Made by a program: the position numbers and the translations under genes. The notes beneath the pieces are model-generated. The model searched no databases. It saw nothing but the letters and a program-made list of their open reading frames with translations, and was not told the DNA's origin. Below, piece after piece: positions 1-39,114 of a stretch of 39,114 nt of DNA (position 1 is its first letter; every line of letters begins with the position of its first letter). This DNA is from Eubacteriales bacterium (GTDB lineage: Bacteria > Bacillota > Clostridia > Lachnospirales > Lachnospiraceae), in assembly GCA_030537135.1 (NCBI GenBank), contig JAUNOP010000024.1, positions 1 to 39,114 on the forward strand. The letters are read 5' to 3'.

Positions 1-121
1 AAAGGTAGTGGGTTTCCGCCTACGAAAAACGAGAGGATTTTATTTATGAAGTGAAATGCTGTACCAGAAGACTGCTCGTCTCAAATATCTTGAAATTTTT
101 TGTTCCTGTTTGCTTGATGTG

Positions 122-130
122 TGATATAAT
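122..130 (+). promoter_or_regulatory. Extended -10 promoter for the MATE gene
   Basis: TG-A-TATAAT is an extended -10 element about 35 bp before the start codon of the MATE gene. No good -35 is present at 17 bp, which is usual for extended -10 promoters. The first 121 bases of the window hold no gene that I can support. Confidence 0.5.
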
Positions 131-165
131 ACTTTTACTATATTATTTTACAAAGGGGATCCAAA

Positions 166-1533
166 ATGAGTACAAGCGAACAGCAGAAAACAGAACTGTT
201 TGAAAAAATGGCAGTTCCCAAAGCAGTTATGACAATGGGAGTGCCTACTGTCATCAGTTCTCTTGTTATGGTCATTTACAATCTGGCAGACACCTATTTT
301 GTGGGTATGCTAAATGACCCCGTCCAAAATGCTGCCGTCACACTGGCAGCGCCAATATTACTTGCTTTTAATGCTGTAAATAACCTTTTTGGCGTCGGCA
401 GCTCCAGCATGATGAGTCGTGCTCTTGGTACAAAGGACTATGATACTGTGAGACGAAGTTCAGCCTTTGGCTTTTATTGCGCCTTAATCAGCGGTATTCT
501 TTTTTCCATAGGCTTTACTGCACTTCGTTCCACAATCCTGCCTGCTCTTGGTACAAGTGCTGAAACTCTTCAGGCGACCAATGACTACCTGAAATGGACT
601 GTAACGTGCGGAGCAGCTCCTTCTATTCTGAATGTAGTGCTGGCTTATCTTGTGCGTGCAGAAGGCTCTTCCCTCCATGCAAGTATTGGAACTATGAGCG
701 GATGCTTTCTGAATATTATTCTTGATCCCATTTTTATTCTTCCATGGGGCTTGAATCTCGGAGCAGCCGGAGCAGGACTTGCCACCTTCCTCTCAAACTG
801 TGCCGCCTGTACATACTTTTTTGTTCTTTTATACTGCAAGAGAGGACAAACCTTTGTCTGCGTTCACCCTGCCATGTTTCGTGTGAATAAGCGAATCGTG
901 CTTGAGGTGTGCGGCGTAGGAATTCCAGCTTCTATCCAGAATCTTCTGAATGTGACCGGAATGACCATATTGAATAATTCCACAGCTTCTTTTGGCTCTG
1001 ACGCTGTAGCTGCCATGGGAATCGCTCAGAAAATCAATATGATTCCTTTGCAGATTGCACTTGGACTTTCTCAGGGAATCATGCCGCTTATCAGCTATAA
1101 TTACATGGCCAAAAACAGCAGACGCATGAAAAGTGTCTTTCTGTTTACAGCGAAAATGGCATTGGGATTTATGATTATTGTATCTGCTGGCTATTATATT
1201 TTTTCAAACGGTCTGATTGCCTTGTTTATGGATAATGAAACAATCATCCGTTACGGAAGCAGCTTTCTGCATGGTCTTTCTCTGTCTTTGCCTTTTTTAT
1301 GTATGGATTTTCTGGCTGTAGGAGTGTTTCAGGCATGCGGTATGGGAAAGAACGCTCTTCTTTTTGCCATACTCAGAAAAATTGTTCTGGAGATACCTGC
1401 ATTGATTATTCTGAACAAGTTATGGCCCATGTATGGTCTTGCCTATGCGCAATTCAGTGCTGAAGTAATTCTCTCTGTTGCCGCCGTATTCTTTGTAATA
1501 AGAATCTTTAAGAAGGCTGATGCACAGGCATAG
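166..1533 (+). CDS. MATE family multidrug/sodium efflux transporter
   Basis: A 455-residue polytopic membrane protein with about twelve hydrophobic segments and the two-fold layout of MATE exporters (DinF/NorM-like branch). The N-terminal part has the typical run PTVISSLVMVIYNLADTYFV, and the second half repeats the pattern near residue 260 (GIPASIQNLLNVTGMTILNN). Such proteins export cationic drugs or metabolites with Na+ or H+ antiport; the substrate cannot be read from sequence. The length is normal for the family. The start is the ATG preceded by AAGGGG at 6-8 nt. The stop codon overlaps the first base pairs of a palindromic intergenic repeat. The gene stands alone; the downstream blaI/blaR1 pair is on the same strand but about 300 bp away. 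Confidence 0.9.
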   Translation: MSTSEQQKTELFEKMAVPKAVMTMGVPTVISSLVMVIYNLADTYFVGMLNDPVQNAAVTLAAPILLAFNAVNNLFGVGSSSMMSRALGTKDYDTVRRSSAFGFYCALISGILFSIGFTALRSTILPALGTSAETLQATNDYLKWTVTCGAAPSILNVVLAYLVRAEGSSLHASIGTMSGCFLNIILDPIFILPWGLNLGAAGAGLATFLSNCAACTYFFVLLYCKRGQTFVCVHPAMFRVNKRIVLEVCGVGIPASIQNLLNVTGMTILNNSTASFGSDAVAAMGIAQKINMIPLQIALGLSQGIMPLISYNYMAKNSRRMKSVFLFTAKMALGFMIIVSAGYYIFSNGLIALFMDNETIIRYGSSFLHGLSLSLPFLCMDFLAVGVFQACGMGKNALLFAILRKIVLEIPALIILNKLWPMYGLAYAQFSAEVILSVAAVFFVIRIFKKADAQA

Positions 1534-1589
1534 TCAAGCGGATATTCGCAGAGTCTGCTTTGCTCGCTGCTTACCCATAACCGTATACC
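1532..1589. repeat. Palindromic intergenic repeat, copy 1
   Basis: Begins AGTCAAGCGGATATTCGCAG and ends near CATAACCGTATA. It matches the copy at 11179 (GTCAAGCGGAAATTCGCAAT ... CATAACCGTATA) and, in its first half, the one at 24433. It starts inside the MATE stop codon. Confidence 0.6.
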
Positions 1590-1674
1590 TTGTCGCGCAT
1601 CGCTCGGCTCCCAAGGAGCATTATTGTATAGCTGCTATCGCAGCTTCTCAGGAAGGTCTTGTACCTCTCCTGAT

Positions 1675-1794
1675 ACAAGTAAGTCCCCAACCACTGCTTA
1701 TTACGTTTCGCAATGGAAGCAAGTCCCCCACTCAACGTTTATTTTTCTGCGAAATTGAAGCGGGAGACTTGCTTGATACGTTAAAATATACACT
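1675..1794. repeat. Two palindromic repeats in tandem upstream of blaI
   Basis: The second unit (1719-1794) is a hairpin with arms like GCAAGTCCCCCACT / GCGGGAGACTTGC and the tail TTGATACGTTAA. It aligns almost base for base with the reverse complement of 14709-14776. The first unit (1675-1720: AAGTCCCC, ACTGCTTATTA, GCAATGGAAG) is a shorter, decayed version. A separate inverted repeat CTTGTA-N10-TACAAG lies at 1658-1679. Apart from these, 1534-1829 holds no gene, and I see no BlaI-type TTACATNNGTAA operator there. Confidence 0.65.
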
Positions 1795-1829
1795 GCCATA
1801 CCAGCACAAATCGGAAGGAGGAATATATT

Positions 1830-2207
1830 TTGGCTGCTTTACCACAAATTTCTGAAGCTGAATTTGAAGTTATGAAAATCGTATGGAAATACGCCCCTGT
1901 CAGTACAAATGAAATAACAGAACGCCTGACAAGAACCACTGCCTGGAGTCCGAAGACGATCCAAACTCTGATAAAGCGTCTCGTGACAAAGGGCGCGCTC
2001 TCCTATAAGAAGCAAAGCAGGGTATTTGTTTATACTCCTCTGGTAAAGGAGAACGAATATCTGAATCAGGAAAGTAATTCTTTTTTAAAACGCTTTTATC
2101 ATGGAGATATCACAGCTATGGTATCCGCCTACATTGAAAATGATAAACTGTCTGAAACAGAAATAGATACTCTCCGCTCTCTTCTTTCCAGAAGCTCAAA
2201 AAAATGA
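1830..2207 (+). CDS. blaI: BlaI/MecI/CopY family repressor
   Basis: A 125-residue winged-helix repressor. The N-terminal two thirds carries the Penicillinase_R fold: ISEAEFEVMKIVWKYAPVST, then the recognition helix region WSPKTIQTLIKRLVTKGALS and the wing. The C-terminal 35-40 residues form the dimerisation and cleavage region (SAYIENDKLSETEIDTLRSLL). The start is a TTG placed 7 nt after GGAGG. In the known system the BlaI dimer represses beta-lactam-responsive genes until BlaR1 senses drug and BlaI is cleaved. It is followed 3-9 nt later by blaR1, so the two form one operon. Near-perfect BlaI-type operators are found at 10309-10337 and 10547-10575, not in front of this gene. Confidence 0.93.
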   Translation: MAALPQISEAEFEVMKIVWKYAPVSTNEITERLTRTTAWSPKTIQTLIKRLVTKGALSYKKQSRVFVYTPLVKENEYLNQESNSFLKRFYHGDITAMVSAYIENDKLSETEIDTLRSLLSRSSKK

Positions 2208-2216
2208 GGAATGCAT

Positions 2217-4019
2217 ATGACAAATTTTACTGTTCGTTTTTTTATCTGTAATATTTTCATTGCCATACTGATTATCGTTTTTCTGGGTATAAAATATTTA
2301 TTCAGAGAAAGCCTGTCCAGCCGAATGCAGTATCATACCTGGTTTTTGCTCCTTGCGCTTTTGGCAGTTCCTTTTCTGCCAATTCCTTTTCTTGGATTTC
2401 AGGAGCTTTTACTAAAGATAAAGAACCTGATTCCTTTGTCTCTGGCTCATTCGCAATCTTCTGTATCGAGTACTGGAAACCTTCAGCAGCTAACTGCTGC
2501 TGATTGGATGAATGACTTCAGTGTATCTGTTAGCAGGCAAACTCCTGTGCCTGTAGGCATTTTGCTTCTAATAATATGGTTTATCGGAATGGCTGGCGCT
2601 TTTCTGACACTTGTACGGTCGCAGCTTCAATTATACCGCTTACAGCAATCCTCTTTGCCTCTGCAAAGCCTCGCGGTTCACTGCTTATACAGACAATGTC
2701 TAAGGGAGGCAGGAATAAAGAGGCAAATTCCTATATACAGCACAGCGTTTTTAGGCTCTCCTGTGATAGCAGGACTTTTCAGACCCTGCATCTATCTGCC
2801 CATTCATGTGATTTCAGATTATGAGCTTTCTAATATACGGTATATGCTTCTGCATGAGCTGCAGCATTACAAACATAAGGATGCTCTGGCAAATCTCATG
2901 ATGAATCTTGCCAAAGTGCTGTACTGGTTCAATCCCTTTGTCTTGTATGCCCTGAAGCAAATGAAGAATGAGCGAGAAATTGCATGTGATACCTCTGTTC
3001 TGAGGATACTGGGAGAAGAGGAATATAAGGCTTATGGATATACGCTGATTGAACTTGCACAAAGACTCTCTTCTGTTTCCTTTCCTTTTGCTTCTGGAAT
3101 AAGCGGAAATATGAAACAGATGGAGCGGCGGATTAAAAACATTGCGTCCTATAAATCTCCTTCACTGGCAAAAAAGCTGAAGGGCATGGCTGCTTTTTGT
3201 ATGATTGCTGTTTTGCTTTTTGGATGCACCCCTGTTCTCTCCACTTATGCCGCCGGCTCTTCCTACTATTCCTGGAGCAGAATGGGTCAGCAAATTTCCA
3301 GCCTTGATTTGTCTGAATATTTTGGTGATTATGAAGGCTGCTTTGTTTTATATGATTTGGAGAATGATTCCTGGAAGATATATAATGAAAGACACGCGGC
3401 TCTGCAGCTTTCCCCAAATTCTACTTATAAAATTTATAATGCCCTGTTTGGCCTGGAGGAAGGAATCATTACCCCAGAAGAATCTGTTATCAAATGGAAT
3501 CGCGAAAGCTATTCCTTTGAGGCCTGGAATGCAGACCACAATCTGTATTCTGCCATGCAAAAGTCTGTAAACTGGTATTTTCAGTCAATAGACGCACAGC
3601 TTGGAATCTCCGCTGTGAGGCATTATATTCAAAAAATTGGATATGGAAATCAAAATGTCTGCGATGATTTAACCTCCTATTGGATGGAAGCTTCCCTGAA
3701 AATTTCTGCTATTGAGCAGGTTGAGCTATTGAAAAGATTTTATAAAAATGATTTTGGATTTGCCCCTGAAAATATTCAGGCTGTTAAGGATTCTATCTGC
3801 CTCTCCTCATCTGAGTCTGCCTCTCTTTATGGAAAGACCGGAACAGGACGCATAAATGACCAGGATATAAACGGCTGGTTTATCGGTTTTACAGAATGCT
3901 CTGGGCAAACCTGCTTTTTTGCCACAAACATTAAAGCAGAAGCCTCTGCCACTGGAGCCGAGGCAGCAAAAATCACACTGGATATATTATCAGATTTACA
4001 TATTTTAAATTCTGATTAA
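2217..4019 (+). CDS. blaR1: BlaR1-type beta-lactam sensor/transducer (M56 metallopeptidase)
   Basis: A full-length transducer of 600 residues. Several N-terminal membrane helices come first, then the M56 zinc peptidase motif HELQH near residue 212 (HELQHYKHKD). A further helix at about 325-345 follows, then an extracellular class-D-like penicillin-binding sensor. In the sensor the acylation motif S-T-Y-K sits near residue 402 and the KTGTG box near residue 540. The ATG at 2217 is preferred over 2211 because TGAGGA ends directly at 2210, leaving correct spacing only for 2217. In the known pathway beta-lactam acylates the serine, the cytosolic zinc protease domain is activated and BlaI is inactivated. 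No beta-lactamase gene is adjacent; the probable target is the lipoprotein at 9047-10291. Confidence 0.93.
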   Translation: MTNFTVRFFICNIFIAILIIVFLGIKYLFRESLSSRMQYHTWFLLLALLAVPFLPIPFLGFQELLLKIKNLIPLSLAHSQSSVSSTGNLQQLTAADWMNDFSVSVSRQTPVPVGILLLIIWFIGMAGAFLTLVRSQLQLYRLQQSSLPLQSLAVHCLYRQCLREAGIKRQIPIYSTAFLGSPVIAGLFRPCIYLPIHVISDYELSNIRYMLLHELQHYKHKDALANLMMNLAKVLYWFNPFVLYALKQMKNEREIACDTSVLRILGEEEYKAYGYTLIELAQRLSSVSFPFASGISGNMKQMERRIKNIASYKSPSLAKKLKGMAAFCMIAVLLFGCTPVLSTYAAGSSYYSWSRMGQQISSLDLSEYFGDYEGCFVLYDLENDSWKIYNERHAALQLSPNSTYKIYNALFGLEEGIITPEESVIKWNRESYSFEAWNADHNLYSAMQKSVNWYFQSIDAQLGISAVRHYIQKIGYGNQNVCDDLTSYWMEASLKISAIEQVELLKRFYKNDFGFAPENIQAVKDSICLSSSESASLYGKTGTGRINDQDINGWFIGFTECSGQTCFFATNIKAEASATGAEAAKITLDILSDLHILNSD

Positions 4020-4040
4020 AGTAAAAGACCCATTTATTTA

Positions 4041-4085
4041 TATACCGCCGAAAAGCTTCATTTAAAAAAGCTTTTCGACGGTATA
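4041..4085. terminator. Bidirectional terminator between blaR1 and the recombinase-like gene
   Basis: Arms TATACCGCCGAAAAGCTT and AAGCTTTTCGACGGTATA pair over 18 bp with one mismatch and a 9-nt loop, between the 3' ends of two convergent genes. Confidence 0.75.
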
Positions 4086-4107
4086 CTGCTGTCTGAGGTT
4101 CCACTGC

Positions 4108-4989
4108 TCACGGCGCATCTACTCTTATTCTGACCAGATCATTTGCCTTTCGCTTCATGTCGTCTCGATAAGAGGTATTTTTGTATCTTCGGATACCTAT
4201 CATGCCGATTCCCAGCTGCTGTGCCTTCTGTTCCTCTGACGCGCCATATGCATCCATGACAAATGCGCAGCTGTTTCTTATTGTCATAAGGCTGTAATTA
4301 GGAATTCCGGATTTTTGTATATATTTTTTTATCATCCTTGTGACATAGCAGGGATTAATGGGATTGCCTCGATTATTAAAAAACAAATATTTATTCGGAG
4401 CCTTCTGCTGAAGGTACTTATTCAGTGCTGTCACCACATCTTCTGGTACATAACAATAATCGTGCCGTTGCTTAACATAGATATACATTCCATTTTCATA
4501 AACAGCCAGGTCTTCTTCTTCTATCTCAGCAATCTCAGAACTCTTCAATCCTACCCTGTAAGCCATCAGAAGAATACAATATCCCTGTATATCATCCTTT
4601 GCCGCTTGAAACAGCTTGTCAATGTGTTCAATTGGTGCAAGCTTTGCCTGAAGTCTCACTTTTTCTACCAGCTTAAGATAAGGAGTAAAATAATTCTCAA
4701 ACGAAATGCCGTACTTCTCACGATTTTCTAAAATAAAGGCTGCAAAAGCATGAAGGATATGAATTTTCTTTGACATTGTGCTTCCCTGCTGCTGACTCTT
4801 TTGTACTTTTTCCCGGAGCATAAGATAATACTTGTTTACATCCGTGGAATTCATATCCAGGAATCCTTTTTGTATACAATTTAAAAATTCATTTACAACA
4901 GATTCCATTGTCAGAATTGTTTTTTTTGACATGGTTTTGATGTAATCGGAATATATCTGTTGACAAATGGGTGATGTGTCTTGTAGCAT
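4108..4989 (-). CDS. Tyrosine-recombinase-fold protein, probably catalytically impaired
   Basis: A 293-residue protein with an N-terminal SAM-like core-binding domain (about 1-110) and a C-terminal phage-integrase-type catalytic fold. The landmark stretches align, but several catalytic residues are replaced. GLR of the first arginine box reads GLKSSE. The H-x-L-R-H box reads SLMTIRNS, keeping Arg but not the histidine. The L-G-H box reads LGIGM. The nucleophilic tyrosine may be retained (IRRYKNTS). It could be a decayed integrase or a recombinase-fold DNA-binding regulator. The start ATG follows AAGGAG at 10 nt. It lies just outside a cassette bounded by imperfect direct repeats (5029 and 7769). 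Confidence 0.75.
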   Translation of the reverse strand: MLQDTSPICQQIYSDYIKTMSKKTILTMESVVNEFLNCIQKGFLDMNSTDVNKYYLMLREKVQKSQQQGSTMSKKIHILHAFAAFILENREKYGISFENYFTPYLKLVEKVRLQAKLAPIEHIDKLFQAAKDDIQGYCILLMAYRVGLKSSEIAEIEEEDLAVYENGMYIYVKQRHDYCYVPEDVVTALNKYLQQKAPNKYLFFNNRGNPINPCYVTRMIKKYIQKSGIPNYSLMTIRNSCAFVMDAYGASEEQKAQQLGIGMIGIRRYKNTSYRDDMKRKANDLVRIRVDAP

Positions 4990-5028
4990 GGTTGGTTTTC
5001 TCCTTTTGGCAGGTGGGTTTGGTTTTTA

Positions 5029-5069
5029 AAAATTTTCTTTTAAATACTATTTTATTTTTATTGTTATTT
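5029..5069. repeat. AT-rich direct repeat, left copy
   Basis: About 41 bp, roughly 85% identical by eye to 7769-7809; the core TAAATACTATTT plus ATTTTTAT differs at only one of 21 positions. It lies just upstream of the recombinase-like gene and bounds the NADAR/C39 cassette on the left. Confidence 0.45.
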
Positions 5070-5147
5070 TAACCGAAGCATAATTATTTTGTCAAGTGAT
5101 ATTTTCATTATGACCGGGCAGCTGCAAGCTTGCAAGCTGTAACTCGC

Positions 5148-5196
5148 GAGAGCCAAAGGCTTTCTCTTAAAGGGACGCCTTTGGCTCTCTTTTTTA
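5148..5196. terminator. Strong hairpin after the C39/NADAR operon
   Basis: Perfect 13-bp stem GAGAGCCAAAGGC / GCCTTTGGCTCTC with a 16-nt loop, nine bases beyond the stop codon of the minus-strand operon. The T tract (TTTTTT) is on the plus-strand side, so read from the operon the stem is preceded by A's and not followed by U's. A second palindrome (CAGCTGCAAGCTTGCAAGCTG) lies at 5119-5139. Nothing else was found in 4990-5204. Confidence 0.6.
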
Positions 5197-5204
5197 TTCC
5201 CGAT

Positions 5205-5870
5205 TTATTCAAGTGATACTGTCATAAAATGGATTCCCACAGGAGTATTCATCCTGATTCGCAGCTCTTCTTCTGTAATAGTATGCTTTCCTGTTGCCGG
5301 ATTGCATACGTGAAAAATATTTCTTCCTGCCTCCTGGTAATAGGAATCAATTAAAATACCATGCAGCGTTTCTCCCTCATCACTGTCTACTGTACATGCA
5401 GCGATCACGATTTCGCCACGCTCCAGAATATCTGCCAGCATATTTCCCTGAACCTCTGTACAGGTCTTTTGTATTACCTTTTCATCAGCTTTATTTATCC
5501 AATACTTATATTTTTCCAGGATTTCGGGAAATACTTCCACCGGATAATATGGCTCTGCTCTAAGATTATTGTTTAAATATTCTTTTTCCGAATGATACAT
5601 ACATACAGTAAGCCCCCTTTCGGAAAGATAGTATGCAGCAGCTGAAAGAGGCGTTCCTCTTGTAAAGCGTTTCTCCAGTGAGGTATCGGCTGACTGTAGG
5701 ATTCGATAGCCCAAATATTGATAAAGCGTTGTTTCCATTTTCCTTGTCGGATATTTTTCAACTCCCGGAAGCTTATAGTAATAGTCAAGAACCATAAGAA
5801 TACAGCAGCACACACAGGTTTCCATGGATTGGTTCTGTCGGAAAATCCGAACATTCTTTTTGTGACTCAT
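5205..5870 (-). CDS. C39-like (papain-fold) cysteine peptidase domain protein
   Basis: A 221-residue soluble protein without a signal peptide. The N-terminus resembles the C39 active-site box: Gln12/Gln14, then Cys19 (QNQSMETCVCCCILMVLDYY), followed by the helix that is usually C-G-x-x-x-L-x-M-x-L. A candidate catalytic histidine is in ETLHGILIDSYY, and the following FHVCNPATG is the place where Asp/Asn normally completes the triad (here Asn). C39 enzymes usually cleave Gly-Gly leader peptides inside ABC exporters; this one is stand-alone and its substrate is unknown. Its ATG overlaps the stop of the NADAR gene by 4 bp (ATGA), so the two are probably translationally coupled. Family assignment rests on the active-site boxes only. 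Confidence 0.65.
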   Translation of the reverse strand: MSHKKNVRIFRQNQSMETCVCCCILMVLDYYYKLPGVEKYPTRKMETTLYQYLGYRILQSADTSLEKRFTRGTPLSAAAYYLSERGLTVCMYHSEKEYLNNNLRAEPYYPVEVFPEILEKYKYWINKADEKVIQKTCTEVQGNMLADILERGEIVIAACTVDSDEGETLHGILIDSYYQEAGRNIFHVCNPATGKHTITEEELRIRMNTPVGIHFMTVSLE

Positions 5871-6427
5871 CTCTCATTTTGTCCTTTCTTCAAAAAAAAT
5901 CTTGTCTCCATCAGTGCAAATCCCAGAAGATTCTCTCCCTTCCAATGATCTGGATTTTGAATATCAGAATTATCCATGGCAAGCCCAATGCCCCAGATTC
6001 TATCGTAGGGACTGGCTTCTGCCAGAACGCTCTCTCCTGTTCCCAACAAGAACTCCTTTAATTCACTGTTTTGGGAGAATTTTGCAAGGTTGCCCTTTAA
6101 GACAATCTCATACTTATGCCTGTTCCAGATATCTTCCTTAAAGTTGCAAATCTTTCTTCCTAATGCCTTATAATCTCTGGGATTATCGGCACTCATAATT
6201 TTTTCATAATTGTCCTGATCATTAAACAGCAATGCCTTTTGCGCCATCATATACTGCTCTGTGGTATGGTATTTCACTCCGTCCACTTCAAATTCACAGC
6301 CATACCATTGACTCAGGCAGGCCTTCCCGATTTCTCCCGGCTTTGCTGTATGCCCCCAGAAAAAAAGAAACTGCATTTTTTCTCCTGCATAAAACCTCCT
6401 GACAATTATCTCTTTGTCATACATCAT
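5867..6427 (-). CDS. NADAR family protein (YbiA/RibX-like N-glycosidase)
   Basis: A 186-residue NADAR-fold protein. Signatures are FLFFWGHT at the start, YHTTEQYMMAQKAL (the EHafqa-type helix), LKGNLAKFSQNSELKEFLL, and the very typical LAEASPYDRIWGIG with its conserved Glu, Asp and Trp. Characterised relatives cleave N-glycosidic bonds: YbiA acts on riboflavin-pathway intermediates, and other NADAR proteins have been reported to remove ADP-ribose from guanine as partners of DarT toxins. GGGGAG lies 8 nt before the first of two consecutive ATGs, which supports this start. The gene is 16 bp after the NadD-NADAR fusion and overlaps the C39-like gene, so the three form an operon. No DarT-like toxin is visible in the window. 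Confidence 0.85.
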   Translation of the reverse strand: MMYDKEIIVRRFYAGEKMQFLFFWGHTAKPGEIGKACLSQWYGCEFEVDGVKYHTTEQYMMAQKALLFNDQDNYEKIMSADNPRDYKALGRKICNFKEDIWNRHKYEIVLKGNLAKFSQNSELKEFLLGTGESVLAEASPYDRIWGIGLAMDNSDIQNPDHWKGENLLGFALMETRFFLKKGQNER

Positions 6428-6443
6428 AATTTTCTCTCCCCTT

Positions 6444-7508
6444 TCATAGCTTTTCTCTAGTTTTCATAAGCAGCTTTCCCAGATGATTTTGTCCCCGGCA
6501 GGTATAAAGATTTCTCCCCCAAAAAGTATCCTTTTTGTTATTTCCTGCAATTAAAAGAGCATCTCCTGTTTCTTTGAGTTTTTGCGCAAGATGGGGATGC
6601 TGCGAAAACTTCGCATACAAAATTTCCTCCATTATCTCAAGCTTTACCTCCTCCCAGTCTTCTCTTGGTTCTACCTTGCCTGCGCGCTGCTTTGCCTTCT
6701 GTGCGCTGCAATGAAGAAAACGGAAAAAATCTGCCGTATGCTTGCATCTTTCAGCCTGAAAAGCCGCTTCCGCACACAGCCACTCCTGCCCCTGCCATTT
6801 TATGGATATTGGATAGGCGTTGCTTAAAAATTCATACTTCCCCTGAAAGCTCTCAATCTCCTTTGGAAAATCTTCTGCATTTAAGTTTTTGAATATGTCC
6901 CATACTGCCGGATGAAGGTATTTTTCACAGACCTCCTTGTCTCCTTTTATCAGGTACCTGCGAATACGTGTTGAACTGATTTCCTCTATTCCCTCTGGCT
7001 GCGGAAGGAAAACAAAGGTATTATAATATCTGCGCAGCCGCTCGTCTTCCAGAACCTTGCGCTTTGGAGAAATCCCTTCCCTGTCAAATATTACAGCACG
7101 GAAGCAATCAAGAAAATCCGAATTTTCACTCCATTTTGCAAACAGCTCCAGCTTGTCTGCTCCCATCAAAAAATACAATTCTGCATTTGGATACAGCTCC
7201 TGCAGCTTTCGCATAGTATCATAGGTACAGAATTGAACAGAACACAGCTCCATTTCACTGACAGATAAACTCGCGCTTCCTCTGCACATGGCACTAAGCA
7301 TGGCTAGTCTCTGCTCCTCTTTCAGACAGATATTGCTGTCGCTTGTTTTTCGCATTTTTCTTTTCAGGTATGCCTGACTGACCGGAACAAAAATTCCCAT
7401 ATGTGCCTTCAGCTCCTGCACAGCTGTTTTCATTAACTGAAAATGTGCCATTGTTGGTGGATTAAAAGAACCTCCCATTACCACAATCCGGATTTTTTCA
7501 TCTATCAT
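6444..7508 (-). CDS. Fusion of a NadD-type nucleotidyltransferase with a NADAR domain
   Basis: A 354-residue two-domain protein. Residues 1 to about 205 form a nicotinate-mononucleotide adenylyltransferase-like domain, with the nucleotide loop GGSFNPPTMAHFQLM (H-x-G-H type, first His replaced by Thr), LYFLMGADKLELFAKW in the middle, and ISSTRIRRYLIKG at the end. From about residue 219 a NADAR domain follows: ESFQGKYEFLSNAYPISIKW, then AEAAFQAERC, then KFSQHPHLAQKLKETGDALL and DTFWGRN. The usual Glu-Ala-Ser-Pro stretch before D-x-x-W-G is changed to AGNNKK, so this second domain may differ in activity from the free-standing NADAR next door. NadD makes deamido-NAD from NaMN and ATP; joined to a NAD/ADP-ribose-handling fold this suggests NAD repair, salvage or ADP-ribose turnover, but that is inference. 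Confidence 0.85.
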   Translation of the reverse strand: MIDEKIRIVVMGGSFNPPTMAHFQLMKTAVQELKAHMGIFVPVSQAYLKRKMRKTSDSNICLKEEQRLAMLSAMCRGSASLSVSEMELCSVQFCTYDTMRKLQELYPNAELYFLMGADKLELFAKWSENSDFLDCFRAVIFDREGISPKRKVLEDERLRRYYNTFVFLPQPEGIEEISSTRIRRYLIKGDKEVCEKYLHPAVWDIFKNLNAEDFPKEIESFQGKYEFLSNAYPISIKWQGQEWLCAEAAFQAERCKHTADFFRFLHCSAQKAKQRAGKVEPREDWEEVKLEIMEEILYAKFSQHPHLAQKLKETGDALLIAGNNKKDTFWGRNLYTCRGQNHLGKLLMKTREKL

Positions 7509-7597
7509 ATGTAATACACCGCCTTTTATTTATACTTTTTTCTTCTGATTTCTGTGCTGAAATAGTCTTCACGTAAACAATGGCTGTGGCAGTTATA

Positions 7598-7626
7598 ATT
7601 ATACAGCAGCCGTTAGAATATGTCTT
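7598..7626 (-). promoter_or_regulatory. Promoter of the NADAR/C39 cassette
   Basis: On the minus strand AAGACA, a 17-bp spacer and a perfect TATAAT, about 90 bp upstream of the fusion gene's start codon. The RBS is a modest AGGCGG 9-10 nt before that ATG. Confidence 0.5.
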
Positions 7627-7692
7627 TATTTTTGAAGAATTTTTTTTGGCAAGGTGGTGTGCAGTTTTGATTGTGTGAGGCCTTATTTACTG

Positions 7693-7736
7693 TCGCCTTA
7701 TATCCCCTTTGCTTTAGCAATGGGGATATAAGGCGA
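7693..7736. repeat. Perfect 15-bp inverted repeat
   Basis: TCGCCTTATATCCCC and GGGGATATAAGGCGA flank an inner TTGC-TTTA-GCAA hairpin. There is no T tract on either side, so it is not a standard terminator. It sits between the cassette promoter and the right direct repeat. Confidence 0.7.
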
Positions 7737-7768
7737 TATAAATAGATTTTATGGTTTGTTGCAGATTG

Positions 7769-7809
7769 AAATTTTTCTTATAAATACTATTTCATTTTTA
7801 TGACTATTT
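7769..7809. repeat. AT-rich direct repeat, right copy
   Basis: Same orientation as 5029-5069; both contain TAAATACTATTT followed by ATTTTTAT. Together they bracket a 2.7-kb segment holding the NadD-NADAR, NADAR and C39-like genes. Confidence 0.45.
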
Positions 7810-7817
7810 GAATGCAG

Positions 7818-7881
7818 ATAAGCATCCCCACACCCACTTCAAGTGTGCAAAGCACTAAGCAGTGAGCGTGGGGATACTTAT
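7818..7881. repeat. Palindromic intergenic repeat (GTGGGGAT type)
   Basis: Outer arms ATAAGCATCCCCAC / GTGGGGATACTTAT. The internal part on the minus strand (CTCACTGCTTA ... TTGAAGTGGG) matches the interior of the copies at 1719-1794 and 14709-14776, although the arm sequence differs. Confidence 0.6.
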
Positions 7882-7963
7882 GTCCTTCGTTGAATACTAA
7901 GTACCGAAGGGAGAGACTTCTGTATATCAGGTCATGTTGTGTGTGCTTTCTCTGTCAAACGCT

Positions 7964-8746
7964 TTACTTTTCACACAGCATATCCATAAGAGGTTCTGCA
8001 AGCGTCTTTGTGCTGGCGGCTATATCTGCATTTGTCAGGAAAGGCAGCTTGCCGCCATCCCAGCCCCTTGCAGCTCCCCCTGCTTCTGTCAGAATCAGGC
8101 TTCCAGCTGCATAATCCCAGGGCTTGAGGTCCTGTTCAAAATAGGCATGCTGGCGTCCGCAGGCCACATAGCAGAGGTCAAGAGCAGCAGAGCCTGTTCT
8201 TCTAAAGTCTGCGGCTTTCATAAAAATCCTGTAATACAGCGGAAACAGCTTTTTTGCCCTGCTCTTGTCATAGGGTGAAGAGCCGTAGGACACAACTGCA
8301 TCCGAAAATTTCACATTCTCATCCACAAAAATCTGCCTGTCATTCAAATACGCCCCTTGTCCCTTTGCAGCGTAAAAAAATTCTTCATGGAAAGGATTAT
8401 ATACAGCTCCAAAAGTAATCTCTCCCTGCTCATACAAGGCAAGTGACACTGCACTCAGGCCATAATGATGAATCAGATTCGTCGTACCGTCAATTGGATC
8501 TAAAATCCAATATCTGGCATTTGAATACAAATCCTTGTTTTCTTTTTCCTCTGCAATCATACGGATATCTGGAAAGCGCAGCTCCAGCTCTCTTTTCATA
8601 AAATCCTGCACCGCAAAGTCCACATTTGTCACATAATCAGCAGCTCCCTTTATCGTTACCCTTGCCGCCCTCATCTCCCTGTAAATCAATTCCCTGGTCT
8701 TTTTAATAAGAGAAATTACTTGTGTCTGCTCTGTTTTATTCAGCAT
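7964..8746 (-). CDS. Inositol monophosphatase family phosphatase
   Basis: A 260-residue Mg2+/Li+-dependent phosphatase of the IMPase/CysQ/SuhB family. The three metal-binding boxes are intact: AEEKEN (Glu66/67), WILDPIDGTTN (Asp83 and Asp86) and KPWDYAAGSLILTEAGG (Asp211). Substrates in the family include inositol phosphates, 3'-phosphoadenosine 5'-phosphate and fructose bisphosphate; which applies here is unknown. The ATG at 8746 is chosen because AAGGAAGGA precedes it; the longer upstream reading frame lacks an RBS. It is a single-gene unit with an extended -10 promoter. Confidence 0.9.
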   Translation of the reverse strand: MLNKTEQTQVISLIKKTRELIYREMRAARVTIKGAADYVTNVDFAVQDFMKRELELRFPDIRMIAEEKENKDLYSNARYWILDPIDGTTNLIHHYGLSAVSLALYEQGEITFGAVYNPFHEEFFYAAKGQGAYLNDRQIFVDENVKFSDAVVSYGSSPYDKSRAKKLFPLYYRIFMKAADFRRTGSAALDLCYVACGRQHAYFEQDLKPWDYAAGSLILTEAGGAARGWDGGKLPFLTNADIAASTKTLAEPLMDMLCEK

Positions 8747-8812
8747 ATTCTTCCTTCCTTTCTGCAAAATCGCTTTCTTCTCACACGCAAGCAAGTGTTT
8801 TTTCGCCGCAGC

Positions 8813-8821
8813 ATTATACCA
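8813..8821 (-). promoter_or_regulatory. Extended -10 promoter of the IMPase-type gene
   Basis: TG-G-TATAAT on the minus strand, about 65 bp upstream of the start codon. The rest of 8747-9046 shows no gene that I can support; a plus-strand AAGGAGG at 9005 is followed only by a short frame that runs into the antisense of the lipoprotein gene. Confidence 0.5.
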
Positions 8822-9046
8822 GGTAACGATTATTATTACTGTTTGCGATAGATACCGATACTCGTAAACTACCTATCAAATTGTGGTAGCCTTGTTTCAA
8901 TATCCAAGCACCTGCACAGGCGTGTGTTCCAAAACTTCTTCTGCATCCTGTGATTTTGATTATAGCAAAATTCATATAAAAAGGACACTGCTTTTTCAAA
9001 GAATAAGGAGGATTTCATTTGCTGCTGCCTGCAGCAGACAACAGCA

Positions 9047-10291
9047 TCATCTCCTGTTTCCCAGTCGGTATTGATATTCTGTTATTTTTTTCAGTCCATC
9101 CCCCAATATTTGATTTTTCAAATATCGAATGCCTCCATCTTCTGTAAATTGAACCGTAAGCTCATGTGTCATCACACAATCACTTCCTGCTCTCTCACAA
9201 ACTGCGTCAATTGTCAGTGTCACTGTTCCATCTGCGTTTTCTATGAGTCCAACTATCTCAGGTCTTGAACTGCTTTCAAAAGCATTCGGTACATAATTCC
9301 CACAGCCAAGTCTAGCCCAGCCATAGGTCTGTTTTTCTATATCGTAAACTGCATACTGCTCTAATTGCTCGGACGTAACTGGCAGATATTCTGTGATTAA
9401 ATCTTCAAATTCCTGCTTTGGGATTCCCTCTGTATATACCCCTGAAAAAAATGCTTTCTGATGCTTTATGGAATAAAAATACTGAAACAGCGCATTATAA
9501 TCAATTGCCTCCATATGCGCTTCATCCCAATTAGAACAAAAGAGATTATTTCCCATATATCCTACCGAGAACAAATATTTTTTTGCAATCTCAACATAAG
9601 ATTCGTCCAAAGGCTTCACACGAATCATGGCGTTTTCATTGATTCTTTCAGAAACCTGCGGCGGCTCAGGCACACAATACTTAAAAATAAACCAACCTTT
9701 TTGTGTGTACTCCCATTTTTTAAGCCTACTATATGAGGTAAAAAGCATGACAGGTGTATTCTCTTCACTCCACGCTGTACTTGTAGACAGAGCATACATA
9801 TCTGTTCCATCAAAGGTAAATTTTATTCTTCCAATGCTCCCGTTTGCATAAACCTCATACATAATTATCTCTGCTCTTTTTCCATTCAGACAATCCTCCA
9901 GAAAGCTTTCAAACTTCTCATAATTGCACATATTTATATGGAACCAGTCTGCCCCAACCGGACGCCCGGTTGTCTGCAGCTTTTTTACTATTTGCTTGGC
10001 AGCCTCAGAGGAAATAGAAGTGCTGCCGCTCTCTTTCCTGTCTGCCTGTATGTAAATTTCCCGAACCATTTGCATGACTGCCCTGCAGTCTGCCTCTGCT
10101 TCCTCTTTCTGCTCCCTGTTAACAGAGAGAGGATAGCCCAAATCCTGTTCTGAGGTTTTAGTAACACTCTTTTCTTCCCTGTGCAAGTATTTATCCTCCT
10201 TAACCTGCGCCGCAGTTTCCAAAGAAATGCCACATCCAGACACAAGGGTTCCTGCCAAAGCAAAAATAAAAATCCTTTTTATGCGTTTCAT
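9047..10291 (-). CDS. Lipoprotein of unknown function, probable BlaI target
   Basis: A 414-residue protein with a lipoprotein signal: KRIKR, a hydrophobic stretch, then the lipobox LVSGC with Cys20. It is therefore probably anchored on the outer face of the membrane. The rest is soluble, with no repeats or catalytic motif I recognise. From memory it resembles the DUF6070-type lipoproteins of Lachnospiraceae, but I cannot confirm this. The ATG follows AAGGAGGAGTAGA. Its promoter (10309-10337) has a BlaI-type operator between -35 and -10, so the gene is probably induced by beta-lactams through BlaR1/BlaI encoded 5 kb away. It is divergent from a Nudix gene. Confidence 0.75.
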   Translation of the reverse strand: MKRIKRIFIFALAGTLVSGCGISLETAAQVKEDKYLHREEKSVTKTSEQDLGYPLSVNREQKEEAEADCRAVMQMVREIYIQADRKESGSTSISSEAAKQIVKKLQTTGRPVGADWFHINMCNYEKFESFLEDCLNGKRAEIIMYEVYANGSIGRIKFTFDGTDMYALSTSTAWSEENTPVMLFTSYSRLKKWEYTQKGWFIFKYCVPEPPQVSERINENAMIRVKPLDESYVEIAKKYLFSVGYMGNNLFCSNWDEAHMEAIDYNALFQYFYSIKHQKAFFSGVYTEGIPKQEFEDLITEYLPVTSEQLEQYAVYDIEKQTYGWARLGCGNYVPNAFESSSRPEIVGLIENADGTVTLTIDAVCERAGSDCVMTHELTVQFTEDGGIRYLKNQILGDGLKKITEYQYRLGNRR

Positions 10292-10308
10292 TCTACTCCT
10301 CCTTAAAA

Positions 10309-10337
10309 ATATTACATATGTAAGATTTTAAAGTAAA
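10309..10337 (-). promoter_or_regulatory. Promoter with overlapping BlaI-type operator, lipoprotein gene
   Basis: Minus strand: -35 TTTACT, exactly 17 bp, -10 TAATAT. The perfect palindrome TTACATATGTAA (10312-10323) lies over the -10 and spacer. With its flanks (ATATTACATATGTAAGATTT) it is close to the classical Bacillus licheniformis bla operator as I recall it. This site is a direct repeat of the one at 10547-10575. Confidence 0.75.
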
Positions 10338-10427
10338 AAGGTTCTGCCTGCACTTGGATCATCTAAAGGTTATCCAGCCTGCTTATGCATTGATTTTTCC
10401 AAAGCCTGACACTCCCCAGAACTAAGG

Positions 10428-10490
10428 TCTTAACTTGCCCGACAAGTAATCTACCGAAACTATATCGCATAAATGTGGATCAAGTTAAGA
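10428..10490. repeat. 10-bp perfect inverted repeat with 43-nt loop
   Basis: TCTTAACTTG at 10428-10437 and CAAGTTAAGA at 10481-10490. It lies between the two BlaI-type promoters. Function unknown. Confidence 0.45.
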
Positions 10491-10546
10491 GCTAAATTAA
10501 GGAGTTTTACAGTACATTGAATAAAGCCTTCCCCTTCATTCTATAA

Positions 10547-10575
10547 ATATTACATCCGTAAGATTTATAAGTCAA
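10547..10575 (-). promoter_or_regulatory. Second BlaI-type promoter/operator with no gene attached
   Basis: Minus strand: TTGACT, exactly 17 bp, TAATAT, with TTACATCCGTAA at 10550-10561 in the same place as in the lipoprotein promoter. Downstream there is only a 10-codon open frame (10507-10539, starting ATGAAGGGG) before stops. It is either an upstream promoter for the lipoprotein gene or what is left of a deleted BlaI-controlled gene. Confidence 0.65.
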
Positions 10576-10598
10576 GTATCAAATTTTCTTTTTTGTTC

Positions 10599-10627
10599 TT
10601 GACATCCTCTAAAGTTCGTATTATTCT
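10599..10627 (+). promoter_or_regulatory. Promoter of the Nudix gene
   Basis: Consensus -35 TTGACA, 17-bp spacer, -10 TATTCT, followed by AAGGAGG and the ATG at 10670. Confidence 0.7.
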
Positions 10628-10630
10628 AAA

Positions 10631-10644
10631 AGAACAAAAGTTCT
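10631..10644 (+). promoter_or_regulatory. LexA/DinR-like box overlapping the Nudix transcription start
   Basis: AGAACAAAAGTTCT contains GAAC-N4-GTTC, the core of the Gram-positive SOS box, placed directly after the -10. The centre AAAA is not the preferred one and the outer C/G are missing, so another dyad-binding repressor is possible. Confidence 0.35.
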
Positions 10645-10669
10645 ATACTATTTTTAAGGAGGTTTTTCT

Positions 10670-11086
10670 ATGACCAGTCAAATCTATCCCATCAATCACC
10701 TGAAATCCTACAAATACGTTGTCATACTTTCTACCTATCATGGCCGGATTCTGTTAAGCAGGCACAAAAGTCGCTTCACCTGGGAAACACAGGGCGGTCA
10801 TATTGAGCCTGGTGAGACGCCTCTTCAGGCAGCCAGAAGAGAGCTCTATGAAGAATCCGGCGCACTGAGCTATGATATATCCCCCTTATTTGACTATCAG
10901 GCTGAGGATAGAATAGGAGGAACATGCAATAAGGCAAATGGTATGGTCTTCCATGCAGAAATTCACAAATTGGGCAGCCTCCCCCACAGTGAGATGGCTG
11001 AAGTCCGCGAATTTGATTCTCTGCCAGAAGACCTTACCTATCCGGAGATCACGCCAGTCCTGTTCCAAAAATATTGGAATCATTAG
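10670..11086 (+). CDS. Nudix hydrolase
   Basis: A 138-residue single-domain Nudix enzyme with a complete Nudix box, GHIEPGETPLQAARRELYEE followed by SG. This fits G-x5-E-x7-R-E-x2-E-E-x-G with all metal ligands present. Size and layout suit a small nucleoside-triphosphate or 8-oxo-dGTP pyrophosphatase, but the substrate is not determined by the sequence. The AAGGAGG RBS is 8 nt before the ATG. A GAAC-N4-GTTC dyad over the transcription start suggests damage or repressor control. Confidence 0.88.
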   Translation: MTSQIYPINHLKSYKYVVILSTYHGRILLSRHKSRFTWETQGGHIEPGETPLQAARRELYEESGALSYDISPLFDYQAEDRIGGTCNKANGMVFHAEIHKLGSLPHSEMAEVREFDSLPEDLTYPEITPVLFQKYWNH

Positions 11087-11178
11087 CCTGTCGCGCCGAA
11101 ACCAGACATTTCCATTCCTGAGTTCATTTTTCCCTTGTGACATCCTCCCTCTACTTATAGAAGCGGGGGCTTCCTCCT

Positions 11179-11228
11179 GTCAAGCGGAAATTCGCAATCC
11201 GCTTCGCTACTTGCTCATAACCGTATAC
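11179..11228. repeat. Palindromic intergenic repeat (CATAACCGTATA-tailed)
   Basis: GTCAAGCGGAAATTCGCAAT followed by CCGCTTCGCTACTTGCTCAT and the tail AACCGTATA. Internal arms AAGCGGA and TCCGCTT would pair if one base is allowed to differ. Same family as 1532 and 24433. The 888-bp interval 11087-11973 holds this repeat, gene remnants and the cstA terminator, but no intact gene. Confidence 0.6.
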
Positions 11229-11259
11229 ATAACACAAGGGAAAACTTTGGCGCTATTTG

Positions 11260-11400
11260 TCAGGCTTTGCATGTGTGCTGCAAAAAACGCTTATATGACG
11301 TGTCAATCAAAAATGCACCAATAGGCGCTGAGATTAAAATAGCGACTACTGCCACTGTCAGCACAATATCAAATCCAGATTCTCTTTTGTTGATGCCATA
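11260..11400 (-). pseudogene. C-terminal remnant of a cation/proton antiporter
   Basis: The minus-strand frame between two stops encodes 46 residues including GFDIVLTVAVVAILISAPIG and then AFLIDTSYKRFL. This is typical of the last transmembrane helix and tail of NhaP/CPA-type antiporters. The upstream 90% of the gene is missing. Confidence 0.55.
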
Positions 11401-11475
11401 TCACTTTCTCCCATCCCTTGACCAACTTCAGGAATTTCTTATCATTCATCTGTTCATTAATCAACCTCTTTCGCT

Positions 11476-11544
11476 TTACAGATCATTCATCCCAAAGTAT
11501 CCGCCGCTGCCGTTCAAAATTCCCTTTGCCTCAACAAAATGCAT
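11476..11544 (-). pseudogene. N-terminal stub of an SPL-type radical SAM protein
   Basis: ATG followed by HFVEAKGILNGSGGYFGMN and then DL-stop. Proteins of the spore-photoproduct-lyase-like radical SAM family start with M-H-x-V-x-A-K-x-I-L ... MN just before the C-x3-C-x2-C cluster motif. The stub ends exactly before the cluster cysteines would appear. Confidence 0.5.
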
Positions 11545-11547
11545 CTA

Positions 11548-11592
11548 TCAGTTCCCCTTTACTTTAAATTCCTTCTTGAAATCAAATGCCAC
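11548..11592 (-). pseudogene. N-terminal stub of a GyrI-like domain protein
   Basis: GTG start after GGGAGG, encoding VAFDFKKEFKVKGN and a stop. The first ten residues match the usual opening M-A-F-D-F-K-K-E-[FY]-K of GyrI-like small-molecule-binding proteins, which often follow a YafY regulator as here. Confidence 0.45.
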
Positions 11593-11598
11593 CGTGTT

Positions 11599-11697
11599 CT
11601 ACCTCCCTGCTTCAAATCTCTCCGCCAGCTCAGGTGCTGTAGTTTTTTTTTCCTGCAGCAGCACCGATAATATTCCGATCAGCCTGTCTATCTTCAT
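11599..11697 (-). pseudogene. N-terminal stub of a YafY/WYL-type transcriptional regulator
   Basis: 32 codons: MKIDRLIGILSVLLQEKKTT then APELAERFEAGR and a stop. This is the first part of the HTH_11 domain of YafY-family regulators; the recognition helix and WYL domain are gone. Confidence 0.55.
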
Positions 11698-11785
11698 TCT
11701 GCTCACGCTCCATATGTATCATATCAAACCAAACACGACAACTATATGTCATGTTTATTATAGCAGTCAAAGTTTTTTTATTCAA

Positions 11786-11831
11786 CAAAAAAGCCTGCAA
11801 GAATCAGGATTTCTCCCAACACCTGCAGGCT
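11786..11831 (-). terminator. Terminator downstream of cstA
   Basis: On the minus strand AGCCTGCA ... TGCAGGCT (8 bp) is followed by TTTTTTG. It is 140 bp after the cstA stop. A small hairpin GCCTTCC-N6-GGAAGGC lies between them at 11903-11922. Confidence 0.75.
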
Positions 11832-11973
11832 CAATAACGTTTCATTATTCCGTTATAATCTCTTTACAAAGTCCAAATTTATCCATCCAATCCCACTCTT
11901 TAGCCTTCCCCAAGCGGAAGGCAGTGTCAAAAACCACCTTTTTTTGTCCCAAAATCTTATATAAACCTTGATT

Positions 11974-13944
11974 TTATTTTCTGCGCTGCTTTGACATGGT
12001 CTGCACACCCTCCACAGCAAGGACAACAGCGAGGATTACCAGAAGCGTACCGATTCCCGCACGGGTCCAGTTCCATACTGTACCAACAGCTGCCGGACTT
12101 GTCGCTGCCTTAACATTCGTAAAGATAGTCTGGCACAGAGATACAATGGTTACAACCAGCATAAACGCCATTGGGAAAAGGAACATCTTATTGTTTCTTC
12201 CCATCTTTCCAAGCCATGCCGCAACAGCCAGAAGCCCCAGAGCTGCCAGAAGCTGATTTGCTGCGCCAAACAAAGGCCAGATTTTGTCATATCCCTTCAT
12301 ACCAAGCGCAATTCCAAGAATTACCGTAATAATAGTAGATACATATGGGTTTGTCAGAACCTTCTTAAAGCCCTGCGCCTCCTCTGGAGTCTGTCCAGGC
12401 TCCAGCCAGAATTCCTGGAACATGTAGCGAGCCAGACGTGTGGCAGTGTCCAAAGAAGTCAGACAGAACGCAGAAACCGCAAGCACCAGCATGGAGCGAA
12501 TCACTCCCTCAGCTCCTGAGAGGAAGGGAATTTCTGCGCACATGCGCGCAATGCCGCCTGCAAATACATTGGTCGGAACGGTTGTTCCTCCTGGTACATA
12601 TTCCTTCCAGATATAGCCTACTGCACACAGGGAAATCAAAGCCAGCGCACACTCAATCAGCATGCCTCCATATGCAATAGGACGCGCGTCAGATTCCTTA
12701 TCCAGCTGCTTTGCCGTTGTACCGGAACCAACCAGAGAATGGAAGCCTGAGATCGCGCCGCAGGCAATCGTAACAAACAGCGCCGGGAAAAGACTTCCAA
12801 GGGACGTACCTGAGCCGACCTTTCCAGAATCCACAAATCCAGTAAACGCCGGAATATCCAGAGTCGGATGTGCGCCGACAATGCCTACCACAGCGACAAT
12901 CATCATGCCATAAAGCAGGAAGGAGCTGAGGTAGTCACGGGGCTGAAGCAGAATCCATACTGGAGTCACAGATGCGATCGCAATATAAATACCAACAATA
13001 ATCATCCACGTACTACTGTCCAGATACAGGGGATGCCAGTTGATTCCAAGCGCCATACAGCCTATAAGAACCAGCACTCCGATAATGGTAGATGCTGCCA
13101 GAGAAGCATTTCTTCTATAAACCATAACGCCAAAGGCAATTGCCACAACAATAAACAGAATTGAAATCATTGCTGTAGTTGCGTTGTCCTTGCTGGCTGC
13201 CTTGTTTAAGGCTGCATTCTTATTTTCCGGCACAATAGTCAGAGCAGAATTTTCCACTGCTGTTATTTGTGTCTTTCCTGTCTCGTCCTCAATCTTCTGT
13301 GCCTCTTTTACCTCAAATTCAACATTTCCGGCTGCATTTCCCGTGGCAAAAGCATAGGAAGCGCTTCCGTCCTTGATTGTGACAGCGGCTGTACTCACTG
13401 CTGCGCCGTCAGATCCAAAAGCTGCCAGCAGATACTCTCCGTCCTCGCCCTGAACAGTGCCAGAGGGGCCGTACTTTGCAGTGAAGGTACTTGCTACAAT
13501 GGAAGCAAAGGCTGCAACCACAAGAATCAGTGTCAAATAAGAGAAAATAATAAACAGTCTTTTTGCGCGTACGCCTATACTTGTGGCAATAACCTCGCCA
13601 ATCGACTGGCCGCTGTTTCTGATAGAAGCAAACAATGCGCCAAAATCATGAACTGCTCCAAAGAAAATGCCTCCAATCAATACCCAGAGCATAACCGGAA
13701 CCCATCCAAATACTGCTGCCTGAATTGGACCGTTAATCGGGCCTGCACCTGCGATAGATGAGAAATGATGTCCCATCAGAACAGGCGCCTTAGCCGGCAC
13801 ATAATCCTTTCCATCCTCAAGTTCGTGAGCAGGTGTTTTCTTAGAGGGATCCACGCCCCACTGCTCTGCAAGCCATTTGCCATAGGTCACATAGCCTATA
13901 ACCAGGATTGCCACACCTACAAATAAAAGTACTACCGCATTCAT
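11974..13944 (-). CDS. cstA: Carbon starvation protein A (CstA) family peptide/pyruvate transporter
   Basis: A 656-residue polytopic membrane protein. The N-terminus carries the CstA signature (GHHFSSIAGAGPINGPIQAA near residue 58), and the conserved membrane segments continue through QPRDYLSSFLLYGM, SGFHSLVGSGTTAKQL and SLDTATRLARYMFQEF. Family members import peptides or pyruvate under carbon limitation. An oddity is a hydrophilic, glycine- and alanine-rich segment of about 100 residues (roughly 155-257) between two helices, probably an extracytoplasmic domain. The ATG follows AAGGAGG. It is 41 bp downstream of a small conserved gene (13986-14510), with which it probably shares the promoter and leader at 14520-14680. 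Confidence 0.93.
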   Translation of the reverse strand: MNAVVLLFVGVAILVIGYVTYGKWLAEQWGVDPSKKTPAHELEDGKDYVPAKAPVLMGHHFSSIAGAGPINGPIQAAVFGWVPVMLWVLIGGIFFGAVHDFGALFASIRNSGQSIGEVIATSIGVRAKRLFIIFSYLTLILVVAAFASIVASTFTAKYGPSGTVQGEDGEYLLAAFGSDGAAVSTAAVTIKDGSASYAFATGNAAGNVEFEVKEAQKIEDETGKTQITAVENSALTIVPENKNAALNKAASKDNATTAMISILFIVVAIAFGVMVYRRNASLAASTIIGVLVLIGCMALGINWHPLYLDSSTWMIIVGIYIAIASVTPVWILLQPRDYLSSFLLYGMMIVAVVGIVGAHPTLDIPAFTGFVDSGKVGSGTSLGSLFPALFVTIACGAISGFHSLVGSGTTAKQLDKESDARPIAYGGMLIECALALISLCAVGYIWKEYVPGGTTVPTNVFAGGIARMCAEIPFLSGAEGVIRSMLVLAVSAFCLTSLDTATRLARYMFQEFWLEPGQTPEEAQGFKKVLTNPYVSTIITVILGIALGMKGYDKIWPLFGAANQLLAALGLLAVAAWLGKMGRNNKMFLFPMAFMLVVTIVSLCQTIFTNVKAATSPAAVGTVWNWTRAGIGTLLVILAVVLAVEGVQTMSKQRRK

Positions 13945-13985
13945 GTCTTGTGTCCTCCTTTTTGCGTTTCATGAATGGGTACTGC

Positions 13986-14510
13986 TTAATGCAGTACCAG
14001 TATATTTTTCATAAATTTCGTGTTTGCACGTCCGCTTCTGTTTGTGAAAACTCTGCTTTCCTTTAAGACAACGGCTGCTGTATGGAAGTCCATCCACCCA
14101 TACCACGAAAAATGAAAACTTTTGTATATTCTGCACCTGCGAAGTGCTTTTTCTGCTTCCTTTGTGCAGGTATCGCAAAGGAATACGGCTGTAATATAGC
14201 TGTACATGTGACCAGGCTTTGGCTCTATCAGCTTCATGCCCTCTTCATAGGCATAGTCCCGGCATTTTTCAAATATTTCCCTGGTCAGCTCAGGAACTGA
14301 GAAAACATAAACATATTCATTGCTGTCCGCATCCCAGAGCTTTGCTGTCTTGACCAACACATACTTCACAGAGTGAACATAAAAACGACAGTGCGCTCTC
14401 AAAGGGATTCCATCCTCCCTGTGCTTATCATAGCGCTCTATATCAAAATATGCCTGATAGCCTTCCAAAAGCCTGTCAAGCAGCTTTTCCCTGTCAAGTG
14501 TATTTTCCAT
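13986..14510 (-). CDS. Conserved hypothetical protein linked to cstA
   Basis: A 174-residue soluble protein without a signal peptide or membrane segment. It has acidic N-terminal helices (REKLLDRLLEGYQAYFDIER), a central beta-rich part with AHCRFYVHSVKYVLVKTAKL, and a C-terminal region with CDTCTKEAEKALRRCRIYKS, whose cysteines might bind metal. I do not recognise the family. The position directly before cstA on the same transcript suggests a role in control or function of that transporter. RBS TGGAGA precedes the ATG. Confidence 0.7.
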   Translation of the reverse strand: MENTLDREKLLDRLLEGYQAYFDIERYDKHREDGIPLRAHCRFYVHSVKYVLVKTAKLWDADSNEYVYVFSVPELTREIFEKCRDYAYEEGMKLIEPKPGHMYSYITAVFLCDTCTKEAEKALRRCRIYKSFHFSWYGWMDFHTAAVVLKESRVFTNRSGRANTKFMKNILVLH

Positions 14511-14542
14511 AATGTCTCCATTCTGCCTGCTTTCCTGTTATC

Positions 14543-14576
14543 AAAAAATGCCGGCACACAGGGTACCGGCATTTTC
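14543..14576 (-). terminator. T-tailed hairpin inside the cstA-operon leader (possible attenuator)
   Basis: AATGCCGG and CCGGCATT pair on the minus strand and are followed by TTTTTT. It lies about 32 nt before the start codon of 13986-14510 and about 65 nt after the predicted transcription start. Read-through is therefore needed to express the operon, unless an unseen promoter lies after it. Confidence 0.65.
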
Positions 14577-14648
14577 TGAACTGAACTCTGTTGTCCGAAT
14601 ATCGCAATAATCTAAAATAAAAATTAAATTTCTTAAAAATTAATAAAT

Positions 14649-14677
14649 ATTCTATCACTACTGCCTGGAAAATGCAA
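14649..14677 (-). promoter_or_regulatory. Promoter of the cstA operon
   Basis: Minus strand TTGCAT, 17-bp spacer, TAGAAT, between the ABC-transporter operon and the T-tailed hairpin. Confidence 0.55.
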
Positions 14678-14708
14678 CCTTTATTCTACATATTTTTTGT
14701 ATAATCAT

Positions 14709-14776
14709 TTAACGTATCAAGCAAGTCCCCCACTTCAATTTCGCAGAGAAATAAGCAGTGAGTGGGGGACTTGCTT
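14709..14776. repeat. Palindromic intergenic repeat (GCAAGTCCCCCACT type)
   Basis: Arms GCAAGTCCCCCACTT / AGTGGGGGACTTGC with tail TTAACGTATCAA on the left. Its reverse complement matches 1719-1794 at most positions, including the interior CTGCTTATTT and GCGAAATTGAAG. It lies between the permease gene and the cstA promoter; 14511-14831 otherwise holds no gene. Confidence 0.75.
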
Positions 14777-14831
14777 GTCTCAGAAGGGTGTTTCACACCT
14801 CTTAATAAACAAAACATGCATATGCAGCAGC

Positions 14832-15950
14832 TCATCTTCTTCCTTTTTTATACACGTGACAGCCTCTCCACAGACAGAATGCAAAAAGGAAGATGCACAC
14901 AAGTCCCTCAAACCTGTGCATGGAAAATCTGGAAGTATTTGGGACAATAAAAATGTCAATTTCATTGATAGGAAGAAAATACGGGAAGCATCTGCAAAAT
15001 CTCCTCAAAAGCTGTACCGCAGGAGTCGGGCGCAGCATACTTAAAACAGTCATAGCGCTCCCGACCGGAAGCAGATAGAACCCAATGCCCCAGATAACCG
15101 CCCAAAAGGGCTGTCTGCATTTTGCAGAGGCAAACAGCGTGATAATGGTGTGAAGATGACAGGCAGCAAGACCAAAACCCAGAAAGCGCATCAAAAATTT
15201 CATTGCTGTTCCCTTATATGCATATATGCCAAAGGATATTGCTGCGCTGACCGATAAGCCCTCTGTTCCATAGGCTGCGCCTGTCATGAGAAGACAGCCT
15301 CCTACACAGATCAAGTAAATCGCTGTAGACCAGATAAGAGAAGCTATAATTTTGGCAGCAATCCCTCGGTCTTTTCCATAGCAGCTGCTCATAAGCAAAT
15401 CTGCGGTTTTCATGGAATATTCCTCTGAATAAACCGGAGAAATACCGATTACAATAAGGACTGCACTTCCAATCAAGGCCATAAAAAGAAGCTCTATTAA
15501 GTCATTGTCCCAGCCTCCGGTATAGCCAAAATTCCAGTCCTGAGAAGCGAATTGCTTCATAATTACATTTTCCTCATCCAGCCATTCCACTTCTCCTTCT
15601 GCGCGAAAACGTCTGGTAGACAGCTCAAGGGTGACATATCTGTTCCAGAAATTATCGTTGATGCCCTCCTCTCCTTCTTCCACAGCATCCCAGTCTGGCG
15701 CCCAGCCAAACCGTCTTATAATCTCCCTGGCAGAATCCATATCCAGCTTTCCTTCATAAGTCTCTGACAGTTCCTTTTCCTTCTGTATTGCTTCAAGCCT
15801 TGTATAAATTTTCCCATTTTCAGTGTATACCTCATCCCCAAGAATTCCCACCCAGAAATAAAAACCAAAAAACAAAACAAGAACTATCAATAAGATATTT
15901 ACGGTTCTGCGCGCAGTAATTTTATAAAGCTCTGTTCTCAATAATCCCAT
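14832..15950 (-). CDS. ABC-2 type transporter permease
   Basis: A 372-residue membrane protein. One N-terminal helix (residues 14-37) is followed by a long extracytoplasmic part of about 120 residues rich in charged and aromatic residues, then five or six helices from about residue 155, starting near GGWDNDLIELLFMALIGSAV. This layout is common for ABC-2 permeases of Firmicute antibiotic-resistance or export systems. The ATG at 15950 is chosen because AGGGGGCAGAGAA precedes it. It overlaps the ATPase gene by 29 bp. Substrate unknown. Confidence 0.8.
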   Translation of the reverse strand: MGLLRTELYKITARRTVNILLIVLVLFFGFYFWVGILGDEVYTENGKIYTRLEAIQKEKELSETYEGKLDMDSAREIIRRFGWAPDWDAVEEGEEGINDNFWNRYVTLELSTRRFRAEGEVEWLDEENVIMKQFASQDWNFGYTGGWDNDLIELLFMALIGSAVLIVIGISPVYSEEYSMKTADLLMSSCYGKDRGIAAKIIASLIWSTAIYLICVGGCLLMTGAAYGTEGLSVSAAISFGIYAYKGTAMKFLMRFLGFGLAACHLHTIITLFASAKCRQPFWAVIWGIGFYLLPVGSAMTVLSMLRPTPAVQLLRRFCRCFPYFLPINEIDIFIVPNTSRFSMHRFEGLVCIFLFAFCLWRGCHVYKKGRR

Positions 15951-16845
15951 TTCTCTGCCCCCTTTTCTCCTGAAAGCAATACAAGTACACATCTTCCAAA
16001 GTCGGCTTCACCAAAACAGCCTCTGGTGCAGGGCGCTCGTCAGACACCAGACGTATTGTGGTCTTTGCTTCCCCTGCCTGTGTACTGCGCTCTGCCTTTC
16101 GCTGACTTACCGTATATATCCGACTATATTCCTCTGCTCTTTTTTCGTCTGCTGGCAGCTCCCATACCCTTCCCTCCAGAAAGCTTTCTACCTCTTCGGG
16201 CTGTCCATGCAAAAGAAAGCTTCCGCTTTTCATTATCAGGATTTCATCTGCTATATACTCGATATCGCTCACTATATGTGTAGAAAGTATAACGATTCGA
16301 TTCTTTCCAAGGGAGCAGATGAGATTTCGGAAACGAATTCTTTCTTTTGGGTCAAGTCCTGCTGTAGGTTCATCCAGAATCAAAATTTGAGGGTCTCCCA
16401 AAAGCGCCTGTGCGATTCCAAGTCTCCGCTTCATCCCTCCTGAATAGGTTTTGATTTTTCGTTTTCTGTCCTCCTCAAGATCCACAAGCTCCAGCAGCTC
16501 ATGAACCCTGCCATCCAGAAGAGCCTTTGGAACAGCCTTCAGCTGCCCCAAATATCTCAAGAATCGTTCTCCGGTAAAATCCGGATAATAACCAAATTCC
16601 TGAGGAAGATAGCCTAAAAGCCTTCGGTACTCTCTGCCAAGGCTCCATATTTCCCTTCCATCGCACAGAATTTCCCCCTCCACTGGCGGCAAAAGACTGC
16701 AAATCATCCGCATCAGGGTGGTTTTTCCTGCTCCGTTTGCTCCCAAAAGACCATACACGCCGTTTCCAAATTCATAGCTTACATGGTTCACGGCTGTCTT
16801 GTTCTTATACTTCATACTTACCTGATTTAATGATAATTGAGGCAT
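15922..16845 (-). CDS. ABC transporter ATP-binding protein
   Basis: A 307-residue ATPase. It has Walker A GLLGANGAGKTTLMRM, Q-loop YLPQEFGYYP, signature SGGMKRRLGIAQ, Walker B ILILDEPTAGLDP and the H-loop LSTHIVSD. The last 80 residues form the extra C-terminal domain seen in BcrA/NatA-type exporters. ATG at 16845 follows GGAGGAAGAGAATT. It overlaps the preceding membrane-protein gene by 19 bp and the permease by 29 bp, so all are in one operon with the ECF sigma factor. Confidence 0.92.
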   Translation of the reverse strand: MPQLSLNQVSMKYKNKTAVNHVSYEFGNGVYGLLGANGAGKTTLMRMICSLLPPVEGEILCDGREIWSLGREYRRLLGYLPQEFGYYPDFTGERFLRYLGQLKAVPKALLDGRVHELLELVDLEEDRKRKIKTYSGGMKRRLGIAQALLGDPQILILDEPTAGLDPKERIRFRNLICSLGKNRIVILSTHIVSDIEYIADEILIMKSGSFLLHGQPEEVESFLEGRVWELPADEKRAEEYSRIYTVSQRKAERSTQAGEAKTTIRLVSDERPAPEAVLVKPTLEDVYLYCFQEKRGQRNGIIENRAL

Positions 16846-17579
16846 AATTCTCTTCCTCCTGCTGCTTTCTGTAATGTTTTCTTTACCTGGATTCCTGCTG
16901 CCAAAAGAGCCAGAACTAAAACCACACTCCAAATCCAAAGACACGATTTTTCATAGGCGTCCTTATAAAAAGACGGGACAAGGCCAAACAGCATACATAA
17001 GAAAACAGCTGCCATATACAGCACTCCCTGTTCTGTGCTTTTCCATAGCAAGAGCCGAAAATAAATGATATTAGAAATCAAAAACGGCACCAAAATATAG
17101 ATGGCAGCCTCGTAAAGCAAATAGCTTGTTCGATCCGTAAGACTTATTGTCACAAAGGCAAGCAGGATAAGATTCACCCCTGCCAGCAATACCATCTTTG
17201 CAGCCCAGACCTGTCTCAAGTTCAAAAAACATACCTGCTCCAGCTCTGCCATCTTGTATGCTACGCTTTTATGCAGCTCATGGATTCCTATGATTCCCAC
17301 ACAGGCGATTGTCGCTGAGGAAAAAGAGAGTATTTGTCTTGCCTCCGCTTCCTCAAACATACGGCTGTTTATCAGAATCCAGAAAATCAGAAAAAAGAAG
17401 GCCTCTCCCAGCCAGAAAAAGGGAGAAATATATTCCATCTGTCCCCAGAGAATTTCCCATGGCGCAGGTACAGGAAGTATTCTTTTTGTTTTGACTGCTC
17501 TTTCTACTGCCTCAAGGCCTTTTTTCTTTTTCTCTTCATTGATTGTCGTTTCTGCTATGATTTTTGTCCATTCATCCAT
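16827..17579 (-). CDS. Membrane protein, possible anti-sigma factor or ABC subunit
   Basis: 250 residues: a charged cytosolic N-terminus of about 50 residues (INEEKKKKGLEAVERAVKTK) followed by six hydrophobic segments. No zinc-binding anti-sigma motif (H-x3-C-x2-C) is present. The gene overlaps the 3' end of the ECF sigma gene by 8 bp and the ATPase by 19 bp. By position, directly after a sigma gene, it could hold the sigma factor at the membrane, or be a second membrane subunit of the ABC transporter. I cannot choose from sequence alone. Confidence 0.65.
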   Translation of the reverse strand: MDEWTKIIAETTINEEKKKKGLEAVERAVKTKRILPVPAPWEILWGQMEYISPFFWLGEAFFFLIFWILINSRMFEEAEARQILSFSSATIACVGIIGIHELHKSVAYKMAELEQVCFLNLRQVWAAKMVLLAGVNLILLAFVTISLTDRTSYLLYEAAIYILVPFLISNIIYFRLLLWKSTEQGVLYMAAVFLCMLFGLVPSFYKDAYEKSCLWIWSVVLVLALLAAGIQVKKTLQKAAGGRELCLNYH

Positions 17580-18090
17580 TTAATCCCTCCTTATCCATGT
17601 ATCTCTTCAGCTTTTCTGTTCCCTGTCGGATTCTGGACTTCACTGTAGAAGGATTGCTGCCTGTCATCGCTGCAATCTCTCTGATTTTAAACCCATAATA
17701 ATAGTGAAGCAGCAGAGCCTCTCTCTGAAAATCTGCAAGACTTCCAAGGCAATCCATGAGGGTAAGCTGAGCTTCCTTTTCTGCTATCACATTGCTGCCT
17801 GAAAGAGTCTCTGTGTCTGCAATGCTCTCTGTCTTTCTGCCCCTGAAATAGTCCCTGCACAAATTTGCAGCAATGGTGAGCAGATAGCCTTTCAGATTTC
17901 TTGATTGATAATGCTCTACATTCCGAATAAACCGAAGAAAGGTCTCCTGAGTAATATCATAGGCTTCCTCTGTATTTCCAGTTTGATAGCAGCAGAAACG
18001 GTAGATATCATCATAGTACTTTTCTGCAATGCAATTCAAATATTCCCCTCTTCCCCTCTGTATTTCCCGGATCCACTGCTTTTCTGTCAT
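17572..18090 (-). CDS. ECF-type RNA polymerase sigma factor
   Basis: A 172-residue sigma-70 factor with regions 2 and 4 only. Region 2 reads YYDDIYRFCCYQTGNTEEAY followed by DITQETFLRF. Region 4 has LGSLADFQREALLLHYYYGF and the helix-turn-helix KIREIAAMTGSNPSTVKSRI. The ATG at 18090 follows GGAGGGAGAAA; the longer frame from 18210 has no RBS and would cross the promoter. It heads the sigma / membrane protein / ABC operon and is probably autoregulated (see 18125-18154). Confidence 0.92.
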   Translation of the reverse strand: MTEKQWIREIQRGRGEYLNCIAEKYYDDIYRFCCYQTGNTEEAYDITQETFLRFIRNVEHYQSRNLKGYLLTIAANLCRDYFRGRKTESIADTETLSGSNVIAEKEAQLTLMDCLGSLADFQREALLLHYYYGFKIREIAAMTGSNPSTVKSRIRQGTEKLKRYMDKEGLNG

Positions 18091-18124
18091 TTTCTCCCTC
18101 CTTTCGATAGGTCCTTTGCTATAT

Positions 18125-18154
18125 ATAACGTCAAAAGCAGGCAAAAGGTTTTCA
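18125..18154 (-). promoter_or_regulatory. Putative ECF-dependent (autoregulatory) promoter
   Basis: Minus strand TGAAAACC, 16 bp, CGTTAT: an AACC-N16-CGT arrangement typical of ECF-sigma promoters, located 35-65 bp before the sigma gene. Confidence 0.5.
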
Positions 18155-18180
18155 TAAAAGTAAAAATAATTTACACCACA

Positions 18181-18218
18181 AAAAAAGGATGCCAGAATTC
18201 CCTTTGGCATCCTTTTTT
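18181..18218. terminator. Terminator of the GPH/GH5 operon
   Basis: AAAAAAGGATGCCA and TGGCATCCTTTTTT pair almost perfectly, with a T tract on both strands, ten bases after the symporter stop codon. Confidence 0.85.
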
Positions 18219-18227
18219 GTCTGTCTC

Positions 18228-19619
18228 TTAATGATCTCCTTTACATCTTCCCTGTGCAAGGTCCTTCACTGCTTTGTCATAGTATTTATCCAAATCAAAG
18301 AAGAACACGCACACAACTCCAATCATGCAGGTTACAAGCGGTATCCAGATACAGGATACATTGATTGCCATCAAAGCGCCAGGGCTTGTAGGGTCTGTGT
18401 TAAATCCGCCTGCGCCCAATATCCATCCAAGGGCTGCTGTTCCAATGCCAGAGCCCACCTTCATACAGAAGGAAGAAGCAGCATTTCCCATGCCCATTGC
18501 CTGTACTCCTGTAAGCCATGAGCCATATGTAATCGCATCCTGAAGCATCCCGAACATGGTAGCACCGCAGCAGCCAAATGCAAGACCTTTGAGAACATTA
18601 GAAGCAACCACTAGCGTCACATTGCTTCCTGCAAGTCCTGTCAGAATAAATGCAACAGATGCGATAACCATACCCACTAATCCTGTGTTTCGTTTTCCAA
18701 TCTTTTTCATGATAAACGGCGTCAAAAACAGCATAACAATCTGAGACATTGATAATGCATTTGCTGTCAATGCATATACACTCTCATCTCCGAGTACATA
18801 CTGTGCAAAATAATAAGCGCCTCCAAAGAATGTGGACATCATAAAATAAAGTACAAACAAGAATATAACCATCAAAATCCAGTACTTGTTTTTCACAAGG
18901 CTTCCCAGGCACTCCACAACAGAGGCCTCCTTTTCGCCCTCTGCCTTCTGCTCTACAACACGCTCCTTGCAGAAGTATACAGTTACCAGATTTAATACAA
19001 CAAAAGTAGCGCCAAGAATCAAGAAGGTCAATGTCCATCCCTTCTGGCTGTACTGATCCCCACCACCGAGGGCAAGGCAAAGCTTCATGACAAACGTATT
19101 TACTGTCATCGTTCCTGCTGTTGCCAGAAGGTTTCGGAAGTTTCCAAGAAGTCCACGCTCATACTGGTTGGTTGTCATAAGACCCTGCAAAGTCGCATAT
19201 GGCACGTTGACGCCAGTGTAAAACACAGTGGAAACAAGGTTATAGGTAAGAAACATATAGGCAATCTGTACCTTTCCGGTCAATCCTGACGGTACAGAGA
19301 ACATCAGCACAAAACACACTGCCAGGGGAACACACAGACGCAAAAGCCATGGACGTGCTTTTCCCATTTTGCTCTTTGTTTTGTCTACAATACGCCCCAT
19401 AATCAAGTCAGAAACACCGTCAAAGATTTTTGAAACCGCCATAATGGAACCTGCTGTTACCGCATTCACACCCAATACACTGACATAGTATACCAGAAGG
19501 AACGCAGAAATCGATGAATAAATCAGGTTTCCAGAATAATCTCCCAGTCCATATGCAAACCGCTCTACAAAGGAAAGTCTTGCATTTGGATCCATATTTG
19601 CATTCTTATTTGAACTCAT
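18228..19619 (-). CDS. GPH family sugar:cation symporter
   Basis: A 463-residue, twelve-helix transporter of the glycoside-pentoside-hexuronide group (MFS_2; MelB/XynB-like). Marker stretches are ERFAYGLGDYSGNLIYSSIS at the start, SKIFDGVSDLIMGRIVDKTK with the conserved cation-site aspartates, and GKARPWLLR in the following loop. It imports a glycoside with Na+ or H+. The GH5 gene lies 33 bp upstream in the same operon, which suggests a beta-glucoside or short beta-glucan as substrate. RBS AGAGGAG precedes the ATG. Confidence 0.9.
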   Translation of the reverse strand: MSSNKNANMDPNARLSFVERFAYGLGDYSGNLIYSSISAFLLVYYVSVLGVNAVTAGSIMAVSKIFDGVSDLIMGRIVDKTKSKMGKARPWLLRLCVPLAVCFVLMFSVPSGLTGKVQIAYMFLTYNLVSTVFYTGVNVPYATLQGLMTTNQYERGLLGNFRNLLATAGTMTVNTFVMKLCLALGGGDQYSQKGWTLTFLILGATFVVLNLVTVYFCKERVVEQKAEGEKEASVVECLGSLVKNKYWILMVIFLFVLYFMMSTFFGGAYYFAQYVLGDESVYALTANALSMSQIVMLFLTPFIMKKIGKRNTGLVGMVIASVAFILTGLAGSNVTLVVASNVLKGLAFGCCGATMFGMLQDAITYGSWLTGVQAMGMGNAASSFCMKVGSGIGTAALGWILGAGGFNTDPTSPGALMAINVSCIWIPLVTCMIGVVCVFFFDLDKYYDKAVKDLAQGRCKGDH

Positions 19620-19652
19620 TTTCTCTTCTCCTCTTGTTTTTGCTTATATATC

Positions 19653-20825
19653 TTAACCTACGATTGGGAACCATTCCTCATCCACGCACTTGCCAAGATC
19701 CCAGCTGTCCCATCCAATCCAGTTCGGCTCATTTACTGTGTCCAGAAGAAGCTTATAGCTCCAGTAGAAATAGCCGGCTCCCTGCTGCCATGCTAAAAGC
19801 TGCGCATTGGCAAGCTCCCTGTACAGATGCTTCTTTGCCTCTGCATCCATTGTCTCCACATTCTCAGAATAATCCATTCCATTTAAGACTGTCTGGCCGC
19901 CCTTTGTGTCCATTCCTGTTGCATAGCTGTTAAACAGACACCATTCTCCGCAAATCACATCCACATATTCCTGCACCTCTGCGATATCCTTTGCAAACAC
20001 CTCCTGAATATATTCCAGATAACCATCCAATGTCTGGCGGCATCCTGCCATTTCTGCTACCATTAAATACTGATGTGTATCCAGCATCACGTTCTCAAAT
20101 TTGGATTTCTCAAAGAAGTCTTTCCAGTCCTTTAAGCGGAAGGCGTCATGGAATATGATATATTTATCCTCTGCAAGATTCGGCCGGATAGAGCTGTATG
20201 CGTCCTGATAAAATTTGTGCAGAAATTCCATTGTATTTGGCGCGCTTCCCTCTGCGAGCTTTTCATCTGCCGGCGGATAACGTCTCTGAACTGCCATCTG
20301 TGTCCACATCGGCTCTGTCACAGGCTCATTGATCGGCGTAATTCCAAGGAGTCCCTTTCTGTGTCCATAGCGCTCGGCGAGCTTCTCCAGCACATGCAGC
20401 ACAAACTCTACCTCATCTGGCATCTGACTCCAGCGGCATACGCCGCTCAATCCGCCGTTATCAAATCCATTTTGACTCATAGGCGCTGTGTGCAAATCAA
20501 TTAAAACCTTGATTCCATATTTTTCCGCCCAGGCAAATGCCTTATCCAGCTCCTCAATGCATCCGATAAATGGCGGGCGGTCTCCAAAAATAAAATACGG
20601 AACCGGAATCCGAACAGAATTCAGACCAATTCTTCTGATTGCCGCAAAATCGCGTTCTGTTATGTACTCACTGCGGTGAATCTTAATTCTGGCCTCATAT
20701 ACCTCTGGCGAAAGCTGTGTCGGGAGATAATATTCATCCTCTGCTGTGGTTCCGTCAAACAATGCAGGGCTCATCCACTTTTCCAAAACAAGCCAGTTGC
20801 CAAGATTTACTCCTTTAATCTTCAT
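19653..20825 (-). CDS. Glycoside hydrolase family 5 enzyme (exo-beta-glucanase-like)
   Basis: A 390-residue cytosolic enzyme with no signal peptide. The start MKIKGVNLGNWLVLEKWMSP resembles fungal/yeast-type exo-1,3-glucanases (G-V-N-L-G-x-W-L). The acid/base Glu167 is in TPINEPVTEP and the nucleophile Glu294 in VICGEWCLFN; LIDLHTAP carries the conserved His near 112. It probably splits imported beta-linked disaccharides or oligosaccharides such as laminaribiose or gentiobiose. ATG at 20825 is chosen for its AGAGGAAAATCAA leader; the longer frame has no RBS. It is transcribed with the GPH symporter and is divergent from an AraC regulator. Confidence 0.88.
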   Translation of the reverse strand: MKIKGVNLGNWLVLEKWMSPALFDGTTAEDEYYLPTQLSPEVYEARIKIHRSEYITERDFAAIRRIGLNSVRIPVPYFIFGDRPPFIGCIEELDKAFAWAEKYGIKVLIDLHTAPMSQNGFDNGGLSGVCRWSQMPDEVEFVLHVLEKLAERYGHRKGLLGITPINEPVTEPMWTQMAVQRRYPPADEKLAEGSAPNTMEFLHKFYQDAYSSIRPNLAEDKYIIFHDAFRLKDWKDFFEKSKFENVMLDTHQYLMVAEMAGCRQTLDGYLEYIQEVFAKDIAEVQEYVDVICGEWCLFNSYATGMDTKGGQTVLNGMDYSENVETMDAEAKKHLYRELANAQLLAWQQGAGYFYWSYKLLLDTVNEPNWIGWDSWDLGKCVDEEWFPIVG

Positions 20826-20931
20826 TTGATTTTCCTCTCTTTGCTGCTTTTGTTCTTTCAAAGGCCTTTGATTTATGACTATAGTCTAACGCTTCTGCCA
20901 TGCATTTTATATTATATTTCTCAGCGCTTTA

Positions 20932-21003
20932 TCATATTTCTCGGCAAATCATGGTATCGCCGCCAATCTCTGCGATGCTTTCTTTCATCCGGCGCCCCGC
21001 CAT
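20932..21003 (-). CDS. Possible 23-residue leader ORF upstream of GH5
   Basis: ATG eight bases after a strong AAAGGAGG encodes MAGRRMKESIAEIGGDTMIC then REI and a stop. It ends about 105 bp before the GH5 start on the same strand. No homology recognised. It may be a leader peptide or a gene remnant. Confidence 0.3.
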   Translation of the reverse strand: MAGRRMKESIAEIGGDTMICREI

Positions 21004-21051
21004 ACTCGGCGCCTCCTTTCTAAAAAATATGTCATTCCCACAAACAAACAT

Positions 21052-21075
21052 AAAAAAGCCCGGATTGCTCCGAGC
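21052..21075 (-). terminator. T-tailed hairpin upstream of the GH5 operon
   Basis: Minus strand GCTCGGA-GCAA-TCCGGGC (one mismatch) followed by TTTTTTA. No gene precedes it on this strand, since the AraC gene is divergent, so it may act as a leader terminator. The interval 20826-21298 otherwise holds only the small ORF, a repeat and the AraC promoter. Confidence 0.5.
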
Positions 21076-21137
21076 AAAGGATATAAAAAGCGGCATCAGC
21101 TATTACTAACCAATGCCTTCAAAACTCTCTACCTACT

Positions 21138-21178
21138 TCTTGATACGGTTAAGCGGATATTTGCTTGTTTTCCGCATA
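21138..21178. repeat. Short palindromic repeat relative
   Basis: TTGATACGGTTAAGCGGATA then TTTGCTTG: the TTGATACG-TTAA tail and the AAGCGGATATTTGC arm of the dispersed family. It overlaps the -35 of the AraC gene promoter. Confidence 0.45.
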
Positions 21179-21193
21179 CAATAGTGCTATAAT
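21165..21193 (+). promoter_or_regulatory. Promoter of the AraC-type regulator gene
   Basis: TTGTTT, 17 bp, then TG-C-TATAAT (extended -10), about 105 bp before the ATG at 21299. Confidence 0.6.
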
Positions 21194-21298
21194 CATCACA
21201 AACAGAACAGGAAAAGAGATGTACCTATGGCACTGCACGAAAACCAAAACCGCACATATGGCTGAAAAGAAAGGTCTGTACCACAAAGGAGACTCCTT

Positions 21299-22537
21299 AT
21301 GAATGAACTTTATCTGATGAATCATATATCCCGTCAATTACATACGATTGTGAGATATTTTGGCATAGATTCTGCGGAAAAAAGCTATGTGTGCGCTCGC
21401 ATGGACTTCAGTGACTCTGTTCTTTTTCCTGAGATTCTTTCCTATTGTCAAACGCTTGAAGGCTCGCTTCCTGTACTCTTTGACGTGAATTCCACATTCT
21501 GCTATGGATATGTTCCAGACTGCAGCGGATTCTATATCATCGGACCAATACGCTTTGCCGATCCGCTCTTTTTTGTCCATCGTCTTCAGACTGAGCCGAC
21601 TGAGAAAAGTCTGGATTTTACCGCTGACGTCGCCCTCTGCGACTTTCAAGCTGTTCTCTCATCCATACTTTTAGTCTATAATCTATACCACTTTGAGGAA
21701 CTTGGCCAAAATGAACTGATTCAGTATTGCTGCATCCCAAAAGGTGCTGACGCAGAGCCTTTGCAGCTTTATTCTGAATTGACCTTTCAGAATCAGGAAT
21801 ATGGGCAAAAGCACAATCCCTATGGGCAGGAGCTTCGCGAACAGCAGAGTATTGAGCTTGGAGATCCGATTCTCTTAAAAAAAAGTCTGGAAGAGGATTA
21901 TATCGGTGAAATCGGAACCCTCTCAAAAGACCATCTACGGAACTGGAAATACCTTGGCGCAACTGTTCTCACCCTGGCGAGCCGTTCTGCCATTCGAGGC
22001 GGGATTTCGCCGGAGGTCGCCTTTTCCCTGCAGGATTCCTATATGCAGAAAATTGACGAAACTAATAATGAACAGCGCATTCTGCATTTGATACGGGCTG
22101 CTGAATTTACATTTGCGAACATGGTAAGGGAGCTTAAGGAGTTTCATCTGGGAATCCGTGCAAAAGAAAATCCCTACATCGAGCAATGTAAGGATTATAT
22201 CTTTTCCCATCTGCATGACAAGCTGGAAGTAGCAGACATTGCGAGGCATCTTGCCTTAAATGCCAACTACCTGTCAGAGCTGTTTCATACATATGAGGGC
22301 GTTACCTTAAAAAGCTATATACAGCACGAAAAGGTTAAACTGGTAAAAAATCTTCTGACCTACTCGCGCTATGGCTACAGTGAGATTGCCACTTACCTCG
22401 GCTATTCCTCCCAAAGTCACCTTGGAAAGATATTCAAGCAGACAACCGGATATACATTGAGCCAATACAGAAAGAAATTCGGTTCACCGGAATTTATAGC
22501 AAACGAGAAAAATTGTTTTAACGTATCAAGCAAGTAG
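21299..22537 (+). CDS. AraC family transcriptional regulator
   Basis: A 412-residue regulator. The first 280 residues form a sensor part of unclear fold, perhaps ligand binding; no transmembrane segment. The last 100 residues are the double helix-turn-helix: LEVADIARHLALNANYLSEL for the first, and YSEIATYLGYSSQSHLGKIF for the second, followed by the family signature TTGYTLSQYRKKF. It is divergent from the GH5-GPH operon and probably controls it in response to a glucoside. AAAGGAG lies 8 nt before the ATG. The last five codons (N-V-S-S-K) and the TAG stop are supplied by a palindromic repeat that has landed at the 3' end. Confidence 0.9.
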   Translation: MNELYLMNHISRQLHTIVRYFGIDSAEKSYVCARMDFSDSVLFPEILSYCQTLEGSLPVLFDVNSTFCYGYVPDCSGFYIIGPIRFADPLFFVHRLQTEPTEKSLDFTADVALCDFQAVLSSILLVYNLYHFEELGQNELIQYCCIPKGADAEPLQLYSELTFQNQEYGQKHNPYGQELREQQSIELGDPILLKKSLEEDYIGEIGTLSKDHLRNWKYLGATVLTLASRSAIRGGISPEVAFSLQDSYMQKIDETNNEQRILHLIRAAEFTFANMVRELKEFHLGIRAKENPYIEQCKDYIFSHLHDKLEVADIARHLALNANYLSELFHTYEGVTLKSYIQHEKVKLVKNLLTYSRYGYSEIATYLGYSSQSHLGKIFKQTTGYTLSQYRKKFGSPEFIANEKNCFNVSSK

Positions 22538-22547
22538 CGAAGCAGAC
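22518..22547. repeat. Palindromic repeat fragment overlapping the end of the AraC gene
   Basis: TTAACGTATCAAGCAAGTAG then CGAAGCAGAC is the reverse complement of the right half of the 24433 copy (GTCTGCTTCGCTACTTGCTT). It is truncated on the right, where the rubrerythrin 3' flank begins. Confidence 0.6.
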
Positions 22548-22593
22548 ATCGTACCCTATGGGTATTGGGAATTTCCACTTGGCAAAGGGCATA

Positions 22594-23121
22594 TTAATAA
22601 TTTTCTTCATGAATTTCAAAATAACTCTTCGGATGGGCGCAGACAGGACAGACCTCCAGTGCCTTCGTGCCGACCACAATATGGCCGCAGTTTCTGCACT
22701 CCCATACCTTGACCTTGCTCTTTTCAAACACAGCGCCAGTCTCCACATTCTTTAACAATGCGCGGTAACGCTCCTCATGATGTTTTTCAATCGCTGCCAC
22801 CGCACGGAATTTTGCCGCCAGCTCCAGAAAGCCTTCTTCCTCCGCTGTTTTAGCGAAACCCTCGTACATATCCGTCCATTCATAATTTTCCCCTTCGGCT
22901 GCTGCTGCAAGGTTGGCGGAAGTGTCGCCGAGCCCTTTCAGTTCCTTGAACCACATCTTCGCATGTTCCTTCTCATTATCTGCCGTTTTCAGGAACAATG
23001 CTGCAATCTGCTCATAGCCTTCTTTCTTCGCCACAGACGCAAATCTTGCCTGTGATTCCCCGGCAAATGCCGCCTCCAGGTTCTTCTCCGTTTTTATTCC
23101 TGCATAAGGACTTGTGTTCAT
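22594..23121 (-). CDS. rbr: Rubrerythrin with a five-residue gap in helix A
   Basis: A 175-residue rubrerythrin: a diiron four-helix bundle and a C-terminal rubredoxin-like site (Cys142-x2-Cys145 ... Cys158-x2-Cys161). It reduces peroxide in anaerobes. Iron-ligand boxes are AFAGESQAR (Glu22), DNEKEHAK (Glu50, His53) and [10 protein letters not shown]. In typical rubrerythrins GESQAR is followed by N-K-Y-T-Y-F-A-S; here it goes straight to FAS, a clean 15-nt in-frame gap that removes a conserved tyrosine and about 1.4 helical turns next to the ligand. The start has no recognisable Shine-Dalgarno (CATTTATATTAT before ATG) and lies 18 bp after the Nudix stop. Confidence 0.9.
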
Positions 23122-23139
23122 ATAATATAAATGCAGAAA

Positions 23140-23763
23140 TCAGTCAAACAGCACCTTCCAGTGTTTCGCCTCATTCGCGTCAAAGCACATCCTGATCTGT
23201 TCTTTATTTACCTTTTCCTCTGCCAGATTATCCGGAATTTCATCCCTGCCAAAATATCTACTTTCTGTTGTTTCCATATTTGGAATAAAGTGTCCGTCCA
23301 CAACCGTACACAGAACAAATATTTTCACAATCCCATAAGCATACAAAGGAGCATTATGTTTGTTTCTGTCCTGAACCGCAATCAATCTGTCCGCTGTAAC
23401 ATGCAGACCTGCTTCCTCAAAGACTTCTTTTATCGTATTTTCTCCAACAGACTGATTTACATCACACCAACCTCCTGGAAGAGACCAGGTACCATTGTTT
23501 TCATGTACAAGCAGGATTTTTCCCTTTTCAAAAATCGCCGCGCGCGTATCCACCTTTGGGGTCTGGTAGCCTGTCTCATTGCAGAAGAGATTTCTCACCT
23601 TTTCAAGCGGAATATCTGTTTTATAGTGAATCATTTCTGCTGCAATTTCTCTCAGGCGTTCATATCTTTCCAAATCATATTTATCGCGCCCATATGTCAG
23701 CCCCGCCTGTGCAAGACTCTGTATCTCAACTGCCCATTCGAGCCATTTGCTTTCCTTTTCCAT
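23140..23763 (-). CDS. Nudix hydrolase with N-terminal NUDIX_N domain
   Basis: 207 residues. The first 65 match the small helical domain that precedes Nudix in ADP-ribose pyrophosphatase-like enzymes of Firmicutes (WAVEIQSLAQAGLTYGRDKY). The Nudix region reads LPGGWCDVNQSVGENTIKEV then FEEAGLHV, that is G-x-W-C-D-V ... K-E-V-x-E-E-x-G. Relative to the strict consensus the Arg is Lys and one Glu is not in place, as is common in this subfamily. Substrate could be ADP-ribose or a related nucleotide sugar. ATG at 23763 has GGAGG at 9 nt; the TTG of the longer frame does not. It is followed closely by rubrerythrin. Confidence 0.85.
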   Translation of the reverse strand: MEKESKWLEWAVEIQSLAQAGLTYGRDKYDLERYERLREIAAEMIHYKTDIPLEKVRNLFCNETGYQTPKVDTRAAIFEKGKILLVHENNGTWSLPGGWCDVNQSVGENTIKEVFEEAGLHVTADRLIAVQDRNKHNAPLYAYGIVKIFVLCTVVDGHFIPNMETTESRYFGRDEIPDNLAEEKVNKEQIRMCFDANEAKHWKVLFD

Positions 23764-23816
23764 ATGTATCTCCTCCAATCTTTTTCCTCTCGTAACAGAA
23801 AGCTGTCTCTGCTGCC

Positions 23817-24350
23817 TTAAAGCCGCTTATATTTTTTTACCATCTCAGCTCCGACCCAGCCAGAGAAAATTCCTATCACTGCTCCTGCCAGTACATCCGT
23901 AGGATAATGAACTCCCACATAAAGCCTTGATAAGGCAATCAACGCTGCCAGCACTATACAAACTCCTGCCCATTTTCCGGGCAATACCCGAAAATACGCC
24001 ACCGCTGCTGCAAAGGAGGCGCTGGTATGTCCAGATGGAAAGGAAAAATCCTTTTGTGCTGGAATTAAAAGCTCCAGATTTTTCAGAACCTCATAAGGGC
24101 GGATTCTGGCAACCAGGTTTTTGAGACATACGTTGGTAATGAGGGCGCTGATAAGAAGCGCTGCCGCACCGGCAATTCCTGCTTTTCTGGTTTTTTTAAA
24201 TAAAAGCAGCAGCACAGAGAGCATAATCCAGAACCAGCCTGCATTTCCAAGGAAAGAAATCCCCTTCCAAAACCCATTCATCCAGTCTGCGCGAAGATAT
24301 TCCTGAATCCAAAGCAATATGTTTCCATCCAGCTCTATAAGCCATTCCAT
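23817..24350 (-). CDS. PAP2 family phosphatase (undecaprenyl-diphosphatase-like)
   Basis: A 177-residue membrane protein with five or six helices and the three PAP2 motifs intact: K77-x6-R84-P85 (KNLVARIRP), PSGH at 105-108 and SR141-x5-H148-x3-D152 (SRLYVGVHYPTD). It most likely dephosphorylates undecaprenyl pyrophosphate (BcrC-like) or another lipid phosphate on the outer face of the membrane. The ATG at 24350 follows AAAGGAGGAACAT; the upstream extension to 24437 runs into a palindromic repeat and lacks an RBS. It is 53 bp from the Nudix start on the same strand. Confidence 0.9.
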   Translation of the reverse strand: MEWLIELDGNILLWIQEYLRADWMNGFWKGISFLGNAGWFWIMLSVLLLLFKKTRKAGIAGAAALLISALITNVCLKNLVARIRPYEVLKNLELLIPAQKDFSFPSGHTSASFAAAVAYFRVLPGKWAGVCIVLAALIALSRLYVGVHYPTDVLAGAVIGIFSGWVGAEMVKKYKRL

Positions 24351-24432
24351 ATATGTTCCTCCTTTTTTCAGACGTATTTCTCTTTGCTGCCCGCTTACAG
24401 CAAATAGCTGCTTTTCAGAGCTTTTGCAATAA

Positions 24433-24481
24433 GTCAAGCGGAAATTTGCAATCCGCTTCGCTGTTTGCTTGATACGTTAAA
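24433..24481. repeat. Palindromic intergenic repeat (best internal arms)
   Basis: GTCAAGCGGAAATTTGCAAT and CCGCTTCGCTGTTTGCTTGA then TACGTTAAA. AAGCGGA pairs with TCCGCTT-like sequence inside, and TCAAGC with GCTTGA outside. It lies between the divergent PAP2 and Lrp genes. Confidence 0.65.
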
Positions 24482-24518
24482 GTATATCCTTTTTTCACAA
24501 AAACATCAAATATATTCG

Positions 24519-24547
24519 TTGCAAATGCCCTTCTTCTATACTAAAAT
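24519..24547 (+). promoter_or_regulatory. Promoter of the Lrp-aminotransferase operon
   Basis: TTGCAA, 17-bp spacer, TAAAAT. Transcription would begin near 24554, giving an unusually long leader of about 165 nt before the ATG at 24722. Confidence 0.5.
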
Positions 24548-24572
24548 AGTTACTGTTCACAAGCGACTATTC

Positions 24573-24682
24573 CTCGAGGTGTTTTCGTGCCTCTGGCGCG
24601 AAAATCCCGAGACAATCGGCGCGAAATGCGGCATTTCTGTGTATTGCAAAGCGTGTTGCCGCAAGCGCAGAGAACAGCAACA
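24573..24682 (+). ncRNA. Structured 5' leader of the Lrp-aminotransferase mRNA (candidate regulatory RNA)
   Basis: Three hairpins follow one another. CTCG-A-GG-TG-TTTTCG pairs with CGAAAA-T-CC-CGAG (24573-24611). GAAATG-CGG-CATTTC is at 24623-24637. TGTTGC pairs with GCAACA at 24654-24682. GGCGCGAAA occurs twice. I cannot match this to a known riboswitch or T-box; no terminator is visible before the RBS. Confidence 0.35.
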
Positions 24683-24721
24683 AAATTTCTATAAATAAAA
24701 TATATGAGGAGGCTATTGTTT

Positions 24722-25204
24722 ATGCGAGAGCAAATATTGACATTTCTTGAAAAGAACAGCCGCATTGATATCAAAGAGCTGGCTGTTATTCTTGGAAGCG
24801 ACGAAGCCACTATTATGAATGAAATCATGAAAATGGAGGAAGAAAAAATCATCTGTGGGTATCATACCCTGATTGACTGGTCAAAGGTGTCTGACGACAA
24901 GGTAACAGCGCTGATTGAGGTTCGGGTAACTCCTATGCGAGGGCAGGGCTTTGACTCTATTGCAGAGCGCATTTATAATTATCCAGAGGTGCGAAGCGTG
25001 TATCTGATTTCAGGAGCCTATGATCTCATGGTGATTCTGGAGGGAAAGACACTGCGCGAGGTATCTGGCTTTGTATCAGACAAGCTTTCCACTCTTCCCT
25101 CTGTTCTCAGCACAGCCACACATTTTATCCTGAAAAAATATAAAGACCATGGAACTATTTTTGCCCAAAAGGCTAAAGATGAAAGGATGCTGGTGACGCC
25201 GTGA
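24722..25204 (+). CDS. Lrp/AsnC family transcriptional regulator
   Basis: 160 residues. An N-terminal winged helix (LEKNSRIDIKELAVILGSDE and then the recognition helix ATIMNEIMKMEEEKII) is followed by a RAM/AsnC ligand-binding domain (VTALIEVRVTPMRGQGFDSI, VYLISGAYDLMVILEG). The ATG at 24722 is chosen because the AGGAGG lies between it and an earlier in-frame ATG at 24704. Its stop overlaps the GTG start of the aminotransferase, so the pair is translationally coupled. It probably senses an amino acid that the enzyme handles. Confidence 0.92.
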   Translation: MREQILTFLEKNSRIDIKELAVILGSDEATIMNEIMKMEEEKIICGYHTLIDWSKVSDDKVTALIEVRVTPMRGQGFDSIAERIYNYPEVRSVYLISGAYDLMVILEGKTLREVSGFVSDKLSTLPSVLSTATHFILKKYKDHGTIFAQKAKDERMLVTP

Positions 25205-26373
25205 AATCGATTATTTCAGAAAAAGTAGCTGCCCTGCAGCCTTCCGGCATACGAAAATTTTTTGATATTGTCAGCGAGATGACAGACGTGATTTCCCTGG
25301 GCGTTGGAGAGCCGGACTTTGACACGCCCTGGCACATCCGCGATGAAGGCATCTACAGTCTGGAATGCGGACGCACCTTCTATACTTCAAATGCCGGTCT
25401 AAAGGAGCTGCGCCAGGAAATCTGCCGGTATGTCAAAAGAAAGTACCACGCTGATTATGCTCTTGACGAGGTTCTTGTTACAGTGGGAGGAAGCGAAGCT
25501 ATTGACCTTGCCATGCGTACGCTTCTGAATCCAGGAGACGAAGTCCTTATTCCGCAGCCCTGTTTTGTCTCCTACCTGCCGTGTGCGGTTATGGCAGACG
25601 GAGTTCCTGTCACTATTTCTCTGAAAGCAGAGAATCAGTTCCGTCTCACGCCAGAGGAGCTAAAGGCGGCTATCACAGACAAAACCAAGCTTCTTGTTCT
25701 TCCTTTTCCCAACAATCCCACCGGCGCTGTCATGAGCAGAGCAGAGCTGGAAGCAATCGCAGAGCTTGTTATCCGGCACGATATCTATGTTCTGTCAGAT
25801 GAAATTTATGCAGAGCTTACCTATGAAGGGGAGCATATATCCATTGCCAGCCTTCCGGGCATGAAAGAGCGCACCATTCTTATGAACGGCTTCTCAAAAG
25901 CCTTTGCCATGACCGGATGGAGGCTGGGCTATGCCTGCGGTCCAAAGGAGATCATTGCACAGATGACAAAGGTTCACCAGTTTGCTATCATGTGCGCCCC
26001 CACAAACAGCCAATATGCAGCTGTAGAGGCCCTGAAGAACGGGGATTCTGACGTGGAGGAAATGCGCAGGGCTTACAATGGACGCCGCAGATTTCTGCTC
26101 CACGCATTCGAGGAAATGGGTCTTCCCTGCTTTGAGCCTACAGGCGCCTTTTATGCTTTTCCCTGTATCAAAGAATTTGGCATGACTTCTGAGGAATTTG
26201 CAACCAGGCTTCTTAAAGAGGAACGGGTCGCCGTTGTTCCGGGTTCTGCATTTGGAGACTGCGGAGAAGGCTTTCTTCGTATTTCCTATGCCTACTCTCT
26301 GGAGGATTTGAAAAAGGCTCTGGAACGTCTCAGGCATTTTATCCAAAGGCTGAAGGCCGAAAAGCAATCTTGA
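25201..26373 (+). CDS. PLP-dependent class I/II aminotransferase
   Basis: A 390-residue fold-type I aminotransferase, AspC/PatA-like. It has ISLGVGEPDFDTPWHI near the start, TVGGSEAIDLAMRTLLNPGD, PFPNNPTGAV around the conserved Asn, VLSDEIYAELTY with the PLP-ring Asp, and NGFSKAFAMTGWRLGY with the Schiff-base Lys; the C-terminal substrate Arg is in GFLRISYAYS. The start is GTG, overlapping the Lrp stop (GTGA). It probably works on aromatic amino acids, aspartate or alanine. Followed by a strong terminator. Confidence 0.92.
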   Translation: MKSIISEKVAALQPSGIRKFFDIVSEMTDVISLGVGEPDFDTPWHIRDEGIYSLECGRTFYTSNAGLKELRQEICRYVKRKYHADYALDEVLVTVGGSEAIDLAMRTLLNPGDEVLIPQPCFVSYLPCAVMADGVPVTISLKAENQFRLTPEELKAAITDKTKLLVLPFPNNPTGAVMSRAELEAIAELVIRHDIYVLSDEIYAELTYEGEHISIASLPGMKERTILMNGFSKAFAMTGWRLGYACGPKEIIAQMTKVHQFAIMCAPTNSQYAAVEALKNGDSDVEEMRRAYNGRRRFLLHAFEEMGLPCFEPTGAFYAFPCIKEFGMTSEEFATRLLKEERVAVVPGSAFGDCGEGFLRISYAYSLEDLKKALERLRHFIQRLKAEKQS

Positions 26374-26404
26374 CAGGCATCAGGCAAACAGCCATACAGC
26401 ATAA

Positions 26405-26452
26405 AATCCGCTTTTTTGAACAGACGGCGAAGTATGTTCAAAAAAGCGGATT
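26405..26452. terminator. Bidirectional terminator
   Basis: AATCCGCTTTTTTGAACA pairs with TGTTCAAAAAAGCGGATT (18 bp, no mismatch), with T-rich sequence beyond. It separates the aminotransferase gene from the convergent small membrane protein gene. Confidence 0.88.
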
Positions 26453-26472
26453 ATTCTTTTAAAAGGTATTTC

Positions 26473-26784
26473 TTATCTTCCAGCAGCCTTGTCAAGCCTT
26501 ATATTGCGGAAGTACAAAAGCATATCAATCGTGATTTCCACAATGTTCAGGATGTAGAAGAACCATCCCAGATAGAACAGCCATTCCAGTGTCTGTCCAG
26601 AAGCATTTGCTGCGTTCCAGAGCATAATCTTGCGAATAATTCCAAACACATATCCAATCCAGATAAAGACCTCAAAGAACAAGCTCTTGCCCTTTGCAGT
26701 TCTGGCCACCAAAGATTTGCGGATGGAAATCGGCCAGGAAAGACCAAAGCATAATATCATCAAGGCTTCCAGTAAATCGGTCAT
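26473..26784 (-). CDS. Small conserved membrane protein
   Basis: 103 residues with three hydrophobic segments and the stretch GLSWPISIRKSLVARTAKGK followed by SLFFEVFIWIGYVFGI. I know this pattern from conserved small proteins of Lachnospiraceae that resemble a half PQ-loop transporter, but no function is established. AAGGAG precedes the ATG. It lies 61 bp downstream of fumarase beta, beyond a hairpin without a U tract, so it may be read as the last gene of that operon. Confidence 0.75.
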   Translation of the reverse strand: MTDLLEALMILCFGLSWPISIRKSLVARTAKGKSLFFEVFIWIGYVFGIIRKIMLWNAANASGQTLEWLFYLGWFFYILNIVEITIDMLLYFRNIRLDKAAGR

Positions 26785-26811
26785 AACTCATTTCTCCTTG
26801 TTCTAGGTTTG

Positions 26812-26839
26812 AAGCCCTCCCCTCAAAAGGGGAAGGCTT
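26812..26839. terminator. Hairpin after fumarase beta (weak terminator or processing site)
   Basis: AAGCCCTCCCC-TCAA-AAGGGGAAGGCTT, a GC-rich stem with one bulge. The T-rich flank is on the plus-strand side only, so on the operon strand it may slow rather than stop transcription. Confidence 0.5.
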
Positions 26840-26845
26840 TGTTCT

Positions 26846-27403
26846 TTATTGATTCTTTGCCAGGTAGGCAGCGCGGCCTTCCTGATAAAGATTGTTGCCC
26901 TCGCTGTCAATGATGACAACCAGAGGCATTTCCTCTACATACAGCTTTCTTAAGGCCTCTGCTCCAAGATCCTCATAGGCAATCAGCTCTGCCTTTTTGA
27001 TGCACTTTGCAAGAAGAGCGCCTGCTCCGCCAATGGCTCCAAAGTACACGCCGCTGTATTTCTTCATTGCTTCTACAACCTCTGGAAGTCTGGCTCCCTT
27101 TCCGATCATTCCTCTGGCGCCCACAGACATCATGGTAGGTGCATAGGCATCCATACGTCCGCTTGTGGTGGGGCCTGCAGAGCCGATCACCTGACCTGGC
27201 TTTGCAGGAGTAGGTCCTACATAGTAGATGGTAGCATCGGTCGGGTCAAAGGGAAGCTCCTCTCCCCTTGCCAGTGCTTCACACATGCGCTTGTGTCCTG
27301 CATCACGGGAGGTATAGATGGTTCCTGTCAGATATACGGTGTCTCCTGCATGAAGGGTTTTTGCCAGCTCTGCAGTGAGCGGTAGCTGAATGTGCTTCTC
27401 CAT
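26846..27403 (-). CDS. Fumarate hydratase (Fe-S type), beta subunit
   Basis: A 185-residue C-terminal-type subunit of two-component class I fumarase/tartrate dehydratase. Features are LPLTAELAKTLHAGDTVYLTG, TSRDAGHKRM, YYVGPTPAKPGQVIGSAGPT then TSGRMD, and GARGMIGKGARL. It completes the active site of the alpha subunit, which starts the pair one base upstream. The pair interconverts malate and fumarate; by context, malate from the dehydrogenase at the head of the operon is turned into fumarate for the reductase. A tartrate dehydratase is the alternative from sequence alone, but the operon favours fumarase. Confidence 0.9.
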   Translation of the reverse strand: MEKHIQLPLTAELAKTLHAGDTVYLTGTIYTSRDAGHKRMCEALARGEELPFDPTDATIYYVGPTPAKPGQVIGSAGPTTSGRMDAYAPTMMSVGARGMIGKGARLPEVVEAMKKYSGVYFGAIGGAGALLAKCIKKAELIAYEDLGAEALRKLYVEEMPLVVIIDSEGNNLYQEGRAAYLAKNQ

Positions 27404-27404
27404 A

Positions 27405-28247
27405 TTAAATCACCTCCGTTTTGTGGCGGGTCACATGGCAGTTGATATTGATTGCGCACGGCATACCTGCGATGTGAGTTGGAAGAGTTTCGATATTCAG
27501 GCCAATGGCTGTGGTCTTTCCGCCAAAGCCCTGCGGTCCGATGCCCAGCTTGTTGATTTTTTCCAGCATTTCCTCCTCAAGATCTGCATAGAAAGGATCC
27601 GGATTCTTGGAATCAATGGGGCGCATCAGAGCCTTCTTTGCAAGAAGAGCTGCCTTGTCAAAGGTTCCGCCGATTCCAACGCCGACTACCATTGGCGGAC
27701 ATGGATTAGGACCTGCAGTTTCCACGGTCTCAAGGATAAAATCCTTGATTCCCTGAAGACCTGCAGACGGCTTGAACATGCGGATAGCGCTCATGTTCTC
27801 GCTTCCAAAGCCCTTTGGACCTACTGTGATTTTTACATTCTCGCCGGGAACGATCTCTGTGTAGAGCATGGCGGGTGTGTTGTCTCCGGTATTTCCGCGG
27901 CGTACAGGATCCTTTACAACAGATTTTCTTAAATAGCCCTTGTCATAGCCTCTGCGCACGCCTTCGTTCACTGCCTCTGAAAGGTCTCCGCCCACAAGGT
28001 GGACGTCCTGGCCAATTTCCAGAAATACACAGGCCATGCCTGTATCCTGGCAGATAGGAACATTCTGGGTATCTGCGATTTCAAAGTTCTGGATGATTTT
28101 GTCAAGAACACCCTGGGCAATTTCCCAGTCCTCGCATGCTCTGCAGTTCTTGATCGCGCACTTTACATCCTCTGGAAGATGCTCGTTTGCTGCAATACAC
28201 AGGCGCTCTACTACGTCTGTGATTTCACTTACCTGGATTTCACGCAT
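27405..28247 (-). CDS. Fumarate hydratase (Fe-S type), alpha subunit
   Basis: 280 residues, the [4Fe-4S]-carrying N-terminal-type subunit. Cluster cysteines are in [30 protein letters not shown] and [19 protein letters not shown]. Length is standard. AAGGAG is 9 nt before the ATG. The stop is separated from the beta subunit by one base. The 50-bp gap to the flavoprotein gene upstream is the largest in the operon, yet no promoter or terminator is evident there. Confidence 0.92.
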
Positions 28248-28297
28248 TTTAAGTGTCTCCTTTTCGTGAATAAAATAAGATTGATGAGGAAGATTTC

Positions 28298-29899
28298 TTA
28301 TCTCTCGTGGCGAGCGTATTTCGGAAGAAGAAGCGGAGATACATCGCCGGTAGCGATTCCTGCCTTCTCAAGCTCTGCGGCATAATCCTCAATATGCTTA
28401 AGGGTCAGAGCGCCGATTTCGATGTTCTTTGCCTTAGCTGCTGCTGCCTTTCCTGCATTGCGTCCAAATACAATAATGTCAAGCAGGGAGTTGCCCATCA
28501 GACGGTTTCTTCCGTGGATTCCTCCGACTGCCTCTCCGGCTACCAGAAGGTTGTCAATTACCTTTGTGAAGCCGTCTCCGCCGATTTCCAGACCGCCGTT
28601 CTGATAGTGGAGGGTCGGGTATACCAGAATCGGAAGCTTTCTCATATCAATGCCATAGTTCATATACATACGAAGCATAGCAGGAATTCTCTTCTCAATG
28701 GTTCCTTCGCCGCCAAGCTTCTCGATCATCGGGGTATCCAGCCATACGCCGCTTCCCAGAGGAGTATCTACTCCCTTGCCACGGTCAGAGCATTCACGAA
28801 TAATGGAAGCTGCCGCTACGTCGCGGGTTTCCAGCGGATGCATGAATGCCTCTCCGTCCTTATTTACCAGCATAGCTCCCAGAGAGCGAACCTTCTCTGT
28901 AACCAGTGCGCCGAAAATCTGAGATGGAAACGCCACGCCTGTCGGATGATACTGAATGGTATCCTGATACAGAAGCGGCGCTCCTGCACGATATCCCAGA
29001 ATCAGACCATCTGCTGTTGCTCCATAATGGTTGGAAGTCGGGAAGCCCTGGTAATGCATACGTCCTGCGCCTCCGGTAGCAATCACAACAGTCTTTGCCT
29101 TTGCTACCATGTAATCGCCTGTCTCCATGTTCAGAAGAACAGCTCCTGCCACCTGACCCTTCTCATCCTTGATCAGCTCTACAGCAGAGGTAAATTCCAC
29201 TACAGGAATCTGACGGTTGAGCACCTCGTCGCGGAGAGTACGCATGATTTCTGCTCCGGAATAATCCTTGCAGGCATGCATTCTCTTTCTGGAGGTTCCG
29301 CCGCCATGAGTGGTTATCATGTTTCCTTCTGCATCCTTGTCAAACATAACGCCCAGCTCGTTCAGCCATTTGATTGCATCAGGAGCTTCCATAACCAGTC
29401 TTCTTAAAAGCTCTGGTCTTGCTGCAAAATGTCCGCCGCCAAAAGCGTCCAGATAATGCTGTACAGGAGAATCGTTCTCCTTGTCTGCTGCCTGGATGCC
29501 GCCCTCAGCCATCATGGTGTTGGCGTCTCCGATACGCAGCTTGGTTACGATCATAACGTTTGCCCCTGCCTCGTGAGCCTCGATTGCTGCTGAGGAGCCT
29601 GCGCCGCCGCCGCCGATAATCAGAACATCCACGTCATAGTCTACCTTGGACAGGTCCACCTTGTCTGTCAGAAGACGGCTGTTGGAATGCAGCAAATTCA
29701 CAAGCTCGGCCGGCGCCTTTTCGCCCTTGTTCGGTCCAATCTTGATTTCCTCAAAGGCGTTTTCTTTATAATCCGGGTGATAAGCCTTCAGAAGCTGGTC
29801 TTTTTCTTCTGCTGTCATACGGCGCGGTTCCATGCCCATGCGAGCTTCCCGTGTCGCCTCCACCTTTTTTACGGATTCCATCATTTCTGGTGTAAACAT
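28298..29899 (-). CDS. Fumarate reductase-type flavoprotein (TfrA/FrdA-like)
   Basis: 533 residues. An unusual N-terminal extension of about 88 residues (charged, helical) precedes the FAD-binding fold (VDVLIIGGGGAGSSAAIEAH). Substrate-site stretches are present: HGGGTSRKRMHA, YHPTGVAFPSQ, ETRDVAAASIIRE and LHYQNGGLEIGGDGF. Where Frd/Sdh enzymes have the His that binds FAD covalently (S-H-T), this protein has A-N-T (Asn127), so FAD is probably non-covalent, as in thiol:fumarate reductase and aspartate oxidase. It reduces fumarate to succinate in the cytosol. No cytochrome or anchor subunit is in the operon. Electrons should come from the 29914-30588 Fe-S protein. Confidence 0.88.
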   Translation of the reverse strand: MFTPEMMESVKKVEATREARMGMEPRRMTAEEKDQLLKAYHPDYKENAFEEIKIGPNKGEKAPAELVNLLHSNSRLLTDKVDLSKVDYDVDVLIIGGGGAGSSAAIEAHEAGANVMIVTKLRIGDANTMMAEGGIQAADKENDSPVQHYLDAFGGGHFAARPELLRRLVMEAPDAIKWLNELGVMFDKDAEGNMITTHGGGTSRKRMHACKDYSGAEIMRTLRDEVLNRQIPVVEFTSAVELIKDEKGQVAGAVLLNMETGDYMVAKAKTVVIATGGAGRMHYQGFPTSNHYGATADGLILGYRAGAPLLYQDTIQYHPTGVAFPSQIFGALVTEKVRSLGAMLVNKDGEAFMHPLETRDVAAASIIRECSDRGKGVDTPLGSGVWLDTPMIEKLGGEGTIEKRIPAMLRMYMNYGIDMRKLPILVYPTLHYQNGGLEIGGDGFTKVIDNLLVAGEAVGGIHGRNRLMGNSLLDIIVFGRNAGKAAAAKAKNIEIGALTLKHIEDYAAELEKAGIATGDVSPLLLPKYARHER

Positions 29900-29913
29900 G
29901 CTTATCTCCCTCC

Positions 29914-30588
29914 TTATTTCTCAATCTCTCTTGTGTTGTAAAGCTCCTGCATCTCGGTGATTGGTTTCTGCATAATCTGCTCAATCAGGTCGTCGAACTT
30001 GCCCTCGTTTACTTCTGCCACACGTTTCTTCAGGTGCTGAGTTTCCGGAGCTATGTACTTTCCGGTAAGTCTTCTTGCAAGAAGTCCTACCATCGGATGA
30101 GAGATGCCTGCCGGACATCTCACAGAGCAGCAGCCGCAGCTTACGCAGTCAAAGGATTCCTCTGCACATTTCTCAAATTCTCCCCTCTGTGCGTATGCAA
30201 TGTACTGCATAACGTTCAGGCTCTGAGTACATGCCTTTGTACAGGCATTGCAGCCGATGCAGCTGTAGATTTCCGGATACAGCTCCATCATAATCTGCTG
30301 AGTTGGCCGGATTTCCCCGATATCATAGGTTCTCTTATCTGTGGGGAAGAAAGGAATGCTGGCAACATACATGCCCTCCTGCACCTGTGTCTGACAGGCA
30401 AGGCAGGTCTTGAGTTCATTCTTTCCCTTGATTCTGTAAATGGTAGCGCAGGCGCCGCAGAAGCCATGACGGCAGCCGCAGCCTCTTTTCAGCGTATAGC
30501 CTGCATATTCCATAGCGGTCATAATGGTCAGATCAGCAGGCACACTGTACTTCTTACCAAAAAAATATACATTTACCATGTTTTGCAT
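29914..30588 (-). CDS. Fumarate reductase-type iron-sulfur protein (FrdB/TfrB N-part-like)
   Basis: 224 residues. A plant-type [2Fe-2S] domain comes first (Cys39-x4-Cys44-x2-Cys47 ... Cys62), then two [4Fe-4S] sites (Cys110, 113, 116, 120 and Cys148, 151, 154, 158). Classical FrdB has [2Fe-2S], [4Fe-4S] and [3Fe-4S]; here the third site keeps four cysteines. It resembles the N-terminal half of methanogen TfrB, whose C-terminal half is HdrB-like. In this operon an HdrB is encoded separately, so the split halves may be TfrB in two pieces. It probably wires the Hdr/Flx unit to the flavoprotein. Confidence 0.85.
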   Translation of the reverse strand: MQNMVNVYFFGKKYSVPADLTIMTAMEYAGYTLKRGCGCRHGFCGACATIYRIKGKNELKTCLACQTQVQEGMYVASIPFFPTDKRTYDIGEIRPTQQIMMELYPEIYSCIGCNACTKACTQSLNVMQYIAYAQRGEFEKCAEESFDCVSCGCCSVRCPAGISHPMVGLLARRLTGKYIAPETQHLKKRVAEVNEGKFDDLIEQIMQKPITEMQELYNTREIEK

Positions 30589-30606
30589 TGTAGGTACCAG
30601 TCCTTT

Positions 30607-31461
30607 CTAATATTCATTGGGCAGTTCATCAATTTCATCGCAGCGGAACACCGGGCCGTCCTTGCATACATATTTGGATCCGATATTGCAGCGGCCGCAT
30701 TTTCCAATACCGCACTTCATGCGCAGCTCCAGGGTGGTATATACCTGAGTTTTCTCAAAACCCATTTCCACCAGTGCAGCCAGTACAAATTTAATCATGA
30801 TAGGCGGTCCGCAGATAAGAGCGGTCTTGTCTGTTGCAAACTCCAGCTCCTTCAGATAGGAGGGAACAAAGCCTACATGTCCGTCCCAGCCCTCCTGCGG
30901 GCGGTCAATGGTAAGATACACATTCACGCCCTCTGTTTTCATCCAGACCTCCTGGATTTCCTTGAGCTGCACAAGATCGTCTGCTGAACGGGAGCCATAC
31001 AGAATGTCTACTGTACCATAGTTTTCTCTGTTGTCCAGCACATAATTGATGACAGAACGAAGAGGCGCAAGTCCGATACCTCCGGCAATGAACAGAAGGT
31101 TCTTTCCCTTCAGCTCTGTTTCCACTGGAAAATGATTGCCATAGGGTCCTCTCACAGTAATCTCATCGCCAACCTCCAGGCTGTGGAGATAGTCTGTGAG
31201 CATTCCGCACTTCTTGATGCTGAATTCCTGATACTCTTTGTTTGTGGGGGAAGAAGTGATGGAAAACATACCTTCACTGATTCCCGGTGCGCACACCATG
31301 GCGCACTGTCCGGGCATATGCTCAAAAAGCTTGCCGCCCTCTGGCGCGTTGACACGGAAGGTCTTTACATCCGGTGTCTCCTGTCGGATATCCGTGATGA
31401 CTCCCACCTGCGGAATCAGGGTATCCAGTGTATAATTCTTATGACAGGTACATTCTCTCAT
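30607..31461 (-). CDS. flxA: FlxA-like NAD(P)H/FAD oxidoreductase subunit
   Basis: 284 residues in the ferredoxin-NADP reductase/DHOD electron-transfer family. The N-terminal FAD barrel has FSITSSPTNKEYQEFSI, and the nucleotide domain has LLFIAGGIGLAPLRSVI and ALICGPPIMI. The C-terminus carries a small [2Fe-2S] cysteine cluster (CGIGKCGRCNIGSKYVC). Such subunits feed electrons from NAD(P)H into HdrABC in sulfate reducers (FlxABCD-HdrABC) and into sulfhydrogenases. It overlaps the FlxB-like gene by one base (TAATG). Confidence 0.87.
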   Translation of the reverse strand: MRECTCHKNYTLDTLIPQVGVITDIRQETPDVKTFRVNAPEGGKLFEHMPGQCAMVCAPGISEGMFSITSSPTNKEYQEFSIKKCGMLTDYLHSLEVGDEITVRGPYGNHFPVETELKGKNLLFIAGGIGLAPLRSVINYVLDNRENYGTVDILYGSRSADDLVQLKEIQEVWMKTEGVNVYLTIDRPQEGWDGHVGFVPSYLKELEFATDKTALICGPPIMIKFVLAALVEMGFEKTQVYTTLELRMKCGIGKCGRCNIGSKYVCKDGPVFRCDEIDELPNEY

Positions 31462-32501
31462 TACTTGTCACCTCCCTGAGACTGAAATGCTTTTACAACT
31501 TTTACAATATTCAAGGCAGACGGACATTTTGCCACACAGCGGCCGCAGCCCACACAGGAATACATTCCGTCATTGTTTGCCGGGAAATATACCAGCTTGT
31601 GCATAAATCTCTGACGGAAGCGCTGCATCTGGCTGTTTCTGTTGTTTCCGTGAGCCATCATGGTGAAGTCAGAGTACATGCAGGAATCCCAGCAACGGTA
31701 TCTCTTCACGCCGTGACCGGTATCATAATCTTTGATATCATAGCACTGGCAGGTCGGGCACACAAAGGTGCAAGTGCCGCAGGCCAGACAGGGCTTATAT
31801 AAATCCTCCCATACAGGGGAATCAAATTTTTCTTTTAAGGCGTCTTTGTTCCAGCCCTCAAGAGAAAGGTTGGTGTAGGGAAGCTTCTCAATGATAGAGC
31901 GGACAGCGTTCTTCTCTTCCTCCACCTTTGCCTCGTCGCTCTCGTCTGCCAGACTTAAGATATCCTTCAGCTCGCTGGTGAGAGCCTCTCCCTTCTCTGT
32001 AAGAGGCTTCCAGTAAAGGGTATCCTCTACTGCCCAGCAGGCAACGTCAGCCCCCGGCTCTGCTGCATCCACGCCGAATACCTTGCAGAAGCAGGTCTCC
32101 TCAGGCTCATGACAGGCCAGGGAAACAATGATACCGTGCTGTCTTCTTGCTGCATAAAAGGTGTCAATCGGCTCAGCCAAAAACACCCGGTCCAGAACCT
32201 CCACGCCCTTGATATCGCACGCCTTCATGCCAAAGACCACAAAATCCTGATTTTTCAGCTCTTCCGGCTTAATGGAGAGCTTTTTTCCGTTCTTCTCGCA
32301 GGTGTACAGATTTTCGCTCTGCGGAAAGAAAACATCCTTTGGAGATTTCACAGAGTTGAGTACGTCAATATCCACCTCTGCGTCCTGGCTCCATGGTCCA
32401 AAGTTTACCTGTCCGGCATTGCGGATAGGAAGATACAGCTCTTTGCTTCCGGCGATTGCCTGGTATAAGGAGGGTAACTGTTCTTTTGCAATCTTATACA
32501 T
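31461..32501 (-). CDS. flxB: FlxB-like 4Fe-4S protein (sulfhydrogenase beta / AsrA family)
   Basis: 346 residues. The first 210 are the HydB/AsrA-type domain (VFGMKACDIKGVEVLDRVFL). Two ferredoxin-type sites follow: CLACGTCTFVCPTCQC and CVGCGRCVAKCPSALN. HydB-type subunits pass electrons between an FAD/NAD(P)H subunit (here FlxA) and partner Fe-S proteins. Overlaps FlxA; preceded 2 bp upstream by the next Fe-S gene. The letters B and C for the two Fe-S genes are my assignment by analogy. Confidence 0.82.
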   Translation of the reverse strand: MYKIAKEQLPSLYQAIAGSKELYLPIRNAGQVNFGPWSQDAEVDIDVLNSVKSPKDVFFPQSENLYTCEKNGKKLSIKPEELKNQDFVVFGMKACDIKGVEVLDRVFLAEPIDTFYAARRQHGIIVSLACHEPEETCFCKVFGVDAAEPGADVACWAVEDTLYWKPLTEKGEALTSELKDILSLADESDEAKVEEEKNAVRSIIEKLPYTNLSLEGWNKDALKEKFDSPVWEDLYKPCLACGTCTFVCPTCQCYDIKDYDTGHGVKRYRCWDSCMYSDFTMMAHGNNRNSQMQRFRQRFMHKLVYFPANNDGMYSCVGCGRCVAKCPSALNIVKVVKAFQSQGGDK

Positions 32502-32503
32502 GT

Positions 32504-33478
32504 CTATCTCCTTTCTGCCACAACGGAAGGCTCCACATCCTCAAATGTGAAGTTGGTCAGCGGGGCTTTTGTCTCAGTATCCTCTCCTGCCTGGAAATCA
32601 CCGTAGAAGGTATCAATATCCTTGATGAACTTTCTGTTGAACAGGTGGAGCGGAATTCCCTGCGGACATACACGGCTGCACTCGCCGCAGTCTGTGCAGC
32701 GTCCTGCCACGTGGAAGGCGCGGATAATATGGAACATTTTCTCTTCAAAGCTGTCCACATTTGCCTTCTGGCTGCTGTCAAACTTGGTGCTGTCAAACAC
32801 ACACTTTCTGCAGCTGCATGCAGGGCATACATTCCGGCAGGCATTGCAGCGGATACACTTGGAAAGCTCGCTCTGGAAGAAGGCAAACTTTTCCTCCGGA
32901 GACATTTTTTCGATTTTCTCAACCTCTGCAAAACGGTCAGCATCCTTGGTGTCCTTTGACTCGCCGATCAGCTCGTCATAAACCATATGCTCCTTGCCCT
33001 TGCACACATGGCATCTCTCAAGCATCGCGTCTGCATAGGAGCAGGTCTTCTCTCCATAAATGGTCTGTACAGTGAGCGTATCGCACGGATCGGAAAGCTC
33101 TGCGCCGGAAATGCTCTGCACACCCTTTATGCCAAGCTTCTTCAAATTCTCTGCGTTTAATTTTCCCTTGCAGCCCACGCCAATGATGTAGGCCTTGTCT
33201 CTGTCCACTCTGTGTTCCTTTAACAGCTGATTAAAGCTGTAGGTGTCACAGGGCTTTAAGAATACCAGGGTTTTTCCCTCAAGCTTTGAAGCCTCAATCA
33301 TATATTTGCTAAGGTTGGCTCCGCAAAAGCCGTTATATACAAAATCATCTAATTCTTCAGCGCTCTGGAAGTAAGCAGGCTCTGGATTATAGGGCAGGTC
33401 GCCGGCTCTCCAGCCGAGAATGCGCACTACCGTTCCGTCAGCCAGAAGCTCCTTTGCGCGGTTTCTTAATTCCTGCAT
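32504..33478 (-). CDS. flxC: FlxC-like 4Fe-4S protein
   Basis: 324 residues. The N-terminal half resembles the FrhB/FdhB-type fold (LEGKTLVFLKPCDTYSFNQL, IIGVGCKGKLN). The C-terminal half has two ferredoxin sites, CIRCNACRNVCPACSC and CTDCGECSRVCPQGIP. With the neighbouring FlxB-like gene it forms the Fe-S core of the NAD(P)H-oxidising half. The start overlaps the end of the FlxD-like gene by 13 bp; RBS GGGGGA. Confidence 0.8.
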   Translation of the reverse strand: MQELRNRAKELLADGTVVRILGWRAGDLPYNPEPAYFQSAEELDDFVYNGFCGANLSKYMIEASKLEGKTLVFLKPCDTYSFNQLLKEHRVDRDKAYIIGVGCKGKLNAENLKKLGIKGVQSISGAELSDPCDTLTVQTIYGEKTCSYADAMLERCHVCKGKEHMVYDELIGESKDTKDADRFAEVEKIEKMSPEEKFAFFQSELSKCIRCNACRNVCPACSCRKCVFDSTKFDSSQKANVDSFEEKMFHIIRAFHVAGRCTDCGECSRVCPQGIPLHLFNRKFIKDIDTFYGDFQAGEDTETKAPLTNFTFEDVEPSVVAERR

Positions 33479-33909
33479 CTTAAATCCCCCAATCTTACGT
33501 TCTCGCCCAGAGAACGGATTTTTTCAACAAATTCGTTCATGGTAACGGAGAATTTTACTCCCTCTGCCGCGGATACCCACTCTACGCGGGTGCGTCCGTT
33601 TTCCACGCCAATATAGTCCAGCATGGAAAACAGGAGAGTCATACGTCTTCTTGCATAATAATTTCCTGTGCTGTAATGGCAGTCTCCTGGATGGCAGCCG
33701 CACATGATAACGCCGTCTGCGCCCTTTTCAAAGGCTCTCAGGATAAACATCGGATTTACACGGCAGGAGCAGGGAACACGGATAATCTTCACGTCAGCCG
33801 GATAGGACAGACGGCTGCTTCCCGCCAGGTCAGCGCCTGCATAGCTGCACCAGTTACAGCAGAAGGCCACGATTTTCGGTCTGAATTCTTCGTTTTTTTC
33901 TATCGACAT
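33466..33909 (-). CDS. flxD: FlxD/MvhD-like electron-transfer protein
   Basis: 147 residues of the MvhD/FlpD family. It has conserved cysteine groups at 17-21 (CCNWC), 47-49 (CSC) and 70-77 (CGCHPGDC), matching the [2Fe-2S]-binding pattern. MvhD links an electron-donating module to HdrA; here it would link FlxABC to HdrA. It overlaps hdrA by 10 bp and flxC by 13 bp, consistent with co-translation of a complex. RBS GGAGG at 9 nt. Confidence 0.88.
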   Translation of the reverse strand: MSIEKNEEFRPKIVAFCCNWCSYAGADLAGSSRLSYPADVKIIRVPCSCRVNPMFILRAFEKGADGVIMCGCHPGDCHYSTGNYYARRRMTLLFSMLDYIGVENGRTRVEWVSAAEGVKFSVTMNEFVEKIRSLGENVRLGDLRCRN

Positions 33910-35888
33910 ATTGCATCTACCTCCGCGATAATCTGTCTGTTAGAGAAGCCCTGAAGGTCCATAGCTCCGGACGGGCAGGCAACGGTACATGCGCCACAGC
34001 CCTGACACAGCGCGCTGTTGACCTGTGCGATACGGCGAACCTCACGGATACCATGGTCATTAACCTGCTTATCCTCATAGGAAATCGCTCCATACGGACA
34101 CACATTTGCACAGGTAGAGCAGCCGTTGCACAGAAGCTCATCCGGCTTGGCTGTACACGGATTGGTGAGAAGCTTGTCCTTTGCAAGAAGACCGATCGCC
34201 TTCACTGCTGCGGCTCCTGCCTGGGATACGGTTTCCGGAACATCCTTGGGTCCCTGGCATACGCCGGACAGGAAGATACCTGCTGTCGGAGATTCTACCG
34301 GACGCAGCTTTGCATGTGCTTCTGTGAGGAAGTTGTTGGTATCAATGCTGGCTGTGAGCATGGTAGCAATCTTTCTTACAGACGGATCCGGTTCAATGGC
34401 AGCTGCCAGAACCACCATGTCAGCCTCCATAAGAATCTGCTTATTGTCAAGAAGGTCTACGCCCTGTACCAGAAGCTGGCCGTTTGGCTGAGGAATTACC
34501 TTTCCTACCTGACCCTTTACATAATTTACGTGATATTCCTCTACTGCTCTTCTGTAGAATTCATCAAAATTCTTTCCAGGAGTACGAACGTCAATATAGA
34601 ATACCGTGATGTTCACATCTGGATATTTGTCCCGAATCAGCATGGCATGCTTTGCCGTGTACATACAGCAGATTTTGGAGCAATAGCTCTTTCCTCTGTT
34701 GTCTGAGCATCGAGAGCCTACGCACTGAATAAACACCATGTTCTTTGGAGGCTTGTGGTCGGACATGCGCTCCAGATGTCCCTTTGTCGGGCCTGCTGCA
34801 TTCATGATACGCTCCAGCTCCAGGGAAGTGATAACGTCAGGACTCTGGTTGTATGCATACTCATCATAGTTGTCAAGCTTAATAATGTCAAAGCCTGTGG
34901 CAACTACAATAGCGCCGTACTTCTCTGTGATAATTTCATCCTTCTGTTCATAATCAATAGCCCCTGCCTGACAAACCTTTGCGCAGACGCCGCACTTTCC
35001 TGTCTTAAATTTGATGCAGTGTTCCCTGTCAATCACAGGCACATTCGGAATTGCCTGTGCAAACGGCGTATAAATGGCGCTTCTGGTATTTAAGCCTCTG
35101 TTGAATTCACTTGGAGCCTTCTTTGACGGACATTTCTCCTGACACACGCCGCAGCCTGTACATTTGTCCATGTTCACGCTTCTGGCTTTCTTTCTGATGT
35201 CCACGGTAAAGTCTCCCACAAAGCCTGTTACCTTCTCTACCTCACTGTATGTATAAATCGTAATATTCTCGTGTGCTGCTGCCTCCACCATCTTTGGGGT
35301 AAGAATACAGGCAGAGCAGTCCAGAGTCGGGAAGGTCTTGTCCAGCTGGGACATTCTTCCTCCAATACTTGGAGTCTTCTCCACGATGTCTACCTTGTAG
35401 CCTGCCTCTGCAATATCCAGAGCTGTCTGAATGCCTGCGATTCCGCCGCCAATCACCAGGGCGCGCTTTGTAACGCGGCTCTCTCCTGCCTTGAGGGGAG
35501 TATTCAGATTCACCTTTGCAATAGCAGCTCTTGCCAGGATAACAGCCTTCTTTGTGGCTTCCTCCATATCCTTGTGAATCCAGGAGCAATGCTCACGGAT
35601 GTTGGCAATTTCTACCATGTAAGGATTGATTCCGGCCTTTTCCGCACATTTGCGGAAGGTCGCCTCATGCATACGAGGAGAACAGGAACATACCACAATG
35701 CCTGTCAGACCCTTTTCCTGAATGGCCTGTGCGATTCTCGCCTGACCTGCCTCTGAACACATATACTGATAATCTTCTGCATGAACCACACCTGGTTCCA
35801 GCTTTGCCATTTCCACTACTTTCTTCACATCTACAGTTGCTGCGATGTTGCTTCCGCAGTGACAGACAAATACACCTAATCTCTGCAA
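33900..35888 (-). CDS. hdrA: HdrA, flavin-bifurcating subunit of a heterodisulfide reductase-type complex
   Basis: 662 residues from the TTG start at 35888, chosen because GGAGGTGA lies five bases before it; the frame from 35903 would place the RBS inside the gene. Layout follows single-FAD HdrA: the N-terminal domain with VFVCHCGSN, the FAD fold ALVIGGGIAGIQTALDIAEA with LDCSACILTPKM, inserted ferredoxin sites (CTGCGVCQEKCPSKK and CGVCAKVC) and a C-terminal ferredoxin pair (CNGCSTCANVCPYG and CQGCGACTVACPSG). HdrA is the known site of flavin-based electron bifurcation. Its neighbours suggest NAD(P)H as donor, with ferredoxin and fumarate as acceptors. Confidence 0.93.
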   Translation of the reverse strand: MQRLGVFVCHCGSNIAATVDVKKVVEMAKLEPGVVHAEDYQYMCSEAGQARIAQAIQEKGLTGIVVCSCSPRMHEATFRKCAEKAGINPYMVEIANIREHCSWIHKDMEEATKKAVILARAAIAKVNLNTPLKAGESRVTKRALVIGGGIAGIQTALDIAEAGYKVDIVEKTPSIGGRMSQLDKTFPTLDCSACILTPKMVEAAAHENITIYTYSEVEKVTGFVGDFTVDIRKKARSVNMDKCTGCGVCQEKCPSKKAPSEFNRGLNTRSAIYTPFAQAIPNVPVIDREHCIKFKTGKCGVCAKVCQAGAIDYEQKDEIITEKYGAIVVATGFDIIKLDNYDEYAYNQSPDVITSLELERIMNAAGPTKGHLERMSDHKPPKNMVFIQCVGSRCSDNRGKSYCSKICCMYTAKHAMLIRDKYPDVNITVFYIDVRTPGKNFDEFYRRAVEEYHVNYVKGQVGKVIPQPNGQLLVQGVDLLDNKQILMEADMVVLAAAIEPDPSVRKIATMLTASIDTNNFLTEAHAKLRPVESPTAGIFLSGVCQGPKDVPETVSQAGAAAVKAIGLLAKDKLLTNPCTAKPDELLCNGCSTCANVCPYGAISYEDKQVNDHGIREVRRIAQVNSALCQGCGACTVACPSGAMDLQGFSNRQIIAEVDAICR

Positions 35889-35908
35889 TGAGTTCACCTC
35901 CAACCTTT

Positions 35909-36298
35909 CTATCTGCTGTATCTTCTGAATGCGCTGACTAAGAGCTGCTGTGGAAGCTCCGGATCAAGAAGCTCCGGAATTTCGTCCGGTGACAGGTAAT
36001 TAGCTCCTCTTTCACGGATAACCATCTGTCTTGCAGCATCAATAAGCTTGCCCGGCTTTACATCCCTTGGGCATCTCTCTATACATGCAAAGCAGGAGAG
36101 ACATTTCCACAGGGATTTTGACTTTACCAGAGACTCTACATCATCATGAAGCACATAGGATACGAACTGATGGGGCTTGATATCCATTTCGTTAAAGGAC
36201 GGACAGGAAGCAGAGCATTTTCCGCACTTCATGCATTTATAAGGATTCACTCCGCTGATTTCCTGGATTCTCTCTGCCTGGTTGCTCTTCAGACTCAT
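35909..36298 (-). CDS. hdrC: HdrC, heterodisulfide reductase-type 4Fe-4S subunit
   Basis: 129 residues with two [4Fe-4S] sites: Cys22, 25, 28, 32 (CMKCGKCSASCP) and Cys66, 69, 72, 76 (CLSCFACIERCP). It carries electrons between HdrA and HdrB. It overlaps hdrB by 4 bp (ATGA) and is 20 bp from the hdrA start. Length is as expected for soluble HdrC; no membrane segment. Confidence 0.92.
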   Translation of the reverse strand: MSLKSNQAERIQEISGVNPYKCMKCGKCSASCPSFNEMDIKPHQFVSYVLHDDVESLVKSKSLWKCLSCFACIERCPRDVKPGKLIDAARQMVIRERGANYLSPDEIPELLDPELPQQLLVSAFRRYSR

Positions 36299-37092
36299 AG
36301 CTTTACCTCCTCTTTTACGCCCAGCGCCTCTGCCAGAAGCTCTGTGAAATAGTGGACAGGAAGCTTATTCTTGCTCTTGCTGGTATTCAGGTTATACAGG
36401 CACAGAGGACAGGCTGTAATCAGCTCTTCTGCTCCAAAGCCTGCTGCTGAATCCATAATCTTGTCTACCATGGAGCCTGCCAGCTCCTTCTCCTTGAGGG
36501 AGATATATCCGCCGCAGCATTCATTGCGGTATGGATAAATGACCGGCTGCGCGCCAATGGCACGGATAAAGTCTTCAATAATGGTTGGGTTTTCCGCATT
36601 GTCCATCTCCAGAATAGTACTCGGACGCAGAAGCAGGCAGCCATAGTAGGCGCCGATTTTTCTTCCCTTCAGCGGATTTACCGCTTTCTTCTTGATTTCA
36701 TCAAAACCCACTCTGTCGCGGAGAACTTCAAGATAATGAAGAACCGTTGTCTCTCCTGCATAGGGGGTGTCAAGCTGCATATAATTATTTGCTCTTGTGC
36801 GGATATCATCCACATTTTTCATGTCATCGTTTACACGCTTGATAACATGATGACAGGCAGAACACAAGGTTACCAGGTCCTGTCCTTTTTCCTTGGCTGC
36901 ATTCAGTGTCCGGACAGAGGAGAGCTTTGTCGCTATCTCGTCAGTACCCAGCGGATAAACGCCGCCGCAGCACTGCCAGTTCTCTATCTCCTCCAGTTCA
37001 AACCCAAGTGCACGCGCAGATGCTCTGGCATAAGCATCCAAATCCTTTGCCTTTGTCTTCAGGGTACATCCTGGATAATAACTGTAAACCAT
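36295..37092 (-). CDS. hdrB: HdrB, CCG-domain subunit
   Basis: 265 residues with two complete CCG (cysteine-rich) motifs: Cys9, Cys41-Cys42, Cys77-x2-Cys80 and Cys152, Cys192-Cys193, Cys228-x2-Cys231. In methanogens these bind the two non-cubane [4Fe-4S] clusters that reduce the heterodisulfide. In this operon the terminal acceptor may instead be the FrdB/TfrB-like protein and hence fumarate, or an unknown disulfide. RBS AGGAGG; 9 bp after the malate dehydrogenase stop. Confidence 0.93.
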   Translation of the reverse strand: MVYSYYPGCTLKTKAKDLDAYARASARALGFELEEIENWQCCGGVYPLGTDEIATKLSSVRTLNAAKEKGQDLVTLCSACHHVIKRVNDDMKNVDDIRTRANNYMQLDTPYAGETTVLHYLEVLRDRVGFDEIKKKAVNPLKGRKIGAYYGCLLLRPSTILEMDNAENPTIIEDFIRAIGAQPVIYPYRNECCGGYISLKEKELAGSMVDKIMDSAAGFGAEELITACPLCLYNLNTSKSKNKLPVHYFTELLAEALGVKEEVKL

Positions 37093-37101
37093 AAGTTCCT
37101 C

Positions 37102-38052
37102 CTATAAGCTGATTTCAGCGATAACTGCCTTCAGGGAGTCTGCACTCTTTCTCAATTTTGCGATTTCATCATCTGTCAGGCTTACTGGAACCTTGCCCTT
37201 GACACCCTCCGGACCTACCATGGTCAGAGTGCTGATGCATACGTCGCTGATTCCATACTCGCCGTGCATCATGGAAGATACGGTTGCGGTAGAATCAGAA
37301 GCTGCAAGAAGAATGCTTACCAGCTTGCACACTGCCACTGACACTGCATAGAAGGTTGCTCCCTTGTTTGCAATGATTTTTCCGCCGGATTTATGAACGT
37401 ATTCTTCCATTGCAGCTCTGTCAAGAGGTTCTTTTTCTTCCTTACCGATGGAATTGAGAATAGAGGTATACTCTTCGATTCCCACGCAGGAAATATGAGC
37501 TCTGGACCACGGAACAAATGAGGTGTCTCCATGCTCGCCGAATACATAGGCATGAATGTTCTTCTGCGCAACGCCAAAATGCTCGGAAAGGCCGCAGCGA
37601 AGTCTTGCTGTATCCAAAATAGTGCCGGAACCGATAATCTGACGCTCAGGCAGACCGGAAATCTTGGTAAATACATAGGTCATGATGTCAACCGGATTGC
37701 TTACGATGATGTACAGAGCATTTGGAGCTGCTGCTACAATCTGAGGAGTGATCTCCTTGAGGATGTTTACATTTGTCTGGGTCAGCTCAATTCTGGTCTG
37801 ACCTGGCTTTCTGGCAATTCCAGAGGTGATGATAACGATGTCGGAGTCCTTGGCATCCTCGTATTCGCCTGCCACAATGGAAATCGGGTCTCTAAAGCAG
37901 GTACCCTGGGCAATATCCATTACTTCTCCTTCTACCTTCTGCTTGTTGATGTCAATGATTACAATTTCAGACGCCATATCGCCGTTTGATAAAGTATAGG
38001 CGATTGTGGAGCCTACACTTCCGGCTCCGATAATAGTAATCTTACTGCTCAT
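37102..38052 (-). CDS. mdh: LDH-like malate dehydrogenase (often annotated as L-lactate dehydrogenase)
   Basis: 316 residues of the LDH/MDH superfamily: GAGSVGSTIAYT for NAD, VSNPVDIMTYV, the catalytic pair Asp147 and His174 (YVFGEHGDTSF), Arg150 and Arg87. The substrate-specificity loop reads SGIARKPGQTR. Arg81 stands where lactate dehydrogenases have Gln (position 102 in LDH numbering), while malate dehydrogenases have Arg. The rest of the scaffold is LDH-like. I therefore read it as reducing oxaloacetate to malate, which fits the downstream fumarase and fumarate reductase. RBS AAAGGAG. First gene of the twelve-gene operon. Confidence 0.85.
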   Translation of the reverse strand: MSSKITIIGAGSVGSTIAYTLSNGDMASEIVIIDINKQKVEGEVMDIAQGTCFRDPISIVAGEYEDAKDSDIVIITSGIARKPGQTRIELTQTNVNILKEITPQIVAAAPNALYIIVSNPVDIMTYVFTKISGLPERQIIGSGTILDTARLRCGLSEHFGVAQKNIHAYVFGEHGDTSFVPWSRAHISCVGIEEYTSILNSIGKEEKEPLDRAAMEEYVHKSGGKIIANKGATFYAVSVAVCKLVSILLAASDSTATVSSMMHGEYGISDVCISTLTMVGPEGVKGKVPVSLTDDEIAKLRKSADSLKAVIAEISL

Positions 38053-38204
38053 AAATTACTCCTTTCTTTGTGGGAAATCTGCGGGCAGACAGACAAAAAC
38101 ATGCTCGCGCCTACAGTATTCTATTCACCGCGTTATAGAATGCCGCACACGAACAATGTATAAAGGTCTCTCTTTCTGCATCTTGATTTTTGAAATTCAT
38201 GACT

Positions 38205-38239
38205 GCCCCATGGTAAGCTGTCGGCCATGAGGCTTTTTT
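38205..38239 (+). terminator. Plus-strand terminator without an obvious gene
   Basis: GCCCCATGG ... CCATGAGGC followed by TTTTTT. No plus-strand gene ends here; it could close a short unrecognised transcript, or be incidental. The interval 38053-38270 otherwise holds only the mdh leader. Confidence 0.4.
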
Positions 38240-38270
38240 GTTATTTTTTTAACGGGATAAAATAGGTACC

Positions 38271-38328
38271 AAAAAAAGAGGCATCATTTCTCCCTGCCAG
38301 TGAATTTCTGAAACCTCTGCAGCCCGCA
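38271..38328 (-). terminator. Terminator of the candidate small RNA
   Basis: Minus strand: GAGGTTTC ... GAAA plus CCTC closes a stem that is followed by seven T's. Confidence 0.45.
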
Positions 38329-38431
38329 AAAACCGCCGCGTTTTGGGTTTTTACGCGCATTATATGAGAACTTGTGCAGCTCCGCTTCTGCTTCTGTGTC
38401 AAATTCCGTGACATGTCTCACATAATGACTT
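38271..38431 (-). ncRNA. Candidate structured RNA of about 160 nt
   Basis: It has its own near-consensus promoter (38438-38466) and ends at a T7-tailed stem. Inside, CGTAAAAACC pairs with GGTTTTTGCG (11-nt loop), flanked by CTGCA/TGCAG; GTGA-N6-TCAC forms near the 5' end. A 45-codon frame (GTG at 38421 to 38286) is present, but its only RBS-like AAGGA would lie upstream of the predicted transcription start. It could be a small RNA, or a leader for the mdh-hdr operon if the terminator is leaky. I recognise no known family. Confidence 0.35.
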
Positions 38432-38437
38432 GTCCTT

Positions 38438-38466
38438 ACTATACCACATCGTGAATTATTTAACAA
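38438..38466 (-). promoter_or_regulatory. Promoter upstream of the candidate RNA and the mdh-hdr operon
   Basis: Minus strand TTGTTA, 17-bp spacer, TATAGT. It is the best promoter found upstream of the mdh gene, about 390 bp from its ATG. Confidence 0.6.
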
Positions 38467-38552
38467 GACCTTTTTGCGATTTTTTTTCCATTAAATAGAC
38501 GAATTTTTGGCAGGATTTTCGTCATTTTCTCGTTTTGAGGGAGATTTCAGAT

Positions 38553-38639
38553 ATGCTGGAAAAAATCGGTAAAAAAATACTTGGATTTGCCCTCTTGCAA
38601 TCCGGTATCAGAGGGGTCAAAGGCATCCTCAGGCTATAA
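38553..38639 (+). CDS. Possible 28-residue cationic peptide
   Basis: ATG nine bases after GAGGGAG encodes MLEKIGKKILGFALLQSGIR then GVKGILRL and a stop. Net charge is about +5 with regularly spaced Leu/Ile/Val, so an amphipathic helix is likely. Such short peptides occur as small toxins, bacteriocins or membrane-active regulators; it could equally be a gene remnant. No homologue recognised. It is divergent from the candidate RNA. Confidence 0.3.
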   Translation: MLEKIGKKILGFALLQSGIRGVKGILRL

Positions 38640-38810
38640 GAAAGTCTGAAAAGCGTCATGGAAAAATGGATTGGCTTTTGAGTGTTAATCCAGTATAGTA
38701 TCTATAATGAAAAAATTCAAAATAACGATGTAATTTTAATGGGAAACAGGGTGAACGAAATCAATACGGAAAATAAATAGTAAGTTAGTTGCTGTACTGG
38801 CTGGTTTTGA

Positions 38811-38954
38811 TGTAGAAAGCATGAGATTTCAATCATCGCTATGACTGCCAATGCCTTCGCAGAAGATATTCAAAATGCCCTGGATTCTGGTATGAACGCT
38901 TATATGGCAAAGCCAGTGAACATGGAGGTATTAGAAAAGATCGTTCGGGAAATA
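38811..38954 (+). pseudogene. C-terminal remnant of a response-regulator receiver domain
   Basis: The frame contains ISIIAMTANAFAEDIQNALD then SGMNAYMAKPVNMEVLEKIV. This is the beta4-alpha4-beta5-alpha5 end of a receiver domain of the hybrid-kinase type, with the switch Thr and the conserved Lys-Pro. The phospho-acceptor half is missing and a stop lies just upstream. From 38640 to 38810 I see nothing else recognisable. Confidence 0.6.
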
Positions 38955-38975
38955 GACAGCCCCTTCCCAAACCTT

Positions 38976-39114
38976 CTATTTTTCCAAAACCAGAATCACA
39001 GCCTGGTAGCCCTCCAGAGTAACTGCCCCATTCCCCTCTTTAAAAGAAGACCTATTATTCAGAAGGACCTCCTTGCAGGCAGCAGGCAGTAGAAAGCTCT
39101 CCGCCACCAACTGG
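38976..39114 (-). CDS. 3' end of a probable GH13 glycosidase (partial)
   Basis: The last 45 codons of a minus-strand gene that enters from the right edge. The frame reads LLPAACKEVLLNN, then GNGAVTLEGYQAVILVLEK and a stop. This ends like the C-terminal beta-sandwich of alpha-glucosidase/amylase-type enzymes (V-L-L-N-N ... L-x-x-Y-x-A-x-[IV]-L). The catalytic domain is outside the window. Confidence 0.5.
   Translation of the reverse strand, partial: QLVAESFLLPAACKEVLLNNRSSFKEGNGAVTLEGYQAVILVLEK

Follow-up and report, generated by a model that had tools for sequence, protein, structure and literature searches.

Nine proteins encoded side by side in a Lachnospiraceae genome probably make up one soluble NADH:ferredoxin/fumarate reductase that produces succinate. 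Their genes lie within a minus-strand run of 12 contiguous genes (26846–38052) for a putative malate dehydrogenase (MDH), HdrBCA, FlxDCBA, FrdBA, and fumarase, in a stretch of Eubacteriales bacterium DNA referred to here as the window (GCA_030537135.1, contig JAUNOP010000024.1, positions 1–39,114). A preliminary description of this DNA had read the operon as a soluble bifurcating complex, and that reading is partly supported. The features discussed are as follows.

38438..38466, minus strand: candidate promoter upstream of mdh, TTGTTA-17-TATAGT with TG before the -10
37102..38052, minus strand: mdh, LDH-fold dehydrogenase, probably malate dehydrogenase (Ldh_1_N/C)
36295..37092, minus strand: hdrB, two CCG domains (PF02754 twice) with ligands for two noncubane 4Fe-4S clusters
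35909..36298, minus strand: hdrC, 2x4Fe-4S protein, HdrC models below cut-off
33900..35903, minus strand: hdrA, subunit with FAD and several Fe-S clusters, candidate site of bifurcation
33466..33909, minus strand: flxD/mvhD, proposed Fe-S link between FlxABC and HdrA (PF02662, FlpD, 183 bits, cut-off 22)
32504..33478, minus strand: flxC, Fe-S protein with 4Fe-4S dicluster domains
31461..32501, minus strand: flxB, HydB/AsrA-like Fe-S protein (PF17179)
30607..31461, minus strand: flxA, predicted FAD/NAD(P)H-oxidizing subunit (PF00970, PF00175, PF10418)
29914..30588, minus strand: frdB, 224-aa Fe-S protein with ligand sets for one 2Fe-2S and two full 4Fe-4S clusters
28298..29899, minus strand: frdA, fumarate-reductase-type flavoprotein (PF00890, FAD_binding_2, at 91–472)
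27405..28247, minus strand: fumA, class I fumarase alpha (PRK06246 over cut-off)
26846..27403, minus strand: fumB, class I fumarase beta (PRK06842 over cut-off)
26473..26784, minus strand: pq103, small membrane protein with three hydrophobic stretches, candidate C4-dicarboxylate exporter

All 12 open reading frames listed in the preliminary description are present and closely packed, with gaps of -13 to +50 bp, but a 13th gene on the same strand, pq103, located 61 bp after fumB, had been missed. ATG is the start codon in 11 of the 12 operon genes and TTG in hdrA. The candidate promoter is a pattern match only, from a scanned region with 21 matches against 14.1 expected, and no Rex-box enrichment was found upstream of the operon.

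Conservation of the nine-gene core

FrdB of this type was found in 47 of 341 Clostridia-class genomes, and FlpD (FlxD) was present in 46 of those 47. The two genes share a contig in 43 genomes and are 3.25–3.63 kb apart in 42 of these (Fisher p ~4e-49 over the 341 genomes, kinship ignored). Among the best 80 named loci, which were used for locus comparison, the core hdrBCA-flxDCBA-frdBA is whole and in one order in 60, the other 20 being cut by contig ends, and in none of 79 loci are frdB and frdA more than 28 bp apart. FlpD occurs without FrdB in six of the 52 FlpD genomes; five of these have other Hdr gene sets, and in the remaining one (G032) the contig ends inside flxA. A distant relative (G269; 48–60% identity for the Frd proteins and HdrA) carries the rearranged set fumA-fumB-frdB-frdA-hdrB-hdrC-hdrA-flxD-flxC-flxB-flxA. 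These data indicate that the nine-gene core is a real unit, beyond chance, and bear out the co-occurrence of Hdr/Flx with FrdAB for which the preliminary description had proposed a search.

Subunit features and proposed electron path

All seven FlxABCD-HdrABC subunits are encoded contiguously in the window. HdrB is the sole CCG protein of the operon and keeps all ten CCG cysteines in 62/62 sequences; its PDB matches are five HdrB sequences. The eight ligand cysteines of HdrC are likewise kept in 62/62. HdrA scored 789 bits against the NCBIfam HdrA2 model (cut-off 1100) and 684 bits against PDB 5odc_A over residues 8–665. Most HdrA cysteines are conserved in 62/62 sequences and some in 60 or 61, with C399 and C549 in 56 and C86 in 15. 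FlxA has NAD- and FAD-binding domains and is conserved across 75 sequences, the ligand cysteines of FlxC are invariant, and those of FlxB are conserved. FlxB and FlxC had both been described as HydB/FrhB-type proteins; this holds in part for FlxB, which matches HydB/ShyB models (195 bits for ShyB, below that model's cut-off), but FlxC gave no such match, and neither protein matched FrhB at the thresholds used.

In FrdB, the cysteine sets C39/44/47/65, C110/113/116/120, and C148/151/154/158 are invariant in 15 diverse sequences. The third set thus has all four cysteines and differs from the 3Fe-4S pattern of quinol:fumarate reductase and succinate dehydrogenase (SDH), in which one is missing. 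The best NCBIfam models for FrdB are RsxC/RnfC and include no fumarate reductase (FRD) subunit. FrdA scores far under every FRD/SDH/NadB cut-off in NCBIfam; it has an N-terminal extension of ~87 residues and lacks a C-terminal domain of SdhA/TfrA length. No variation was seen at the FrdA positions that align with the active site of SdhA, and we take these to be the residues that bind the dicarboxylate. Asn127 sits at the position of the covalent-FAD histidine of quinol:fumarate reductase/SDH (SdhA) and is invariant in 26 sequences; judging from FrdA mutants, asparagine at this position presumably favors reduction over succinate oxidation.

We infer that the nine core proteins form a complex in which FlxA would accept electrons from NADH, rather than NADPH, and FlxB, FlxC, and FlxD would carry them to the FAD of HdrA. 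There the electrons would be split, one stream passing to ferredoxin and the other through HdrC, HdrB, and FrdB to the FAD of FrdA, where fumarate would be reduced to succinate. The MDH and fumarase of the operon would supply fumarate from oxaloacetate, and succinate would probably be exported by the membrane protein at the operon end, pq103 here and a SucE-like permease in most relatives. The NADH donor (NAD(P)H in the preliminary description), the fumarate acceptor, and the MDH-fumarase-FRD sequence agree with residue conservation and with the exchange of fumarase classes. Computed energetics allow bifurcation by an NADH:ferredoxin/fumarate reductase, with -33 to -49 kJ/mol for 2 NADH + fumarate and ferredoxin at -500 to -420 mV.

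A wider generalization is plausible, although we lean slightly against taking it as a whole: that an extensive group of gut Clostridia with a patchy distribution has a soluble, quinone-free bifurcating FRD in which the noncubane clusters of HdrB serve as a relay into FrdB and not as a disulfide reductase. Its core would be fixed and its other parts swapped, namely class I or class II fumarase, and a SucE-type permease or pq103, the latter a new small three-helix succinate exporter. The strong fixed linkage would offer a clean system in which the electrons of HdrB go to a partner protein and not to a disulfide.

Known systems and alternative explanations

A bifurcating fumarate reductase has already been proposed for Pseudoclostridium thermosuccinogenes (PMC7282089, citing preprint 10.20944/preprints201912.0288.v1, 2019). 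The excerpts of that paper describe a "succinate operon" (CDQ83_RS03365-RS03315) with fumarase, Flx-Hdr, fumarate reductase, and a hypothetical protein for which succinate transport is suggested, with fumarate-ferredoxin coupling as an assumption; a test-tube test of the idea was not found in the literature. In the window, too, a single operon combines genes for fumarase, Flx-Hdr, and FRD; judging from the published description, the gene set and proposed coupling are the same. The span of locus tags would fit seven Hdr/Flx and two FRD genes, judging from the numbering. In the excerpts, the operon is listed with no mdh and one fumarase gene, whereas mdh is present in the window, together with a pair of class I fumarase genes. 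According to the same excerpts, the operon was up ~4-fold under CO2 limitation and less succinate was made under H2, both as expected from bifurcation, but when sulfide was used to lower the redox potential of the culture, the effect was opposite to that of H2, which counts against the explanation that we favor. What is new here relative to the published idea is its breadth, the gene swaps, the quinone-poor setting, and the lower frequency of Rnf in carriers.

The FlxABCD-HdrABC of sulfate reducers, reportedly described by Ramos and colleagues in 2015, has the same seven subunits, with NADH oxidation and a branch point at HdrA, whereas the window set is joined to FrdAB. The methanogen thiol:fumarate reductase TfrAB, which oxidizes CoM-SH and CoB-SH, is a soluble FRD like the one proposed here, and the TfrB halves are matched by separate genes, as previously stated, with FrdB matching positions 19–169 and HdrB 266–487 of the profile (TfrB ranks fifth and fourth among their respective NCBIfam models). 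However, TfrB is a single chain, whereas frdB and hdrB are two genes in the window and no fusion of any two queries was found in the best 80 named loci. TfrA is the best NCBIfam model for FrdA, at 336 bits against a cut-off of 718, but FrdA ends early, matching the profile only to 426/546. With the type-E SDH/methylmenaquinol fumarate reductase (MFR), the common point is SdhE, the best NCBIfam model for HdrB; the score of 139.9 bits is far under the cut-off of 500, and the host lacks a UbiA-type quinone enzyme. The Moorella MetFV-HdrABC-MvhD complex likewise joins a soluble reductase to Hdr/MvhD genes, with methylene-THF reductase instead of FRD; in the available excerpts, the purified complex did not reduce ferredoxin (PMC8578096).

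This last observation fits an alternative in which HdrA and Flx only conduct electrons to FrdAB, ferredoxin is uninvolved, and the product is a soluble non-bifurcating NADH:fumarate reductase. With fumarate as the only acceptor, NADH oxidation is strongly exergonic (-68 kJ/mol), and neither Rnf nor the PF00346 complex is found in 21 of the 47 carriers, so neither route would turn ferredoxin made there into an ion gradient. Rnf, the usual outlet of reduced ferredoxin, is rarer in carriers (24/47) than in non-carriers (233/294), which speaks against simple energy coupling. We nevertheless consider the non-bifurcating enzyme unlikely: HdrA retains its Fe-S ligands and aligns over almost its whole length with the bifurcating HdrA in 5odc, nine proteins would be needless for a simple NADH:fumarate reductase, and the H2 effect excerpted from PMC7282089 fits ferredoxin reduction. 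More doubtful is a pair of separate enzymes sharing one operon, in which the substrate of Flx-Hdr would be a DsrC-like protein or a small disulfide, and FrdAB would either be fed from elsewhere or oxidize HdrB-made thiols as TfrAB does. The ten invariant CCG cysteines of HdrB are ligands of the methanogen disulfide-reducing site, TfrAB is the nearest named FRD, and PMC7282089, as excerpted, mentions electrons to "ferredoxin (and thiols)". However, FrdAB alone has no evident thiol-oxidation site because the CCG half of TfrB has no counterpart in FrdB, and a single HdrB would have to do both jobs. An obligate partnership is suggested by the near-perfect co-occurrence and by the rearranged set in the distant relative, and none of the neighbor families present in at least four loci is a disulfide carrier.

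Reverse running, in which succinate oxidation and reduced ferredoxin together make NADH (confurcation), seems very improbable. Hdr-type enzymes are reversible in principle, and icd adjoins the cluster in five of the best 80 named loci, perhaps a sign of an incomplete TCA cycle, but Asn127 replaces the covalent-FAD histidine, the neighbors are of exporter type, PEPCK is present and methylmalonyl-CoA mutase absent in the host, and the published relative produces succinate (PMC7282089, excerpts). We give least credence of all to the idea that FrdA acts on another enoate and that its fumarase and MDH neighbors are coincidental. The low FrdA model scores and the missing C-terminal domain length would agree with it; the invariant SdhA-aligned residues and the substitution of class I by class II fumarase next to FrdA do not.

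Accessory genes, host setting, and gut carriers

The identification of the first gene as mdh stands in part. Its product exceeds NCBIfam L-lactate dehydrogenase cut-offs (330 vs. 304 and 342 vs. 339) and not those for MDH, but Arg occupies the specificity position, R81, in 43/43 sequences (the window and 42 relatives). In the PDB, this position is Gln in the best match and Arg in the second, 1y6j, which is titled L-lactate dehydrogenase. On the rule that we assume, Gln for lactate and Arg for malate, the product is likely to be malate dehydrogenase. The mdh gene is absent upstream in 19 of the 60 complete loci. FumA scored 422 bits against PRK06246 (cut-off 276) and FumB 286 bits against PRK06842, "Fe-S-containing hydro-lyase" (cut-off 238). 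The complete loci have fumA in 44 cases, the unrelated class II fumC in nine, both in none, and neither in seven.

An AspT/SucE-family permease (PF06826) is present in 45 of the best 80 named loci; the family includes a succinate exporter, according to excerpts of PMC9527358. The pq103 gene occurs in 15 of these 80 loci and never together with the SucE-like permease. Its product had no Pfam match at E 0.01, and two of 11 relatives gave a weak PQ-loop match; it is probably a transporter rather than a membrane anchor. The preliminary description had noted that no anchor gene is present. No Sdh_cyt was found in the host genome (91% complete) or over cut-off in the 341 genomes, with FrdC/FrdD and b558 families outside the search, but a membrane-protein gene does adjoin the operon. 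As a check, the lack of sdhC says little, since none of the sampled class genomes has Sdh_cyt at cut-off.

The host genome has Rnf, PEPCK, and one FeFe hydrogenase, with no match to UbiA or PF00346. FeFe hydrogenase is present in 45 of the 47 carriers, and PEPCK_ATP in only 15 (GTP-PEPCK and carboxylases were outside the search), so oxaloacetate supply is not uniform.

Succinate is a main gut fermentation product and a signal. If fumarate reduction also reduces ferredoxin, ~0.56 ATP extra per succinate would be gained where Rnf is present (our own sum, with H+ stoichiometries from PMC12773636). Excerpts of that 2026 study of Blautia luti report that activities of fumarate reductase and MDH were high and that frdAB was strongly transcribed, with an energy balance that assumes a plain NADH-dependent fumarate reductase; neither "heterodisulfide" nor "Hdr" occurs in its main text. 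The cluster is carried by B. schinkii (L068) and B. glucerasea (L076), so cultured gut strains would allow a direct test.

Gene content of the cluster

The cluster occupies the minus strand of the window. The preliminary description of twelve contiguous genes with gaps of at most 50 bp was borne out, with spacing from -13 to +50 bp, and a thirteenth gene, pq103, closes the run.

26846-38052, minus strand: twelve genes, in transcription order mdh, hdrB, hdrC, hdrA, flxD, flxC, flxB, flxA, frdB, frdA, fumA, fumB
26473-26784, minus strand: pq103, last gene of the run, 61 bp past the twelve
38811-39092, plus strand, near the contig end: open frame whose product looks like the last part of a response-regulator receiver domain (named by eye); the N-terminal part is missing in that frame

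Beyond pq103, the next ORF of annotated size lies on the opposite strand. Domains were assigned with Pfam and NCBIfam. FlxD scored far above its Pfam cut-off; nearly all of the Hdr, Flx and Frd proteins fell below the curated NCBIfam cut-offs, and their names are therefore used at the family level only. No RNA elements were detected in the window at the gathering threshold, and it contains no exact sigma-70 consensus. Rex-box searches of 59 regions upstream of the cluster gave no excess over shuffled sequences (observed best scores 8-11).

Linkage and distribution in Clostridia

FrdB matches at E 1e-10 or better were found in 52 of 341 Clostridia-class genomes. Five (G273, G070, G123, G003 and G065; E 8.5e-12 to 8.4e-11) were excluded because they cover only part of FrdB and adjoin Rnf genes, leaving 47 carrier genomes, all with matches at E 1.7e-78 or better. 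FlpD, the Pfam family used to find FlxD, was likewise found in 52/341 genomes. The two occur together in 46 of the 47 FrdB genomes, 43 times on the same contig, consistent with the co-occurrence of hdr-flx and frd that the preliminary description had put forward as a check. On these shared contigs frdB and flpD lie 3,246-3,631 bp apart in 42 of 43 cases; the remaining genome, G269 (5,270 bp), has frdB-frdA preceding hdrB rather than trailing flxA, and its fumarase genes are just 33-35% identical to those of the window. A gene set that is kept despite such rearrangement is stronger evidence of joint function than shared order alone, and we consider it highly probable that these genes act together in fumarate reduction.

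FlpD was found without FrdB in six genomes. In one of them, G032, a 5.3-kb contig ends within flxA; the other five have different Hdr gene sets. FlpD clusters at loci L055, L056 and L057 (genomes G155, G037 and G070) combine Flx genes with HdrA-like proteins of great length (1009-1483 aa) and have no FrdB.

A scan of the genome contigs gave at least 565 confirmed FrdB relatives, and the best 80 were kept as named loci, a sample biased to close relatives. The nine-gene core (hdrBCA-flxDCBA-frdBA) is complete and in one order in 60 of these best 80 of at least 565, the other 20 being cut by a contig end, and no protein fusions of two queries were found among the 80. The same best 80 are titled Lachnospiraceae, Oscillospiraceae, Ruminococcus, Blautia, Dorea, Mediterraneibacter and other Clostridia, and where a title gives the source, it is mostly gut. 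In genome G173 (L043, G173:C34, 5788-7775), hdrA is broken into a 258-residue and a 420-residue ORF that overlap, through a frameshift or an assembly error. The cluster has probably been transferred between lineages, because FrdB identity reaches up to 96% across GTDB families compared with 73% between two genera of one family, and only 2/13 sampled genomes of the host's own family carry FrdB.

Accessory genes

Accessory content was counted in the best 80 of at least 565 relatives. Among the 60 complete loci, 44 have fumA, nine have a class II fumC, none has both and seven have neither (mutual exclusion p 8e-7, relatedness ignored). That an unrelated fumarase can take the position of the other indicates that the operon needs fumarate to be made. 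The mdh gene is present in 41/60 complete loci; the dehydrogenase it encodes resembles LDH and carries Arg at its specificity position. Within the best 80, rex is found in seven loci and an NADP-isocitrate dehydrogenase gene in five.

A permease gene (PF06826) is found in 45 of the 80 loci, 44 times on the same strand; it belongs to the AspT/SucE family, which includes a known succinate exporter (PMC9527358). The pq103 gene is present in 15/80 and absent wherever the permease occurs (Fisher p 5e-7, 80 loci, relatedness ignored); 12/60 complete loci have neither. Searches with pq103 returned no PDB matches up to E 10, and a PQ-loop was matched in 2/11 relatives (best E 0.028) and not in the window's copy. 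Position and lack of co-occurrence with the permease, rather than homology, make pq103 a candidate for the same export role.

Predicted electron transfer and alternative reductases

The redox proteins retain their expected ligands. All ten CCG Cys of HdrB and all eight Cys of HdrC are present in 62/62 sequences, the cluster Cys of HdrA, FlxB, FlxC and FlxD are retained with few exceptions, and FrdB has the ligands of a 2Fe-2S cluster and of two complete 4Fe-4S clusters. In FrdA, H318, T334, E335, R359, H431 and R466 are kept and align with the active-site residues of SdhA, and Asn127 replaces the FAD-linking His of SdhA. FrdA also has approximately 87 conserved N-terminal residues ahead of the FAD domain. 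The TfrA, SdhA and NadB profiles match it up to points 98-154 positions short of the profile ends.

HdrB is the sole CCG protein of the operon; the CCG half that TfrB has in the thiol:fumarate reductase of methanogens is missing from FrdB. Either HdrB would hand electrons straight to FrdB, or FrdAB draws on another donor. A soluble complex is the likely product of these genes, and ferredoxin reduction by it is favored with less assurance. Using -320 mV for NADH and +33 mV for fumarate (PMC5861303), the bifurcating reaction was computed to be downhill by 49 to 33 kJ/mol with ferredoxin at -420 to -500 mV. The title of a Desulfovibrio paper connects fumarate reduction to Hdr-Flox and Rnf. In the open-licence literature, only PMC7282089, on Pseudoclostridium thermosuccinogenes, was found to state the Flx-Hdr/fumarate reductase link; biochemical proof may be in print elsewhere. 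The window's cluster is a further member of this proposed kind, which is more widely distributed than the papers found describe.

A membrane-anchored or type-E quinone-linked fumarate reductase was set aside on Sdh_cyt (the family used for the anchor search), UbiA and the SdhE score of HdrB (139.9 bits, cut-off 500). Sdh_cyt, UbiA, MM_CoA_mutase and Complex1_49kDa all lack a match in the host genome (3.07 Mb, 91% complete), which does have Rnf, one FeFe hydrogenase and ATP-PEPCK. Counted over the 47 carriers only, UbiA is present in seven at E 0.001 (four over the cut-off), MM_CoA_mutase in two, Complex1_49kDa in three, FeFe hydrogenase in 45 and PEPCK_ATP in 15. Rnf is rarer in carriers (24/47) than in other genomes (233/294; p 9e-5, relatedness ignored), so an ion pump will not always be there to use the ferredoxin that such a complex would reduce, and hydrogenases are the more frequent outlet. 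The general claim of "energy-conserving" is weakened by this; for the window's host, which has Rnf, it is not.

Alternative fumarate reductases in the host were sought among its 15 PF00890 matches. One (L040) is NadB, over the cut-off; another (L041), an FMN/FAD flavoprotein with a Tat signal next to Rnf, could be another reductase. At L041 (G000:C10:26000-36000, 220-6044, minus strand), the flavoprotein has a Tat-type signal, FMN_bind and FAD_binding_2, with TatC- and TatA-like ORFs upstream (named by eye) and Rnf genes directly downstream; it has the look of a reductase that is exported and receives its electrons from Rnf.
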